In this document: positions 1 to 64,000 of the stretch, piece by piece | Position numbering within the stretch: position 1 is the stretch's first letter | How the letters are laid out: the number at the start of each line of letters is the position of its first letter | NCBI RefSeq assembly: GCF_019112545.1 | Contig: NW_025064904.1 | Location: 372,001 to 436,000, forward strand | Length of the DNA stretch: 64,000 bases | Direction: 5' to 3' | DNA from: Guyanagaster necrorhizus | Taxonomy: Eukaryota; Basidiomycota; Agaricomycetes; Agaricales; Physalacriaceae | Position numbers and translations under genes: made by a program | The notes under the pieces: generated by a model | The model's database searches: none | What the model was told of the DNA's origin: nothing | Seen by the model: the letters and a program-made list of their open reading frames with translations, nothing else

Positions 1-96
1 TGGAAGGGTTATGGACTGGAATCCAACCAGTGGGTGAATGAAAAGTCAATGAATGCCAATACCACCATACATGACTATGAACTATCTCTAAATTAA
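1..96 (+). pseudogene. pol: Element K: C-terminal end of pol (chromodomain tail)
   Basis: The first 31 codons are open and end at a TAA (94-96). They read as the last part of a chromodomain, the histone-binding module at the C-terminus of chromovirus integrases: WKGYGLESNQWV followed by a helix ending DYELSLN. The same ending closes pol in elements I and H. The rest of this element lies left of the window. It is followed by the family-1 purine tract and an LTR, so this is the 3' end of a plus-strand element. Confidence 0.8.
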
Positions 97-129
97 CTCA
101 TCGGGATGATAGTCTTAAGGAGGGAGTAA
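97..129 (+). promoter_or_regulatory. Element K: conserved 3' box and polypurine tract
   Basis: Between the pol stop and the LTR lies a block that recurs before the 3' LTR of every family-1 copy: a GATGATRGTCTTAAG core, then a purine run (ggaggga) and TAA against the LTR. The purine run is the likely primer for plus-strand DNA synthesis. The block upstream of it is unusually well kept for non-coding DNA. Confidence 0.6.
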
Positions 130-592
130 TATTATGATTTTTCACTTTATTCTTAACTTTGAAACTCCTATTTATGCTTAGTCAGAGCACCAAGCATGAG
201 CACTTAGAACTATGAGACAAGACTTAGTCATCACAACTAGCTGACTCCATCTTTGTTCTTCAAAAAGCAACTAGCATCATTCAACAATGCACAATCAGCC
301 TTTTATATACAGTAATGATGCTCTAGGACAATGGGCACCTTGGACTCAGAAGTACACAGTTAGTCATAGTATTTTTAGTGTAACTTGTACAGTATTTAAG
401 ACCTTCAGCTCTCACTGGTAACCTCCAGCTTTGAGCTAAAGTTTATCTATATCATTCTATCCTTGAGTCTAATCTCTTGGCCTTGTGATACACTGAACTA
501 GAAGCACATCAGTGAACTCAGATGACTACCTGAAGTGTAAGGTAGCTTTTGTTTATCATGTGTTTCTGCTCATGTGATGCTTGAGTCTAACA
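130..592 (+). repeat. Family-1 LTR shared by elements K and C
   Basis: This 463-base LTR starts TATTATGATT (TG decayed to TA) and ends CTAACA. It has a TATA-like box TATTTAAG at 393-400 and the self-priming segment AGCTTTGAGCTAA at 427-439. It directly follows K's 3' box and directly precedes the leader and gag of C, so it serves as 3' LTR of K and 5' LTR of C. Its sequence resembles the LTRs of element I, not C's own 3' LTR at 27452-27924. Confidence 0.85.
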
Positions 593-593
593 A

Positions 594-606
594 TTAGCTT
601 GAAGCT
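594..606 (+). promoter_or_regulatory. Element C: self-complementary primer-binding site
   Basis: TTAGCTTGAAGCT begins two bases after the LTR. It pairs with AGCTTTGAGCTAA inside the LTR (427-439) if two G-U pairs are allowed. No TGG-type tRNA primer site is present. Confidence 0.6.
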
Positions 607-648
607 TCTAGCTTTCCTTTTTCAAGCCTAATTGTGCTGAGAAACTAA

Positions 649-1469
649 ATGTCTCCTGCACTCAACTCATCTGATCTGAACTTTACCCACAAGTTCTTCA
701 AACTTCTTGCTTCTATCATCAGAACATTGTTAGGCTTAATGGTGATCATACAGCTGTACCATAGACACCAATCAATTACAGCCTGGACAATCTGTCATTA
801 TCAAGAATTTTAATATATCCACTGAATCTTATGTAATGTCACCTCTGACCTCCTCTTTCATAACATCTCTCTCTCTGTCAGACAGTCTTTTCAGCCCATG
901 GAAGGAACTGTATCTGAGAATGACCCTGAGGATGTGCATTCACAGCATTCTTGGAAAGAAGAAGAACATTGATACCCACTAAAATCCCTGATGGCAATTG
1001 TCAAAGATGATAGCAACCCTTGGGCTATAGGGTTTCAAAGACCAAGACCCAACATGCCAGTCCTATGCATTGAGCATCTGGACATCTTCAGCAGTGTCCA
1101 TACAATAAGGGCCACCCCCTCAACTGCACTCTCTGAGCCTGGCATTGGATGCCATGCTAGAGACTCCTTTGATGCCTCTGAGGTGGCTTGAGAGAATAGA
1201 AGTTCTCCATCCAACAGCAACCATGGATCTCTATATACAATGCCTATAGGAAGCATGGAGAGTATCCCTGCTGAGTTATATGTTAGAAACAAAAGCACAG
1301 ACAGTGAGGGGAACAGAACAGGAGTCATCAAAACTGATGACCCTGTCTATAATTACCACATTGGTGAGGACAGATACTGGCAATGAATGGAGCAGCACTA
1401 GAGATACCATGAGGTGTGCTGAACAGGAAGCTTACCAGGCCTATCAGGCCCAGTACAACCAACTGATCC
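649..1469 (+). pseudogene. gag: Element C: gag, 5' part
   Basis: The ATG at 649 opens the same N-terminus as in A, G, I and J: a short polar stretch, then a hydrophobic helix (FFKLLASIIR, then LMVIIQL) at about residues 16-36. The frame then decays, and a second conserved stretch in another frame (1280-1498) covers a region rich in Glu and Gln. The gene is cut near 1470 by element D and resumes at 21054. Gag should be the capsid polyprotein. No capsid domain is recognisable this far upstream. Confidence 0.6.
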
Positions 1470-2498
1470 CATTGATGTGCTTGGTAATGGCTAAGTGACT
1501 AAGAGAGGTGAATGAGGAATAAACTCTCAAACACCAACACCTAACCACTCAATACACAATCACCAAATACAGTTGAGGTCAGTTGTTTTGAGTATGATAG
1601 AAGCACTCTTGCAGTCTTAAGTAAAATCAAAGAAACAGTCAATAAAGATAGTTATTCAACTCTATCTTGCTTTTAAAGATGCAATACTCATGAGAGTAGT
1701 TTATAGCAATGCTTAAGTATAATTAGGACTTAGAATCAATGCAAAATTGTGCTCCAAATCAACTTAGAATATTCCAAAACCCAATGAACTCTGAAACCCA
1801 AATACTAAGTCTATTAAGCATTTAGGCTTGACTAGCTGCACTCTTGGCTGGCTAGTGGTCCTCAAAACCGAAGAACTTATATTCTGATGCTGAAACCCTT
1901 AGAGTTTAGAACCCAAATTAATCTGAAACCCAAAATACAGTTATTATTCCAATCCAATCCTCTTTAAGTGACAAAGCAACTTAAATAAATCACTAAGTCG
2001 AAGCAGAACTCAAAATCCATTGTCCCAGGGACTAGCTACAGTGGGCTAGAAGGCCTGAACATAGGGGTGGGTCGCTTGCTTCCTATTTCCCTCCCATTCT
2101 CTTCTTTTATACACCAATAACAGATATAGAATCTATAAATAAAGCATTCAAAATAATATTTCTCCTGTTTAAAGTAGAATCACACTATTATTTCAGAATG
2201 GTGGCACTCCTGGACTCCCCTAGGCTTGCTCAGATCCGCTTGGCCACTACACAGCTTTACTTTAAGTCTACAGTGCCTGTAGATACCTAACTCCTTTCTG
2301 TCTACTCAGAGTTTTAATTCTCTGAGTTATTCTTAGTAGCTCAATTGATCAGGCCTGGTCAGGCCTGATCAATCAGTCCTATCCACTCTATCCCTCTCAA
2401 TTCTAAGTCCCTTAGATCATCTGATATCTAGGAAATTTAGACTTAGGCATTTGAGTCAAAACTCACAGTGCTAGCCACAGATTATTGGGTCTCTCTTC
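1470..2498. mobile_element. Element D, left part: non-autonomous insertion in C
   Basis: This stretch interrupts C's gag: C reads up to the CAACCAACTG of 1460-1468 and continues at 21054 with ACTTGGTCC. No coding capacity is visible. The left end (CATTGATGTGC) and the right end (GCACATCACTG, 21041-21051) are imperfect inverted repeats, which suggests a cut-and-paste DNA transposon derivative. A clean target duplication could not be identified. Inside are a perfect 12-bp inverted repeat (2344-2373) and a hairpin CTCAGAG/CTCTGAG (2305-2326). Positions 2494-2498 (TCTTC) are the left TSD of element B. The total length without B is about 1.4 kb. Confidence 0.55.
2344..2373. repeat. Perfect inverted repeat in element D
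   Basis: ATTGATCAGGCC and GGCCTGATCAAT are exact reverse complements separated by TGGTCA. The arms also contain short direct repeats (AGGCCTG), so the structure may form a hairpin or be a dimeric binding site. No nearby gene gives it a role. Confidence 0.8.
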
Positions 2499-2983
2499 TG
2501 TTAGGAATGTGCTAATTGAGTGGACTTGAGTGCATGTGCAGAGTCTGGCAGAGTGTGTGGGCATTGATGAAGCTATTGGCAATGTTATCCTTGAGTCAGA
2601 GCCCAAGGATCTGGATGGACCGAATAGAGTTCTGTTAGAGAAGCAAACCAGAATGTCCTTCAGAGCAGAATCTGATGGATGAGGTAAGGAGGAGTTGAAG
2701 TGGGTGCAAAGTGTAGCTGGCTTATCCAAGTTGATATTCAAACTGAGTAGTTATAATGATGTACATGGCTTTATATACTAATGGTAGCTAATTCTGAGTC
2801 AGATTCTATTGGGTTCTGGTGTCAGTATTCACTACTAAGTTTGGTGTCTAGATATTACAATGTGAAATGATAATAGTGAAATGAAATTAGTAAGTCATAG
2901 GAAGCAGCCAGAGTCCAGTGGGTAGCATGATTGAATTTATGATTGGTTGAGGTGATATGGAGGCCAGCAGCATGTGCATAACA
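2499..2983 (-). repeat. Element B: 3' LTR
   Basis: This LTR of 485 bases runs on the minus strand from TGTTATGCACATGC (2983 downward) to CCTAACA (2499). Its partner is 20157-20654. It is flanked on the left by TSD TCTTC. Confidence 0.93.
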
Positions 2984-3106
2984 GTATCCCCTCCTTAGTG
3001 TTCTTGTCCTCAAGAGTGTAGATTCTGATGGCCAGTGGGGCCATATAGAAGATTGTTGGTAGCCATAGAAGTTTTGCAGCTTAATCTGAAACCACTATCT
3101 TTGCTT

Positions 3107-4394
3107 ATGTCATTGCTCACCACATATCATTGCTTATGCACTCCTGAGCCTTTGGTGAGGGGATCCACTCCCAATAGCCCTGAAGAGGCCAAGAAATTGT
3201 TTCATCTAAAATGGTGAACCATAGAGGAAGAATATGCAGAGGCTGTGGAGAGCCATTTGAAATAGCAAGGGGAGCAGGAGCAGGAGGAAAGGGCCTGGGT
3301 AGACTGTGTGGCTCAGGAGTCATGAAAAAAGGAGCAGAGAGAGGAATTGGAGAGAAAGAGGGAGGAGGTTTGGCAGGCCACAGAGAGGCAGGCAAAGGAG
3401 GCAGAGGAGGCATTGAGAGAGGTGGCTTGGAGGGAGGCTGAGGAGAGGGAGGCTGCAGAGGCAGTGGTGAGGGTTGAAGCTGAGGAGGTAGAGCTGGAGG
3501 AGATGGTTATGGAGGATGGGTTGCAAATGATCTCTATGGAGGCCATTGATTTCTGACTGTGTCAAGTGTTAGCAGAATGGTTTGGTCCTGGCTCCAGTCT
3601 TTGCTTCAAGAAGATGACTCATCATGCACCTCTAGGATCCAATGATGAGCAGGACAAGAGAACTGAGGGGACTTTGGAGAGGAGGAAGAGGATGTGGGAG
3701 GAGAAGAGAAGGGCAGTGAGTTCAGCAGAAAAGGGCTATAAATGCAAGTTCAGATCAAGGAGCATAGTGGATAGCAGTGAGACAGAGGTGGTTGTTAGCC
3801 CTAAAAAGCAGGTGAAGTTGGAAGTGGCAGGACTGGCAGAGGGTGAAGAATTGTTGGATAGTGAAAGTAAGTGTCTTGGTTTTCTTTTATGGCTTAACTT
3901 AGCTTTTGTTTTCAGGGAGTTGTGTGCATTGTCATCAAGATAGCACATGGTGTTATGCATGACTGGTAACTGAAGATGCTGGTTGAGGGTGGACTTGCTC
4001 TCACTGCAAGATCAAGAAAACCACCTGTTCATTCAACAAGAGCATCACCATAAGTGAGGTGATCAGCAGTGTGGAGGTCTCTGCTGATCTCCACCAACTT
4101 TCAAAATTGATATGCAAGTTGATGTATCACATGGATGAGTTGGCAGATGAGGTGGTAGATGTTTGCAGTACTGTGGCAGGTCTTCAAGATGACTATAGTT
4201 CCGATGATATGTTATCTCCTTCAGAGCTGTTTTCGGAGTCCAAGGTGGAGGCCTGGAAGAAGGCCTGACTGATTTTCAAGGATGAGAGAGATCAGGAGGT
4301 AGAGGATCTTCAAGAGGTGATATTGAAGGGGCTGGATGAGGATATAGAGGAGTTGAAGGAGCAGAGGGAGAGTTTGGGTTCTGCTTCTTTGTAA
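3107..4394 (+). pseudogene. Element B: antisense intron-containing gene with Zn(II)2Cys6-like cluster
   Basis: The gene lies between pol and the 3' LTR of B on the strand opposite to pol. Exon 1 is 3107-3866, a 49-base GT-AG intron is 3867-3915 and exon 2 is 3916-4394. Joining the exons keeps one frame of 412 codons. Order: N-terminal EEAKKLF segment; charged coiled coil (about residues 71-144, Glu/Arg/Ala-rich); basic patch; CX2CX6C-X14-CX2CX6C at residues 256-291 (3921-4028); acidic C-terminal helices. The spacing matches a fungal binuclear zinc cluster except for a slightly long linker, so a DNA- or chromatin-binding role is an inference. Seven premature stops (TGA at 3215, 3323, 3554, 3960, 3984, 4266; TAG at 3263) make this copy dead. 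The start was chosen because element F has its ATG at the same place. Confidence 0.75.
3867..3915 (+). other. Intron of the antisense gene in element B
   Basis: The 49-base intron has a 5' site GTAAGTG, a branch-like CTTAAC and a 3' site TTTTCAG. Only its removal joins exon 1 (ending GATAGTGAAA) to the frame that carries the cysteine cluster. Element F has an intron of the same length at the same codon (45850-45898). Confidence 0.75.
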
Positions 4395-4572
4395 AATATT
4401 TTGTACAAAATATATATAGAAAAGAGTATCAGATGTTGGTAGTAGAGAAAAAAAATGTAAATACAAGATTCTGATTTTGAAAGTGTAAAAGAGGTGATTG
4501 AAATAGTAGTAATTAGTGATTAGAATTGAAATGGTAAGGTGGGGTGCTGGTGGTGTCCAGAGTAGCATTGTA

Positions 4573-6805
4573 TTAGGAATAGGATGTTTGAATGACTTTG
4601 GACAAGGATTCTGGTTTGTCTGGGTATCAGTGGTGGAATTCTTCAATGAATTCATTGGCAGAGAACTTAAAGGCAAGTAACTAAGCAAATTCTTCATTGG
4701 TATCTTCATATCCTAGCTATTGGATTTTGTACAACAGTGGGCAGTGGAACCAGTGGTCCAGTTTAGAGTTGAGAATTTGGGCTATTTTAAAATATTCTTC
4801 TCTGTCGACTTCAACTAGAGGCAGTGGTGGTTAGATTCAGTTAGAAATGGTGTTTTCTTCTATGGGTTCCAATTATGATATATGAAAGATGGGATGAATA
4901 GACCAGAGATCTGGCAGAAGCCTCAGAGTAAAGAAGTGGATCCCAGGTTGGGCTATAATTTTGAAAGGACCAAGGTATTTTTTCGAAAATTTTCTGGTCA
5001 GGTGGGTGGTTTTGATATGTTTGGAGCTGAGGTAGGCCTTGTCCCCCACTGTGAACAGAGGTGCCAGAATCTGATGCTTGTCTGCTTGGATCTTGTAGTA
5101 AGACTGAGCTTTGGAAATTTTATCCTTCAGTAATTGATGAAGTTTGTTAAGATTGACTGTAAAATCTCAGGCCTGGGTGAAGACAATGTCTCTTTCAGGG
5201 TGAATGGTGATGTTAGGGTGATAACCCTTGTTAGCAAAAAATAGAGAAATTCTGGTGGATGCATTAGGGGCATTATTGTAGGCAAATTCAGCAATGGGTA
5301 AGAGGGTGTCTCAGTTGTCCTGCTGATAGAAGCAGTAGATATGGATGTATTGTTCCAGAGTTTGGTTTGCTCATTCTGTTTGTCCATCAGCCTCCAGATG
5401 ATAACCAGAGGTAAAGTGGAGTTCTATATCAAGGGCCACAGCTAAGGCATGAGTAAATTAGAAGACAAATTTGGAGCTATAGTCAGATGTGATGTGACTG
5501 GGTACCCCATGTTTGGAGAATACATGGATAAGAAAAAGTTGGGTGAGCTCTATGGAGTTAATAGTGTCATGAGTGGGAATGAAGATGGCTTGCTTGCTAG
5601 CTCAGTCTATGACTACTAAGATGGTGATAAATCCATTGGAGTCCAGTAGTTGTTCAATGAAGTCCATGGAAATAAAATCCCATGGCCATTCAGAAACTGG
5701 CAGAGGTTTGAGTAACCCATAGGGGCAGTGTGTAGATGCCTTATTGCACCCACAAACTGTGCAGGACTTAACATAGTGTTAGATGTATTTATGCATCTTT
5801 GGCCAGGTATAGTTCTGCTGGACTAGTTCCAATGTCCAGTTTTGACCAAAGTGGCCTGCTAAGATGTGGTCATGATTGTTCTGTAGTATACAGAGACAGA
5901 GATCTTCAGACTCCAGGACATAGATGTGGCCTTCAAAGTGGAGAATGTCTGATTCATCAATGGACCACTGAGAGGAGGAGGATTCCAAAGTGGTCTTAGC
6001 CTGATGAAGGCTGTCAGAGGACATAGAGTCAAAAGATTGTGCTTGTTTGATATTGATGTGGAGCTTGTCAATATCCATGATGGTGCTGGCTCAAAGGATA
6101 GGGCCTTCAAGATAGGTTGCACAGAGTGACATGGAAAGTTGTTCTTAGGTGAATACAGGTTGGAAATTGTGGGGATTGACTTGGGCATATTGGCTATTCT
6201 CCTCTTTAAGGTAGATACCCCATCATCTAGTGAGTGCATCTGGTTTTCCACTAAGTTTTCCAGGGTGGAAATGAATTACTAGGTTAAACTAGAATAGGTA
6301 TTCAGACTAGCAGACTTATCAGCAGGTTAGAATCTTAGTGGTGGCAAAGTATTCAAGATTCTTGTGGTTTGTTATGACATCAATAGAGTCTGCAGAGCCT
6401 TCAAGGTAGTGCTGCCAATGTTTAAAAGCTTCAAAAATAGCCAGGAGCTCCTTGTCATGGGTGTCATAGTTGAGTTCAGCATTGTGGAGGCTCCAGAAGC
6501 AGAATGCAATTGGGTGAATTTTGCCATCTTCAAGATAGATAGAGAGAATAGCTGCAATGGTATAATTGGAGGCATTGGTTTTCACTACTATCTTTGGATC
6601 AGGAACCCAGTGAGTAAGGATGAGAGCATATGTAAAGGCCTGTTTCAATTCATTAAAGACAGCCAAGCAATTGTTGTCAAATTTCCATGGAGTTTCCTTG
6701 CAGAGGAGTCATGTAAGAGGAATGACAATGTCGCTATATCCATGTATGAAGTGACAGTAGAGGTTGGTAAAGCCAAGAAAGGATTGGATGTCCTTGACTT
6801 TTCAC
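4573..6805 (-). pseudogene. pol: Element B: pol, RNase H, integrase and chromodomain
   Basis: Read downward from 6805: end of RT and RNase H (6805-6319, with VVKTNASNY, where the catalytic Asp is Asn, and the motif ELNYDTHDKELLAI), integrase zinc-binding region (about 5870-5740, H...H...CTVCGC), DDE core (about 5700-5380, including SKHGVPSH), C-terminal integrase domain, and a chromodomain-like segment ending in FIEEFHH. The terminal TAA at 4575-4573 is at the same place in F. Several TGA and TAG codons interrupt it. Pol and the antisense gene converge, with 178 bases between their stops. Confidence 0.85.
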
Positions 6806-8628
6806 GGTGACATGCCCTCTTTATGTTCAGGCATGTAAAATTGTGAAAATTGCGAATACATGGACTGCATTCCAGTCCAGTAAGTATGTAACAGAAAATA
6901 GGACTAGAGCACACAGAAACCTAGCTATTATAATGATAAACTGAAGTAACAATAAGCAGAGTGCATGGCCTAGTAACAGACTAATACCAGAGGGGTTAGG
7001 CTGCATGTGAGATCCCAGCACTTGGCCCTAAATGCACCAATACTATTACAAGAGGACATGCTAAAAATAAAAAGATTATGATCAAAATATAATCGGCAAG
7101 TCTGATTACATTGATCAAAGATGCACAGCCATTGATGCCCTGATGGAATATACCTTAGAACAGAGAACTGAGACCCAAAGAAAGGTATCTGAGTAATGGG
7201 TATTGAATAGAGGAATAGACTGATGACAACAAGCTAACAAGTAGAGGAATATTACTCCAGGAATGAATAGTGCAGATACCACTCTGAGCCTTATGTGCAT
7301 ACATATAGTGGCTTAGCATGCATAACACAGTGAGGGACTCTGCATCATACTGAGAAATGGCATCTTTGGTGAGTCAGATAGAATGACTGATTAGACACAG
7401 AGAAGCAGAACATAGCCATTGTGGCTGGCTTCTAGTATGAGAAATAACTCCAGGGGTCTGAAACAGTTTACCACTGTCAGAGATATCACTGGGGGAATAA
7501 GAAAGCGAGCAGACCTGGAAAGGCCAGCTAGCTGATGTCAGCTAGTGAAGGAACAGCAGGCATAGTCATTGCCCAGAAGAGAATAAGTGCAGTAACTGTG
7601 ATATGCATGTGAATAATATCTGCAGGATCTGGCATGGAGTCCCATACTTTGAAGATACTATAGTAGGATTGTATTAGTAAGTACCATAGTAGAGTATTTA
7701 AATATGATATTATATGACTGGAGAGGGAGTTTTTCCAACCCTCCACAGTTGTGATGTATTGGGCACAGAAAGCCTTGCACTCTAGCTTTGGGTTTGTGTT
7801 AATAACTCTGGGCAAGAGAATAAACTTATTATTGAATATCATTGAGAGAGCTATGAGAACTAAATGAGACATCAAAGCTCATGAAGGACTTAGGTCCAGT
7901 TTGATAAGAGGTTTTAGATTGCGCTATAATCTGAGAATAAGAGAGCAGTGTCTGAAGAGTGTCATCTTGAGTTTTTGAGGTATTTGTGATGCACAGCACT
8001 ATAGGTGGCAGAGGTTCAAACTCTTTGGCTTGATTAGTGTGCACTTTTGTGCATTTCCACAGATTGGCAGAGGTTCAAATCCTTTGATCTGTCAGACGGG
8101 GTTTCATTGTGTTTATATTTCTAGATCACATAGGTTTGAATCCTGTGGGTTTATGATCAGTTTGGAAACTTGTGAACAGAGATCTGTGCTCTTTGGCACT
8201 TGTGGACATGTTTGTGATTGGTTTCTGCTTAGAGCATGAAGCTTTGAGTTGTGTATTGTGTGTGTTAGAGATTTGAGTTGATCTGAGCTGTGCTTAGGAC
8301 TATTTGAGAGTTTTGAAGGAGTGTTTTGATGCATTGTATTGAACTGCAGTACCCTTTACCTTGAGGTCTGGCAACACCAGTTGCCACCTCTTGTTTTGAT
8401 AAAACGAAAAGCTTTGAGGCTTAGAAAGGCCTTGGACTGTTGTAAATATGCTATTACTGTTCACATGCTGTGATCTCATTGAAGAAGACAATTATATTTG
8501 TTGATTGCTACTTTTATCACATTATAATCCCTCCATGAACTAAGAGTTTTATGTGTATGTGAGTGTGATCAGTGGATAACACTCTGCTGTATCTGTTTTC
8601 ATCTTACATATGCTCAGATCCTCTTCAG
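6806..8628. mobile_element. Element M: unclassified 1.8-kb insertion in B's pol
   Basis: The pol reading of B is broken between 8629 and 6805, whereas F is continuous there. The inserted DNA has no retroelement motif and no credible ORF. TTCAC (6801-6805) and TTCAG (8624-8628) may be a decayed 5-base TSD. A 7-bp inverted repeat ACATGCC/GGCATGT lies at the left end (6810-6836). The ends share only weak inverted similarity (GCATGTAAAAT versus GCATATGTAAGAT), so the class is open. It contains three T-arm-like repeats at 8013-8143. Confidence 0.6.
8013..8143 (+). repeat. Three spaced tRNA T-arm/B-box-like motifs in element M
   Basis: GGTTCAAACTC (8013-8023), GGTTCAAATCC (8072-8082) and GGTTTGAATCC (8133-8143) occur 59 and 61 bases apart. 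Restoring a decayed CG makes the last two GGTTCGAATCC, the consensus Pol III B box and tRNA T-loop. The middle copy can fold a five-pair T stem (AGAGG/CCTTT). No anticodon arm or clear A box was found, so these are not tRNA genes. A tRNA-derived tandem repeat or SINE relic is possible. Confidence 0.45.
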
Positions 8629-9557
8629 CAGCACTGGCCAGTCAACAATGGCCTTGACTTTTTCTTCAGACATGCAAAGTCCTTCAGGTGATAGGATATA
8701 GTCTAGATACTCCATGGAGTCCTAGTTGAATTTGCATTTGGAACCCTTGCAGTAGAGTCCATTAGCTCTAAGCCTGCATAGGACCTCTCAAACATGCTTC
8801 TGGTGATCTTCTGGGTTGTTGGAATATATGAGAATGTTGTTGAAGTAAACTACTACTGATATATCAAGCATGTTAGAGAATATATCATTCATAAATCATT
8901 GGAATACCGCTGGAGCATTTGTGAGGCTAAAAGGCATGATGTGCCATTTGAAAGAACCATAATGGGTCTGGAAGGCTGTTTTCCATTCATTCCCCTTAGC
9001 TATGTGAATGAGATGGTAGGCATATCTAAGGTCGAGCTTGGTATAGATACACATAGAGCAGATGGAGTCAAGAAGATCAGAAATGAGAGAGAGAGGGTAG
9101 CGATCTTTTTTAGAGATTTTGTTTAAGCCATAGTAGTTGATGCAAAGTCAGAGTTCACTGGTCTTTTTCTTGACAAATAGAACTGGAGCTCCATGTGAAG
9201 AGTGAGATAGAGTAATAAACCTATTGCACAGATTATCATCAATAAACTCTCATAGGGCCTTGAGTTCAGATTCTAAGAGAGAATAAATGGGGCCAAGCAG
9301 TGAAGATGTTCCTTTCTCAAGGTTGATTTTGAGGTCATATGGCCTGTGTTCAGGTAGCTTTTTGGAGAGGGTATTACTGAAGACATCTGCAAAATTGTAG
9401 TACTCTACTAGCACTGATGAAAGATCTGCTGGTTCTATGGATGCAGCTTTAGCTCTAATATTAGGCAAGGAAGGCTGCAGTGTGAACTTCTGAGTGTCTT
9501 CTTTTGCACTGGCTTAGACAAATGTGGCAGTGGATATGATGGAGATCTTTGGATATG
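8629..9557 (-). pseudogene. pol: Element B: pol, reverse transcriptase
   Basis: Read downward from 9557: linker after protease, then RT fingers and palm starting at the DLKINLEKGTS region (about 9380-9290). The catalytic box is at 8847-8836 and reads YFNN where YLDD or YFDD is expected, so both metal-binding aspartates have been lost (GAC to AAC). Its 5' side is separated from the protease by element A, and its 3' side from RNase H by M. Confidence 0.85.
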
Positions 9558-9562
9558 CTTTC

Positions 9563-10081
9563 TGTTATGATTTTTCTTATTTTTCCTATTTTCTTTCTCT
9601 TAATTCATCTGAGATTGACCCCTATTTCCGCTTAGTCAGGGCATTTAGACCAGTGCTTAGGACCATGAGAAGGCTTAGCTCAGCAACCCAGTCAGTCATT
9701 GTCTTAGCATGCTGCTGTGTGCTGTGAAGGGAAAGACAATACTCCTTTTGTTAAGCAACAGCAGTGCAGCAGTAACAGCACAACAGCCTTTATGGAAAAT
9801 CTAGCAACAGCAGGAGTAACAGCTTCATGACAGACAATATCTTTTGTGAACATCTATTAATAGTCAGATAATGAAACAGTATTTAAGTAGCCTAGCTCTT
9901 GCTATAATACCTCAGCTTCAAGCTAAAGTTTATTCTTTATCATCTACTCTTGAGCAACTTGCAACCACCTTGACTACACATTTCTATTAACACATCAGTG
10001 AACTCAGTCAGTCTAACCTGAAGTGCAAGGTTCTGAACTGTTTATCATGTGTTGATAGTCATGTGGAATTTGAGCTTAACA
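9563..10081 (+). repeat. Element A: 5' LTR
   Basis: 519 bases, from TGTTATGATT to GCTTAACA. It contains the TATA-like box TATTTAAG (9880-9887) and the self-priming segment (9914-9926). Most visible differences from the 3' LTR are C/T or G/A. Confidence 0.95.
9880..9926 (+). promoter_or_regulatory. Element A: predicted promoter and 5' end of retroelement RNA
   Basis: TATTTAAG (9880-9887) lies 34 bases upstream of AGCTTCAAGCTAA (9914-9926). By analogy with Tf1, the RNA would start at this segment, whose first 13 bases exactly complement the primer-binding site at 10083-10095. Confidence 0.55.
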
Positions 10082-10082
10082 A

Positions 10083-10095
10083 TTAGCTTGAAGCT
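10083..10095 (+). promoter_or_regulatory. Element A: self-complementary primer-binding site
   Basis: TTAGCTTGAAGCT starts two bases after the 5' LTR. It is the exact reverse complement of 9914-9926 in the LTR. This replaces the usual tRNA-complementary site. Confidence 0.65.
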
Positions 10096-10137
10096 TCTAG
10101 CTTCCCTTTCTCAAGCCTAATTGTGCTGAGAAACTGA

Positions 10138-13100
10138 ATGCCTCCTGCACTTAACCTATCTGACCTGAACTTTATCCATAAGTTCTTTGAGCTCTTGGCT
10201 TCTATCATAGAAATCTTGATCAGTCTATTGGTGATCATACAGCTGTGCCATGGATGCCAATCGATTGTAGCTTGAACAATCAGGCACTATTATGAATTTC
10301 AACATATTCAAACCATCCTCTGCAATATCACACCAGATCTCTCCCTCCATAACATTCCTGCCTCTGCTCAACAGTCCTTTCAACTCACAGAAGGACCCAG
10401 CCCCAAAAACATCCCTAGGAGCTTGACTGAAGAACATTCTAGGGAAGAAGAGGAGCAGCATCAGCAGCACATATACTCCTCATGACCCCCAACAGCAGTT
10501 GTCAGAGACTCTGAAAACCCTTGGGCTACAGGGTTTTGATGATCCAGATCTGACATCCTCATCTCATCCCTCCAGCATAGCATCTCAGCAATAAGGATGA
10601 CAACCCTCATCTCTAGCACCAGCATTGGGCACCATGCTAGAGACTCTCTTGATGCCTCATGGATAGCTCAAGAGACCAGAAATCTCAGGGGCCATGAATC
10701 CTAATGAATCACATCAGTATAAAGTAGAAGCACTAACAACAGGGCAGGGGTCAATAATGACCTATACTGAAATAATGATGACAATGAGCACTACTGGTGG
10801 CAAGCCACTGCCATCAAGGCTGACTGGCTGGAGTGCTGCACAGCTAGCAGTAATTCTAGCTGAGCAGCAGGCATATGAATGGTTCTAATGAGAATACAGT
10901 CAACCAACCCTGCCACTCTGGTCCTCCCCAGAGAGGACCAAGTTCAACATACTCATAATCTTTCCGAGTACAGGCAGGAGCAGGCATATGTTAACAATAA
11001 AATCACAAGAGAGAACACCCTCTTCAGACACTACCTCCAGGCATGAGCAGCAGAGCACAGAAGGAATGAGAGAGGTAGTTGGACAAGTATGCTCATTGGA
11101 ACCACCACCTCCAACTCCTCATTTCAGGAACCTGCCACTCCCACCACTGAGCCCGACCCCTAGGCAGACCCCAACAAGAAGGATGCACCCCTTGACCTCA
11201 ATAACAATCACCCATTATCTTATGGGACTAATACTATTGCAGAAACAAATAACATTCCAGTCTGAGGAGATGAGATACCAGAGGACAGAGGCACCATCAG
11301 GAGAGATGATGAAAGTATTGACCCTACCAGAGATCTCAAGAAGTTCCTCAACAGAAACTTTGCAGCTCTATTCCTCAACTCAAAGTTTTACAGAAACTTC
11401 CACTGGTATTGCAGAGCAATGGTGCCAGTAGCAATGAGCATCAAGGAACTATCAGGACAGCCTGAGTGACAGCCTACTCCTGGACCCAGATCTAATGACA
11501 CTGGACCCAGCACACAGCCCCAGCATGGCCATCTCAGAGGTCTATGACCTGCATGACAGTTCTCTCCTCGAGAGGGATGCAGACAATGAGGAGGAGAAGG
11601 AGAATCATGATGAGGAAGTTGGGGGTCCTTCTACTGACTGGGTCAGCTCATGGAATATACAAACACATGAAGAGAAGCAGAAGGAGTTGGCATGAGAGGT
11701 GCACCAGAAGGACTTTATGGAGTTGTACTGGGAGAGTACAACTACATTATGGATGGACAACATCTGGTTAGTGTCACCTATGAGACAAAGATATACTGCT
11801 ACTGATTATATTGAGCACATGGAAATTTTGCAGTATACGGCCACTGAACAGGCTATTTTTATTTATAATAAAAGATATTTAAGATACCAAATGCAAGTGT
11901 TACTGCTGTACAGGTCTAAGTATGGCACAATGCCACAACCCTGGACACTGAATATTATGTCAAGCAAACCAGCCAATATAGCACCATCAATCTGAATGAT
12001 GTCATTTAGATATTTGTTCACCATCTTGGCTGTCCAAAGCACAGCATCTCAGCTCACTAAGAGCCAACCTCAACTGAGCAGCCACTACTCAAACCCATAG
12101 TGGATGCCAATTCAGAAACCATTTGCCAGGCAGCCACCACTAGATGAAGCCAAAGGCAGTAGCAGAAATGCATCTGAGGAACTCCTTCTCATAGAGGATG
12201 ATCCTGTGGCACTTGCCCAAGGCTGGACTGTCAAGAATGGTCAAATTGTACAGAAAACAGTTTCCCACCAGAGAGTCCTGTCACCGATGATGGCTCCCTT
12301 CATTCTTTTCCAGAACCTCCAAGCAGATAGTTGGGATTGCCTGCCAGAGAGTGGCCAAACTCAATGTCCACCCTCAATGCAGGAGCCCAAATTCTTAATA
12401 TCAAATCAGTTCTTGTGTCTGAATCCTGACTCTTTTAGGAAGCCTCTGATGATATTGATTGATTCCTGGTTGATTGTGACTAATACTTCCAAGTATTTGC
12501 CCCATACTTTCTTGCCAATATGTACAAGGTGACATTCACAGCAACCCACATGGCCAATAAAGCCAAAACCTGGTGGATCCTGATCTCCCTGACATTCTGG
12601 TCCACTATAAGGACCCATCACCAATATCCCTTGTGGCCAGTCTTCAAACAAATGATTGTCAACAAGTTCATAGATCCAGCTGTCCAGGAAGTCCATAAAC
12701 AAAAGATGAAGGACTTCAAAATGGCTGGCAAACCAGCTGCTGACTACTTTGATAAATTAGAACAACTCAGCAAACTTGCCAGAGTCCAGGATAATGTCAC
12801 TGATTCTGGGCAAATGGTCGAGTATATGAAAATAGGAGTACCAGCCTCCTATCTTATTATTATATCTGACATTGGACAAGGGATTCTCATTGGATATGAA
12901 GAGTGGAAGGCCCAAATTATCACCATGTATAAGGAATGACAGTGACAGAAGGTGGAATCAGCAACCTTATCATAGGAGGCACATAGGAATCAGAGACAAG
13001 GCTCAAAGCCTTCTGTTCCTATTACAACTATATCCACCAAGCCTAAAGGCTCGGCTTCAACTTCTTTCAGTAAGAAGTGAACCAGTATGGGCATGACATT

Positions 13101-13320
13101 TACCAGAATGGGTCAGCCAATGGATGTGGATCATCTCAAGAAAAGGAGAAAATGTTTCAATTGTGGCTAGAAAGGCCACATGATATGTAACTGTCCCCAG
13201 AAGAAGAACAAATGCATCAGGGAAGACATCAGAGTGCAGATTGCTGAATTGATAAAGGAGAAAAAAGACCTCGGCCAAGAAGAAAAGGCCAAGAAGGTAA
13301 AAGATGAGGCTGAGCAGTGA
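10138..13320 (+). pseudogene. gag: Element A: gag
   Basis: The ATG at 10138 opens with MPPALNLSDLN and a hydrophobic segment (about residues 16-36). Middle parts appear in different frames (10694-10888, 10988-11431, 11495-11695, 12104-12532), so indels or an unrecognised discontinuity exist. The capsid-like region is 12520-12939 (KTWWILIS, then AVQEVHKQKM, then DYFDKLEQL), typical of Ty3/gypsy gag. A CCHC knuckle at 13153-13194 reads CFNCG*KGHMICNC. The region is about 3.2 kb to its TGA at 13318, much longer than usual for gypsy gag. That TGA overlaps the GTG that opens the pol frame. Confidence 0.8.
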
Positions 13321-16300
13321 GTGATTTCACTGACTCAGCCAAGAACATGAGTAACAGGTCACAGACTGCTAGACAGACTGACAATTTCTCCCTTATAGTA
13401 CCTCCTATATCTAAATTATGCATGCATTTGAATATACTTGACTCTATCACTCATGGATACAAATCACCTAAGGAACCAGTTTCAACAACTCAAGCACCAA
13501 TGAAGGGCTGAAGAGAGGCAGAGAGTCCCATTGGTTGGCTAAAACTATTTGATACCAAATAGACTTGGTGAGCCATCAAGAATGCAAAAGATGAAGCAGC
13601 AGCAAAGGCTATACTCAGAAACTGGGTATATAAGACTCAGACTGAAGAGGTAATTGATGATATGATCAATGGAATGAAAGTGGCAGAATGAAATTGAGTC
13701 TTGGAATAGTTTGATGAACTCCATGGACCATGAAAATTTATTTGATGATCTAAGATTAAAGGACAGGACTTAATAACCAAAGTCCAGATCGAGACACTAA
13801 CATCTCAATCCACCCATACAGTCACTACCTTGATTGACAGTAGCTGTACAGAGAGTTCAATCAATCATGCTTTTGTCATCAAGCACAACCTCCCAACTAA
13901 GGCAATGGCAGCCTCAATTCTGATCTATAATGCAGATGGAACAAAGAACCAAGCCAGATTGATCACTGAATACATTGAGCTGAGGCTCACTATCAGTGAT
14001 CATTCAGAATAAATCAATTTGGCAGTAACTGATTTAGGAACCAAGGAAATATTCCTTGGATATAATTGGCTGATCCAACATAATCCGCTCATCAATTAGA
14101 AGACTGGCTACATTATCTTCACTCGATGCTGATGCTGGAAAATCCCATTTGAACTATCAGATAAGGATCCCAAGGACCAGTGGGATGAAGAAATGGAAGA
14201 TGGAGAAACAATTCTTGCCATCCACATACAAAGAGCCATTTGCATTCAAGCTATTCACTATACAAATGACCTAGCAGCAAAAGCCAACACTACCAAGAAG
14301 AAAAGGATATTCAAAGAAATGGTACCTGAATAGGCATAGGACTATCGAGACTTATTTGAAAAAGAAAGTTTTGATGAATTACCTGAATCAAAACTCTGGA
14401 ACCATGCTATTAAATTGATTTCAAATGTGAATGCCAACTTGGACTGCAAATGCTATCCACTTGGCAACAAGAAACAATAAAAATTAGACAAATTTCTTGA
14501 TGAGAATTTGTCCAGTGGAAGGATCTAATCATCAAAGTCACCAATGGCTTCTCCCTTCTTCTTTGTCAAGAAGAAGGATGGGAAACTCCAACTGGTACAG
14601 GATTACCAAAAACTTAACAAAATGATGATCAAAAATTGCTATTCACTTTCTTTAATTTCAGAACTGATGGATAAACTCTGAGGTGCTAGGTACTACACCA
14701 AACTGGATGTCCAGTGAGAGTACAACAATATGCACATCAAAGAAGGTGATGAATGGAAAGCTGTCTTTCAAACTAATCATAGGTTGTTCGAACTGATGGT
14801 AATGTTCTTTGGACTCACCAATTTGCTGGCAACTTTCCAGTGGATGATAAACAACATCTTCAAAAATCTCATTGCCACTGAAAAGATCACAATTTACCTG
14901 GACGATATCCTTATTATATCCAAAATCAAAGAGGAACATTGATGGCTGGTATGCCAAGTACTAGCCCTAATAAGGAAGCATTGACTCTTTCTCAAGGCTG
15001 AAAAATGTGAATTCGAGGTACTTGAGACTGAATACCTCAGAGTCATTATCAATGAGAGAAGCATCAGAATGGATTCTGTCAAAGTGACAGGAGTGACTGA
15101 TTGGCCAGAACCAACAAAGAAGAAGGAACTGCAATCATTCCTTAGATTCACCAACTTCTATCAATGGTTCATCCGAGACTACAGCAAAATAGTCTGACCC
15201 ATAATGCAATTGACTGGAAATGCCTCATAGACCTGAGGAATTTCACAACAAGCAGCATTTGATGACCTCAAATGCTGATTGGCTGAAGATGTCATTCTGG
15301 CTATACCCAGTCAGGATGAAAAATTCAGAGTTGAAGCAGACTCCAGTGAGGGCACTATTAGAGCCATACTTTCACAGAAATAAGATGGCAAATAGCAACC
15401 CATCGCCTTTATGTCAAAAGCACTCATCATCACTAAGCACAACTATGAAATCTATGACAAAGAACTCTTTGTCATAATGCTCACTCTTGCTGAGTGGTGG
15501 CATTATCTCATTAGAGCAGTCCAAATCTTCAAGATCTGGATGGATCACTAGAACCTACAATACTTTCAACACCCACAAAAGCTTAATCACCAACAAGCCT
15601 GGTGGGTCACAGAATTATTACAATACAAATACACACTATACTATAAAGCTGGTGCAGCAAACAAGAAGGCTGATTTCCTCAGCTGCAGAGCAGACCATGA
15701 CCAGAGAGGAAATGATAACAAGGAGATCATAGTCCTACAACTGGAACACTTTCATGCTATGATCATACTCATGGAAGAGGAAGTACATGAGCATATCAAG
15801 AGCACTACCCAAGATCTGCACAAGTGAGATCAAAGGATTGCCTCATAACTCAATCATGAGTGAGAGCTAAAGAAAGAAGGGGGGATGATCTGCTATGATG
15901 GATGGATCTACATCCCAAGAGATCAAGGACTTCATAGTGATATTATTGCCACGTGCCATGATCACACAACAGCTAGTCATTCAGGAATTGCCAAAATGAA
16001 GGAGCTGATACTATAGGAGTATTGGTGGCCCAAAATAGACTATGATATCACCTGATATGTCAAAGCTTGTGAGGTTTGCTAATGAGATAAGGCCTCAATC
16101 CAACCACAAGCAGCACTATTACACCCAAATGAGGTTCCTTCATCACTATGGACCCACATTTTGGTGGATATAATCATGGGACTTTCTGAGAGTGATAGAT
16201 ATAATGCAATCATTGTTATAGTTGATTGCTTCTCAAAGGCTATCATACCAATCACCTGTTTGATGGAATTAACATCAGAAGAATGAGCCAAAATTCTATA

Positions 16301-17474
16301 GGATGAGGTTTATGCAAAATATAGCATGCCTCAGATAGTGATTTCGGACAGAGAATCACAATTCATCTCCAAATTCCTAGATGACTTGTATTGACTCCTC
16401 AATATCAAGAGGAATGCCTTGATGGCATATCACTCTCAAACAGATGGACAGACAGAACAAGTCAATCAAGAAATTGAAAAGTACCTCTGACTTTTTATCA
16501 ACCATCGCTAAGATGATTAGACAGAATGGCTTTCACTAGCTGCTTTTCAACACAATAATAGGATTCACTTGGCCACTGGGAAGACACTCTTCTTTGCCAA
16601 CTATAGACAAAACCCACCAGTTATGCAATAGGAATGGGCATGAATGACAACTCCAGCATCCATGGACTTTGCCAAAACCATGGCAAAAATCCACAAAGAA
16701 ATGAAAGCAGCACTGGAAAAGGCTGCCTTAACTATGAAGAAACAGTATAACAAATATCACAGACCAGCCCATGAATATTCAGTCAATGACAAGGTTTGGC
16801 TGGACACAACAAACCTACATCTCCCTTGCCTAAAACAGAAACTCATAGACAAACAAATAGGACCATTTAAAATTGTCGCCAAGATTAGCAACTCTGCATA
16901 TAAGCTACAACTACCAGCTACTTGGAAGGTTCATAATGTTTTCAATGAAACATTATTAATATCATACATTGCACCAGCATTTCTAAATCAAGAACGACCA
17001 CCCTCACTACCACCAGAGCTAATCAATGATGAAGAACATTATGAAATCAATAAAGTGCTAAACCATAAAATATGAAAGGTCAAAGCACAAGGCAGAGACA
17101 TGGAAACAACTATTGACTACTTAGTCAGCTGGAAGGAGTATGGCCCAGAATCAAACCAATGAGTCAACAGGAAATACATGAATGCAGAGGAAGCAACTCA
17201 CAACTATGAACAATGGATCAACAAGGTGGATACAGAGAGAGTCATATTCAATATTAACCCTGAACAAATACATTCACCTGCAGTCAATATCTTTATGAAC
17301 CTGAGGCCAAGAATATCAGGCACAGAGGATGGAGATACTGATACTGTGACAGACAAGCCAGAAATAGTGTAGAGATCACACAGGAGACATATAGTGAAGA
17401 GCAATGTCTACAACATGACAGATCCAGCAGATCAGCCATCTGCGAGTAGCTGGAAGGACTTACCTCTAAATTAA
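13317..17474 (+). pseudogene. pol: Element A: pol (PR-RT-RH-IN-chromodomain)
   Basis: The frame opens at GTG 13317, one base before the gag stop, with a pol-frame stop (TGA 13311) immediately upstream. Protease: LIDSSC at about 13830, where the catalytic DSG is [16 protein letters not shown] at about 14560 and an intact YLDD box at 14895-14906. RNase H: about 15325-15720 (VEADSSEGTI; NYEIYDKELF). Integrase: HHCC at about 15955-16085, then VDIIMGL, SDRE and VNQEIEKY as D-D-E landmarks. Chromodomain: about 17029-17215 (DYLVSWKEYGPESNQ). A tail of about 80 residues before the TAA is absent from K, H and I. Many TGA and TAG stops, mostly former Arg or Trp codons. Confidence 0.9.
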
Positions 17475-17506
17475 CCATCAGAACAATGGTCTTAAGAAGG
17501 GGATAA
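17475..17506 (+). promoter_or_regulatory. Element A: conserved 3' box and polypurine tract
   Basis: ATCAGAACAATGGTCTTAAG is followed by AAGGGGATAA against the 3' LTR. The block aligns with those of K, C, E, G, H and I. Confidence 0.65.
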
Positions 17507-18025
17507 TGTTATGATTTTTCCTATTTTTCCTATGTTCTTTCTCTTGATTCATCTGGGGTTGACCTCTATTTCCACTTAGTCAGAGCATTTAGACCAGCAC
17601 TTAGGACTGTGGGAAGGCTTAGCTCAACAACCCAGTTGGTTATTGTCTTAGCACACTGCTGTGTGCTGTGAAGAGAGAGATAATACTCCTTTTGTTAAGC
17701 AACAGTGGTGCAGTAGTAACAGCACAACAGCCTTTGTGGAAAACCTAGCAACAGCAGGAGTAACAGCTTCATGACAGACAATATCTTTTGTGAACATCTA
17801 TTAATAGTCAGATAACGAAACAGTATTTAAGTAGCCTAGCTCTTGCTATAATACTCTAGCTTCAAGCTAAAGTTTATTCTTTACCATCTACTCTTAAGCA
17901 ACTTGCAACCACCTTGACTACACATCTCTATTAACACATCAGTGAACTCAGTCAGTCTAACCTGAAGTGTGAGGTTCTGAACTGTTTATCACATGTTGAT
18001 AGTCATGTGGAATTTAGACTTAACA
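17507..18025 (+). repeat. Element A: 3' LTR
   Basis: 519 bases, TGTTATGATT to CTTAACA, the same length as the 5' LTR. It is followed by TSD CTTTC (18026-18030). Confidence 0.95.
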
Positions 18026-18030
18026 CTTTC

Positions 18031-20117
18031 ATAGTAAAAGATTCTGAGAGAGGATAGGAGTAGATAGATTCATATGAAAATGGAGTCTGCTGATTACCTG
18101 GAGTCGATTTGGAATGGGGTGAAGCCCTAAGAGTTGGACTGATGGAGTCTGGTGAGCATGGAAGTCCCTGGGATACAGTGAAGGCCATAGAATTGGTTGG
18201 AGTGAGGTCTTGGTAGCTTGAGTGGAAAATGATACTGTTCTCAGCCCAGTCAATCAGTGGATTATAGCAGGAGAGCCAGTTGTATCCTAGGACAAGATTG
18301 CAAGATGAATTCAGAGAAGTGACATAGAAGTTGATGGAGAAGGTGTCTCCAGATGAGAAACAGATGGGAATAGTTGCAATTTGAGATATATGGCTCCTGA
18401 TGGAGCTATCAAACAATTGAAGTTGCATATTAGGGATGGTTTTAATAGAAATTTCATTGGCAGTTACATACTTAGTGTCAATAAAGCAGTGGCTAGAGCC
18501 AGAATCAATAAGGGCAAGAAAACACAGAATGATACAAGTTGAGGAACCATCAGGTTCCATGGTAGTCAGTAATTCTGCTGAGAGGGGAATGTGGAAGAAG
18601 TGATTGGAAAGGGATGTTGCATTGAGAGTGATAACCTGATGTGCGAATAGAGTCAATGCAACCCTGAACTCGCATGGAGGGAACAGAGTTGCTTCCTAGT
18701 TTTTTGACTCTATCAGGGCTGGTTCTATGGGAGCAGTGTCAACTTCTGCTGCATGACCCTTGGCAGAGGCTGCTGCCTTCTGCTTGTTGCAGTCCTTGGT
18801 CTTGTGTTTGGCTTCACAGAACATGCAAAGATTGTTCTGGTGCCAGTGGTCTTTTTCTTTCTAAGTAAGATAGCCATCTTTGCCTAGCTTATCAGCATAG
18901 GGCTTAGGGGTGATAGATTTTGGTGTGAAGCTGGAGTCCAAGGAAGATATATTAGACTCCTTGGATTTGAGGTTGAGGAATTTATTGTCTCAGATTTCAT
19001 AGGCAATTTTGGTCTTCTGGGTTCAGTAGCAAGCATCAAGTTCTTGGGCAAGGAAGCATATATTACAAAGGTTGTTTGGCTTCTCATAGTGTGCCATGTC
19101 ATCCTTGATATGGGTGCAGAGGCCACAGTAAAAGGCATGGTGGAGAGAGTTATCTCTATATCCAATTTGTGAAGCATACTGGTTGAATTAGACTATATAC
19201 TTCATGGTCTAATCTCCATCATACATCTGAAGGTGTTCTAATGCATCTTCAGCATCTTCAATAGCATCAAAGAGGCCAAAGTTGCTATGAAGCTCATCTA
19301 AAAAAGCTGCATAGGAGAATTGTCAGGCTGGTGGATTCCACAGATTGGGGTTAAGAATGTCTGGTTTGAACCAGTTAAGCATGGTGCTGGCCAGGAATAA
19401 AATGGCATAGTTAACCTTGTTAGCATCTGTTGCAAATGTGGTAGGTCTGTCATTGAAGTTCAACTGAAGGGAGATGATGAAAGCCTTCAGTTTGTGAGGG
19501 TCAGAGTCATCAAATAGTTCCAGTTCCTTGATCTTGGTATAGATAGTGGCTGGTTTAGAGTTGTTGAGAGAAGCAAAGACTCCTCATAACAGGTTCATGA
19601 ATTCTAGGAACATGTCCTGCTGGTTTGGATTGTTACTTCCTGTGGGACCATCAGAGCTGCCTGGGTCATTGGGACCACCTGGACCATCTGGAAAAGGGTT
19701 TGGTGGATTACCACCTGGTTCCTGTCAGATAGGAGTATGAGTAGAGGTGTCTTTATCTCTGCTCTCTGAGTTTAGGCTGTCTGGATTCCCATGCATGTTG
19801 CCCAGGGATAAAAGGTCTATTGAGAGATCGGTTCAGACACCATACATCAGGCTGGCCTGTCAGGCTCTGTTGGTTGGGATGCTGGTGGCATCAAAAGAGT
19901 TAGGGGAATTGTCATAATTAGATTGGTGGGCAGTGAAGCTAGAGTGATTGTAGGTTTCCCTATAGAAAGGTTGTCCTCCACTGGAGACTGATCCAAAAAG
20001 GCCTGGTTGTTCCTTTGAGGCAGAGGCTGGAATGTCTTCCATAGAAAACATGTTTGGATAGATGGACTGAGTTTATTTGAGATCAGTTTCTGTGGGTTTA
20101 GTAAATGTGATGGACAT
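18031..20117 (-). pseudogene. gag-pol: Element B: gag and protease
   Basis: The ATG at 20117-20115 begins MSITFTKPTETDL, close to the starts in F and L. Order downward: Ser/Pro-rich N-terminus, Gly/Pro stretch (PDGPGGPNDPG), capsid-like region (about 19560-19100; LQLNFNDRPTTFATDANK, LNWF), and a knuckle CMFCEAKHKTKDC at about 18827-18790 with CX2CX3HX4C spacing, one residue shorter than the retroviral form. An in-frame TAG at 18698-18696 then separates gag from the protease (ORF 18656-18003, LIDSGSSHCFID, intact DSG). Element A cuts the gene at 18026. Confidence 0.88.
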
Positions 20118-20143
20118 GATAAAATTTTCAACTCAAGAGTTTG

Positions 20144-20154
20144 AGTTCAAATAT
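20144..20154 (-). promoter_or_regulatory. Element B: self-complementary primer-binding site
   Basis: On the minus strand this reads ATATTTGAACT, two bases after the 5' LTR. It pairs with AGTTTGAATAT in the LTR (20402-20392), with two G-U pairs replacing what was probably one CG on each side. Confidence 0.6.
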
Positions 20155-20156
20155 AC

Positions 20157-20654
20157 TGTTAGGAATGTGCCAATCAAGTGAGCTTGAGTGTATGTGCAGA
20201 GTCTGGTAGAGTGCATAGGTGTCGACAAAGCTATTAGCAACATCACCCTTAAGTTAGAGCCTAAGGATCTGAATGGACCAAATAGAGTTCTATTAGAGAA
20301 GCAAACTGGAATGTTCTTCAGAGCAGAATCCAATGGATGAGGTAAGGAGGAGTTGAAGTAGGTGCAAAGTGTAGCTGGCTTATCTAAGTTGATATTCAAA
20401 CTGAGTAGTTATGATGATGTACATGGCTTTATATACTAATGGTAGCTAATTCTGAGTCAGATTCTATTGGGTTCTGATGTCAGTATTCACTACCAAGTTT
20501 GGGGTTTAGATATTACAATATGAAATACAGATGTGAAATGATAATGGTGAAATAAAATTAGTAGGTAATGGGAAGCAGCCAGAGTTCAGTGGGTAGCATG
20601 ATTGGATTCATAGTTGGTTGAGGTGACATGGAGGCCAGCGGCATGTGCATAACA
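20157..20654 (-). repeat. Element B: 5' LTR
   Basis: 498 bases. On the minus strand it starts TGTTATGCACATGC and ends CCTAACA. The flanking TSD TCTTC at 20655-20659 matches 2494-2498. Confidence 0.94.
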
Positions 20655-21053
20655 TCTTCTTACTGCTTCTGGATAATGCTATCTTTACTCAATACTCCAC
20701 AACTGGCTATGGTATTATACTCCTAGCTGTTTTAGAATATGCTTGTCTTAGTAGCATGTAGAATTGGCTCCATTTGAGATACCATTTCTAAGTCCAACTT
20801 GGACTTAGTATTTTCCAAGGTGTAGTGCAGAACTTTTCTAAGTTCAAACCTGACTTAGGATTTTTATCCTTAGGCTATGTTATTTTTACAAAGTCCAATT
20901 TGGACTTAGTATTAGTGACTAGCATGACTATCAGCTCAGAGCCTCAGTCATAGTCCTCTACTAGCTAATGACCCTCAGTTACTAGCATATTCTAGTGTGT
21001 TATGCAGAATTTGCAAATTATAGGGCTGAACATGTAGCCTGCACATCACTGTC
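20655..21053. mobile_element. Element D, right part
   Basis: The continuation of D after B. It carries two near-palindromic 21-base boxes (20788-20808 and 20889-20909) around AAGTCCAA.TTGGACTT and more scattered GACTTAG copies. Its right end GCACATCACTG mirrors the left end. There is no coding potential. Gag of C resumes at 21054. Confidence 0.5.
20788..20909. repeat. Paired near-palindromes in element D
   Basis: AAGTCCAACTTGGACTT (within 20788-20808) and AAGTCCAATTTGGACTT (within 20889-20909) are near-perfect palindromes about 100 bases apart near D's right end. Half-sites (GACTTAG) recur in both parts of D. Subterminal repeats of this kind often bind transposases; that role here is inference. 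Confidence 0.6.
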
Positions 21054-23502
21054 AACTTGGTCCTCCCTCCAGAGGATGAAATTTGACACACTGATTCTCT
21101 TGCTGAATACATCCAGGAGCAGACATATATTGAGTATAAAACTGCCCAAGAGGATGCTCTCTTCAAATGATACCCCCAAGCTTGAGAGAGAGCAGACTGG
21201 AAGAGAGGCTTGATAAGCCCTAGAACCTCTACTATTGACCATACTCTTGTCAATTTTCTTTCTCTCTTTAGAGAACCCAGCACCTCTGATAACCTCAAGT
21301 ATGACTCATAGTCAGAGACCCCCAAAGGTATCATTCATGCAGATGACATTCACAGACAAGCATCACTCAATCTTGACAATGACTGCCTATTATTATATAA
21401 GATCAACTCAATCACCAAGACTGACAATATTTCACATCAGAATGGAGACTTACTCAGTGTGAGGAGAGATCTTGGAGGTGATGAAGAATATATCAACCCC
21501 ATAGGAGATCTCAAATGACTCCTAGACAGGCACATCATGACTCTCTTCCTCTGACTCAGATTCTATCAAAACTTTCACTGATATCACAGAGCAGTGGCAG
21601 CAAAAGCAGCAAGAGAGGAGGCTCTTGAGGAGCAACAATGAAGGTGAGAGCCTTCTCTTCACTCCAGACCAGATGATGCTGGACCTAGCACTCAGCAGCA
21701 GCAGCAGCCTGGCTGATCCAGAAACCTATGACCTGCTCAATGACAGTTTTCTCATTGAGAGAACTGAGGATGGGAAAGAGATGGGTGAGGAGAAGAAGGA
21801 CCCACTCTCTGAGTGGGGAAGTATCTTTATGAAATGACCAACAGAAGAAGAGTTGGCAAGGAAGATGCAAGAGAAGTGTCAGGGCAAGTTTTTACTGCTG
21901 TATCAGGAAGAGGCAGCCAGCTTATGGAAGGATGACACCTGGTTGGTGTTACCTATAGGACTAAGGTACACTGCTACTAACAGTGTCAAGCATGTGGATA
22001 TTATTCAATATATAGCCACTAAGCAGACTATTTTCATTTATAACAAAAAATATTTAGAACACCAGTTAGGGCTGCTACTAGCATATAAGTTCAGATTTGA
22101 CATTCAGCTGATGCCATGGATGCCAAGTGTGGCACCAAGCTGAGCCATTTACATAGCACCATCAATCTGAAGCTCATTGTCATGATACACATTCATGACT
22201 TCTGCCATCTGCAGCATGGTATCTCAGCTTACACAAAGCTGACCATAGCTCAGAGACCTATACCAGAATCTATGAGCATAGCTGATATGCTGACCCTTTG
22301 CTGAGCAACTGCTGCCTGATGAAGCTGAAGGCAGCAGAAGTGGAAAGGCCCCTGAAGCACCTCTCCCCATGGAAGACAACTCTGAAGTGCTTGAATTAGG
22401 ATTTACTATCCAAAACAGATATATTGTATAAAAGAAGGTTCTACTGCCAGGAAGTCTCATTGCTGATGATAACTCTCTCCATTCTTTCCCAGGGCTCCCA
22501 ATATTATAGACCATCTTGCTATTTGATGGGATCCTGAATCCAATGACTGCCCTTGCAGCTGATGCCACCATACTTAATGTTAAGCCAGTTCTTGTATGTG
22601 AGCCCCATTCATTCAGAGAGGCATCTAAAGACATCAATAGATTTCTCACTGACTGTGACCAGTATTTCCAGATATTCATCTTGTACTTCCTACTCAATAC
22701 ATACAAGGTCACATTTGCCATAACCCATATAGAGGACAAGGTGAAAATATGATGGATACTTCTCACTCTCATGTTCTGGTCAACCACACAGTAGTACTAT
22801 CAGATGCTATCATGGCCAGTGCTCAAACAGATGATCATTAACAAGTTTATGGACTTAGCAGTGCAAGAAGTACACAAGCAGAAGATGAAGAAGTTCAAGA
22901 TGGCTGACAAACTGGCCACTGAGTATTTTGACAAGCTGGAACAGCTTGACAAACTTATGGGAGTCAGGGATAACATTACAGACATAGGCTGAATGGTCGA
23001 ATATATGAAGATGAGAGCACTGCCTTCCTATCTAAAGATCATTTCAGATCTTGGGCAGAATATTCCAAAGGGGTATGATGTGTAGAAGGAGTGCATTATC
23101 ACAATGTACAGAGAATGACAGCAGCAGAAGGCTGAGCAGATTACTCTGTCCACCAGAGTACAGAAGCATCAGAGACAGGGCATAAAGCCCACTCTCTCCA
23201 GTTTGAATACATCCACCAAGTCTGGTGGCTCAATCCCAACTTTTTCCTATAGTGAGAAGAAAACCAGTACAGGTATAACATTTACTAGAACAGGTAAGCC
23301 TATAGATATAGATTGACTTAAGAAGAAGGATAAGTATTTCAACTGTGGCCAGAAGGGCCACATGGCATGAGACTGTCTGCAGAAGAAGAACAAGCACACT
23401 TGAGAGGACCTTAGGGCCTTAATCACTGAGTTACAGAAGAAGGAAGAAGGCCTTAGACTAGAGACAAAGGTCAAGAAGGTAAAAGACAGGGCTGAGTAGT
23501 GA
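21054..23502 (+). pseudogene. gag: Element C: gag, 3' part
   Basis: Gag resumes after D. A Ser-rich acidic region (21625-21837) aligns with that of A and G. The capsid-like region is about 22700-23000 (AVQEVHKQKMKKFKM, EYFDKLEQLDKL). The knuckle at about 23338-23380 reads CGQKGHMA with decayed cysteines. Gag ends at TGA 23500-23502, which overlaps GTG 23499, the start of the pol frame. Multiple stops. Confidence 0.8.
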
Positions 23503-26500
23503 GTGATTCTGCTGACTCAGCCAAAATAGAGAGCAGTGTGTCACAAACAGATGCTGAATGAACTGATATCATCTCTGTAGTATTATCTATGTCTAAATTA
23601 TGCATGCATTCAAATATACCTGATATTATCACTCAAAAGTTGAAATCACTCAAAGCACAAACTCAACTGCCTACAGGCTGAACAGGAGCAGAGAGCCTCA
23701 TTGGCTGGCCTAAGCCATTCAACACCAAATAGACTTGGTGAGCCATCAAAGACATAAAAGACAAGGCTGTGGCAAAAGCCATTCTCAAGAATTAGGTCTA
23801 TAAGATCTGAGCTGAAAAAGTGATCGACAAGATGGTTGAAGGAATGAAGGAGGCTGAATGCTGCCAAGCCCTGAAATGACTCAATGAGCTTCAGGGACTA
23901 CAAAAGTTCATCCAACAGTCTAAAACCCTGGGCTGAGATCTCTTAGCCAAGATCCAGATTGAGATACTTATATCTCGAAGCACCTATACAGTCACAGCCC
24001 TGATTGACAGTGGCTGCACAGGTAGCTCAATCAATCATGCTTTTGTCATCAAGCACAAACTTCTCACTTGGACTACAGCAGCCCCAATTCTGGTTTACAA
24101 TATAGACAGAACAAAGAACTAGGTCAGTTTAATTACTGAGTTCATCAAGCTGAGACTCACAATCAGTGATCATTCTAAAAGGATCAACCTGACCATAACC
24201 AACCTCAGGACTAAGGAGATCTTCCTTGGTCATGACTGATTGATCTGCCACAATCCACTAATCAACTGGAAGACCAGTCACATTATATTTGCAAGATGCT
24301 GATACTGGAAGATCCCATTCAAATTGCCTGATGAAGACTCCAAGGACCAATAGGATGAGGAAATGGAGAATGGCAAGACTATTCTTGCCATAGATTTACA
24401 GAAGGCCATACACATTTGCACTATGCATCATGCAAATAATCTAGCCATGAAGGCCAATGCAGAGAAGAAGGAGAAGACATTCAAAAAAATAGTGCCTGAA
24501 TGGGTATGAGATTATCATGACCTATTTGAAAAAAAGAGCTTTGACAAGCTACCAACATCAAAGCCTTGGGATCATGTGATTGAGCTAATCCCCAATGCTA
24601 ATGCCAACTTGGACTGCAAGACATATCCACTTGGCAACAATGAACAGCAAGAACTTGTCTATCAGATGGATTCAGCCATCAAAGTCTTCAATGGCCTTTT
24701 CCTTCTTCTTCATTAAAAAGAAGGATGGCAAACTCCACTCAGTACAAGATTACCAGAAGCTTAACAAAATGATGATCAAAAATCGTTATTCACTTTTGTT
24801 AATTTCTGAACTAATAGATAAGCTTCAGAGAGCCCAGTACTACACCAAACTGGATGTCTGCTGAGGCTACAACAATATACAAATCAAAGAGAGCAATGAG
24901 TGGAAGGCCACCTTCCATACTAATCAAGAGCTGTTTAAGCTAATGGTCATGTTCTTTAGTCTGACCAACTCTCCAGCCACTTTCCAGTAGATAATGAACA
25001 ATATCTTTAAGGACCTCATCACCACTGGAAAGGTTACAATCTATTTAGATGATATTCTCATAATGTCCAAAACCCAAGAGAAGCACTGAAAGCTAGTCTG
25101 ACAGATACTAGCCCTTATGAGGAAGCATTGGTTGTTCCTTAAGGCTGAAAAATGTGAATTTGAGGTACTCAAAACTAAGTACCTCAAGGTCATCATTAGT
25201 GAAGGGAGCATTAGAATGGACCCCATTAAAGTGGCTGAAGTAACAGAATGGCCAGAGCCAACAAAGAAAAAGGAATTACAATCATTCTTTGGCTTCACAA
25301 ACTTTTACTGGCAGTTTATTTGGGACTACAGCAAGATAGTCTGACCTATGACCCAACTAACCAGCAATACACCATAGTTCTGGGGCTTGGCTCAACAAAT
25401 AGCATTCAATGATCTTAAATGCCAACTAGCAGGAGATGTAGTTCTCATGATCCTGACTCAGGATAGACAATTCCATATCAAAGCCAACTCAAGCAAAGGT
25501 GCTATCAGTGCCATCCTATCTCAGGAACAGGATGGCCAGTAGCATCCAGTTGTGTTTCTATCTAAAGCATTGACTATTATAGAATGCAACTATGAAATAT
25601 ACAATAAAGAACTGTTGGCAATAATGCTTGCCTTAGAGGAGTGGCAGCATTATTTGATTAGAGCAATCGAGATTTTGGAGATCTGGACAGATCATCAAAA
25701 TCTATGATATTTCCAACAACTACAGAAGCTGAACTGCCAGCAAGCTAGGTGGGTAACCAAGCTTAGCCAATACTAATATATGCTATACCATAAAGCTGGT
25801 GCAGCAAACAAGAAGGCTGATCTTCTCAGCTGATGCACTGACTATGACCAGAGAGAAAGTGACAATAAAGGAGTCACCCTATTAAAGCCTGAACACTTTC
25901 AGGCAATGATAATATCAATAGAGAAGGAGATTCACAAGTGCATCAAGAGTGTGACTTGGAATAATCATAAATAGGACCAATGAGTGACTCCATCACTTAA
26001 CCATGAGCAGAGAATGACAAAGAAAAGAGGATTGATCTGCTATAATAGATGAATCTATATTCCCCAGCATCAAACACTTCATAGTGAGATTATTGCCATG
26101 TGTCACAATCATGCAACTGCCAGACACCCAGGTATTGCCAAGACCAAGGAGCTTGTACTATGAGAATATTGGTGGCCTAAGATAGGCAACAACATTATAC
26201 AATATGTTAAAGCATGTAAAGCCTGCCAATGAGGCAAGGCTTTGATGCAGCTATGGGCTACATCACTCCATCCAAATGAGATTTCATCATCACCATGGAC
26301 TCATATTTTGGTGGATATAATCATCAGATTACTAAACTGCAATAGTTATGATACAATTTTCATCATAGTTGATTGCTTTTTCAAAGCAATCATTCCAATC
26401 ATATACTTTATCAAACTCATATCAGAAGAATGGACAAAGATCTTATGAGATGAGATATATGCCAAGTATAGTATGCCACAAGTCATCATTTCTGATACTG

Positions 26501-27419
26501 CCTCCTTAACATCAAGTGGAACATGTCAACCATGTATCATCCTCAAACTGATGGGCAAACAGAATGAGTAAACCAAGAGGTGGAAAAATACCTTTGCCTC
26601 TTCATCAACTACAGACAGGATGACTGGGTGGAATAGTTGGCACTTGCTGCCTTCCAATACAATAATAGGATCTATTCAGCCACTGGAAAGACTCTGTTCT
26701 TTGTCAATTTTAGGCAACATCCATATGTCACTTGAACCAAATCACATTACACTATGACACCTGCATCCACAGACTTTGCTACAACCATGGTGAAAATTCA
26801 TAATGAAACTAAAGCAGCCCTTGAAAAGGCTGCATCCATGATGAAGAAGCAGTATGACAAACATTGTCATGCAGCTCATGAATATTCAGTCAACAATAAA
26901 GTTTGGCTAGATATGACAAACTTTCACCTTCTATGACTGAAACAGAAGCTTGCTGACAAGCATACAGGACTCTTTTCTATTCTTGCAAAAGTCAGCAATT
27001 CTGCCTATAGATTATGCCTTCTAAACACTTGAAAGATACATGACATCTTTAACAAGATACTCCTATCTTTTTATATTGTGTCAGCATTTTCAAATCAAAA
27101 ACACCTACCTCCATCATCTTTGGACCTGGTCAATGATGAGGAACACTATGAAATAGACTAGATTCTCAACCATAAACTCTACAAAGTTAAAGCTTATAGT
27201 GGAGGAATGACAACTACAGTTGACTATCTAGTCAGCTAGAAGAGGTACAGTCCAGAGTCAAATTAATGGGTTAATGAAAAAAATATGAACACTGAGGATG
27301 CTATATACAACTATGAACAGGCATTGAACTGATATTTTATCAGTTAATGTCTTCATGAATCTTATGAGAAGAAGAGCAGGTTATCTGCTCTTGGATGTCA
27401 TAACTTATCCCTAAATTAG
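23499..27419 (+). pseudogene. pol: Element C: pol (PR-RT-RH-IN-chromodomain)
   Basis: Protease LIDSGCTGSSIN at about 24000 is intact at DSG. RT runs from about 24690 (FFFIKKKDGKL) to 25340, with intact YLDD at 25042-25053; a frame change relative to protease shows an indel. RNase H about 25470-25830 (NYEIYNKELLAIML). The integrase HHCC is at about 26100-26230. The DDE core begins at about 26300 (VDIIIRLL) but lacks some 100 bases around the second Asp, since ISDT at 26490 joins directly to the region before YHPQTDGQTE. The chromodomain is decayed (about 27140-27310). The gene ends at TAG 27417-27419 (TAA elsewhere). Confidence 0.85.
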
Positions 27420-27451
27420 CTATCAGAATGATGGTCTTAAGGAGAGAGTAA

Positions 27452-27924
27452 TATTATGATTTTTCCTCATTTTTATCTTTTATTCAAGGGATTGACCTCT
27501 ATATTTGATTAGTCAGAGTGCTTAGACCAGTGCTTAGGACCATGGGACAGGCTTTAGTCATCACAACAATGCCTAGTTGGTCATTGTCCTTTGATGCAAT
27601 GGTAACTGCTCAATGATAGACAATACCCTTTTGTAGATAGCTTAATGACACTGGACAAAACACTTTATAATGCCAGGATGCACAATTAGATAGTTATATC
27701 TGTAGAATGGATGATGACTGATATATAAGTAGCATAGCTCTCACTGTAATATCTCCAGCTTCCAGCTAAAGTTTATTCTTCTACTATCTTATCTCAAGCC
27801 AGTCTAAAGGCCTTGAGACACAAAGCCATATAGCACATCAAGTGAACTCTGATGTCATCTGTCTGAAGTGCAAGACAGCATCAGTTTATCATGTGTTTAA
27901 GTCATATGTTATTTGGGCTTAACA
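27452..27924 (+). repeat. Element C: 3' LTR
   Basis: 473 bases, TATTATGATT (decayed TG) to GGCTTAACA. Its sequence is close to the LTRs of G, and clearly different from the LTR at 130-592 that stands at C's 5' end. The purine tract GGAGAGAGTAA precedes it. Confidence 0.9.
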
Positions 27925-28103
27925 ATTGTCTTGCATCAGGGCAGTGTCACATTTCAGATTGTAGAGGCTGTGTTTAATTGAAACATCCCCATGGCCCTAG
28001 TGCTGTTCCATGGTTCTTTAGGCACTGGTATAGATACTCTGACTAAACATAAATAGGGGTTAATATGACAAGAAAAGAAAGAAAGATAGAAAAAATTATA
28101 ACA
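27925..28103 (-). repeat. Element N: LTR fragment, minus strand
   Basis: Read downward from 28103 this begins TGTTATAATTTTTTC and continues with the family-1 motif ACCCCTATTTATGTTTAGTCAGAG before becoming unalignable. ACTAG at 28104-28108 resembles a decayed ACCAG and would be the right TSD in element E's RT. The rest of N is expected beyond the K-C pair, left of the window. Confidence 0.6.
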
Positions 28104-28108
28104 ACTAG

Positions 28109-30541
28109 TACAAAACTATCAGAGGCTTAACAAAATAATGATCAAAAATTATTACCCATTGCTGTTAATTTTGGATCTCATAGATAAGCTCCAAGGAGCC
28201 TGATATTACACCAAGTTAGATGTCTGCTGGAGCTATAACAATGTATGGATCAAGAAGGGCAACAAATGAAAAGCCACCTTCTGCACCAACCAGGAACTAT
28301 TTGAGCTGACAGTCATGTTCTTTGGCCTTACCAATTTGCTGGCAACCTTCTAATAGATGATGAACAACATATTCAAGGATCTCATTGCCACTGGCAAGGT
28401 CACCATCTGCTTGGACAACATTTTAATTATGTCCAAGACCTAGAAAGAACACTGATGAATAGTTTCACAGGTACTAGCTTTGATGAGGAAACACTATCTT
28501 TTCCTCAAAGCTGAGAAATGCAAGTTTGAGGTACTTGAGACTGAGTATCTCAGAGTTATCATCAGTGAAGGGAGTATTAGAATTGACCCCATCAAGATGG
28601 CAGGAGTAACAGAATAGCCAGAATCAACAAAGAAAAAGGAGTTGCAATCCTTTTTTGGATTTACCAACTTCTACTGCTGGTTCATTCATGACTATAGCAA
28701 AGTGGTCCAGCTGATGATGCAATTAACCAGCAATACCTCATGGACCTGGAGTCTCTCTCAGCAAACAGCATTTAACAATCTCAAAAGGTGACTAACAGAA
28801 GATGTCATTCTCATCATCCTGACTCAGAAGGGAAAGTTCTGAGTTGAGGCTGATTCCAGCAAAGGCACCATCAGCACCATCCTCTCTCAGGAACAAGGCA
28901 ACAAGTGGAGACTGGTTGCATTCCTATCAAAGGCCCTGACAATCACAGAATGCAATTATGAGATCTATGATAAGGAGCTGTTAGCTATAATGCTTGCTCT
29001 AGCTGAATGGTGATACTACCTGATCAGATCAGCTCAGGCTTTTGAAGTCTGGACCAATCACCAAAACCTCTGATACTTCCATTTGCCTCAAAAGCTGAAC
29101 TGATGACAAGCCTGATGGATCACAGAATTATCAGAATATGAATACATGCTATACTACAAGGCCAGCACAGCCAATAAAAAGGCAGACCTACTCAGCAGGT
29201 GGGCCAACCACAATCAGAGAGAAAGTGATAATGAGGGAGTGGTTTTCTTAAAGCTGGAGCACTTTTGAGCAATGATAATGCCCATCAAAGAAGAGATTCA
29301 TGAGTGCATCAAGAGCATGATATGGAACACTTACAAGTGGGATCAAAGAGTAGCACCCTCACTCAATCATGAGTGAGGAATGATGAAAGAGGCAGGAATG
29401 ATCTATTATGATAGTCAAATATACATTTCTAGGGATCAAGCCCTTTGTGGTGAAATCATTGCTATATGCCATAATCTTGCAATAGCTAGACACTCAGAAA
29501 TTGTAAAGACCAAGGAACTAGTACTATGTGAGTACTGGTAGCTAAAAATAGGCATTGACATTGAATAATATGTCAAAGCTTATGATATATATCAGTGAGG
29601 AAAATTCTTGACACAAGCATGCACTGCCTCTCTACACTCCAATGAAGTCTCAACTACTCTATGGACTCACATTTCAGTTGACATGATAACTAGACTATCA
29701 GAAAGTAATAGTTATAATACTATCCTCATCATTATTGATCACTTCTTGAAAGCAATCATTCTGGTCATATGTTTCACAGATTTAACATCTGAGAGATGGG
29801 CTAAAATCCTATGTGATGAAGTATATGCAAAGTACAGGATGCCTCAAGTGGTCATTTCAGATAGGGGTCTCCAATTTGTCTCCAAATTCCTCAACAATTT
29901 CTATCAACTCCTAAACATTAAACAAAATGTCTTAATGGCATACCATCCTCAAACAGATGGGCAAACTGAGAGGGTAAATCAAGAAGTTGAAAAATACTTA
30001 TGTTTTTTCATCAACCACAGACAAGATGATTGGATGGAATGGTTAGCCCTAGCTGCCTTCCAACACAACAATCATGTCCACTCAGCAACAGGCAACTCAC
30101 CATTCTTCATAAATTTTAAATGACACCCTAATGTTGCTCAAAACATCCATATGCATACCTTCACTCTAGCCTCATTAGACTTCACCACTACCATGGCAAA
30201 GATACATGAAGAGATGCAATGTGCTCTAGAGCATACAGTAGCTACTATGAAAAAGCAATATGACAAGCACCAATGCACTGCACATTCCTATTCTATCAAT
30301 GACAAGGTGTAGCTAGACACCATAAACCTTCATCTTCTCCAGCCAAAGCAGAAACTATCTGACAAATGCATAGGACCATTCTCAATAATCTCTAAAGTGG
30401 GAGCAGCCACTTATAAATTGCATCTTCCAGCACACTGAAAAATCCACAATATCTTTAACAAAACCCTTCTAACACCCTATGTGGCTCCAGCCTTTCCCAA
30501 CCAGCAGTGACCTCTGCCACCACTGCCAGATCTAATTAATG
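28109..30541 (+). pseudogene. pol: Element E: pol from RT to integrase C-terminal domain
   Basis: Begins abruptly inside RT (QNYQRLNKIMIKN). The RT box at about 28411 is CLDN instead of YLDD. RNase H is at about 28840-29210 (VEADSSKGTISTI; NYEIYDKELLAIML). The integrase core is open at 29608-30123 (171 codons), with ISVDMITRL, ISDRGLQFVSK and TERVNQEVEKY, so the D, D and E positions are all kept. F interrupts the gene at 30547, after LPDLINDE. Confidence 0.85.
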
Positions 30542-30546
30542 ATGAA

Positions 30547-31045
30547 TGTTATGTGCATGCCACCAGCCTCCATATCACTTCAACCAACCATGGATTTAAT
30601 CATGGAGACCCACTAGACTCCAGCCACTCCCCATTACTTATTAATTTCATTTTCACCATTATCATTTCACATCTGTATTTCACATTGTAATATCTAGACC
30701 CCAAACTTGGTAGTGAATATTGACATTAGAACCCAATGAAACCTGACTCAGAATTAGCTACTATTAGTATATAAAGTCATATATAACTATTGTAACTATT
30801 CAGTTCAAATATCAACTTGGATAGCCCTATACACTTCATACTCACTTCAACTCCTTCTTCCTCATCCATTGGATTCTGCTCTGAAGGGTACTCCTCTTCA
30901 CTTCTCTGACAAAACTCTATTCCATCTATTCAAACCCTTGGGCCCCAACTCAAGGGTAATGTTGCTAATAGCTTTATTGACACCCATACACTCTGCTGGT
31001 CTCTGCATGTGCACTCGAACCCACTTGATTAGTATGTTCCTAACA
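30547..31045 (+). repeat. Element F: 5' LTR
   Basis: 499 bases, TGTTATGTGCATGC to TTCCTAACA. It contains TATATAAAG (30768-30776) and the self-priming segment AGTTCAAATAT (30802-30812). Confidence 0.94.
30768..30812 (+). promoter_or_regulatory. Element F: predicted promoter and RNA 5' end
   Basis: TATATAAAG is followed 34 bases later by AGTTCAAATAT, the exact complement of the primer-binding site (31048-31058). The spacing equals that of family 1. Confidence 0.55.
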
Positions 31046-31047
31046 GT

Positions 31048-31058
31048 ATATTTGAACT
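31048..31058 (+). promoter_or_regulatory. Element F: self-complementary primer-binding site
   Basis: ATATTTGAACT, two bases after the LTR, gives an 11-base exact match to the reverse complement of 30802-30812, the same pairing length as reported for Tf1. Confidence 0.65.
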
Positions 31059-31085
31059 CAAACCCTTGAGTCAAAAATTTTTATC

Positions 31086-34000
31086 ATGTCCACCACATTT
31101 ATCCAATCCACAGAAACTGATCCTAAACAAACCCAGCCTACCCATTCAAACATGTTTTCCATAGAAGACATTCCAGCCTCTGCCTCAAAGAAACAATCAG
31201 GCCTTTTCAGATTGGCCTCCAGTGGAGGACAACCTTCCCATAGAGAAACCTACAATCACTTTAGCTTCACTGCCCACTAACCTAATTATGATGATTTCTC
31301 TAACCCTTTTGATGCTATCAGCATCTCAACCAATGAAGCCTGATAGGCCAGCCTGATGTACAGTGCCTGAACTGACCCTCCAATAGACTCCTTATTCCTG
31401 AGCAACATGCATGAGAATTTAGACAGCCCAGACTCAGAGAGCAGGAGTGAAGACACTCTCACCCATACTCCCATCTAATGGAAACCAGATGATAACTCAC
31501 TAAACCCTTTTATAGAAGGGTCAGATAGATCAAGATGACCAAGTGGTCTCAATGGCCCAGGCAGCTCTGATGGCCCCACAGGAAGCAACAATCCAAACCA
31601 GCAGAACATGTTTTTAGAATTTATAAACCTGTTACAAGGAGTCTTTGCTCTCTTAATAACCTTAAACCAGCCACTATTCATACCAAAGTCAAGGAACCAG
31701 AACCATTTGATAGCTCTGACCCTTGCAAACTGAAAGTCTTTATCATCTCTCTTCAGTTGAACTTCAATGACAGACCTACTGTGTTTGCAACAGATGCTAA
31801 TAAAATCAACTATGCCATTTTCTTCCTAGCTGGCACTGTGCTTAACTGGTTCAAACCAGACATTCTTAACCCCAATCTGCAGAATCCACCAGCCTGGAAA
31901 TTCTCCTATGCAGCTTTCTTAGATGAGCTTTATAGTAACTTCAGCCTCTTTGATGCTATCAAAGATGCCAAAGATGCATTAGAACACTTTCAGATGCATG
32001 ATGGAGATTAGATCATGAAGTATATAGTCCAATTCAACCAGTACACCTCACAAATTAGATACAGAGATAACTCTCTCCACCATGCCTTTTACTGTGGCCT
32101 CTGCACCCATATCAAGGATGACATAGCATATCATAAGAAGCTAAACAACCTTCATGATATGTGCTTCCTTGCTCAAGAACTTGATGCTTGCTACTAAATC
32201 CAGAAGACTGAAATTGCATATGAAAACTGGGACAATAAATTCTCCAACCAATTCTCCAACCCCAAATCCAAGGAGTCCAACACTTCTTCCTTGGACTCCA
32301 GCTCCACACCAAAATCTATCACCTCTAAGCTCTATGCTGACAAGCTAGATAAAGATGGCCATCTTACTCAGGAAGAAAAAGACTGCTGATGCTAGAACAA
32401 CCTTTGCATGTTCTGTGAAGCCAAACATAAAACTGAAGACTGTAACAAGTGGAAGGCAGTGGCCTCCACTAAGAGTCATGCAGCTGAAGTCGACACTGCT
32501 CCTATAGAGTTGGAAAACTAGGAAGCAATCCTATTCTCTCCATGTGAGTTCAGGATTCCATTGACTTTATTTGCACACCAGAAGTTATCACTCTCAATGC
32601 AATATTCCTTTCCAACCACTCCTTCTACATTCCTCTTTCAGCAGAATTACTGACTACTACAGAATCCAATGGTTCCCTAACTTGTATCATTCTGTGCTTT
32701 CTTGCTCTTATTGATTCTGGTTCTAGCCACTGCTTTATTGACACTAAGTATGTAGCTGCCAATGAAATCCCCATTAAAACCATCCTTAGCATACAACTTT
32801 AATTGTTTCATAGCTCTATTTGGAGCTATATATCTCAAATTGCAACCATTCCCATCTGTTTCCCATCTGGAGACACCTTTCCCATCAACTTCTATGTCAC
32901 TCCTCTAGATTTGTCTTGCAATCTTATCCTAGAATACAACTGGCTCTCCTGCTACAATCCACTGATTGACTGGGCTGAGAACAGTATCACTTTCTGCTCA
33001 AGCTACCAGAATCTCACTCCAACCAATTCCATGGCCTCCACCACATCCCAGAGACTTTCATGCCCACTGGACTCTATCAGTCTAACTTCTGAGGCTTCAC
33101 CCCATTCCAAATCCACCTTAGGTAGCTAGCAGACTCTATTCCCATATGAACCCATCTATTCCTATCCTCTCTCAGAGTCTTTTACTATGAAAGCACACCC
33201 AAAGGTCTCTATCATATCTGCTGCCACATTTGTCTAAGCCAGTGTAGAAGAAAGTGCTCAGCAGTTCACACTGCAGTCTTTCTTGCCTAATATTAGAGCC
33301 AAAGCCACATCTGCAGAACCAGCAGATCTTTCATCAATGCCAGTAGAGTATCATGATTTTGCAGATATCTTCAGTGATACCCTCTCCAAAAAGCTATCCA
33401 AACACAGGCTATATGACCTCAAATTTAACCTTGAAGAAGGAACATCTCTACTGCTTGGACCTATTTATTCTCTTTCAGAATCTGAATTCAAGGCTCTATA
33501 AGAGTTTATTGATGATAATCTGTGCAATAGGTTTATTACTCCATTTCACTCTCTGCATAGAGCTCTGGTCCTATTTGTCAAGAAAAATACTGATAAACTC
33601 TGACTCTGTGTTGACTACTGTGGCCTAAACAAAATCTCCAAGAAGGATTGCTACCCTCTTCCCCTCGTTTCTAATCTTTTTGACTCTGCCTGCTCTATAT
33701 GCATCTACACCAAGCTCTATCTGCAACATGCCTATCATCTCATTTACATAGCCAAAGAGAATGAATGGAAAACAGCCTTCCAGACCCATTACTGTTTTTT
33801 TAAATGGCATATCATGCTTTTTGGCCTCACAAATGCTTCAGTGGCATTCCAATAATTTGTGAATAATATATTCTCAGACATGCTTGATATATCAGTAGTA
33901 GTCTATCTTAATGACATCCTTATATATTTCAACAAATCAGAAGACCACCAGAAACATGTTTGTGAGATTCTATGCAGACTTAGAGCTAATAGACTCTACT

Positions 34001-34951
34001 GCAAGGGTTCCAAATATGAATTCAACTGGGATTCCATGGAATACCTAGGCTACATCCTATCATCTGAAGGACTTTGCATGTCTGAAGAAAAGGTCAAAGC
34101 TATTGTTGACTGGCCAGTGCTGTGAAAGGTCAAGGATATACAATCCTTTCTTAGCTTTGCCAACTTCTACTATTGCTTCATACATGAATATAGTGATATT
34201 GTTCTTCCCCTTATATGATTCACCTGCAAGAGAACTCCATGGAAATTTGATGACAAATGCTTGGCTGCCTTCAATGAGTTGAAACAGGCCTTTACACATG
34301 CCTCTATCCTTATCTACTAGGTCTTTGATCAAAAGATAGTGGTGGAAACTGATGCTTCCAATTATGCAATCACAGCTATCCTCTCTATCTATCTTGAAGA
34401 TGGCAAAATTCACCCCATTGCTTTCTACTTCTGAAGCCTCCACAATGCTGAGCTCAACTATGACATCTATGACAAAGAGCTTCTAGCTATTTTTGAAGCC
34501 TTTAAATATTGGTAGCACTATCTTAAAGGCTTCACAGACTCTATTGATGTTATAATGAACTATAAGAACCTTGAATACTTTGCCACCACTAAGATTCTAA
34601 CCCACTGATAGGTCTGCTGGTCCAAATACCTATCTCAGTTCAATCTAGTAATTTGGTTTCATTCTGGAAAATTTGGTGGAAAACTGGATGCACTCACTAA
34701 ATGATGGAATATCTACTCTAAAGAGAGGAATAGCTAATATGCCCAAGTTAACCCCCACAATTTCTGACCTGTGTTCATCCAAGAACAACTTTCTGCATTA
34801 TTCCATGCAACCTATCTCAAAGGCTTCACTCTACAGGCTAGTACCATTATGGATATTGACAAACTCTACACCAATATCAAACAAGCACAGTTGTCTGATC
34901 CTACATGCTCCAATGGCCTCTATCAAGCTAAGACCACTTCTGAATCCTCCC
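31086..34951 (+). pseudogene. gag-pol: Element F: gag-pol, gag to RNase H
   Basis: ATG 31086 (MSTTFIQSTETD). Capsid-like region about 31690-32190 (LQLNFNDRPTVFATDANK). Knuckle CMFCEAKHKTEDC at 32405-32443 with CX2CX3HX4C spacing. An in-frame TAG at 32519 occupies the same place as in B. Protease LIDSGSSHCFID at about 32707 (a 2-base insertion relative to B shifts its frame). RT about 33283-34200 with YLND at 33904-33915 in place of YLDD. RNase H about 34310-34600 (VVVETDASNY; ELNYDIYDKELLAI). Cut by element G before the integrase. Several stops. Confidence 0.88.
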
Positions 34952-35424
34952 TGTTAAGCCCAAATGACACATGACCTGAATATGTGATAAACTGATATTG
35001 TCTCACACTTCAGACAGATGACATCAGAGTTCACTTGATGTGCTATATGGCTTTGTGTCTCAAGGCCTTTAGACTGGCTTGAGATAAGATGGTAGAAGAA
35101 TAAACTTTAGCTCAAAGCTGAGGATATTACAGCAAGAGCTACACTACTTATATACCAGTCATCATCCATTCTATAGATATAACTACCTAATTGTGCATCC
35201 TAGCATTATAAAGCATTTTGTTCAGTGTCATAAAGCTACCTACAAAAGAGTATTGTCTGTTGTTGAGTGATTACCATTGTGTTAAAGGATAATGACCAAC
35301 TAGACATTGTTATGATGACTAAAGCCTGTCACATGGTCCTAAGCACTAGTCTAAGCACTCTGACTAATCAAAGATAGAGGTCAATCCCTTAAATAAAAGA
35401 TAAAAATGAGAAAAAATCATAATA
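34952..35424 (-). repeat. Element G: 3' LTR
   Basis: 473 bases, minus strand. The start reads TATTATGATT (decayed) at 35424 and the end is GCTTAACA at 34952. The same length as C's 3' LTR and of closely similar sequence. Confidence 0.92.
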
Positions 35425-35455
35425 TTACTCTCTCCTTAAGACCATCATTCTGATG

Positions 35456-38400
35456 GCTAATTTAGAGATAAGTTGTAGTGTCCAAGAGCAGATTCATAGG
35501 ATTCATAAAGACATTGAATGATAAATTATCAGTTTAATATCTGTTTATAGTCATGTATTATATCATTGGCATTTATATGCTATTTGTTGATCTATTGGTT
35601 TGATTCAGGTCTGTAACTCTTTCAGCTGACTAGATAGTCAACTGTAGTGGTCATTCCACTGCCTTTCACCTTGATTTTTCATAATTTATGGTCCAATACT
35701 TGGTTGACTTCATAATGTTCTTTGTTATCAATTAAGTCTGATAGTGGAGGCAGTGGTCATTCCTGATTTGAAAATGCCAGTGCAATATATGGTGTCAATA
35801 ATATTTTATTAAAGATGTTGTATATCTTCTAAATTGCTGAAAGTCATAGTCTATAGGCAGATTTGCTGATTTTAGTGAAGATTGAGAATGAGCTTATATA
35901 TTTGTTGGTGAGTTTTTGTTTTGGGCATGAGAGGTGAGGATTTGTTGTATCCAGCCAAACCTTGTCATTGACTGAATACTTGTGAGTAGCATGATGGTGT
36001 TTATCATACTGCTTTTTTATTGTGTTTGCAGTCTTTTCAAGGGCTGCTTTGGTTTCATCATGGATTTTTGCTATGACTATGGCAAAGTCAGTGAATGTGA
36101 GTGTTGTAGTATGGTGTTGTTTGATCTGGATGACATTAGGATGTCATCTATGATTGACAAAAAATAGCATCTTGCTGGTGGCTAAATGAACTCAGTTGTT
36201 ATGTTGAAAGGCAGTAAAAGCCAGCTATTCTACCCAGTCATCCTGTCAGTAGTTGATGAAGAGGCAGAGATATTTCTCCACCTTCTGATTGGCCCATTCT
36301 GTTTGGCTATCTGTTTGTGGGTGGTAGGCAGTTGATGCATTTCATTTGATGTTTAGGAGGTGATATAAGTCATTCAGAAACTTGAATATGAATTGTGGTC
36401 TCCTGTCTGAGATTATGACTTGGGGCATATTGTATTTGGCATATACTTTGTTGTGTAGAATCTTTGCCCACCTCTTGGAGGTTAATTCTGTCAAACAAGC
36501 AATTGGAATAATTGCCTTAGAGAATCAATCAACTATGATAATAATAGCATCATAGCCATTACAGTCTGGCAATCCAGTAATCATGTCTACTAAAATGTGG
36601 GTCCATGGTGATGATGGAACCTCATTCAGATGGAGCAGTGCCACCTATAGCTGTGTTAAGGATTTATTCTGCTAGCAAGCTTTGCATGCTTTGATGTATT
36701 GTGTAATGTTATTGCCTATCTTAGGCCACTAATATTTCTGTAAGATGAGTTTCTTGGTCTTGGTGATGCTTGGGTGACTGGCAGTTGTATAATCATAACA
36801 TATGGTGATGATCTCACTATGAAGACCTTAGTCTCTGAGAATATAGATTTATTCATCATAGTGGATCATTCCTTCTTCCTTCATCATTTCACACTTATGG
36901 TTGAGAGATGAGGCTACACATTGATCCCACTTCTTTGTATCTCTTGTTTCACTCTTGATCTGCTCATGGATCTCCTCCTCAGTCAGCATTATTATCATCC
37001 AGAAGTGTTTGAGCTTTAATAATGTGACCCCATCATTATCACTTCCTCTTTGATCATGATCAGCCTGTTGGCTGAGAAGATTGGCTTTCTTGTTTGCTGC
37101 ACCTGCTTTGTGATGCAGTGTATATTGATACTGGCTGAGTTCAGTTACCCATCTGGCTTGTCAGCAGTTCAGTTTTTGTGGCTGTCAGAAGTATTGTAGG
37201 TTTTGATAATTTGTTCAGATCTCAAAGACTTCAATAGCACTGATCAAATAATGTTGTCATTTTTCTAAGGCAAGCATTATAGCAAGTAACTTCTTGTCAT
37301 ATATTTTATAGTTGTGTTTCATAATAGTTAGAGCTTTGGAGAGGAATGCAACTAGACACCATCAGCCATTCTGTTCTTAGGAGAGAACAGTGCCAATGGC
37401 ACCTTTGCTCAAGTCAGCCTCAACATGGAATTTTCTATTCTGTGTCAGGATGGCCAGGACCATGTCTTCTGCTAGTTATCATTTGAGATCATTAAATGCT
37501 GATTGTTGAGACAGGCCTCAGATCTATAGGGTGTTGTCAATTAATTGGGTCATGGGATGGACTATCTTGCTGTAGTCCTGAATGAAGCATTGGTAGAAGT
37601 TGGTGAAGCCTAGAAAGGATTGTAGCTTCTTTTTTTTGATGAGCTCAGGCTACTCTGTTACCTCTGCCATCTTGATTGGGTCCATCTTGATACTGCCTTT
37701 ACTGATAATAACTCCAAGATACTCAGTCTTGAGTATCTCAAACTTGCACTTTTCTGCTTTGAGAAATAATTTGTGCTTCCTCATAAGAGCTAATACTTAT
37801 CATACTAGCTGTCAGTGTTCCTCCTTAGTCTTGGATATGATAAGGATATCATCTGAATAGATCATGACCTTTCCAGTGGTGATAAGATCCTTGAATATAT
37901 TGTTCATCATCTATTGAAAGATTGCCAGTGAATTGGTAAGTCCGAAAAACATAACTGTGAGCTTGAACAGTCCCCAGTTAGTATGAAAGGCAGTCTTTCA
38001 TTCATCACCTTTCTTAATTTGTATATTGTTATAGCCCCAATGGACATCCAGTTTAATGTAGTACCAGGTGCCATGAAGCTTGTCCATGAGTTTGGAGATC
38101 AGTGGAAGCAGGTAATGATTTTTGATTATCATCTCATTGAGCTTCTGATAATCTTGTACTAGTCAGAGTTTTCCATCCTTCTTCTTGACAAAGAAGAAGG
38201 GGGAGGCCATCAGAGACTTCAATGGTCAGATTCATTCACTAGAGAGATTCTCATCTAGAAACTTGTTGAGTTTTTGCTGCTTGTTGTTGCCAAGAGGATA
38301 AGTTTTGTAATCCAGATTGATATTGGTGTTAGAGATTAATTTAATAGTGTGGTCCCATGGCTTTAGAGCTGGCAGCTCATCAAAGCTTTCTTTTTTGAAT

Positions 38401-39424
38401 AGATCATGGTAATCTTGTGCTCACTTAGGTACCATCTCTTCAAATATTTTTTCTGCTTTATCCACATTAGCTTTTGCTGCCAAATTATTGGCATGATGCA
38501 TAGCATGAATGTGTATAGCCTTTTGCAGATCTATGGCAAGAATCATCTCACTGTCTTCTATCTCTTCATCCCACTGATCTTCTAGATCCTCATTGGGCAA
38601 TTTGAATGGAATCTTCTGACAGCAGTATCTGGTGAATATGATTTGTCTGGTTTTCTAATTGATGAGCAGGTTGTGGCAGATGAGCCAGTCATGACCAAGG
38701 AAGATTTTTTGGTCCCAAGGTCAGTTACTGCCAGGTTGATCCATTTGGAATGATCACTGATTATGAGCCTGAGTTTGATGAATTCAGTAATTGAACTGGC
38801 TCAATTCTTTGTTCTATCCACATTATAAACTGGAATTGGGGCTGCAGTGGCCCAAGTGAGCAACTTGTGCTTGGTGATGAAAGCATAGTTAATGGAGCTA
38901 CCAGTGCAGCTGCTATCAATTAAAGCAGTCACTGCATGAATACTTCAAGATGTGAGCATCTCAATTTGGACCTTGGCTAGAAGATCTTGACCCAGAGTTT
39001 TGAACCATCAAATGAACTTCCATAGTCTCTGAAGCTCATTGAGTCATTCCAGGGCTCAACAGCATTCAGCCTTTTTCATTCCTTTGATTATATTGTCAAT
39101 GACTTCTTTAGCTTGGGTTTTATGAACCCAGTTTCTGAGCACTGTCTTTGCTGTTGCTTTGTCCTTTGCATCCTTGATAGCTCACTAAGTCCATTCAGTA
39201 TCAAATAGCTTGAGCCAGCCAATGAGACTCTCTGCCCCTGTTCAGCTCATAGGCATTTGAGTCTGTTTCTTAGGTGATTCTGGTTTTTGAGTGGTAATGT
39301 CAGATATATTCAAATGCACACATAATTTAGACATAGGTAGTACTACAGAGATAGTATCAGTCCATCCAGCATCTGTATGTGACACACCACTCATTATCTT
39401 GGCTGAGTCAATGGAATCGCTCAT
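35456..39424 (-). pseudogene. pol: Element G: pol
   Basis: The frame starts at a true ATG (39424-39422) that overlaps the gag TGA as ATGA (MSDSIDSAKIMS). Protease about 38950-38700 (decayed). RT about 38230-37560, with the catalytic box at 37859-37848 reading YSDD. RNase H about 37440-37090. Integrase HHCC about 36810-36660, core about 36610-36300 (VDMITGLPDCNGYDA; ISDRRPQF; WANQKVEKYL, where the E position has changed). Chromodomain about 35760-35600. Ends in TAG 35458-35456. Many stops. Confidence 0.86.
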
Positions 39425-42400
39425 TGCTCAGTCCTATTTTTTTACCTCCTCAACCTTTGTCTCTGGTCTGAGACTCTCCTCTTTCTTCTGTAGCTCAGTG
39501 ATCAAAGTCTTAAGATCTTCCTAAGTGTGTTTGTTCTTCTTCTGAGGATAATCTTGTGTTATGTGACCTTTCTGACCACAGTTAAAGCATTTCCCCTCCT
39601 TCTTGAGCCAATCCATATCTATTGGCTTACTTGTTCCAGTAAATATTATGCTTGTACTGGTTTTCTTCTTGCTATATGAGGAAGTTAGAGCTGAACCACT
39701 GAGCTTAGCAGATATGGTTGAGTTCAAAGGGGCTGTCTTGGCTCTCTGCCCCTGATGTTTCTATCCCCCTGTGGACAGAGTGATTTGTTTGGCCTTCTGC
39801 TGCTGTCATTCTCTGTACATTGTGATGATGTGTTCCTTCCATACATTGTATCCCTTCAGGATATTCTGACCAAGATCTGAGATGATCTTGAGATAGGAGG
39901 ACAGAGCCCCCATCTTCATATATTTCACCATCTGACCTGTGTCTGCAATATTGTCTCAGACTCCAGCAAGTTTGCTAAGTCATTCCAGCTCATTGAAGTA
40001 CTTGATGGCCAGCTTGTTGGCTATCTTATACTCCTTCATCTTCTACTTATACACCTCCTATAGAGCTGGATCCATGAACTTGTCAATGATCATTTGTTTG
40101 AGTACCAGCCACAAAAGCATTTGATGATGTTGCCATATAGTTGACCAGAAAGTGGAGACAAGAAGTATCCACCATGTTTTTGTCTTGTCTTCTATGTGGG
40201 TCATAGCAAATGTGACTTTATATATGTTGAGCAGAAAATATGAGGCAAAGACTTGAAAGTACTGATCACAGTCTATAAGAAATCAATCAATATCCTCAGA
40301 GGCACTTTGGAACAACCAAGGTTCTCATATAAGGATTGGTTTGATATTGAGGATGGTGGCATCACTCACCAGGATAGTCATTGGATTTGAGATCCTGCTA
40401 AATAGCAGGATGGTCCAAGACATTGGGAGTCCTGGGAAGGAATGAAGGGAGTTGTCATCAGCCATAGGACTTTCCAGCAGTGGAACCTTTTTGCATACTA
40501 TATGCCCATTTTGGATAGTAAATCCTAACTTGAATGCTTCAGAGTCATCTTCAGTGGGAGGAGGTGCTTCAGAGGCCTTCCTACTTTTACTGCCTTTAGC
40601 TTCATCAAGTGGTGGTTGCTCAGCAAAGGATCATCACATTGGCTGTGTCCACAGATTCTGATATGGGTTCCTGAGCTAGAGTTGGCTTTGTGTAAGCTGA
40701 AATACTGTGCTGCAAATAGCAGAGATTGCAAATATATATCATGATAATTTGCTTCAGATTAATGGAGCTATATAGATGGCTCAGCTTGGCACCATGCTTG
40801 GTATCTACAGCATAGGTTCAATGTTGAATCTTGACTTATACACTAGCAACAGTGCTAATTGGTGTCCTAAATATTTTTCATTATAAATAAGAATAGCCTG
40901 CTTGGTAGCTGCATGTTGAATAATATCCACATACTTGACCTTGTTGGCAGCAGTATACTTTAATCCCATAAGCAACATCAACCAGATGTCATCCTTCTAT
41001 AGAGTGGCTGCACCCTCCTAGTACAGCCATAAAAATTCCCTCTGATGCTCCTCCTGCACCTTCCTTGCCAATTCTTCTTCCATTGGGCATTTCATGAATA
41101 TGCTCTCCTACTCAGAGAGAGGGTTCTCCTTCCTACCATCCTCCTTGACCTTAGTCTCAGTTCTCTCAGTGAGAGAATTGTTGTCAAGTGGGTCATAGGC
41201 TTTCAGGTCAGCCAGGCTGCTGCTGCTGCTGCTGGATGCTAAGTCCAATATCATCTGGTCTAGGGTGAGGAGAAGGCTCTTGTCTTCTTCACTGCTTCTC
41301 AAGGGCCTTGATTTTTGCTGCTTCCACTGTCACTGCTCTGTAATATCTGCAGAAGTTTCTGTAGAAGTAGGATCAGAGGAAGAGAAATGCGAGATGTTCA
41401 TCCAGGATCTACTTGAGGTCACCAGTGGAGTCAATGTGCTCTTCATCACTCCCAAGATCCCCTTCATGAGAAGGTAGGTCTCCATCCCAGCCTGGAATAT
41501 CATCAGTTTTGGCAATGGAATTGATCCTGTATAATAACAGGTGGTTATTATCAAGATCAAGTGATGCTCATTAGTGAATGTCATTCATATAGACAATGCC
41601 TTCAGAGAATACTGCCTATAGGTCAGACTCAGATATGGTGAGAGTGCTGAGCTTCCAGAATGAGAAAGGGGAATCAATAAGAGTGTAATCAATGGTGGAG
41701 GTTCTAAGGCTCTCTGAGCCTCTCCTCCAATCGGCTCTTTCTCAAGCTCAGAGGTATTACCCAAAGAGGGCATCCTTTCAAGCTGTCTCATACTTGATTT
41801 GTGCCTGCTCCTAAACATACTCAGCAAGAGTGTCAGTATGTTGAACTTCATCCTCTGGGGAGAGAACTGAGTCAGTTGGTTGTATCAGGCTTGATGAGCC
41901 TGGTATGCTTCTTGCTCAGTGAGCCTCATGGCATCCTTTGTGCTACTCCAGTCAGTCTGCTTCTCTGGTGGCTGCTTGCTAGTATCTTTCTTCTTCCTCA
42001 TAGTTATATACATAGAATGAGTCATCTGTTCTGATGACCCCAGTCCTGTTCCTCTCACTGTCAGTACTTGTGTTTCTAATGTATAGCTCAGCAGAGATAT
42101 TCTCCTCACTTTCTGTTAGTGTTGCATATAGGAATCCATGGTTGCTGTTAGATAGGGAACTTCTGTTCTCTCAAGCCACCCTAAGGGCATCAAGGGAGTC
42201 TTTGGCATGGCATCCAATGCCAGATTCAGAGGGTACTATTGAGGGGATGGCCCTTATTATAGGAATGTAGCTAGGGACATCCTGACACTTGACTCATAGA
42301 ATGAGTATATCAGATCTGGGTCCTTGAAACCCTGTAGCTCAAGGGTTTTCAGCATCTCAGACGATTGCCATTGAGGGTCACAGCAGATATCAGTGTTCTT

Positions 42401-42713
42401 CTTCTTCCCTAGGACACTCTTCAGGCATGTCTCTAGAGATGGTTTCAGATATAGTTTCTTCCATAGGCTGGAAGGACTGTCAGACAGAGGGAGGGATGTT
42501 GTAGAGGGGGAGATTGAGAGTGATATTTCACAGAATATATCAGATATGCTGAAATTCTTGATAGTGATAGATGGCTCAGACAGTGATTGATTGATGTTCA
42601 TAGCATAGCTGTATGATCACCAATAATCCTATCAATGTTCTGATGATGGAAGCAAGGAGTTTGAAGAATTCATGAGTAAAATTTGGGTCAGAGAGGTTGA
42701 GTGCAAGAGGCAT
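39421..42713 (-). pseudogene. gag: Element G: gag
   Basis: ATG at 42713 with the conserved start MPLALNLSDPNF and hydrophobic helix (FFKLLASIIRTLIGLL). A second frame (42601-42257) carries LGKKKNTDICCDPQW and LKTLELQGFKDPD, matching A and C. The capsid-like part is near 40270-39830. The knuckle at about 39592-39554 reads CFNCGQKGHITQDY, with the last Cys changed to Tyr. It ends at TGA 39423-39421. Confidence 0.8.
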
Positions 42714-42769
42714 TCAGTTTCTCAGCACAATTAGGTTTGAGAAAGAAAAGCTAGAAGCTTCAAGCTAAT

Positions 42770-43234
42770 TGTTAAGTCCAAATGACATGTGACCTGAACA
42801 CATGATAAACTGGTGCTGTCTCACACTTTGAACAGATGACATCAGAGTTCACTTGATGTGCTATGTGGCTTTGTGTCTCAAGGTCTGGCTTAAGATAAGA
42901 TGGTAGAAGAATAAACTTTAGCTCAAAGCTGAGGATATTACAGCAAGGGCTATACTACTTATATACTAGTCATCATCCATTCTATAGATATAACTACCTA
43001 ATTGTGCATCCTGGCATTATAAAGTATTTTGTCCAGTGTCATGAAGCTACCTACAAAAGGGTATTGTCTGTTGTTGAGTGGTTACTATTGTGTTGAAGAA
43101 TAATGACCAACTAGGCATTGTTATGATGACTAAGCCTATCTCATGATTCTAAGCACTAGACTAAGTGATCTGACTAATCAAAGATAGAGGTCAATTCCTC
43201 AAATAAAAAATAGAAATAAGAAAAAATCATAACA
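42770..43234 (-). repeat. Element G: 5' LTR
   Basis: 465 bases on the minus strand, TGTTATGATT at 43234 down to CTTAACA at 42770. The next bases downward (ATTAGCTTGAAGC) are the self-priming site. Confidence 0.92.
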
Positions 43235-43239
43235 CTCTT

Positions 43240-43405
43240 CCTCTCAGTGGTCTATTAATGAATCCAACATCCTTTGGTTTGAAGATCACATTTATATCTC
43301 AGACTCTGATAATCTCCATCTCCATATACTACAGAACAATCATGACCATATTTTGACAGACCACTTTGGTCAAAACCAGACATTGGAACTAGTCCAGCAG
43401 AACTA
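43240..43405 (+). pseudogene. pol: Element F: pol, integrase zinc-binding region
   Basis: A short piece of F between G and the solo LTR. It encodes a translation resembling the B segment around ILHFEGHIYV and the HHCC domain (NNHDHI, DHFGQN). The ends AACTA (43401-43405 and 43934-43938) are the solo LTR's TSD. Confidence 0.8.
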
Positions 43406-43933
43406 TGTTAAGCCCAAATTCCACATGACCAATAGCACATGATAAACTAATAGAATCTCACACTTTGGGTTAACTATTAGAGTTCACTTAATGCACTATC
43501 AGAGTTATGAGTCAAGGCATTTGCAAGTTGCTTGAGAGTAGATGATGAAGAATAAACTTTAGCTCAAAGCTGGGGTATTACAGCAAGAGCTAAGCTACTT
43601 AAATACTGTTCTGTTATCTGACTATTAATAGATGTTCACAAAAGATATTGTCTGCCATGAAGCTGTTACCCCTGTGGTTGCCAGGTTTTCCACAAAAGCT
43701 GTTGTCTTGCTGTTGTGCTGTTACTGCTGCACCACTGTTGCTTAACAAAAGGAGTATTGTCTCTCTCTTCACAGCACACAGCAGTGTGCTAAGACAATGA
43801 TCAACTGGGTTGCTGAGCTAAGCCTTTCCACAGTCCTAAGCACTGGTCTAAGCACCCTGACTAAGCAGAAATAGGGGTCAATCCTGGATGAATCAAGGAA
43901 AAGAAAATAGGAAAAATAGGAAAAATCATAACA
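43406..43933 (-). repeat. Solo family-1 LTR in F
   Basis: A 528-base LTR of the element-A type in minus orientation with no internal region. The perfect TSD AACTA on both sides shows it is a solo LTR left by recombination of a full element. F's integrase reads through once it is removed. Confidence 0.95.
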
Positions 43934-43938
43934 AACTA

Positions 43939-45175
43939 TATCTGGCCAAAGATGTATGAATATATTCAACACTATGTTAAGTCCTGCACAGTTTGTGGAT
44001 GCAATAAGACACTTAGACACTGCTCCTATGGGTTACTCAAATCTCTGCCAGTTCCTGAATGGCTATGAGATTCTATTTTCATGAACTTCATTGAACAACT
44101 ATCAGACTCCAATGGATTTACCACCATCTTAGTAGTTATAGACTGAGCTAGCAAGCAAGCCATCTTCATCTCCACTCATGACACTATTAACTTCATGGAG
44201 CTCACTCAACTTTTCTTTATCTATGTATTCTCCAAACATGGGATACCCAGTCATATCATATCTGATCACAGTTTTAAATTTGTTTCTCAATTTACTCATG
44301 CCTTAGTCTTAGCTCTTGACATAGAACTCCACCTTACTTCTGGTTATCATCTGGAGGCTGATAGACAAACTGAACAGGCAAACCAAACTCTAGAATAATA
44401 TACCTGCATTTACTGCTCCTACTAGCAGGACAACTGGAACATCCTCTTATCTATTGCTGAATTTGCCTACAACAATGCCCCTAATATGTCCACTGGAATT
44501 TTCCTATTTTTTACTAACAAGAGTTACCACCTCAACATCACTGTTCACCCTGAAAGAGACATTGCCTCTGCTTGAGCCTAAGACTTTGCAGTCAATCTTG
44601 ACAAACTTCATCAAATACTGAAAGATAAAATTTCTGAAGCTCAGTCTCACTACAAGATCCAAGCAGACAAGCATCAGATTCCAGCACTTCTGTTCACAGT
44701 AGGGGACAAGGTCTATCTCAGTTCCCAATATATCAAAACCATCTGCCTAACTAGAAAATTCTCAGAGAAATACCTTAGTCCTTTTGAAATTATAACCCAA
44801 CCTAATACTCACTCCTTTACTCTGAGGCTTCCACTAGATCTCTGGTCCATTCACCCCATCTTCTATGTGTCACAATTGGAATCTGTAGAAGAAAACACCA
44901 TTTCTAACTGAATTCAACCATCACTGCCTCCAGTTGAAGTCAATAAAGAAGAATATTTTGAAATAGCCCAAATCCTTGACTCTAAACTGGACTGCCAGTT
45001 CTGCTGCCCACTGCTGTACAAAATCCAGTGGCTAGGCTACAAAAGTACCAATGAAGAGTTTGCTTGGTTACCAGCCTCTGAGTTCTCTGCCAATGAATTT
45101 ATTAAAGAATTCCACCATCAATACTCAGGCAAACCAGGACTCTTATCCAAAGTCACTCAATCATTCTGTTCTTAA
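43939..45175 (+). pseudogene. pol: Element F: pol, integrase core to C-terminus
   Basis: Rest of HHCC (CTVCGCNK), DDE core (MNFIEQLSDSNG; ISDHSFKFVSQ; ADRQTEQANQTLE, E kept), then an integrase C-terminal domain (about 44640-44900) and a chromodomain-like segment (about 44940-45130, YKIQWLGYKSTNEEF). Stop TAA 45173-45175, as in B. It converges with the antisense gene, 174 bases apart. Confidence 0.86.
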
Positions 45176-45349
45176 TACAATATTACTCCAGAGGCCACTG
45201 GAGCCCCACCTTACTATTTCAATTCTAATCACTGAATACTATTTTAATCACCTCTTTTACACTTTTAAAAGTCAAAATCTTATATTTATATTTTTTTTCT
45301 CCACTACCAACATCCAACACCTTTTCTATATATATTTTGTACAAAATCT

Positions 45350-46685
45350 TTACAAGAAAGCAGAATCTGATGGGCCTGCACCAGAATCAGAACTCTTCCT
45401 CCATCTTTTCAACTCCTTTATATCCTCATCCAGCCCCTTCAATATTGCCTCCTGCAGATCTTCCATCTCCTGATCCTTCTCATCCTTGAAAAGCAGACAA
45501 GCCTTCTTTTAGGCCTCCAACTCAGACTCCAAAAACAACTTCAAGGAAGATGATATATCATCTGACCTGTAATCATCCTGGAGACCCACTACAGTACTGC
45601 AGACATCCACCACCTCATCTGCCAACTTATCCACACAATGCATCAACTTGTGTATTAACTTCAAAAGCTGGTGGAGACCAGTAGAGACCTCTACACTGCT
45701 GATCATCTCACTTGCAGTGATGCCCTTGTTAAACAAACAGGCAGTTTTCTTGATCTTGCAGTGAGAGCAAGTCTGCTCACAACCAGTGCCTTCAGTTATC
45801 AGTCATGCATAACACTGTGCACCATCTTAATGACAGTGCACACAACTCCCTGAAAACAAAAGCTAAGTCAAACCACACAAGAAAACCAAAACACTTACTT
45901 TCATCATCCAACAACTCTTCACCCTCTGCTGGTCCTGCAACTTCCAACTTTGCCTGCTTTTTGGAACTAGCAACTACCTCTGTCCCACTGCCATTCACTA
46001 CACTCCTCAATCTGAACTTGTATTTACAGCTTTTTCCCACTGGATCTGCTGCTCTCCTCTTCCTCTCTCATACTCTCTTCCTCCTCTCCAGGATCCCCTC
46101 AGATTCTTCTGACTCATTATCCCTCTTGGTTCCTTTGTCCTGCTCATTATTGGACTCCAGAGGTGTATGACCAGTCACTCTCTTGAAGCAAAGATCAGAA
46201 CTAGGACCAAACTGTTCTGCCAGCACTTGATACAGACAAAAATCAATAGCCTCCATGAGAGTCATTTGCAATCCATCCTCTGTAACTATCCTCTTCTGCT
46301 CTACCTCTGAGGCTGAAGCTCTCACTATGGCCTCTGTGGCCTCTCTCTCTTCAGTCTTCCTTTAAGCTGCCTCTCTCAATGCCTTCTCTGTCTCCTTCAC
46401 CTATCTCTCTACTATCTATCAGACCTCCTCCCTCTTCTTCTCTAATCCCTCTTACTGCTTCTTTCTTTATGCCTCCTAGGCCACATAGTCTGCCTGGACC
46501 TTCTCCTCTCTCTCTTGCTTCTTTTTCCACTTTAAGTGGACTCCTATAGTCTCTGCATACTCTTTCTCTATAGTCTGCCATTTCAGATAAAATAATTTCT
46601 TGGCCTCTTCAGAGCTATTGGGGATGGGTTCTCTCACCAAAGGCTTGGGAATATGTGAGCAACAATATGCAGTTGGAGGTGACAT
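45350..46685 (-). pseudogene. Element F: antisense intron-containing gene with Zn(II)2Cys6-like cluster
   Basis: Second copy of the gene seen in B, again between pol and the 3' LTR on the strand opposite pol. Exon 1 is 46685-45899, the intron 45898-45850 and exon 2 45849-45350, together 429 codons including the stop. The ATG, intron position, intron length and stop region all correspond to B. Conserved parts: EEAKKLF near the N-terminus, Glu/Lys/Arg coiled coil, TEDGLQMT.MEAIDF, a Lys/Arg patch, and CX2CX6C-X14-CX2CX6C at 45844-45737 (about residues 265-300) with all six Cys kept, then DELADEVVDVCSTV-like helices. Stops interrupt both exons, including a TGA in the cluster shared with B. It looks like a captured host-type gene of unknown function; DNA or chromatin binding is inferred only from the cluster. 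Confidence 0.75.
45850..45898 (-). other. Intron of the antisense gene in element F
   Basis: 49 bases, GTAAGTG to TTTTCAG, with a TTTGAC branch-like site. The length and codon position are the same as at 3867-3915. Its removal restores the frame into the cysteine cluster. Confidence 0.75.
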
Positions 46686-46800
46686 AGTTAGGGTAATAGT
46701 GGTGGTATCTGATCAAGTTGCAAAAAATTCCCATAGCCACCAACAATCTTCTATGTGGCCTCACTGGCCATTAGGATCTGCACTCTTCAGAGCAAGAATG

Positions 46801-46815
46801 CTAATGGGGGGATAC
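46801..46815 (+). promoter_or_regulatory. Element F: polypurine tract
   Basis: A G-rich run (TGGGGGGATAC) abuts the 3' LTR, as expected for the plus-strand primer. In B the equivalent run, just above 2983 on the minus strand, reads AAGGAGGGGATAC. Confidence 0.6.
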
Positions 46816-47314
46816 TGTTATGTGCATGCCACCAGCCTCCATATCACTTCAACCAACCATGGATTCAATCATAGAAACCCATCAGACTCTAGCCACTCTC
46901 TATTACCTATTAATTTTATTTTCACCATTATCATTTCACATCTGTATTTTACATTGTAATATCTAGACTCTGAACTCAGTAGTGAATATTGACATTGGAA
47001 CCCAATAGAATCTGACTTGGAATTAGCTACCATTAGTATATAAAGCCATGTGTAACTATTGTAACTACTCAGTTCAAATATCAACTTGAATAGCCCTATA
47101 CACTTTATACTTACTTCAACTCCTCCTTCCTCATCCATCAGATTCCACTCTGAAGGGTGCTCCTCTTCACTTCTCTAACAGAACTCTGTTCTGTCTATCC
47201 AAATCCTTGAGCTCTAACTCAAAGGTAATATTGCCAATAGCTTTATTGATGCCCATGCACTCCATCAGTCTCTATGCATGCACTCAAACCCACTTGATTG
47301 GCACATTCCTAACA
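46816..47314 (+). repeat. Element F: 3' LTR
   Basis: 499 bases, the same length as the 5' LTR, TGTTATGTGCATGC to TTCCTAACA, followed by TSD ATAAA. Confidence 0.94.
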
Positions 47315-47319
47315 ATAAA

Positions 47320-47518
47320 GAACATTATAAAATTGAACAATTTCTTAATCATAAATTACAAAAAATCAAAGTAAAGAATGGAGGAATGATGACAACTATC
47401 GACTACTTAGTCAGCTGAAAGGGCTACAGACTGAAATCTAACCAATAGATCAATTATGAATTATCCCTTAATAAAGCTATCAGGATGATGGTCTTAAGAA
47501 GAGGGTAATGTTACAATT
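47320..47518 (+). pseudogene. pol: Element E: chromodomain end of pol, 3' box and purine tract
   Basis: Continuation of E after F: HYKIEQFLNHKL, then TIDYLVS.KGY, the chromodomain, in decayed form. It is followed by the conserved GGATGATGGTCTTAAG block and AAGAGGGTAA before the LTR. Confidence 0.8.
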
Positions 47519-47978
47519 TTTCTATCTTACTCTTTCTTTTTTACAAAATAATCTCTATCTTGCTTAGTCAGAGTGCCAAACCCAGCACTTAGGACTATGA
47601 GACCAAGCTTAACTATCACAACAAGCCCAATCAGTTATTGTCTTTCAATATAACAATGTTATCTGATAATGCACAATAAACCTTTTATGTATGGTAACAA
47701 TGCCCAAGGACAAAGAGCACAAAGAACACAACAGAACATAATAAGTAGGGATATATTTATCTTTCCCATATATAGTATATAAGACTGCTCACTCTTGCTG
47801 ATAAAACTCAGCTTTGAGCTAAAGTTTATCTTTATACTATTCTATCCTCAAGCTAATTCTAAGGTCTTGACATATTCTGACTAATATTCATAATAAGTGA
47901 ACTCTGACATTCCACTCAAAGTGCAAAGTGATGTCAGTTTATCACATATTTATAGTCATGTGCAGCTTGAGTCTAACA
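47519..47978 (+). repeat. Element E: 3' LTR
   Basis: 460 bases, TGTTACAATT to GTCTAACA. Same subfamily as the LTRs of H and J. The following base (47979) resumes the pol start of H, so E sits in H. Its 5' LTR is not in the window. Confidence 0.9.
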
Positions 47979-47982
47979 ACCA

Positions 47983-49172
47983 GTGAGCGATTCCACTGGA
48001 TTGGCTGAAGGACTTTATAGTATGCAACCCATAATTAATAAACAGACTGATAGTGCCTCTGTAGCTACCACTATGCTTAACTTATGCATGCATTCAGATA
48101 CACCTCAATCAACTCCTATTTTGCACACTAAAGAATCATAATCAGAAAAAACTCAAATGCCTATGGACTGAACAAGAGAAGAGACCTCCAAGGTATGGCT
48201 TAAACTATTCAACATAGAATGGATGTGGCAAGCCATATGAGAGGCACCAATAGAAGAAGTGGTGAAGGCTGTTAAAAACATACCAATCAGCTGGGCTTGA
48301 GTGCATGTGTGGAGACCAGCAGAGTGTGTGAGCATCAACAAAGCTATTGGCAATGTCCCCCTTGAGTCAGGCCCAAGGATTTGGATAGGCAGAATGGAGT
48401 TCTGTTGATGGAGTGAAGAGTATCCTTTGGAGCAGAGTCCATTGGACAAAGTAGAGAGGAGTTGAAGTGAGCATGAAGTGTGAATGGCTATTCAAGTTGA
48501 TATTCAAACTGAGTAGTTATGATGATATACATGGCTTTATATACTAATGGTAACTAATTCTGAGTTGGATTCCATTGGGTTCCAGTGTCAATATTTGCTA
48601 CTGAGTTTGGAGTCTAGATATTATAATATGAAATATAGATGTGAAATAATAATAGTAAAATAAAATTAGTAGATAATAGAAAGTGGCCAGAGTCCAGTGG
48701 ATAGCATGATTGAATTCATGGTTGGTTGAGGTGACACAGAGGCTGGCAGCATGCATGTAACAAAGACTATACTCAGAAATTAAATATACAAGACCTGAGC
48801 TGAGAAGATCATTAATGAAATAATCAAAGAAATAAAGAAGGTGGAATGGTGCTAAGCACTCAAATGGTTAGATGAACTATAGGAACCTCAGTGATACATT
48901 CAACAAACAAAGACCCAGAGGTACAATCTGACAATCAAAGTGCAGATTGAAACCCTTATGAATTGAGCTGCACATGCTGTTACTATACTAATTAATAGTA
49001 GATGTACCAGTAGCTCAATAAATTGTGCTTTCATCAATAAGCACCACCTTTCCACTAGAGTGACTGTCACTCTGATCCCAGTATATAATGCAGACAGAAC
49101 CAAAAATTAAGCTGGTTCAATCACTGAATTTGTTGAACTCTAACTCACCATTAGAGATCACTTGAAACATAT
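47983..49172 (+). pseudogene. pol: Element H: start of pol and protease, interrupted by a solo LTR
   Basis: Begins at the overlapping gag stop and pol start (CAGTGAGCGATTCC, with CG retained). After the solo LTR (48270-48762) the frame reads through the pre-protease region to a protease with NSR in place of DSG (LINSRCTSSSIN, about 48989-49024) and VYNADRTKN. Element I cuts it at 49173. There are numerous stops. Confidence 0.82.
48270..48762 (-). repeat. Solo family-2 LTR in H
   Basis: A 493-base LTR of the B/F type in minus orientation, flanked by AAGGC (48265-48269) and AAGAC (48763-48767), one transition apart. There is no internal sequence, so it is a solo LTR. Confidence 0.93.
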
Positions 49173-49630
49173 TGTTATGATTTTTCCTTCTTTTCATGTT
49201 CAAACCCCTATTTATGCTTAGTCAAGGTGCCAAAAGGACAAGTGCTTAGGACTGTGAGAAGGGCTTAGTCATCACAACAAGCTGACTTCACCATGGCTTT
49301 TCAATGCAACTGATGCCCAACAACAAGCACACAATCAATCTTTTATATATGATAGTGATGCTCAAGGACAATGAGCACTCAGGACAGAGAAATACATAAT
49401 AAGTACAAGTATTAATAGTGAATAGTAAATAGTATTTAAGAGGCTCACTCTCACTGGAGAAATCCCAGCTTCAAGCTAAAGTTTATTTATACTATTCTAC
49501 CCTCAAGCTATACTCTTAGCCTTGTGACACACTGCAGCAAATCATATCAGTGAACTCAGATGACTACCTGAAGTGTGAGGTAGCTTCTGTTTATCACATA
49601 GTTTCTTTCACATGATGCTTAAGCCTAACA
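49173..49630 (+). repeat. Element I: 5' LTR
   Basis: 458 bases, TGTTATGATT to GCCTAACA. TATA-like TATTTAAG at 49433-49440 and AGCTTCAAGCTAA at 49467-49479, again 34 bases apart. The primer site after the LTR is TTAGCTCAAAGCT (49632-49644). Confidence 0.94.
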
Positions 49631-49685
49631 ATTAGCTCAAAGCTGCTTCTTCTCTTTCTCAAGCCCAATTGTGCTGAGAAACTAA

Positions 49686-52600
49686 ATGCCCCTCTCTAAC
49701 AACAACAACCCTAACTTTGACCATGAGTTCTTCAAACTTCTTGCTTCTATCATCAGAATACTGATTGGTTTATTGGTGATTATCCAGCTGTGCTGGAGAT
49801 GCCATTCAATTACCACTTGGACTCTTAGATATTATCAGAAATTTCAACATATTCAGCATATACTCCAAAATGTAACATCTGACTTGCCACTTCATGACAT
49901 CCCTGAATCCTGAAGAATGATCTACCAGCCCCCCAGAAGCTGAATCTAGTGGCTCATATCAGAGGGATGGTCAAGAAGAAGAGGGAGGATAGCACTTTCC
50001 TCAATCTAGAAACTGGGACTATAGCATCCCAAGATGACATGGAATCATTGTACCAGACCCTGCCTCTAACCATGAGAATGAAGATCTCCCAGAGGACTTC
50101 TTCCAACAATCCTCCTCCCTCTCTACTGCTTTCTATGCCCATAGGATTGCTGACCATACTCAGGACTCTCTCAATGCCCCTTGGATGGCTCGATGATCTT
50201 GCACTCCAACTCCTAGCAGCCAGCCTCACAGCACCCATTCTCCCATCAGAACCAGCACCAGAGTGGGGCAAAACCCCACAGACTAGCCAGACAGCAAGCA
50301 GGGGTGACAACAAATATGAAAAGAAACTGTATAATGATACTTCCTGATCTGGGACTTTACCATCCTCTTCAACTACGATGATGCTATCTGGCAGGAGGAG
50401 CATAGGCAGCAAAGTGAGCTGCAGCCAGTATGTAACAAATCTGAAGACTGACATGCAGAAGAGGAGTCGCAGAGAAGAGAAGCTATCAAGTATGATGAGC
50501 AGAACCAAGACCATCAGCAAGAGGTAAAAAGAGGCTGACTGGCCAGAGCAAACATCTCAAACTGGTATGGACTCTGCCCAGAGGTTGCCAGTGTACTTTC
50601 TCCAGTATGAGCAGACCTCTCCTCCCCTATTTTCAGAGAACCTAGCACATCATAAAGTGGAACCCTGAAATACTGGGCAGATGGTACCTGAATCAGAAGG
50701 AGTCACTGCCCTCTGATCCTACAGTATCCTCCCTCTTGATGAACCCCCAGTGCTGACTCTGCTTTTAGAAGTGACAAGTCCATCCTTGGGCATTATGGAC
50801 TTTGAACCCCTGGAAATGCCTATATCCCCACCTGCACACTCCAAGGATTTCTTGAAAGTAGAGTTGTTGGGCAGCTTATCCATGATGACTACTGACAGAA
50901 CATCCATCTCTATTGTGAGCAAGTGGAGGCAGCAAGAGTGATGGAAGAGAACCAATATGATCCTGAGATCGGCAGTCAGCCTGCCACTGCCTACAATACA
51001 TCAGGTCTTGCAACTGCTGGGCTAAGCATCCAGTCAGAGCAGCAGGACAACAGTATAGCTGAGAGAGGTAGAGAGTTTTTATGACCTGCCTGGTGATTCT
51101 CTCCTCAAGGAGGAAGAGGATGATAAGAAAACAGGGGGAGAGGAAACTGAAAGTAGTGACCTGCCCTGCTCTGGTGAGGTCCTTGAGTATGGGTTACTTG
51201 AATCAACAGATAAAGAAGAACTGGAACAGGAAATAAAGAGGGCAAGGACACAGGAATACCAGGAGTATTACCTGAGAGGGGTGAATTTCTTATAGCATGA
51301 TGCTGCCTGGGTAGCATCACAATTGAGACAATTATATTTGAATTCCACCACTGATGAAAGAACAGAAATCTTAAGACATGCAGCAACTGACTATGCCATG
51401 GTTCAGTACAACTGAAAGCATTCTGAAGACCAGGTTCAAAGACTGCCAGCATATCAGATGCCAGTAACAATCTGTCCCATGCCATGAATGCCATCTGAAA
51501 AACTAAAGTGAGTCATATATATGGCCTCATCTGTTAGAAGTATGTTTTCATACTCTGCTCCTTTCTCTCGCTCAACAGCAATCTAGTTCTCCTGATCCCA
51601 ACCTCAGCTCAAAGAGGTGCTGACATCCTACCAAAACTCATAGACCAGCAGAGAAAGCCAACTACTAGGAGTGCAGCCCTCTCCAGATGAGGCAACCAGG
51701 AGCAGAAAGGAGCTAATGCAGGATGATCTAGAAGCAGTCTGACTAGGGTTTACTGTTTGTGACAGCATCATTGTATGAAAGGATGAGCTGCCACAAGGAA
51801 GTCCAGTAGCAGATGACAACTTGCTCCACTCCTTTCCCAGACCATCACATAAGTGGCAATGATCCTCTTTTTCAGACTGGCCCAATCTGATAGGAGTGTT
51901 ACCCCATAACACAGTGGTCCTCTAGTGCTACCCAGACCTTTTACAGAAACCCTGCCTCTTTAAGAGAGCTTCAGATGATATTGATCACTTCTTTATTGAC
52001 TGCAAATAATACTTTAAAGTTTACATCGGATACCTAGAAACAGACATAAACAAAGTTGCCTTTGCCACTTTCTATCTCAAAGAGAAGGTGAAGACATGGT
52101 GGATTCACATCTCCTTTAACTTCTGATCAACCACTAGAGGACACTACTGATACCCCTCATGGCTGGTATTCAAACAGATGTTAAATGCCAAATTCATTGA
52201 CTTAGCAGTACAGAAAGTACACAAACAAAGGATCAAAGAATACAAAATGGGAGACAAAGCAGTAACAGACTACTTTGATGAGCTGGACTGGCTCACCAAG
52301 TTAGCAGGCATCCAGAAGGACACAGCCAATGATAGCCAGATAGTCAAGGCCCTCAAACAAGATGTCCCCTCCTCATACATTACAATGATTTCCACCATCA
52401 GCATTAAAATGCTGATGCCAGTAGAATACAATGAATGGAAGGAAAGAATCATCGAAATCTACAAGGAGCAGCAAAGGCAAAAAGCAGAATTGTTGAACTT
52501 GCAAGACTACTCCAAGAAATTGACCCCACCAACCCTGAATAAAGCATCAGAGACAACTGCTGGAAAACCACAGGGAACCTCCCTGACCCTGACCTCTTAC

Positions 52601-52837
52601 AAGACAGGAACCAGAACTACATATACAGAGTCAGAAAGGCTGATGGATATAAACCACATGATGAAGAAAGAGAAATGCTTCAACTGTGGACAGAAAGGGC
52701 ATATAGCAAAAGATTGCCCAAAGAAGAAAAGAATCTGAGAAGACATCAGAGCCCAGATCACCAAACTACAGAAGAAGGATGAAGAACTAGGGAAGGAGAC
52801 TAAAGTTGAGGAAGTAAAAGATAAGGCCAGCCAGTGA
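49686..52837 (+). pseudogene. gag: Element I: gag
   Basis: ATG 49686 begins MPLSNNNNPNF, then the hydrophobic helix FFKLLASIIRILIGLLVIIQ (residues 15-34). Later parts are in a different frame (49949-50347, 50750-50941, 52178-52738). The capsid-like region is about 52020-52480 (KVKTWWIHISF; AVQKVHKQRIKEYKM; DYFDELDWLTKL; YNEWKERIIEIYKEQ). The CCHC knuckle at 52676-52717 is intact (CFNCGQKGHIAKDC). TGA 52835-52837 ends gag and overlaps the pol-frame GTG at 52834. The region is about 3.15 kb, unusually long. Capsid and RNA-binding roles follow from the family. Confidence 0.85.
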
Positions 52838-55800
52838 GCAATTCCACTGGGCTGGCCAAAAGGACTTATGGTGTGCAAATTCCAGCTGCTAGCTGGACTG
52901 ATAGTACTTCTGTAGATACCCCTATAACTGTTCCTATCACACATTCAAATATACCTGGTTGTACTATGTACATCAGAGAATTGCATGAAAAACTCAAACA
53001 TCTTCAGGCCAAACATGGGCAGAGAGCCCTAAAACTTGGCTCAAACTATTCAAGACCGAATAGATATAGAGGGCCATCAAAGATGCCACAAACAAAGCTG
53101 CAGCAAAAGCCATACTCAGAAACTGGGTCTATTGAATCCAGGTTGAGAAAGTCATTGACCAAATGGTAGAAGGGATGAAAAAAGCTGAACAATGTCAAGC
53201 CTTGGAATGGCTAGACAAACTCAGAGGACTGTGAAAGTTTATTTGGCAATCCAAAATGCTCAGATGAGACTTGCTCGCCAAAGCTCAGATCGAAACTCTC
53301 ACATTCCAAATGACATATGCAGTAACTGCACTCATTGATAGTGAGTGTACTGGGAGTTCCATCAACTATGCCTTTGTTGACAAGCACCAACTTCTGACTC
53401 GAGCTACAGCTGCTCCAATTCTGGTTTACAATGCTGATGGAACTAAGAATCAGGCCAGTTCAATCACTGAATTTGTAGAACTCAGACTCACCATTGGAGA
53501 TCACTCAGAATGGATCAATCTCACAGTCACAGACCTTGGGACTAAAGAAGTCTTCCTTGATCATGACTGGTTGATATGTCATAATCCACTTATCAATTGA
53601 AAAAATAGGTGGATCACATTTGCAAGGTGCCACTGCAGGAAGATCCCATTTGAACTTTCTGATGAGGACCTCAAAGATTGGTGGGACAAGGAAATGGAGG
53701 ATGGAGAGATGATTCTCACAGTAGATCTTCAATAAGAGTTACACATTTACATGATATATCATGCCAATAACCTAGCTGCTAAAGCCAATGAACAGAAAAT
53801 GAAAAAAACCTTTGAAGAAATGATATTTGATTGGGCACATGACTTTAAAGACTTATTCAAAAAGGAGAGTTTCGATGAGCTACCAAAGCTGAAGCCCTGG
53901 GACCATGCCATTGAACTAATTTCAAACACAAGTGCCAATCTGGACTGCAAGACCTATTTGCTTAGCAACCACAAATAACAGAAACTCAACAAGTTTCTTG
54001 ATGAGAACTTGTCTAGCAGATAAATAAGACCCTCTAAATCCTCTATAGCATTGCCATTCTTCTTTGTCAAAAAGAAGGATGGAAAACTCTGGCCAGTCTA
54101 AGACTACTGGAAGCTTAATGAGATGACCATAAAAAATTGATACCCTCTTCCATTGATCTTCAAACTAATGGACAAACTCTGAGGCGCTAAATACTACACA
54201 AAACTTGATGTCCAATAGGAATATAACAATGTCCATATCAAGGAGGGTGATGAGTGGAAAGCAGCATTCAGAACAAACCAAGGACTGTTTAAACCAACAG
54301 TGATGTTCTTCAGACTCACCAATTCTCCAGCCACATTCCAATGGATGATGAACAACATTTTCAAAGATCTCATCACCACTGAAAAGGTCACCATCTACCT
54401 CAACGACATTCTGATCATGTCTAAAACAAAGGAGGAGCACAGGAAGCTAGTATGATGAGTACTGAGCCTCATGAGGGAGCACAAACTATTCTTTAAAGCT
54501 GAAAAATGCGAATTTGAAGTACTCAAGACAGAATATTTAGGAGTCATCATCTCAGAAGAGAGCATCCAAATGGATCTAGTCAAAGTTGCAGAGGTAACAA
54601 AGTGGCCCAAACTGACCAAGAAGAAGGAACTCCAATCATTTCTTGGGTTTACAAACTTCTACCAACACTTTATTTGAGACTATAGCAAGGTGATCCACCC
54701 AATGACACAGCTAACTGGCAATGCTCCTTAGACCTGAAGCCTCTTTCAGCAAACCACCTTTAACAACCTCAAGAAGTGACTAGCAGAAGATGTCATACTC
54801 ACTATCTTGACCCAGAAAGGGAAGTTTTGAGTTGAAGCTGACTCAAGCAAAGGGGCTATTGGGGCCATCTTATTCCAAGAACAAGACAACAAGTGGCGAC
54901 CAGTCGCATTTCTGTCAAAAGCACTCACCATCATGGAATAGAACTACAAAATATATGATAAGAAGCTTCTCACCATCATGCTCACTCTTGAAGAGTGGTG
55001 ACACTACTTGATCAGAGCAGCTGAGACTTTCAAAATCTGGACTGACCATCAAAATCTCTGATACTTCTGGCAACTGCAGAAACTTAATCACTGATAGGCA
55101 AAATAGGTTATGGAATTAAGCCAGTACTAGTACATGCTCCACCACAAAGCAGGGACTGCCAATAAAAAGGCTAACCTGCTCAGTTGGAGGGCAGACTACA
55201 ACTAAGGAGGAGCCAACAACAAAGGTGTAACACTGTTGCACCCTGAATATTTCAGGGCCATGATGATGTCAATGGAGGAAGAGATTCATGAGTGTATCAG
55301 GAGTGTGACTCATGATAGCCGCAAATGAGACCAATAAGTCACCCTCTCCCTTAACCATGAATGAGAGATAATTCGTTATGATGGATGAATCTATATTTCA
55401 TGAGATCAGAAACTTCGAGGTGAAATTATTGCCACCTGCCATGATCACACCACTGCTGGTCATCTCGGCATTGCCAAAACCAAAGAGTTGGTATTACAAG
55501 AATACTGGTGGCCCAAAATAAGCAACGATATCACTATATACATCAAGGTGTGCAAAGTCTGCCAATGGAGAAAATTGTTGACCCAAGCTCGAGCCACTCT
55601 CTTACACTCAAACAAGGTCCTGATCTCACCATAGACTCATATCTCAGTAGACATGATCACCAGTTTATCAGACTGTCAGGAGTATAATGTAATTATCATC
55701 ATAGTTGATCGCTTCTCAAAAGTGATCATCCTGATCACTTGCTCAACTGAATTAACTTCAGAAGGATGGGCAAAAATCTTATGAGATGAGGTATATGCAA

Positions 55801-56710
55801 AATATAGCATGTCTCAGGTCATCATCTTGAATAGAGAACCACAGTTCGTCTCCAAGTTCCTGAATGACCTATACCAACTCCTACACATTAAGCAGAATGC
55901 ATCTACCATATACTATCTGCAAACCAATGGGCAAACAGAATGTGCCAACCAGGAAGTTGAAAAGTACCTGTGACTTTTCATCAATTACTGACAGGATGAC
56001 TGAGTAGAGTGGCTGGCTCTCACAGTCTTCCAACACAATAACCGAGTCCATTCTGCAATAGGAAAGACACCATTCTTTGTCAATTATGGGTGACACCCAA
56101 ATGTTGCTCACACAGAATGGTATCAAACAATCACACCTGCCTTGACAGAGTTTGCTGTGACAATGACAAAAATCCATAATAAAATCAAGACAGCACTCAA
56201 AAAAACTGCTCTATCTATGAAAGTACAGTATGACAAACATTGCCAACCAGCTCACAAATACTCCACCAATGACAAAGTATGGCTGGACACAACAAACCTT
56301 CATCTACCATGCTCCAAATGAAAACTCACCAACAAGTGAACAGGCCTTTTTCTGATTATCTCAAAAAATCAAAGCAAGTGCCTACAAGCTGCACCTTCCA
56401 GACTCCTGGAAGATTCATAATGTCTTCAATGAGACACTGTTATCCCCTTACATCACACCAGCATTCTCCAACTAAGAAAAGCCCCCTCTACCATCACTGG
56501 ATCTGATCGACAATAAAGAACACTATGAGATTGATCAAATTCTAAATTATAAACTATGGAAAATCAAGAAAAAGGGTGAGAGAAACAACAACGATGATGG
56601 ATTATCTTATAAGCTGGAAGGAGTATGGACCAGAGTCCAATCAGTAGATAAATGAAAAATACATAAAGATGGACAACACAATCTATGACTATGAACTATC
56701 CCTAAATTAA
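52834..56710 (+). pseudogene. pol: Element I: pol (PR-RT-RH-IN-chromodomain)
   Basis: Opens with SNSTGLAKR. A pol-frame stop (TAA 52822) lies 12 bases upstream. Protease about 53271-53600: LIDSECTGSSIN, where DSG is DSE. RT about 54050-54680; the catalytic box at about 54397 reads YLND. RNase H about 54830-55200. Integrase HHCC about 55440-55570; core about 55630-55960 (VDMITSLSD; decayed second Asp in ILNRE; NQEVEKYL). C-terminal domain and chromodomain about 56270-56690 (DYLISWKEYGPESNQ). Stop TAA 56708-56710. TGA stops mainly replace Arg and Trp. Confidence 0.88.
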
Positions 56711-56743
56711 GCCATCAGAATGATGGTCTTAAGAAAGGGGTAA

Positions 56744-57201
56744 GGTTATGATTTTTCCTTCTTTTCATGTTCAAACCCCTATTTATGCTTAGTCAAGGCA
56801 CCAAAAAGACAAGTGCTTAGGATTGTGGGAAGAGCTTAGTCATCACAACAAGCTGACTTCACTATGGCTCTCCAATGCAACCGACATCCAACAACAAGCA
56901 CACAATCAACCTTTTATATATGGTAGTGATGCTCAAGGACAACAAGCATCCAAGACAGAGAAATACACAATAAGTACAAATATTAATAGCAAACAGTAAA
57001 TAGTATTTAAGAGGCTCACTCTCACTGAAGAAACCCCAGCTTCAAGCTAAAGTTTATTCATACCATTCTACCCTCAAGCTATACTCTTAGTCTTATAACA
57101 TACTGCAGCAAATCACATCAGTGAACTCAGATGACTACCTGAAGTGCAAGGTAGCTTCTGTTTATCACATGGTTTCCTTCACATGACACTTGGGTCTAAC
57201 A
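56744..57201 (+). repeat. Element I: 3' LTR
   Basis: 458 bases. The first base of TGTT is changed to G (GGTTATGATT); the end is GTCTAACA. Same length as the 5' LTR. TSD CACAT follows. Confidence 0.94.
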
Positions 57202-60200
57202 CACATTGATCTGGCTGTCATGGATCTTGAGACCAAAGAGGTGTTTCTCAATCATGACTGGCTAATCCAACACAATCCACTTATCAACTGGAAGACTAAG
57301 AAAGTCACATTTGCATGATGCAAATGCCAAAAAATCCTGTTTGAGTTGCCAAATGAAGATCCTGATTACAGATAGAATGAGAAGATAGAAGACAAAGAAA
57401 CTATCCTTGCCATCAATGTTCAGAAGGCCATACACATCCAGATGATACATTATGCTAACAATTTAGCAGCAAAAGTAGCAGAAGGAAAGGAAAAAAAAAA
57501 CATTTGAGGAGATGATGCCTAAATGAGTTCAGAACTATAAGGATCTTTTTGACAAAGAGAGTTTCAACAAGCTCCTGAAGTTAAAGCCCTGGAACCATGC
57601 CATCAAACTAATCCCAAACACTAATACCAACCTGGATTGCAAGACTTATCTCTTAAGCAATAATGAACAGCAAGAGCTAAACAAATTCTTTGATGAGAAT
57701 TTGTCCAATGGATGCATCAGACCATCCAAGTCTCTCATAGCCTCACCATTCTTCTTTGTAAAAAAGAAGAATGGCAAACTCTGACCAGTACAAGACTATC
57801 AGAAGCTTAATGAAATGACAATCAAGAATCATTATCTACTTCTTTTGATCTCAGAGCTAATAGACAAACTGTGGGGAGCCAAATATCACACTAAGTTGGA
57901 CATCCAATGAGGATATAATAATGTCTGCCTCAAGGAGGGTGACAAATAGAAAGCCACCTTCCAGACTAACTGAGGGCTGTTCAAGCCCACTGTCATGTTC
58001 TTTGGTCTGACTAACTCACCTGCCACATTTCAGTGAATGATAAATGACATATTCAAGGATCTCATTGCTATAGAAAAAGTGACTATCTATCTTGATGACA
58101 TTCTAATCATGTCAAAGATGAAAGAGAAACACTGCAAGCTAGTATGACAGGTTTTAGCCTTAATGAGGAAGCATAAACTCTTTCTCAAGGCTGAGAAATG
58201 TGAGTTCCAGGTACTAGAAATCAAGTACTTAGAGGTCATAATCAGCAAGGGAAGTATTCACATAAACCCAATCAAGGTTGCCAGCATGACTGAATGGCCA
58301 GAGCCAATCAAAAAGAAGGAACTTCAGTCCTTTTTAAGGTTCACTAATTTCTATCAATAATTTATCTGAGATTACAGCTGGGTTGTACAACCTATAACAC
58401 AGCTAACTGACAACACCCTCTGAATCTGAGAGCTGTCACAACAGTCAGCATTTAATGACTTGAAATAATAACTGTCTGAGAACATTATGCTGACTATTCC
58501 AGACCAAGATAGATGATTCCATATAGAAGTGGATTTGAGCAAGGGCACAATCAAGACTATCTTGTTGCAGGAACAAGAAGAAAAGTGGCAGCTAGTGGCC
58601 TTTCTTTCAAAAGCCTTAACCATGACAGAGAAGAATTATGAAATATACAACAAGGAACTACTTGCCATAATGCTGGCCCTGGAAGAGTGGTGACACTATC
58701 TCATCAGTGCAATCCAGACATTCAAAATCTAGACCAATCACCAGAATCTCTGATATTTCTAACAGCCACAAAAACTAAACTGACAGTAGGCCCACTGGGT
58801 CACTAAACTCAGCTAATACCCATACACATTGCATCACAAAGTGGGAACCACAAACAGAAAGGCTGACCTGCTAAGCCAATGGACTGATCATGATCAGGGC
58901 AGATGAGACAATGAAGGAATAACATTATTATGACTAAAACACTTCTGTGCTATGATAATGCCAATGGAGGAAGAGATCCATGAGCAAATCAAGAGCATGA
59001 TCAGAGACACAAGCAAATGAGACCAATGCATAACTCCATCTCTGAATTATGAACAAAAAATGACCAAAGAAGGAGAGATGATCTGTTATGATAGATGGAT
59101 CTACATACTACAGGATCAAGCACTATATGGCAAGATCATCACCACATGTCATGATCACACAACTCAGAGACATCCAGAGATAGCAAAGACCAAAGAGTTG
59201 GTGTTACAGAAATACTAATGGCCAAAGCTAGGGCAGGATATCAAATGCTATATTAAAGGATGTGAAATTTGCCAGAGAGGAAAAGCAGTGACACAAGCCA
59301 GACTGATGCCACTGCATCCCAACAAAGTCCCCTCAACACCCTGAACACATATCTCCATAGACATGGTCACTGGACTCCTGGACTGTAATGGCTATGATGC
59401 TATTATCATTATAGTTGATCAGTTTTCCAAAGCAATCATCTCAATCACATGTTCCACAGAGCTAACTTCTGAAGGATAGGCTAAAATCCTACATGATGAA
59501 GTTTATACTAAGTACAGGATGCCACAAAGAGTGATTTTGGACTGAGGACCTCAATTCATCTCCAAATTCTTAGATGATCTGTACAAACTCCTGAACATCT
59601 GGTGAAACATCTCAACAGCATATCATCCACAAACTGATGAGCAAACAGAGAGGGTTAATCAGGAAGTGGAGAAGTACTTCTTCCTCTTCATTAATTATTG
59701 ACAAGATGATTGGATCAAATAGTTATCTCTGGCAGTCTTTTAGCACAATAACTGTGTCCACTCAGCAATAGGCAAAACACTATTCTTTGTCAACTATGGA
59801 CACCACTCACATATCACAGAAACAATGCACACTCACACAACTATGTCTGCCTCCTTTGACTTTGCTAAAACAATGACAAAGATTCATGAAAAAACACATA
59901 CCACATTAAAAAAAGCCACAGCTATTATAAAGAAACATTATGATACATATCACTGTCTGGCTTATTCCTATGCCATTAACAACAAAGTCTGGCTTGACAC
60001 CAACAACCTCCACTTATCATGCTCAAAGTGAAAGCTGGATGACAAACACATGAGGCTCTTCTCAGTTCTGGCCAAAATCAGTGCCTCTGCATACCAACTC
60101 CACTTACCAAACTACTGATGAATATATGATATATTCAACAAAACATTATTGACACTATACATTGCACCAGCATTCTCTAATCAAGAACAGCCACCACTAC

Positions 60201-60418
60201 CACTATCTGATTTGATTGATGATGAGAAACATTATGAAATTGATCAGATATTAAACTACAAGTTACAAAAAGTAAAGACATGAGGCAGTGGAATAATAAC
60301 AACCATCAACTACTTAGTCAGTTGGAAGGGCTATGGCCCTGAATCTAACTAGTGGATCAATAAAAAATGAATGGATGCAGCAAAGGCTATACAGGACTAT
60401 GAATTATCTCTAAATTAA
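57202..60418 (+). pseudogene. pol: Element H: pol continued (end of PR, RT, RH, IN, chromodomain)
   Basis: After element I the frame resumes at HIDLAVMDL. RT about 57730-58370, with FFFVKKKNGKL and an intact YLDD box at 58088-58099. RNase H about 58520-58880 (EVDLSKGTIKTI; NYEIYNKELLAIML). Integrase HHCC about 59140-59285 (HDHTT, CEICQRGKA), core about 59350-59680 (IDMVTGLLDCNGYDA; second Asp in VILD; ERVNQEVEKYF). C-terminal domain about 59840-60180. Chromodomain about 60220-60410 (DQILNYKL; NYLVSWKGYGPESN). Stop TAA 60416-60418. There are many TGA stops. Confidence 0.87.
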
Positions 60419-60451
60419 GTCATCAGAACAATAGTCTTAAGAAGGGGATAA

Positions 60452-60912
60452 TATTACAATTTTTCACTTTTCTTTTCTTTTTAACCCCTATTTGTGCTTA
60501 GTCAGAGCACTTAACACAAGTGCTTGAGACTATGGGATTGGCTTAGTCAGCACAACAAGCCCAGTCAGTCATTATCTTTTGACACAATATAGTTGCCTAA
60601 TGACACATAATCACACTATTGAAGGACATCATAACACTTAAGGACAATAAGCATAATAGCTCTTAACTACATAATAAGTAGTAGTATTTATAGCAGATAT
60701 AGACTGTAGTATATAAGAAAGCTCACTCTTGCTGGTAATTCTCAGCTTTGAGCTAAAGTTTATCTTCATACTATTTTACTCTCAAGCCAATTGCAAGGTC
60801 TTTTCACACATTGATCAATAATCACATCAGTGGACTCTGATGCTTTCACTCAAAATGTGAAGTGATGTCAGTTTATCATGTGTTTATAGTCACATGCAAC
60901 TTAAATTAAATA
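60452..60912 (+). repeat. Element H: 3' LTR
   Basis: 461 bases, TATTACAATT (decayed) to a decayed end AATTAAATA, preceded by the 3' box and AAGGGGATAA. Contains AGCTTTGAGCTAA. TCATC (60913-60917) would be the right TSD in J. Confidence 0.88.
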
Positions 60913-61928
60913 TCATCTTTTCAGAGAGAGAGAGTATTGTCTCTGTGTGTGGCTTTGCTGGGAGTGACTGAGCTGTAGGATCCTGCCCATAGGTTGGTTT
61001 CTATGCTAGGCTCCTGAAATGGAGAGCAGGTGGTTTCAGATCATTCTCTAGAATTGCAGGAACTGGAGGTGCCTCACTTAGCAGCCTCAAGCTCTTACTG
61101 TTGTCAATGATACTGTATGTCATATAGCTGATCATAGTGAAGGGTTTTTCTTTATACTTGCTCTCTTTCTGCCTAGTCAAGATCCTGAAGGACCTCCTCA
61201 CTGACTGCTCTGATTTTTTCTTCTGTAAAGTCTCCTGCATATCAGTTGATGACATCTTGGACTGTTGGTTTCCAACTAAGATACTCTTGTCTGGATTCTA
61301 TGTCTGAGAAGTAGGATGTTTTGGACTGGAGATGCAGGCTGGACTGTGGAGTCATATAGAGGAAGTTATGTCCAGAGTTCAAAAGTGAAATAGGTTGGAG
61401 TCCTATAGCTATCCTAATGGCATTAAGAGAGTCCCAAGTGTGGTTTCCAATGCTGTAGTCTGAGAGAGAGGGATTATCAGAGGATCTGTCATCAAAGAAG
61501 TCATCAGAGACATTCTTGTCCTTATAGTCTGGGATCAGTGGTGAGACCCATGAGTTCCTAAACTCCATGAGATGGAGGCTGTTTCTTTATAGGAGTCAGA
61601 GAGGGTAGGTGTGTCTTTTTTCTTGTAGAGAACCTCTCAAATCTGCTCTTCTAGGCTTGGTTTGGAGTATAGTTTCTGTTGTAGGCTGGTAGGAGGTTTG
61701 GGGAGTGACTGGAATGTCATAGAGGGAGAGGTTGGATGTAACATTTTTAAAGATTTGGTGGATATTCTGGAACTCTTAGTAGTGCCTGACTGCTTAAGTG
61801 GTAATCAATTGTCTTCCTTAGCAAAGCTGGATGATAACCAGCAAGTCTAACAGTGTTCCAATGATGGAGGCTAAGAGTTTGAAGAACTCATGATCAAAGT
61901 TTAAGGATGATGGGTTAATAGAGAACAT
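60913..61928 (-). pseudogene. gag: Element J: gag, N-terminal part
   Basis: ATG at 61928 on the minus strand. MFSINPSSLNFDHEFFKLLA and the following LLDLLVIIQLC repeat the hydrophobic N-terminus of family-1 gag. Further segments (61568-61242 and 61255-61001) match the middle region of other gags only loosely (GLQPISLLN, charged RRSFRILTRQK). The gene is cut at 60913 by element H; the rest lies left of the window. Confidence 0.72.
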
Positions 61929-61987
61929 TCAGTTTCTTCCATACTAATTGTGTGTAAAGAAAGGGAATGATAAAGCTTCAAGCTAAT

Positions 61988-62456
61988 TGTTAGACTCAAG
62001 CTTCATATGATCAGAAACACATAATAAACTGACACCACTTCACACTTCAAGTAGAGTATCAGAGTTCACTGATGTGATTATTGATCATAGTGATACAAGA
62101 CTTTCAGGATTGGCTTGAGGATAGAATAATATGGTAATAAACTTTAGCTTGAAGCTGGAAATTTACCAGCAAGAGCAAGCCTACTTATATATAGTATATT
62201 GTGGAACTAAATATATGACTGCCTATTGTATGTTTCCAAGTCCTTATGCTCATTGTCCTTGGGTGTCACTACTGTACACAAAAGGTTGATTGTGCATCAT
62301 CAAGAGTTGGTCACTGCATCAGAGAACAATGATAGATTGGCTTGTTATAATGACTAAGCTTCTCTCATGGTTTTAAGTGCTTAGTTTAGATGCTCCAACT
62401 AAGCATAAATAGGGGTTATTCACAGAAAAGAAGATAAAAGGAGAAAAATTGTAACA
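61988..62456 (-). repeat. Element J: 5' LTR
   Basis: 469 bases on the minus strand, TGTTACAATT at 62456 down to GTCTAACA at 61988. The primer site just below (TTAGCTTGAAGCT) exactly complements AGCTTCAAGCTAA in this LTR. GTTCT (62457-62461) is the right TSD in L. Confidence 0.9.
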
Positions 62457-63769
62457 GTTCTGATGCTGGTGGTCTTTTTCTTCCTGAGTAAAATGACTAT
62501 CTTTGCCTAGCTTATTGGCATAGAGCTTAGAGGTGATAGATTTCAGTGTGGAGCTAGAGTCTGAGAAAGAAGAGTTGGACCTCTTGGATTTGGGGTTAAA
62601 GAATTAGTTGAAGACCTTATTGTCCTAGTTTTTATGGGCTATTTTAGTCTTCTGGATCTAATAGCAAGCATTAAGTTCTTGGGCAAGGAAGCATATATCA
62701 CAAAGGTTGTTTGGCTTCCCATGATGTGTCATGTTATCCTTGATATGAATGCAGAGGCCATGGTAAAAGGTGTGGTAGAGAGTGTTATCTCTATACTCAA
62801 TTTATGAGGTATACTGATTGAATTAGACTATATACTTCATGATCTAATCTCTATTACACATCCAAAGGTGTTCTAATGCATTTTTGGCATCTCTGATGGT
62901 ATCAAAGAGGCCAAAGTTACTATAAAGCTCATCTAAGAAAGCCACATAAGAGAATTGCTAGGCTGGTGGATTTTGTGGATTGGAGTTAAGAATGCTTGAT
63001 TCAAACCAGTTAAGTGTAGTGTCAGCCAGAAAGAAAACAGCAAAGTTGACCTTGCTAGCATCTGTTGCAAATGCAGTAGATCTGTCATTGAAGTTCAACT
63101 GAAGAGAGATGATGAAGGCCTTCAGTTTGTGTGGATCAGAGCCATCAAATGATTCCAGTTCCTTGACTTTGATATGAATAGTGGCTGGTTTAGGGTTATT
63201 AAGAGAGTAAAGACTCCTCATAACAGGTTCATAAATTCTAAAAACATATCCTGCTGGTTTGAACTATTACTTCCTGTGGGGCCATCAGAACTGCCTGGGC
63301 CATTGAGATCATCTGGTCATTCTGATCCACCTGACCCTTCTATAAAAGGGTTTGGTGAGTTATCATCTGGTTCTCATTAGATGGGAGTATAGGTGAGAGT
63401 GTCTTCATCTCTGTCTTTCAAGTCTAAGCTGTCTGAATTTTCATGCATGTTGCCCAGAGATAAGGAGTCTATTGAGGAGTCAATTTGGGCACCATACATC
63501 AAGCTGGCCCATTGGACTCCATTGGTTGGGATGCTGGTAGCATCAAAAGGGTTAGAGAAATCATTGTAATTAGGTTAGCAAGCAGTGAAGCTAAAGTGAT
63601 TGTAGATTTTCCTATGAGAAGGTTGTCCTCCACTGGAGGCTGATCTGAAAAGGTCTGGTTGTTCCTTTAAGGTAGAGGCCAGAATGTCTTCCATGGAAAA
63701 CATATTGTGATAGGTAGGCTGAGTTTGTTTGGGATCAGCTTCTGTAGGTTGAGTAAATGTGGTGGACAT
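62457..63769 (-). pseudogene. gag: Element L: gag, N-terminal part
   Basis: ATG at 63769: MSTTFTQPTEADPKQTQP, almost the same as element F. Order: Ser/Pro-rich start, Gly/Pro stretch, capsid-like region (63221-62958 open: MRSLYSLNNPKPATIH; LQLNFNDRSTAFATDASK; LNWFESS) and the region just before the knuckle. Element J interrupts it at 62457. The remaining gag-pol lies outside the window. Confidence 0.85.
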
Positions 63770-63796
63770 GATGAAAATTTTTGACTTAAGAGTTTG

Positions 63797-63807
63797 AGTT
63801 CGAATAT
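63797..63807 (-). promoter_or_regulatory. Element L: primer-binding site with retained CG
   Basis: The minus strand reads ATATTCGAACT. B and F have ATATTTGAACT here. The CG in this copy is probably the ancestral state from which TG and CA versions arose. Confidence 0.6.
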
Positions 63808-63809
63808 AC

Positions 63810-64000
63810 TGTTAGAAACATGCTAATCAAGTGGATTTGAGTGCACACACAGAGACTGATAGAGTGTGTGGGTATCAATAAAGCTATTGGCAATATCACT
63901 CTTAAGTCAGAGCCCAAAGATTTGAATGGATGGAACAGAGTTCTGTCAGAGAAGCAAAGAGGAGTATCCTTTGGAGCAGAATCCAATGGACAAAGTAGAG
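63810..64000 (-). repeat. Element L: 5' LTR, partial
   Basis: The 3' 191 bases of a family-2 LTR on the minus strand, ending TTTCTAACA at 63810. The window stops inside it. Confidence 0.9.

Follow-up and report, generated by a model that had tools for sequence, protein, structure and literature searches.

Plants and Boty provide known cases of antisense open reading frames (ORFs) located between pol and the 3' LTR, as described in the available parts of the literature (PMC7264820, PMC8365987, PMC11963269). They are termed aORF-3R, and the examples in the accessible sections of two of these articles are gene23 of maize Grande, rice RIRE2, the TRP28 ORF of Retand and brtn of Boty (PMC7264820, PMC11963269). 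The protein of the Grande antisense ORF is described there as nuclear (PMC7264820, PMC11963269), and the function of retrotransposon antisense accessory genes is given as unknown in the available part of the review (PMC7264820). A retroviral counterpart is found in HTLV, where, according to excerpts of PMC3185765, spliced antisense transcripts from the 3' LTR lead to nuclear proteins that repress LTR activation. One of them, HBZ of HTLV-1, is a bZIP protein (PMC3185765, same excerpts).

We analyzed a stretch of 64,000 nucleotides from Guyanagaster necrorhizus (the window; C25:372001-436000) and searched the genome it belongs to (53.3 Mb in 109 contigs). A Ty3/gypsy element, element B, occupies 2499-20654 on the minus strand from LTR to LTR, with other insertions nested within it. 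It is delimited by its LTR pair and by a target duplication (TCTTC at 2494-2498 and 20655-20659). The 5' LTR (20157-20654, minus strand) and the 3' LTR (2499-2983, minus strand, starting with TGTTATGCAC and ending with CCTAACA) are 87.3% identical, and a polypurine tract read from the sequence, CTAAGGAGGGGATAC, adjoins the 3' LTR at 2984-2998 on the minus strand. No primer-binding site was recognised directly after the 5' LTR (20120-20156, minus strand, GTATATTTGAACTCAAACTC). The pol region matched the Pfam families RVT_1 (5.1e-8), RT_RNaseH_2 (1e-25), Integrase_H2C2 (6.4e-11) and SH3_Tf2-1 (9.9e-16). Its C-terminal part (4630-5601, minus strand), recognised by Pfam and by 82% identity to the pol C-terminus of locus L060, comprises the integrase core, SH3 and a chromodomain-like region. 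Element B thus has all the features used to define Ty3/gypsy elements: reverse transcriptase, RNase H, integrase, LTRs, target duplication and polypurine tract. About 1.8 kb within its pol (6806-8628) is missing from a sister copy at 33189-34950 and is a nested insertion. A second Ty3/gypsy family is present in the window at 16233-17072, 26505-27179, 29749-30477, 35682-36446, 55716-56598 and 59501-60334, its pol being merely 27-34% identical to that of L060.

On the plus strand, between the 3' LTR and pol of element B, lies a gene that we call zc (3107-4394, with the ATG at 3107 and the stop at 4394; 123 bases separate the ATG from the 3' LTR). An earlier note on this DNA had put a spliced gene at this place, opposite to pol, and its observation is confirmed. 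The same note held that two frames join solely by removal of the 49 bases at 3867-3915, and that the product has a charged coiled coil and CX2CX6C-X14-CX2CX6C; both descriptions are accurate, the frames running from 3107 and from 3918 and the cysteines following a charged, coiled-coil-like stretch. Exon 1 (3107-3866) encodes an N-terminal motif, the charged coiled-coil-like region and a basic region. It is followed by the predicted spliceosomal intron of 49 nt (3867-3915, GTAAGT...CTTAAC...TTTTCAG) and by exon 2 (3916-4394), which encodes the zinc cluster (3921-4028), a second coiled-coil-like stretch and the stop. Within the first exon, the basic motif SPKKQVKLE (3797-3823), which we take to resemble a nuclear localisation signal, has its three lysines kept in 62, 63 and 62 of 63 genomic copies. 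Both exons are decayed in the window copy, which is a pseudogene with seven in-frame stops (four in exon 1, three in exon 2). A second copy (45353-46685, minus strand) has an intron of the form GTAAGT...CAG, is antisense to pol at 44147-45118 and stands beside an LTR at 46812-47313. All zc matches in the window are confined to these two copies of the first Ty3/gypsy family.

Searches of the genome with zc gave at least 40 DNA matches and at least 150 protein matches. From 78 loci, 20 duplicates were removed to give 58 distinct copies. These form three groups: A with 32 copies, the window copy among them, B with 23 and C with 3. Five further copies brought the set to 63, one joining group C (L083) and two each making up groups D (L080, L084) and E (L081, L082). 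The set favours well-preserved copies, as these were chosen by best hits and by long or stop-free frames. Among the 58, an LTR lies upstream of zc in 57, the exception (L020) having a truncated zc, and 55 have pol downstream, without exception on the opposite strand (55/55); the three loci without a downstream pol contain unreadable stretches. Viewed from pol, 99 of 123 scored copies have zc at 205-357 bp from the pol C-terminus (measured between matched stretches), in the opposite orientation in all 99. This constant place within the element led us to reject zc as a nested foreign insertion.

The 5' end of the intron reads GTAAGT in 63/63 copies and its 3' end YAG in 62/63 (exception L068), with a length of 49 nt in 33 copies, 51 in 16, 48 in four, 50, 52, 53 and 56 in two each, and 47 and 54 in one each. 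Intron indels among the 58 copies are of one to five bases, so intron length varies independently of the frame. In the exons of these copies, indels of 9 to 42 bases are all multiples of three except one of 13, and those of one, two or four bases, which are also present, look like decay. On the strand of the genomic RNA the intron reads CT..AC. Since it is legible solely on the zc strand, the genomic RNA would, by strand and splice-site rules, carry the intron through reverse transcription. The earlier note had suggested that the antisense orientation protects the intron in this way, and the 63 copies examined, none of which is intron-less, are consistent with it. RNA folding of the intron region and a comparison with Rfam found nothing.

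Divergence of the intron interior between group C and AB (groups A and B), D and E is 0.29-0.32, which equals or exceeds that of third codon positions (0.24-0.30). The interior varies less than the exons within A (0.036), within B (0.009) and between AB and D (0.074), which is not what a simple neutral intron predicts. Deamination left unmasked in the exons may account for their excess, and the intron is also short, with few sites. We rejected unspliced read-through as the source of the main product: copies with a 51-base intron stay open, but those with 49 bases shift frame. It is also disfavoured by the database relatives described below, of which 21 of the 57 listed read straight through the intron place without an insert (33 are not judgeable by pattern). 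The other three (P0002, P0012 and P0025) contain 16-18 additional residues directly before the first cysteine, which we interpret, on sequence grounds, as an intron left unspliced where zc has its own.

Variants common to four or more of the 58 copies comprise 441 transitions and 23 transversions, with TGA common among the stops, a picture that suggests CpG decay of this genome's repeats linked to methylation. When variants within the 58 copies were counted by codon position, little emerged and no clear pattern. As the transitions swamp such counts, we masked CpG columns and compared subfamilies, dropping every codon that touches a CpG column and using 11 well-preserved copies of the 55 in A and B. 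The median dN/dS of the spliced frame, from pairs that share ancestry and are hence not independent, is 0.26 between AB and E (22 pairs), 0.30 between AB and D (22 pairs) and 0.20 between AB and C (44 pairs). In all three comparisons this frame has the lowest value of the six, the other five ranging from 0.34 to 1.85. Values under 1 were also obtained for frames -1 and -2 (0.34-0.67), which an overlap between their degenerate sites and those of frame +1 may explain. For the C-terminal codons of pol, dN/dS is 0.18 (30 AB-C pairs; three of 13 rows are partial), so that the conservation of zc is close to that of pol (0.20 vs 0.18 between AB and C). Differences at first, second and third codon positions are 0.309, 0.290 and 0.438 for the divergent copy L086 (transversions, p = 0.009) and 0.227, 0.161 and 0.299 for the second copy in the window, the third position having the highest value in both cases.

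Purifying selection on zc is visible solely between subfamilies. A dN/dS comparison among copies had been proposed in the earlier note, and its outcome, with the spliced frame at 0.20-0.30 and lowest of the six, speaks for a gene. Two observations for which that note would have abandoned it, neutral cysteines and the lack of any intact copy, came out the other way, in favour of the gene: each of the six cysteines is kept in 60-63 of the 63 copies, and 12 of the 63 are free of stops when read in the reference-anchored spliced frame (indels ignored). As far as sequence can tell, zc is maintained as protein code, its splice sites and frame-specific selection exceeding chance.

Fungal Zn(II)2Cys6 clusters follow the pattern CX2CX6C-X5-12-CX2CX6-8C. 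The cluster of zc, called close to it in the earlier note, has two CX2CX6C halves; the X14 linker lies outside the pattern, and the gathering score of Pfam Zn_clus (PF00172) was not reached (5/25 members match, best E 1.3). Because of that score, we do not claim membership in Zn(II)2Cys6. A stricter residue pattern fits 0/57 listed relatives, and 24/57 when its first residue is left out. A match to LEU3 obtained with profile A2 (E 0.26) was not recovered with profile A3. We trusted none of the sequence matches in Pfam, NCBIfam and PDB (e.g., DUF2443, 0.0064; Cytochrome_C7, 0.0035), since those below E 0.01 are single, under the cut-offs where these are shown, or fit low-complexity sequence. 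TRP28 (PF04195) is not among the 25 families listed, of 29, for zc.

Some elements lack zc. Among the 123 scored pol copies, 24 have no zc among the best 150 zc matches, and more such elements may therefore exist than those we describe; of these 24, two were opened and have no zc, and a third is without it by its junction. The two opened loci, L087 (C69:42900-44116) and L088 (C4:1797164-1798300), have an LTR (81-82%) beside a pol of 90-91% identity. They have one common junction within TGTTGGTAG, a nine-base direct repeat that stands on either side of zc in the window (3054-3062 and 4434-4442, plus strand). A search with this junction gave 41 matches (best 40 of 384 candidates), of which two are full length, L087 and L088 themselves. 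The third element (C11:283301-283415) has a different junction, so that, on sequence evidence, at least two different deletions made the zc-less elements. We take the loss as derived because deeper lineages have zc. That L087 and L088 have this junction in common suggests that the zc-less form spread once zc was gone; less likely, the same deletion arose twice at the repeat. With at least two deletions, one of them found at two sites, zc seems not to be needed in cis, which argues that it is either trans-acting or dispensable.

We propose that zc is an antisense accessory gene under purifying selection between subfamilies, that its transcript would be spliced, and that it likely encodes a nuclear zinc-cluster coiled-coil protein regulating transcription from the element's own LTRs. 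We put the probability of this reading at about 0.55. The antisense transcript would start in or just inside the 3' LTR and would be spliced. The protein would be imported into the nucleus through its basic motifs (KRKFRS and SPKK-type), dimerise through the coiled coil and bind DNA through the cluster. It would then lower, or less likely activate, sense transcription from the LTRs, doing so in trans, in keeping with the zc-less copies. Each of these biochemical steps we infer. Anatomy and selection are what the comparison of sequences establishes, specifically the place and strand of zc, the conservation of its splice sites, the frame-specific selection, the cysteines, the Armillaria relatives and the absence from some elements.

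The main rival to LTR regulation, which we regard as unlikely though well within reach, is that zc is an integration or chromatin-targeting factor, its cluster and coiled coil tethering the pre-integration complex together with the chromodomain-like pol tail, with no control of transcription. The pol of element B does end in SH3_Tf2-1 (9.9e-16) and in a weak Chromo match (19.8 bits, E 7.5e-4; below the cut-off of 25.1), a chromodomain at this place being the mark of the chromovirus branch; zc and pol are conserved to a similar degree, and the nuclear-looking basic motifs would suit targeting equally well. However, antisense expression would separate zc from the Gag-Pol particle, and zc-less copies are present at distinct sites.

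The earlier note also regarded zc as a captured host-type gene, and its relatives bear on this point. A database search with the product of one uninterrupted zc copy gave one match, a protein of Armillaria solidipes (E 4.6e-9, 28% identity, 98% of the query), aligned from the first methionine of zc to residue 380 of its 555. Searching with that protein gave 25 proteins, and a five-row profile at least 57, of which 31 are named, all from Armillaria (solidipes, borealis, ostoyae and gallica), and 26 unnamed. The family is multi-copy, and several of its Armillaria members are named Zn(2)-C6 fungal-type. In an eight-row alignment, all six cysteines, a KK before the sixth and an FNK after it are invariant. 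The cluster linker is X8 in all 27 listed relatives with the full motif (30/57 are without it, many of them short entries), X11 in L086 and X14 in the window family, making X14, on these alignments, a peculiarity of the latter.

In this genome, 79 rows match the Armillaria protein (best 78 of 297 candidates), and 13 of them, all with stops, are outside the main zc list. Three of these divergent loci were opened, all decayed. At L086, an LTR (75%) and pol (81%) flank zc, with order and strands as in the main copies. L085 encodes the long C-terminus seen in Armillaria and runs antisense to the end of a pol (63%). At L079, zc runs directly into a homologous LTR (69%), the two being oriented to each other as elsewhere. 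Because all three lie beside an element LTR or pol, the short and the long forms of zc both go with the same element lineage. Traces of the intron at its usual place are incomplete: L085 keeps CTGAC and TTTTCAG and L086 TTTCCAG next to the first cysteine, with ambiguous 5' sites, and L079 has GTGAGT and no clean 3' site. A 450-residue open frame at 1465-2814 of L079, beside the zc remnant on C46, may encode a NACHT/STAND-like NTPase. A scan of viral contigs found no relatives of zc, and no host progenitor is present among the matches listed.

If zc were a transcription-factor gene captured from the host and carried along as a passenger, this would explain its host-like features, i.e., the zinc-cluster-like motif and the intron, and the Zn(2)-C6 names of several Armillaria relatives. 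However, the relatives found belong to multi-copy families, the three opened divergent copies sit by a homologous LTR or pol, and selection between subfamilies argues against a passenger. We therefore consider this origin improbable, more so than integration targeting, and the capture suggested earlier is not supported. A recent host capture is unsupported and an ancient one possible; as judged from sequence, the data point to zc as an old part of the retrotransposon lineage.

A function of the antisense RNA instead of a protein, through antisense or double-stranded RNA control of the sense RNA, was raised for such ORFs in the available part of a review (PMC7264820), and such a transcript would overlap its sense counterpart. 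This explanation is already disfavoured and has little chance of being right, as frame-specific purifying selection, the kept cysteines and amino-acid conservation with Armillaria point to a protein. That there is no gene, and the frame is open by chance opposite non-coding DNA, is a reading to which the seven stops of the window copy might seem to point. It is refuted by the splice sites, the dN/dS values, the cysteines and the Armillaria homologues, and its probability is close to nil.

Among known proteins, the Armillaria proteins named Zn(2)-C6 show homology along 98% of the length of zc, with six aligned cysteines; they differ in having a linker of 8 and a longer C-terminal region. Fungal Zn(II)2Cys6 factors (PF00172; LEU3, GAL4) likewise have two CX2CX6C halves and then a coiled-coil-like stretch. 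Unlike them, zc has a linker of 14, has its basic residues mainly in the second half, and is located on a retrotransposon. As a genetic arrangement, zc agrees with aORF-3R, as defined in the available parts of the sources, in residing on a Ty3/gypsy element, in its place between pol and the 3' LTR, in its antisense strand, in its presence in most copies and in protein conservation like that of pol. It differs from the aORF-3R described in those parts by its conserved predicted intron and six-cysteine cluster. The word "intron" is absent from the texts of PMC7264820 and PMC11963269 available to us, and the literature searched showed no antisense gene with an intron or a zinc cluster in LTR elements of fungi. 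Against that literature, the intron and zinc cluster look new, and the antisense accessory ORF is itself of a known kind.

As its arrangement of domains can be recognised, its copies are many, relatives exist in a second genus and some elements of the same genome have lost it by natural deletion, zc makes protein function, trans-action and strand-protected introns testable. HBZ of HTLV-1 and APH-2 of HTLV-2, as far as the available part of the source describes them, are also antisense genes near the 3' LTR, so the anatomy agrees; a spliced transcript and a nuclear regulatory protein, which they have, are predicted for zc by functional parallel. Tentatively, and with less confidence than LTR regulation as such, we suggest that a lineage of fungal retrotransposons codes for a spliced antisense zinc-cluster transcription factor of its own. 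It would be a self-regulator of the HBZ type that arose independently of retroviruses; its spliceosomal intron would have survived repeated reverse transcription because the gene runs opposite to the genomic RNA, and the zc-less elements would be cheaters on zc supplied in trans. Where HBZ has a bZIP domain, zc has a zinc-cluster-like motif, and we draw the parallel in function, claiming no sequence relation. If zc regulates LTRs, it would be a non-retroviral case of the HBZ strategy.
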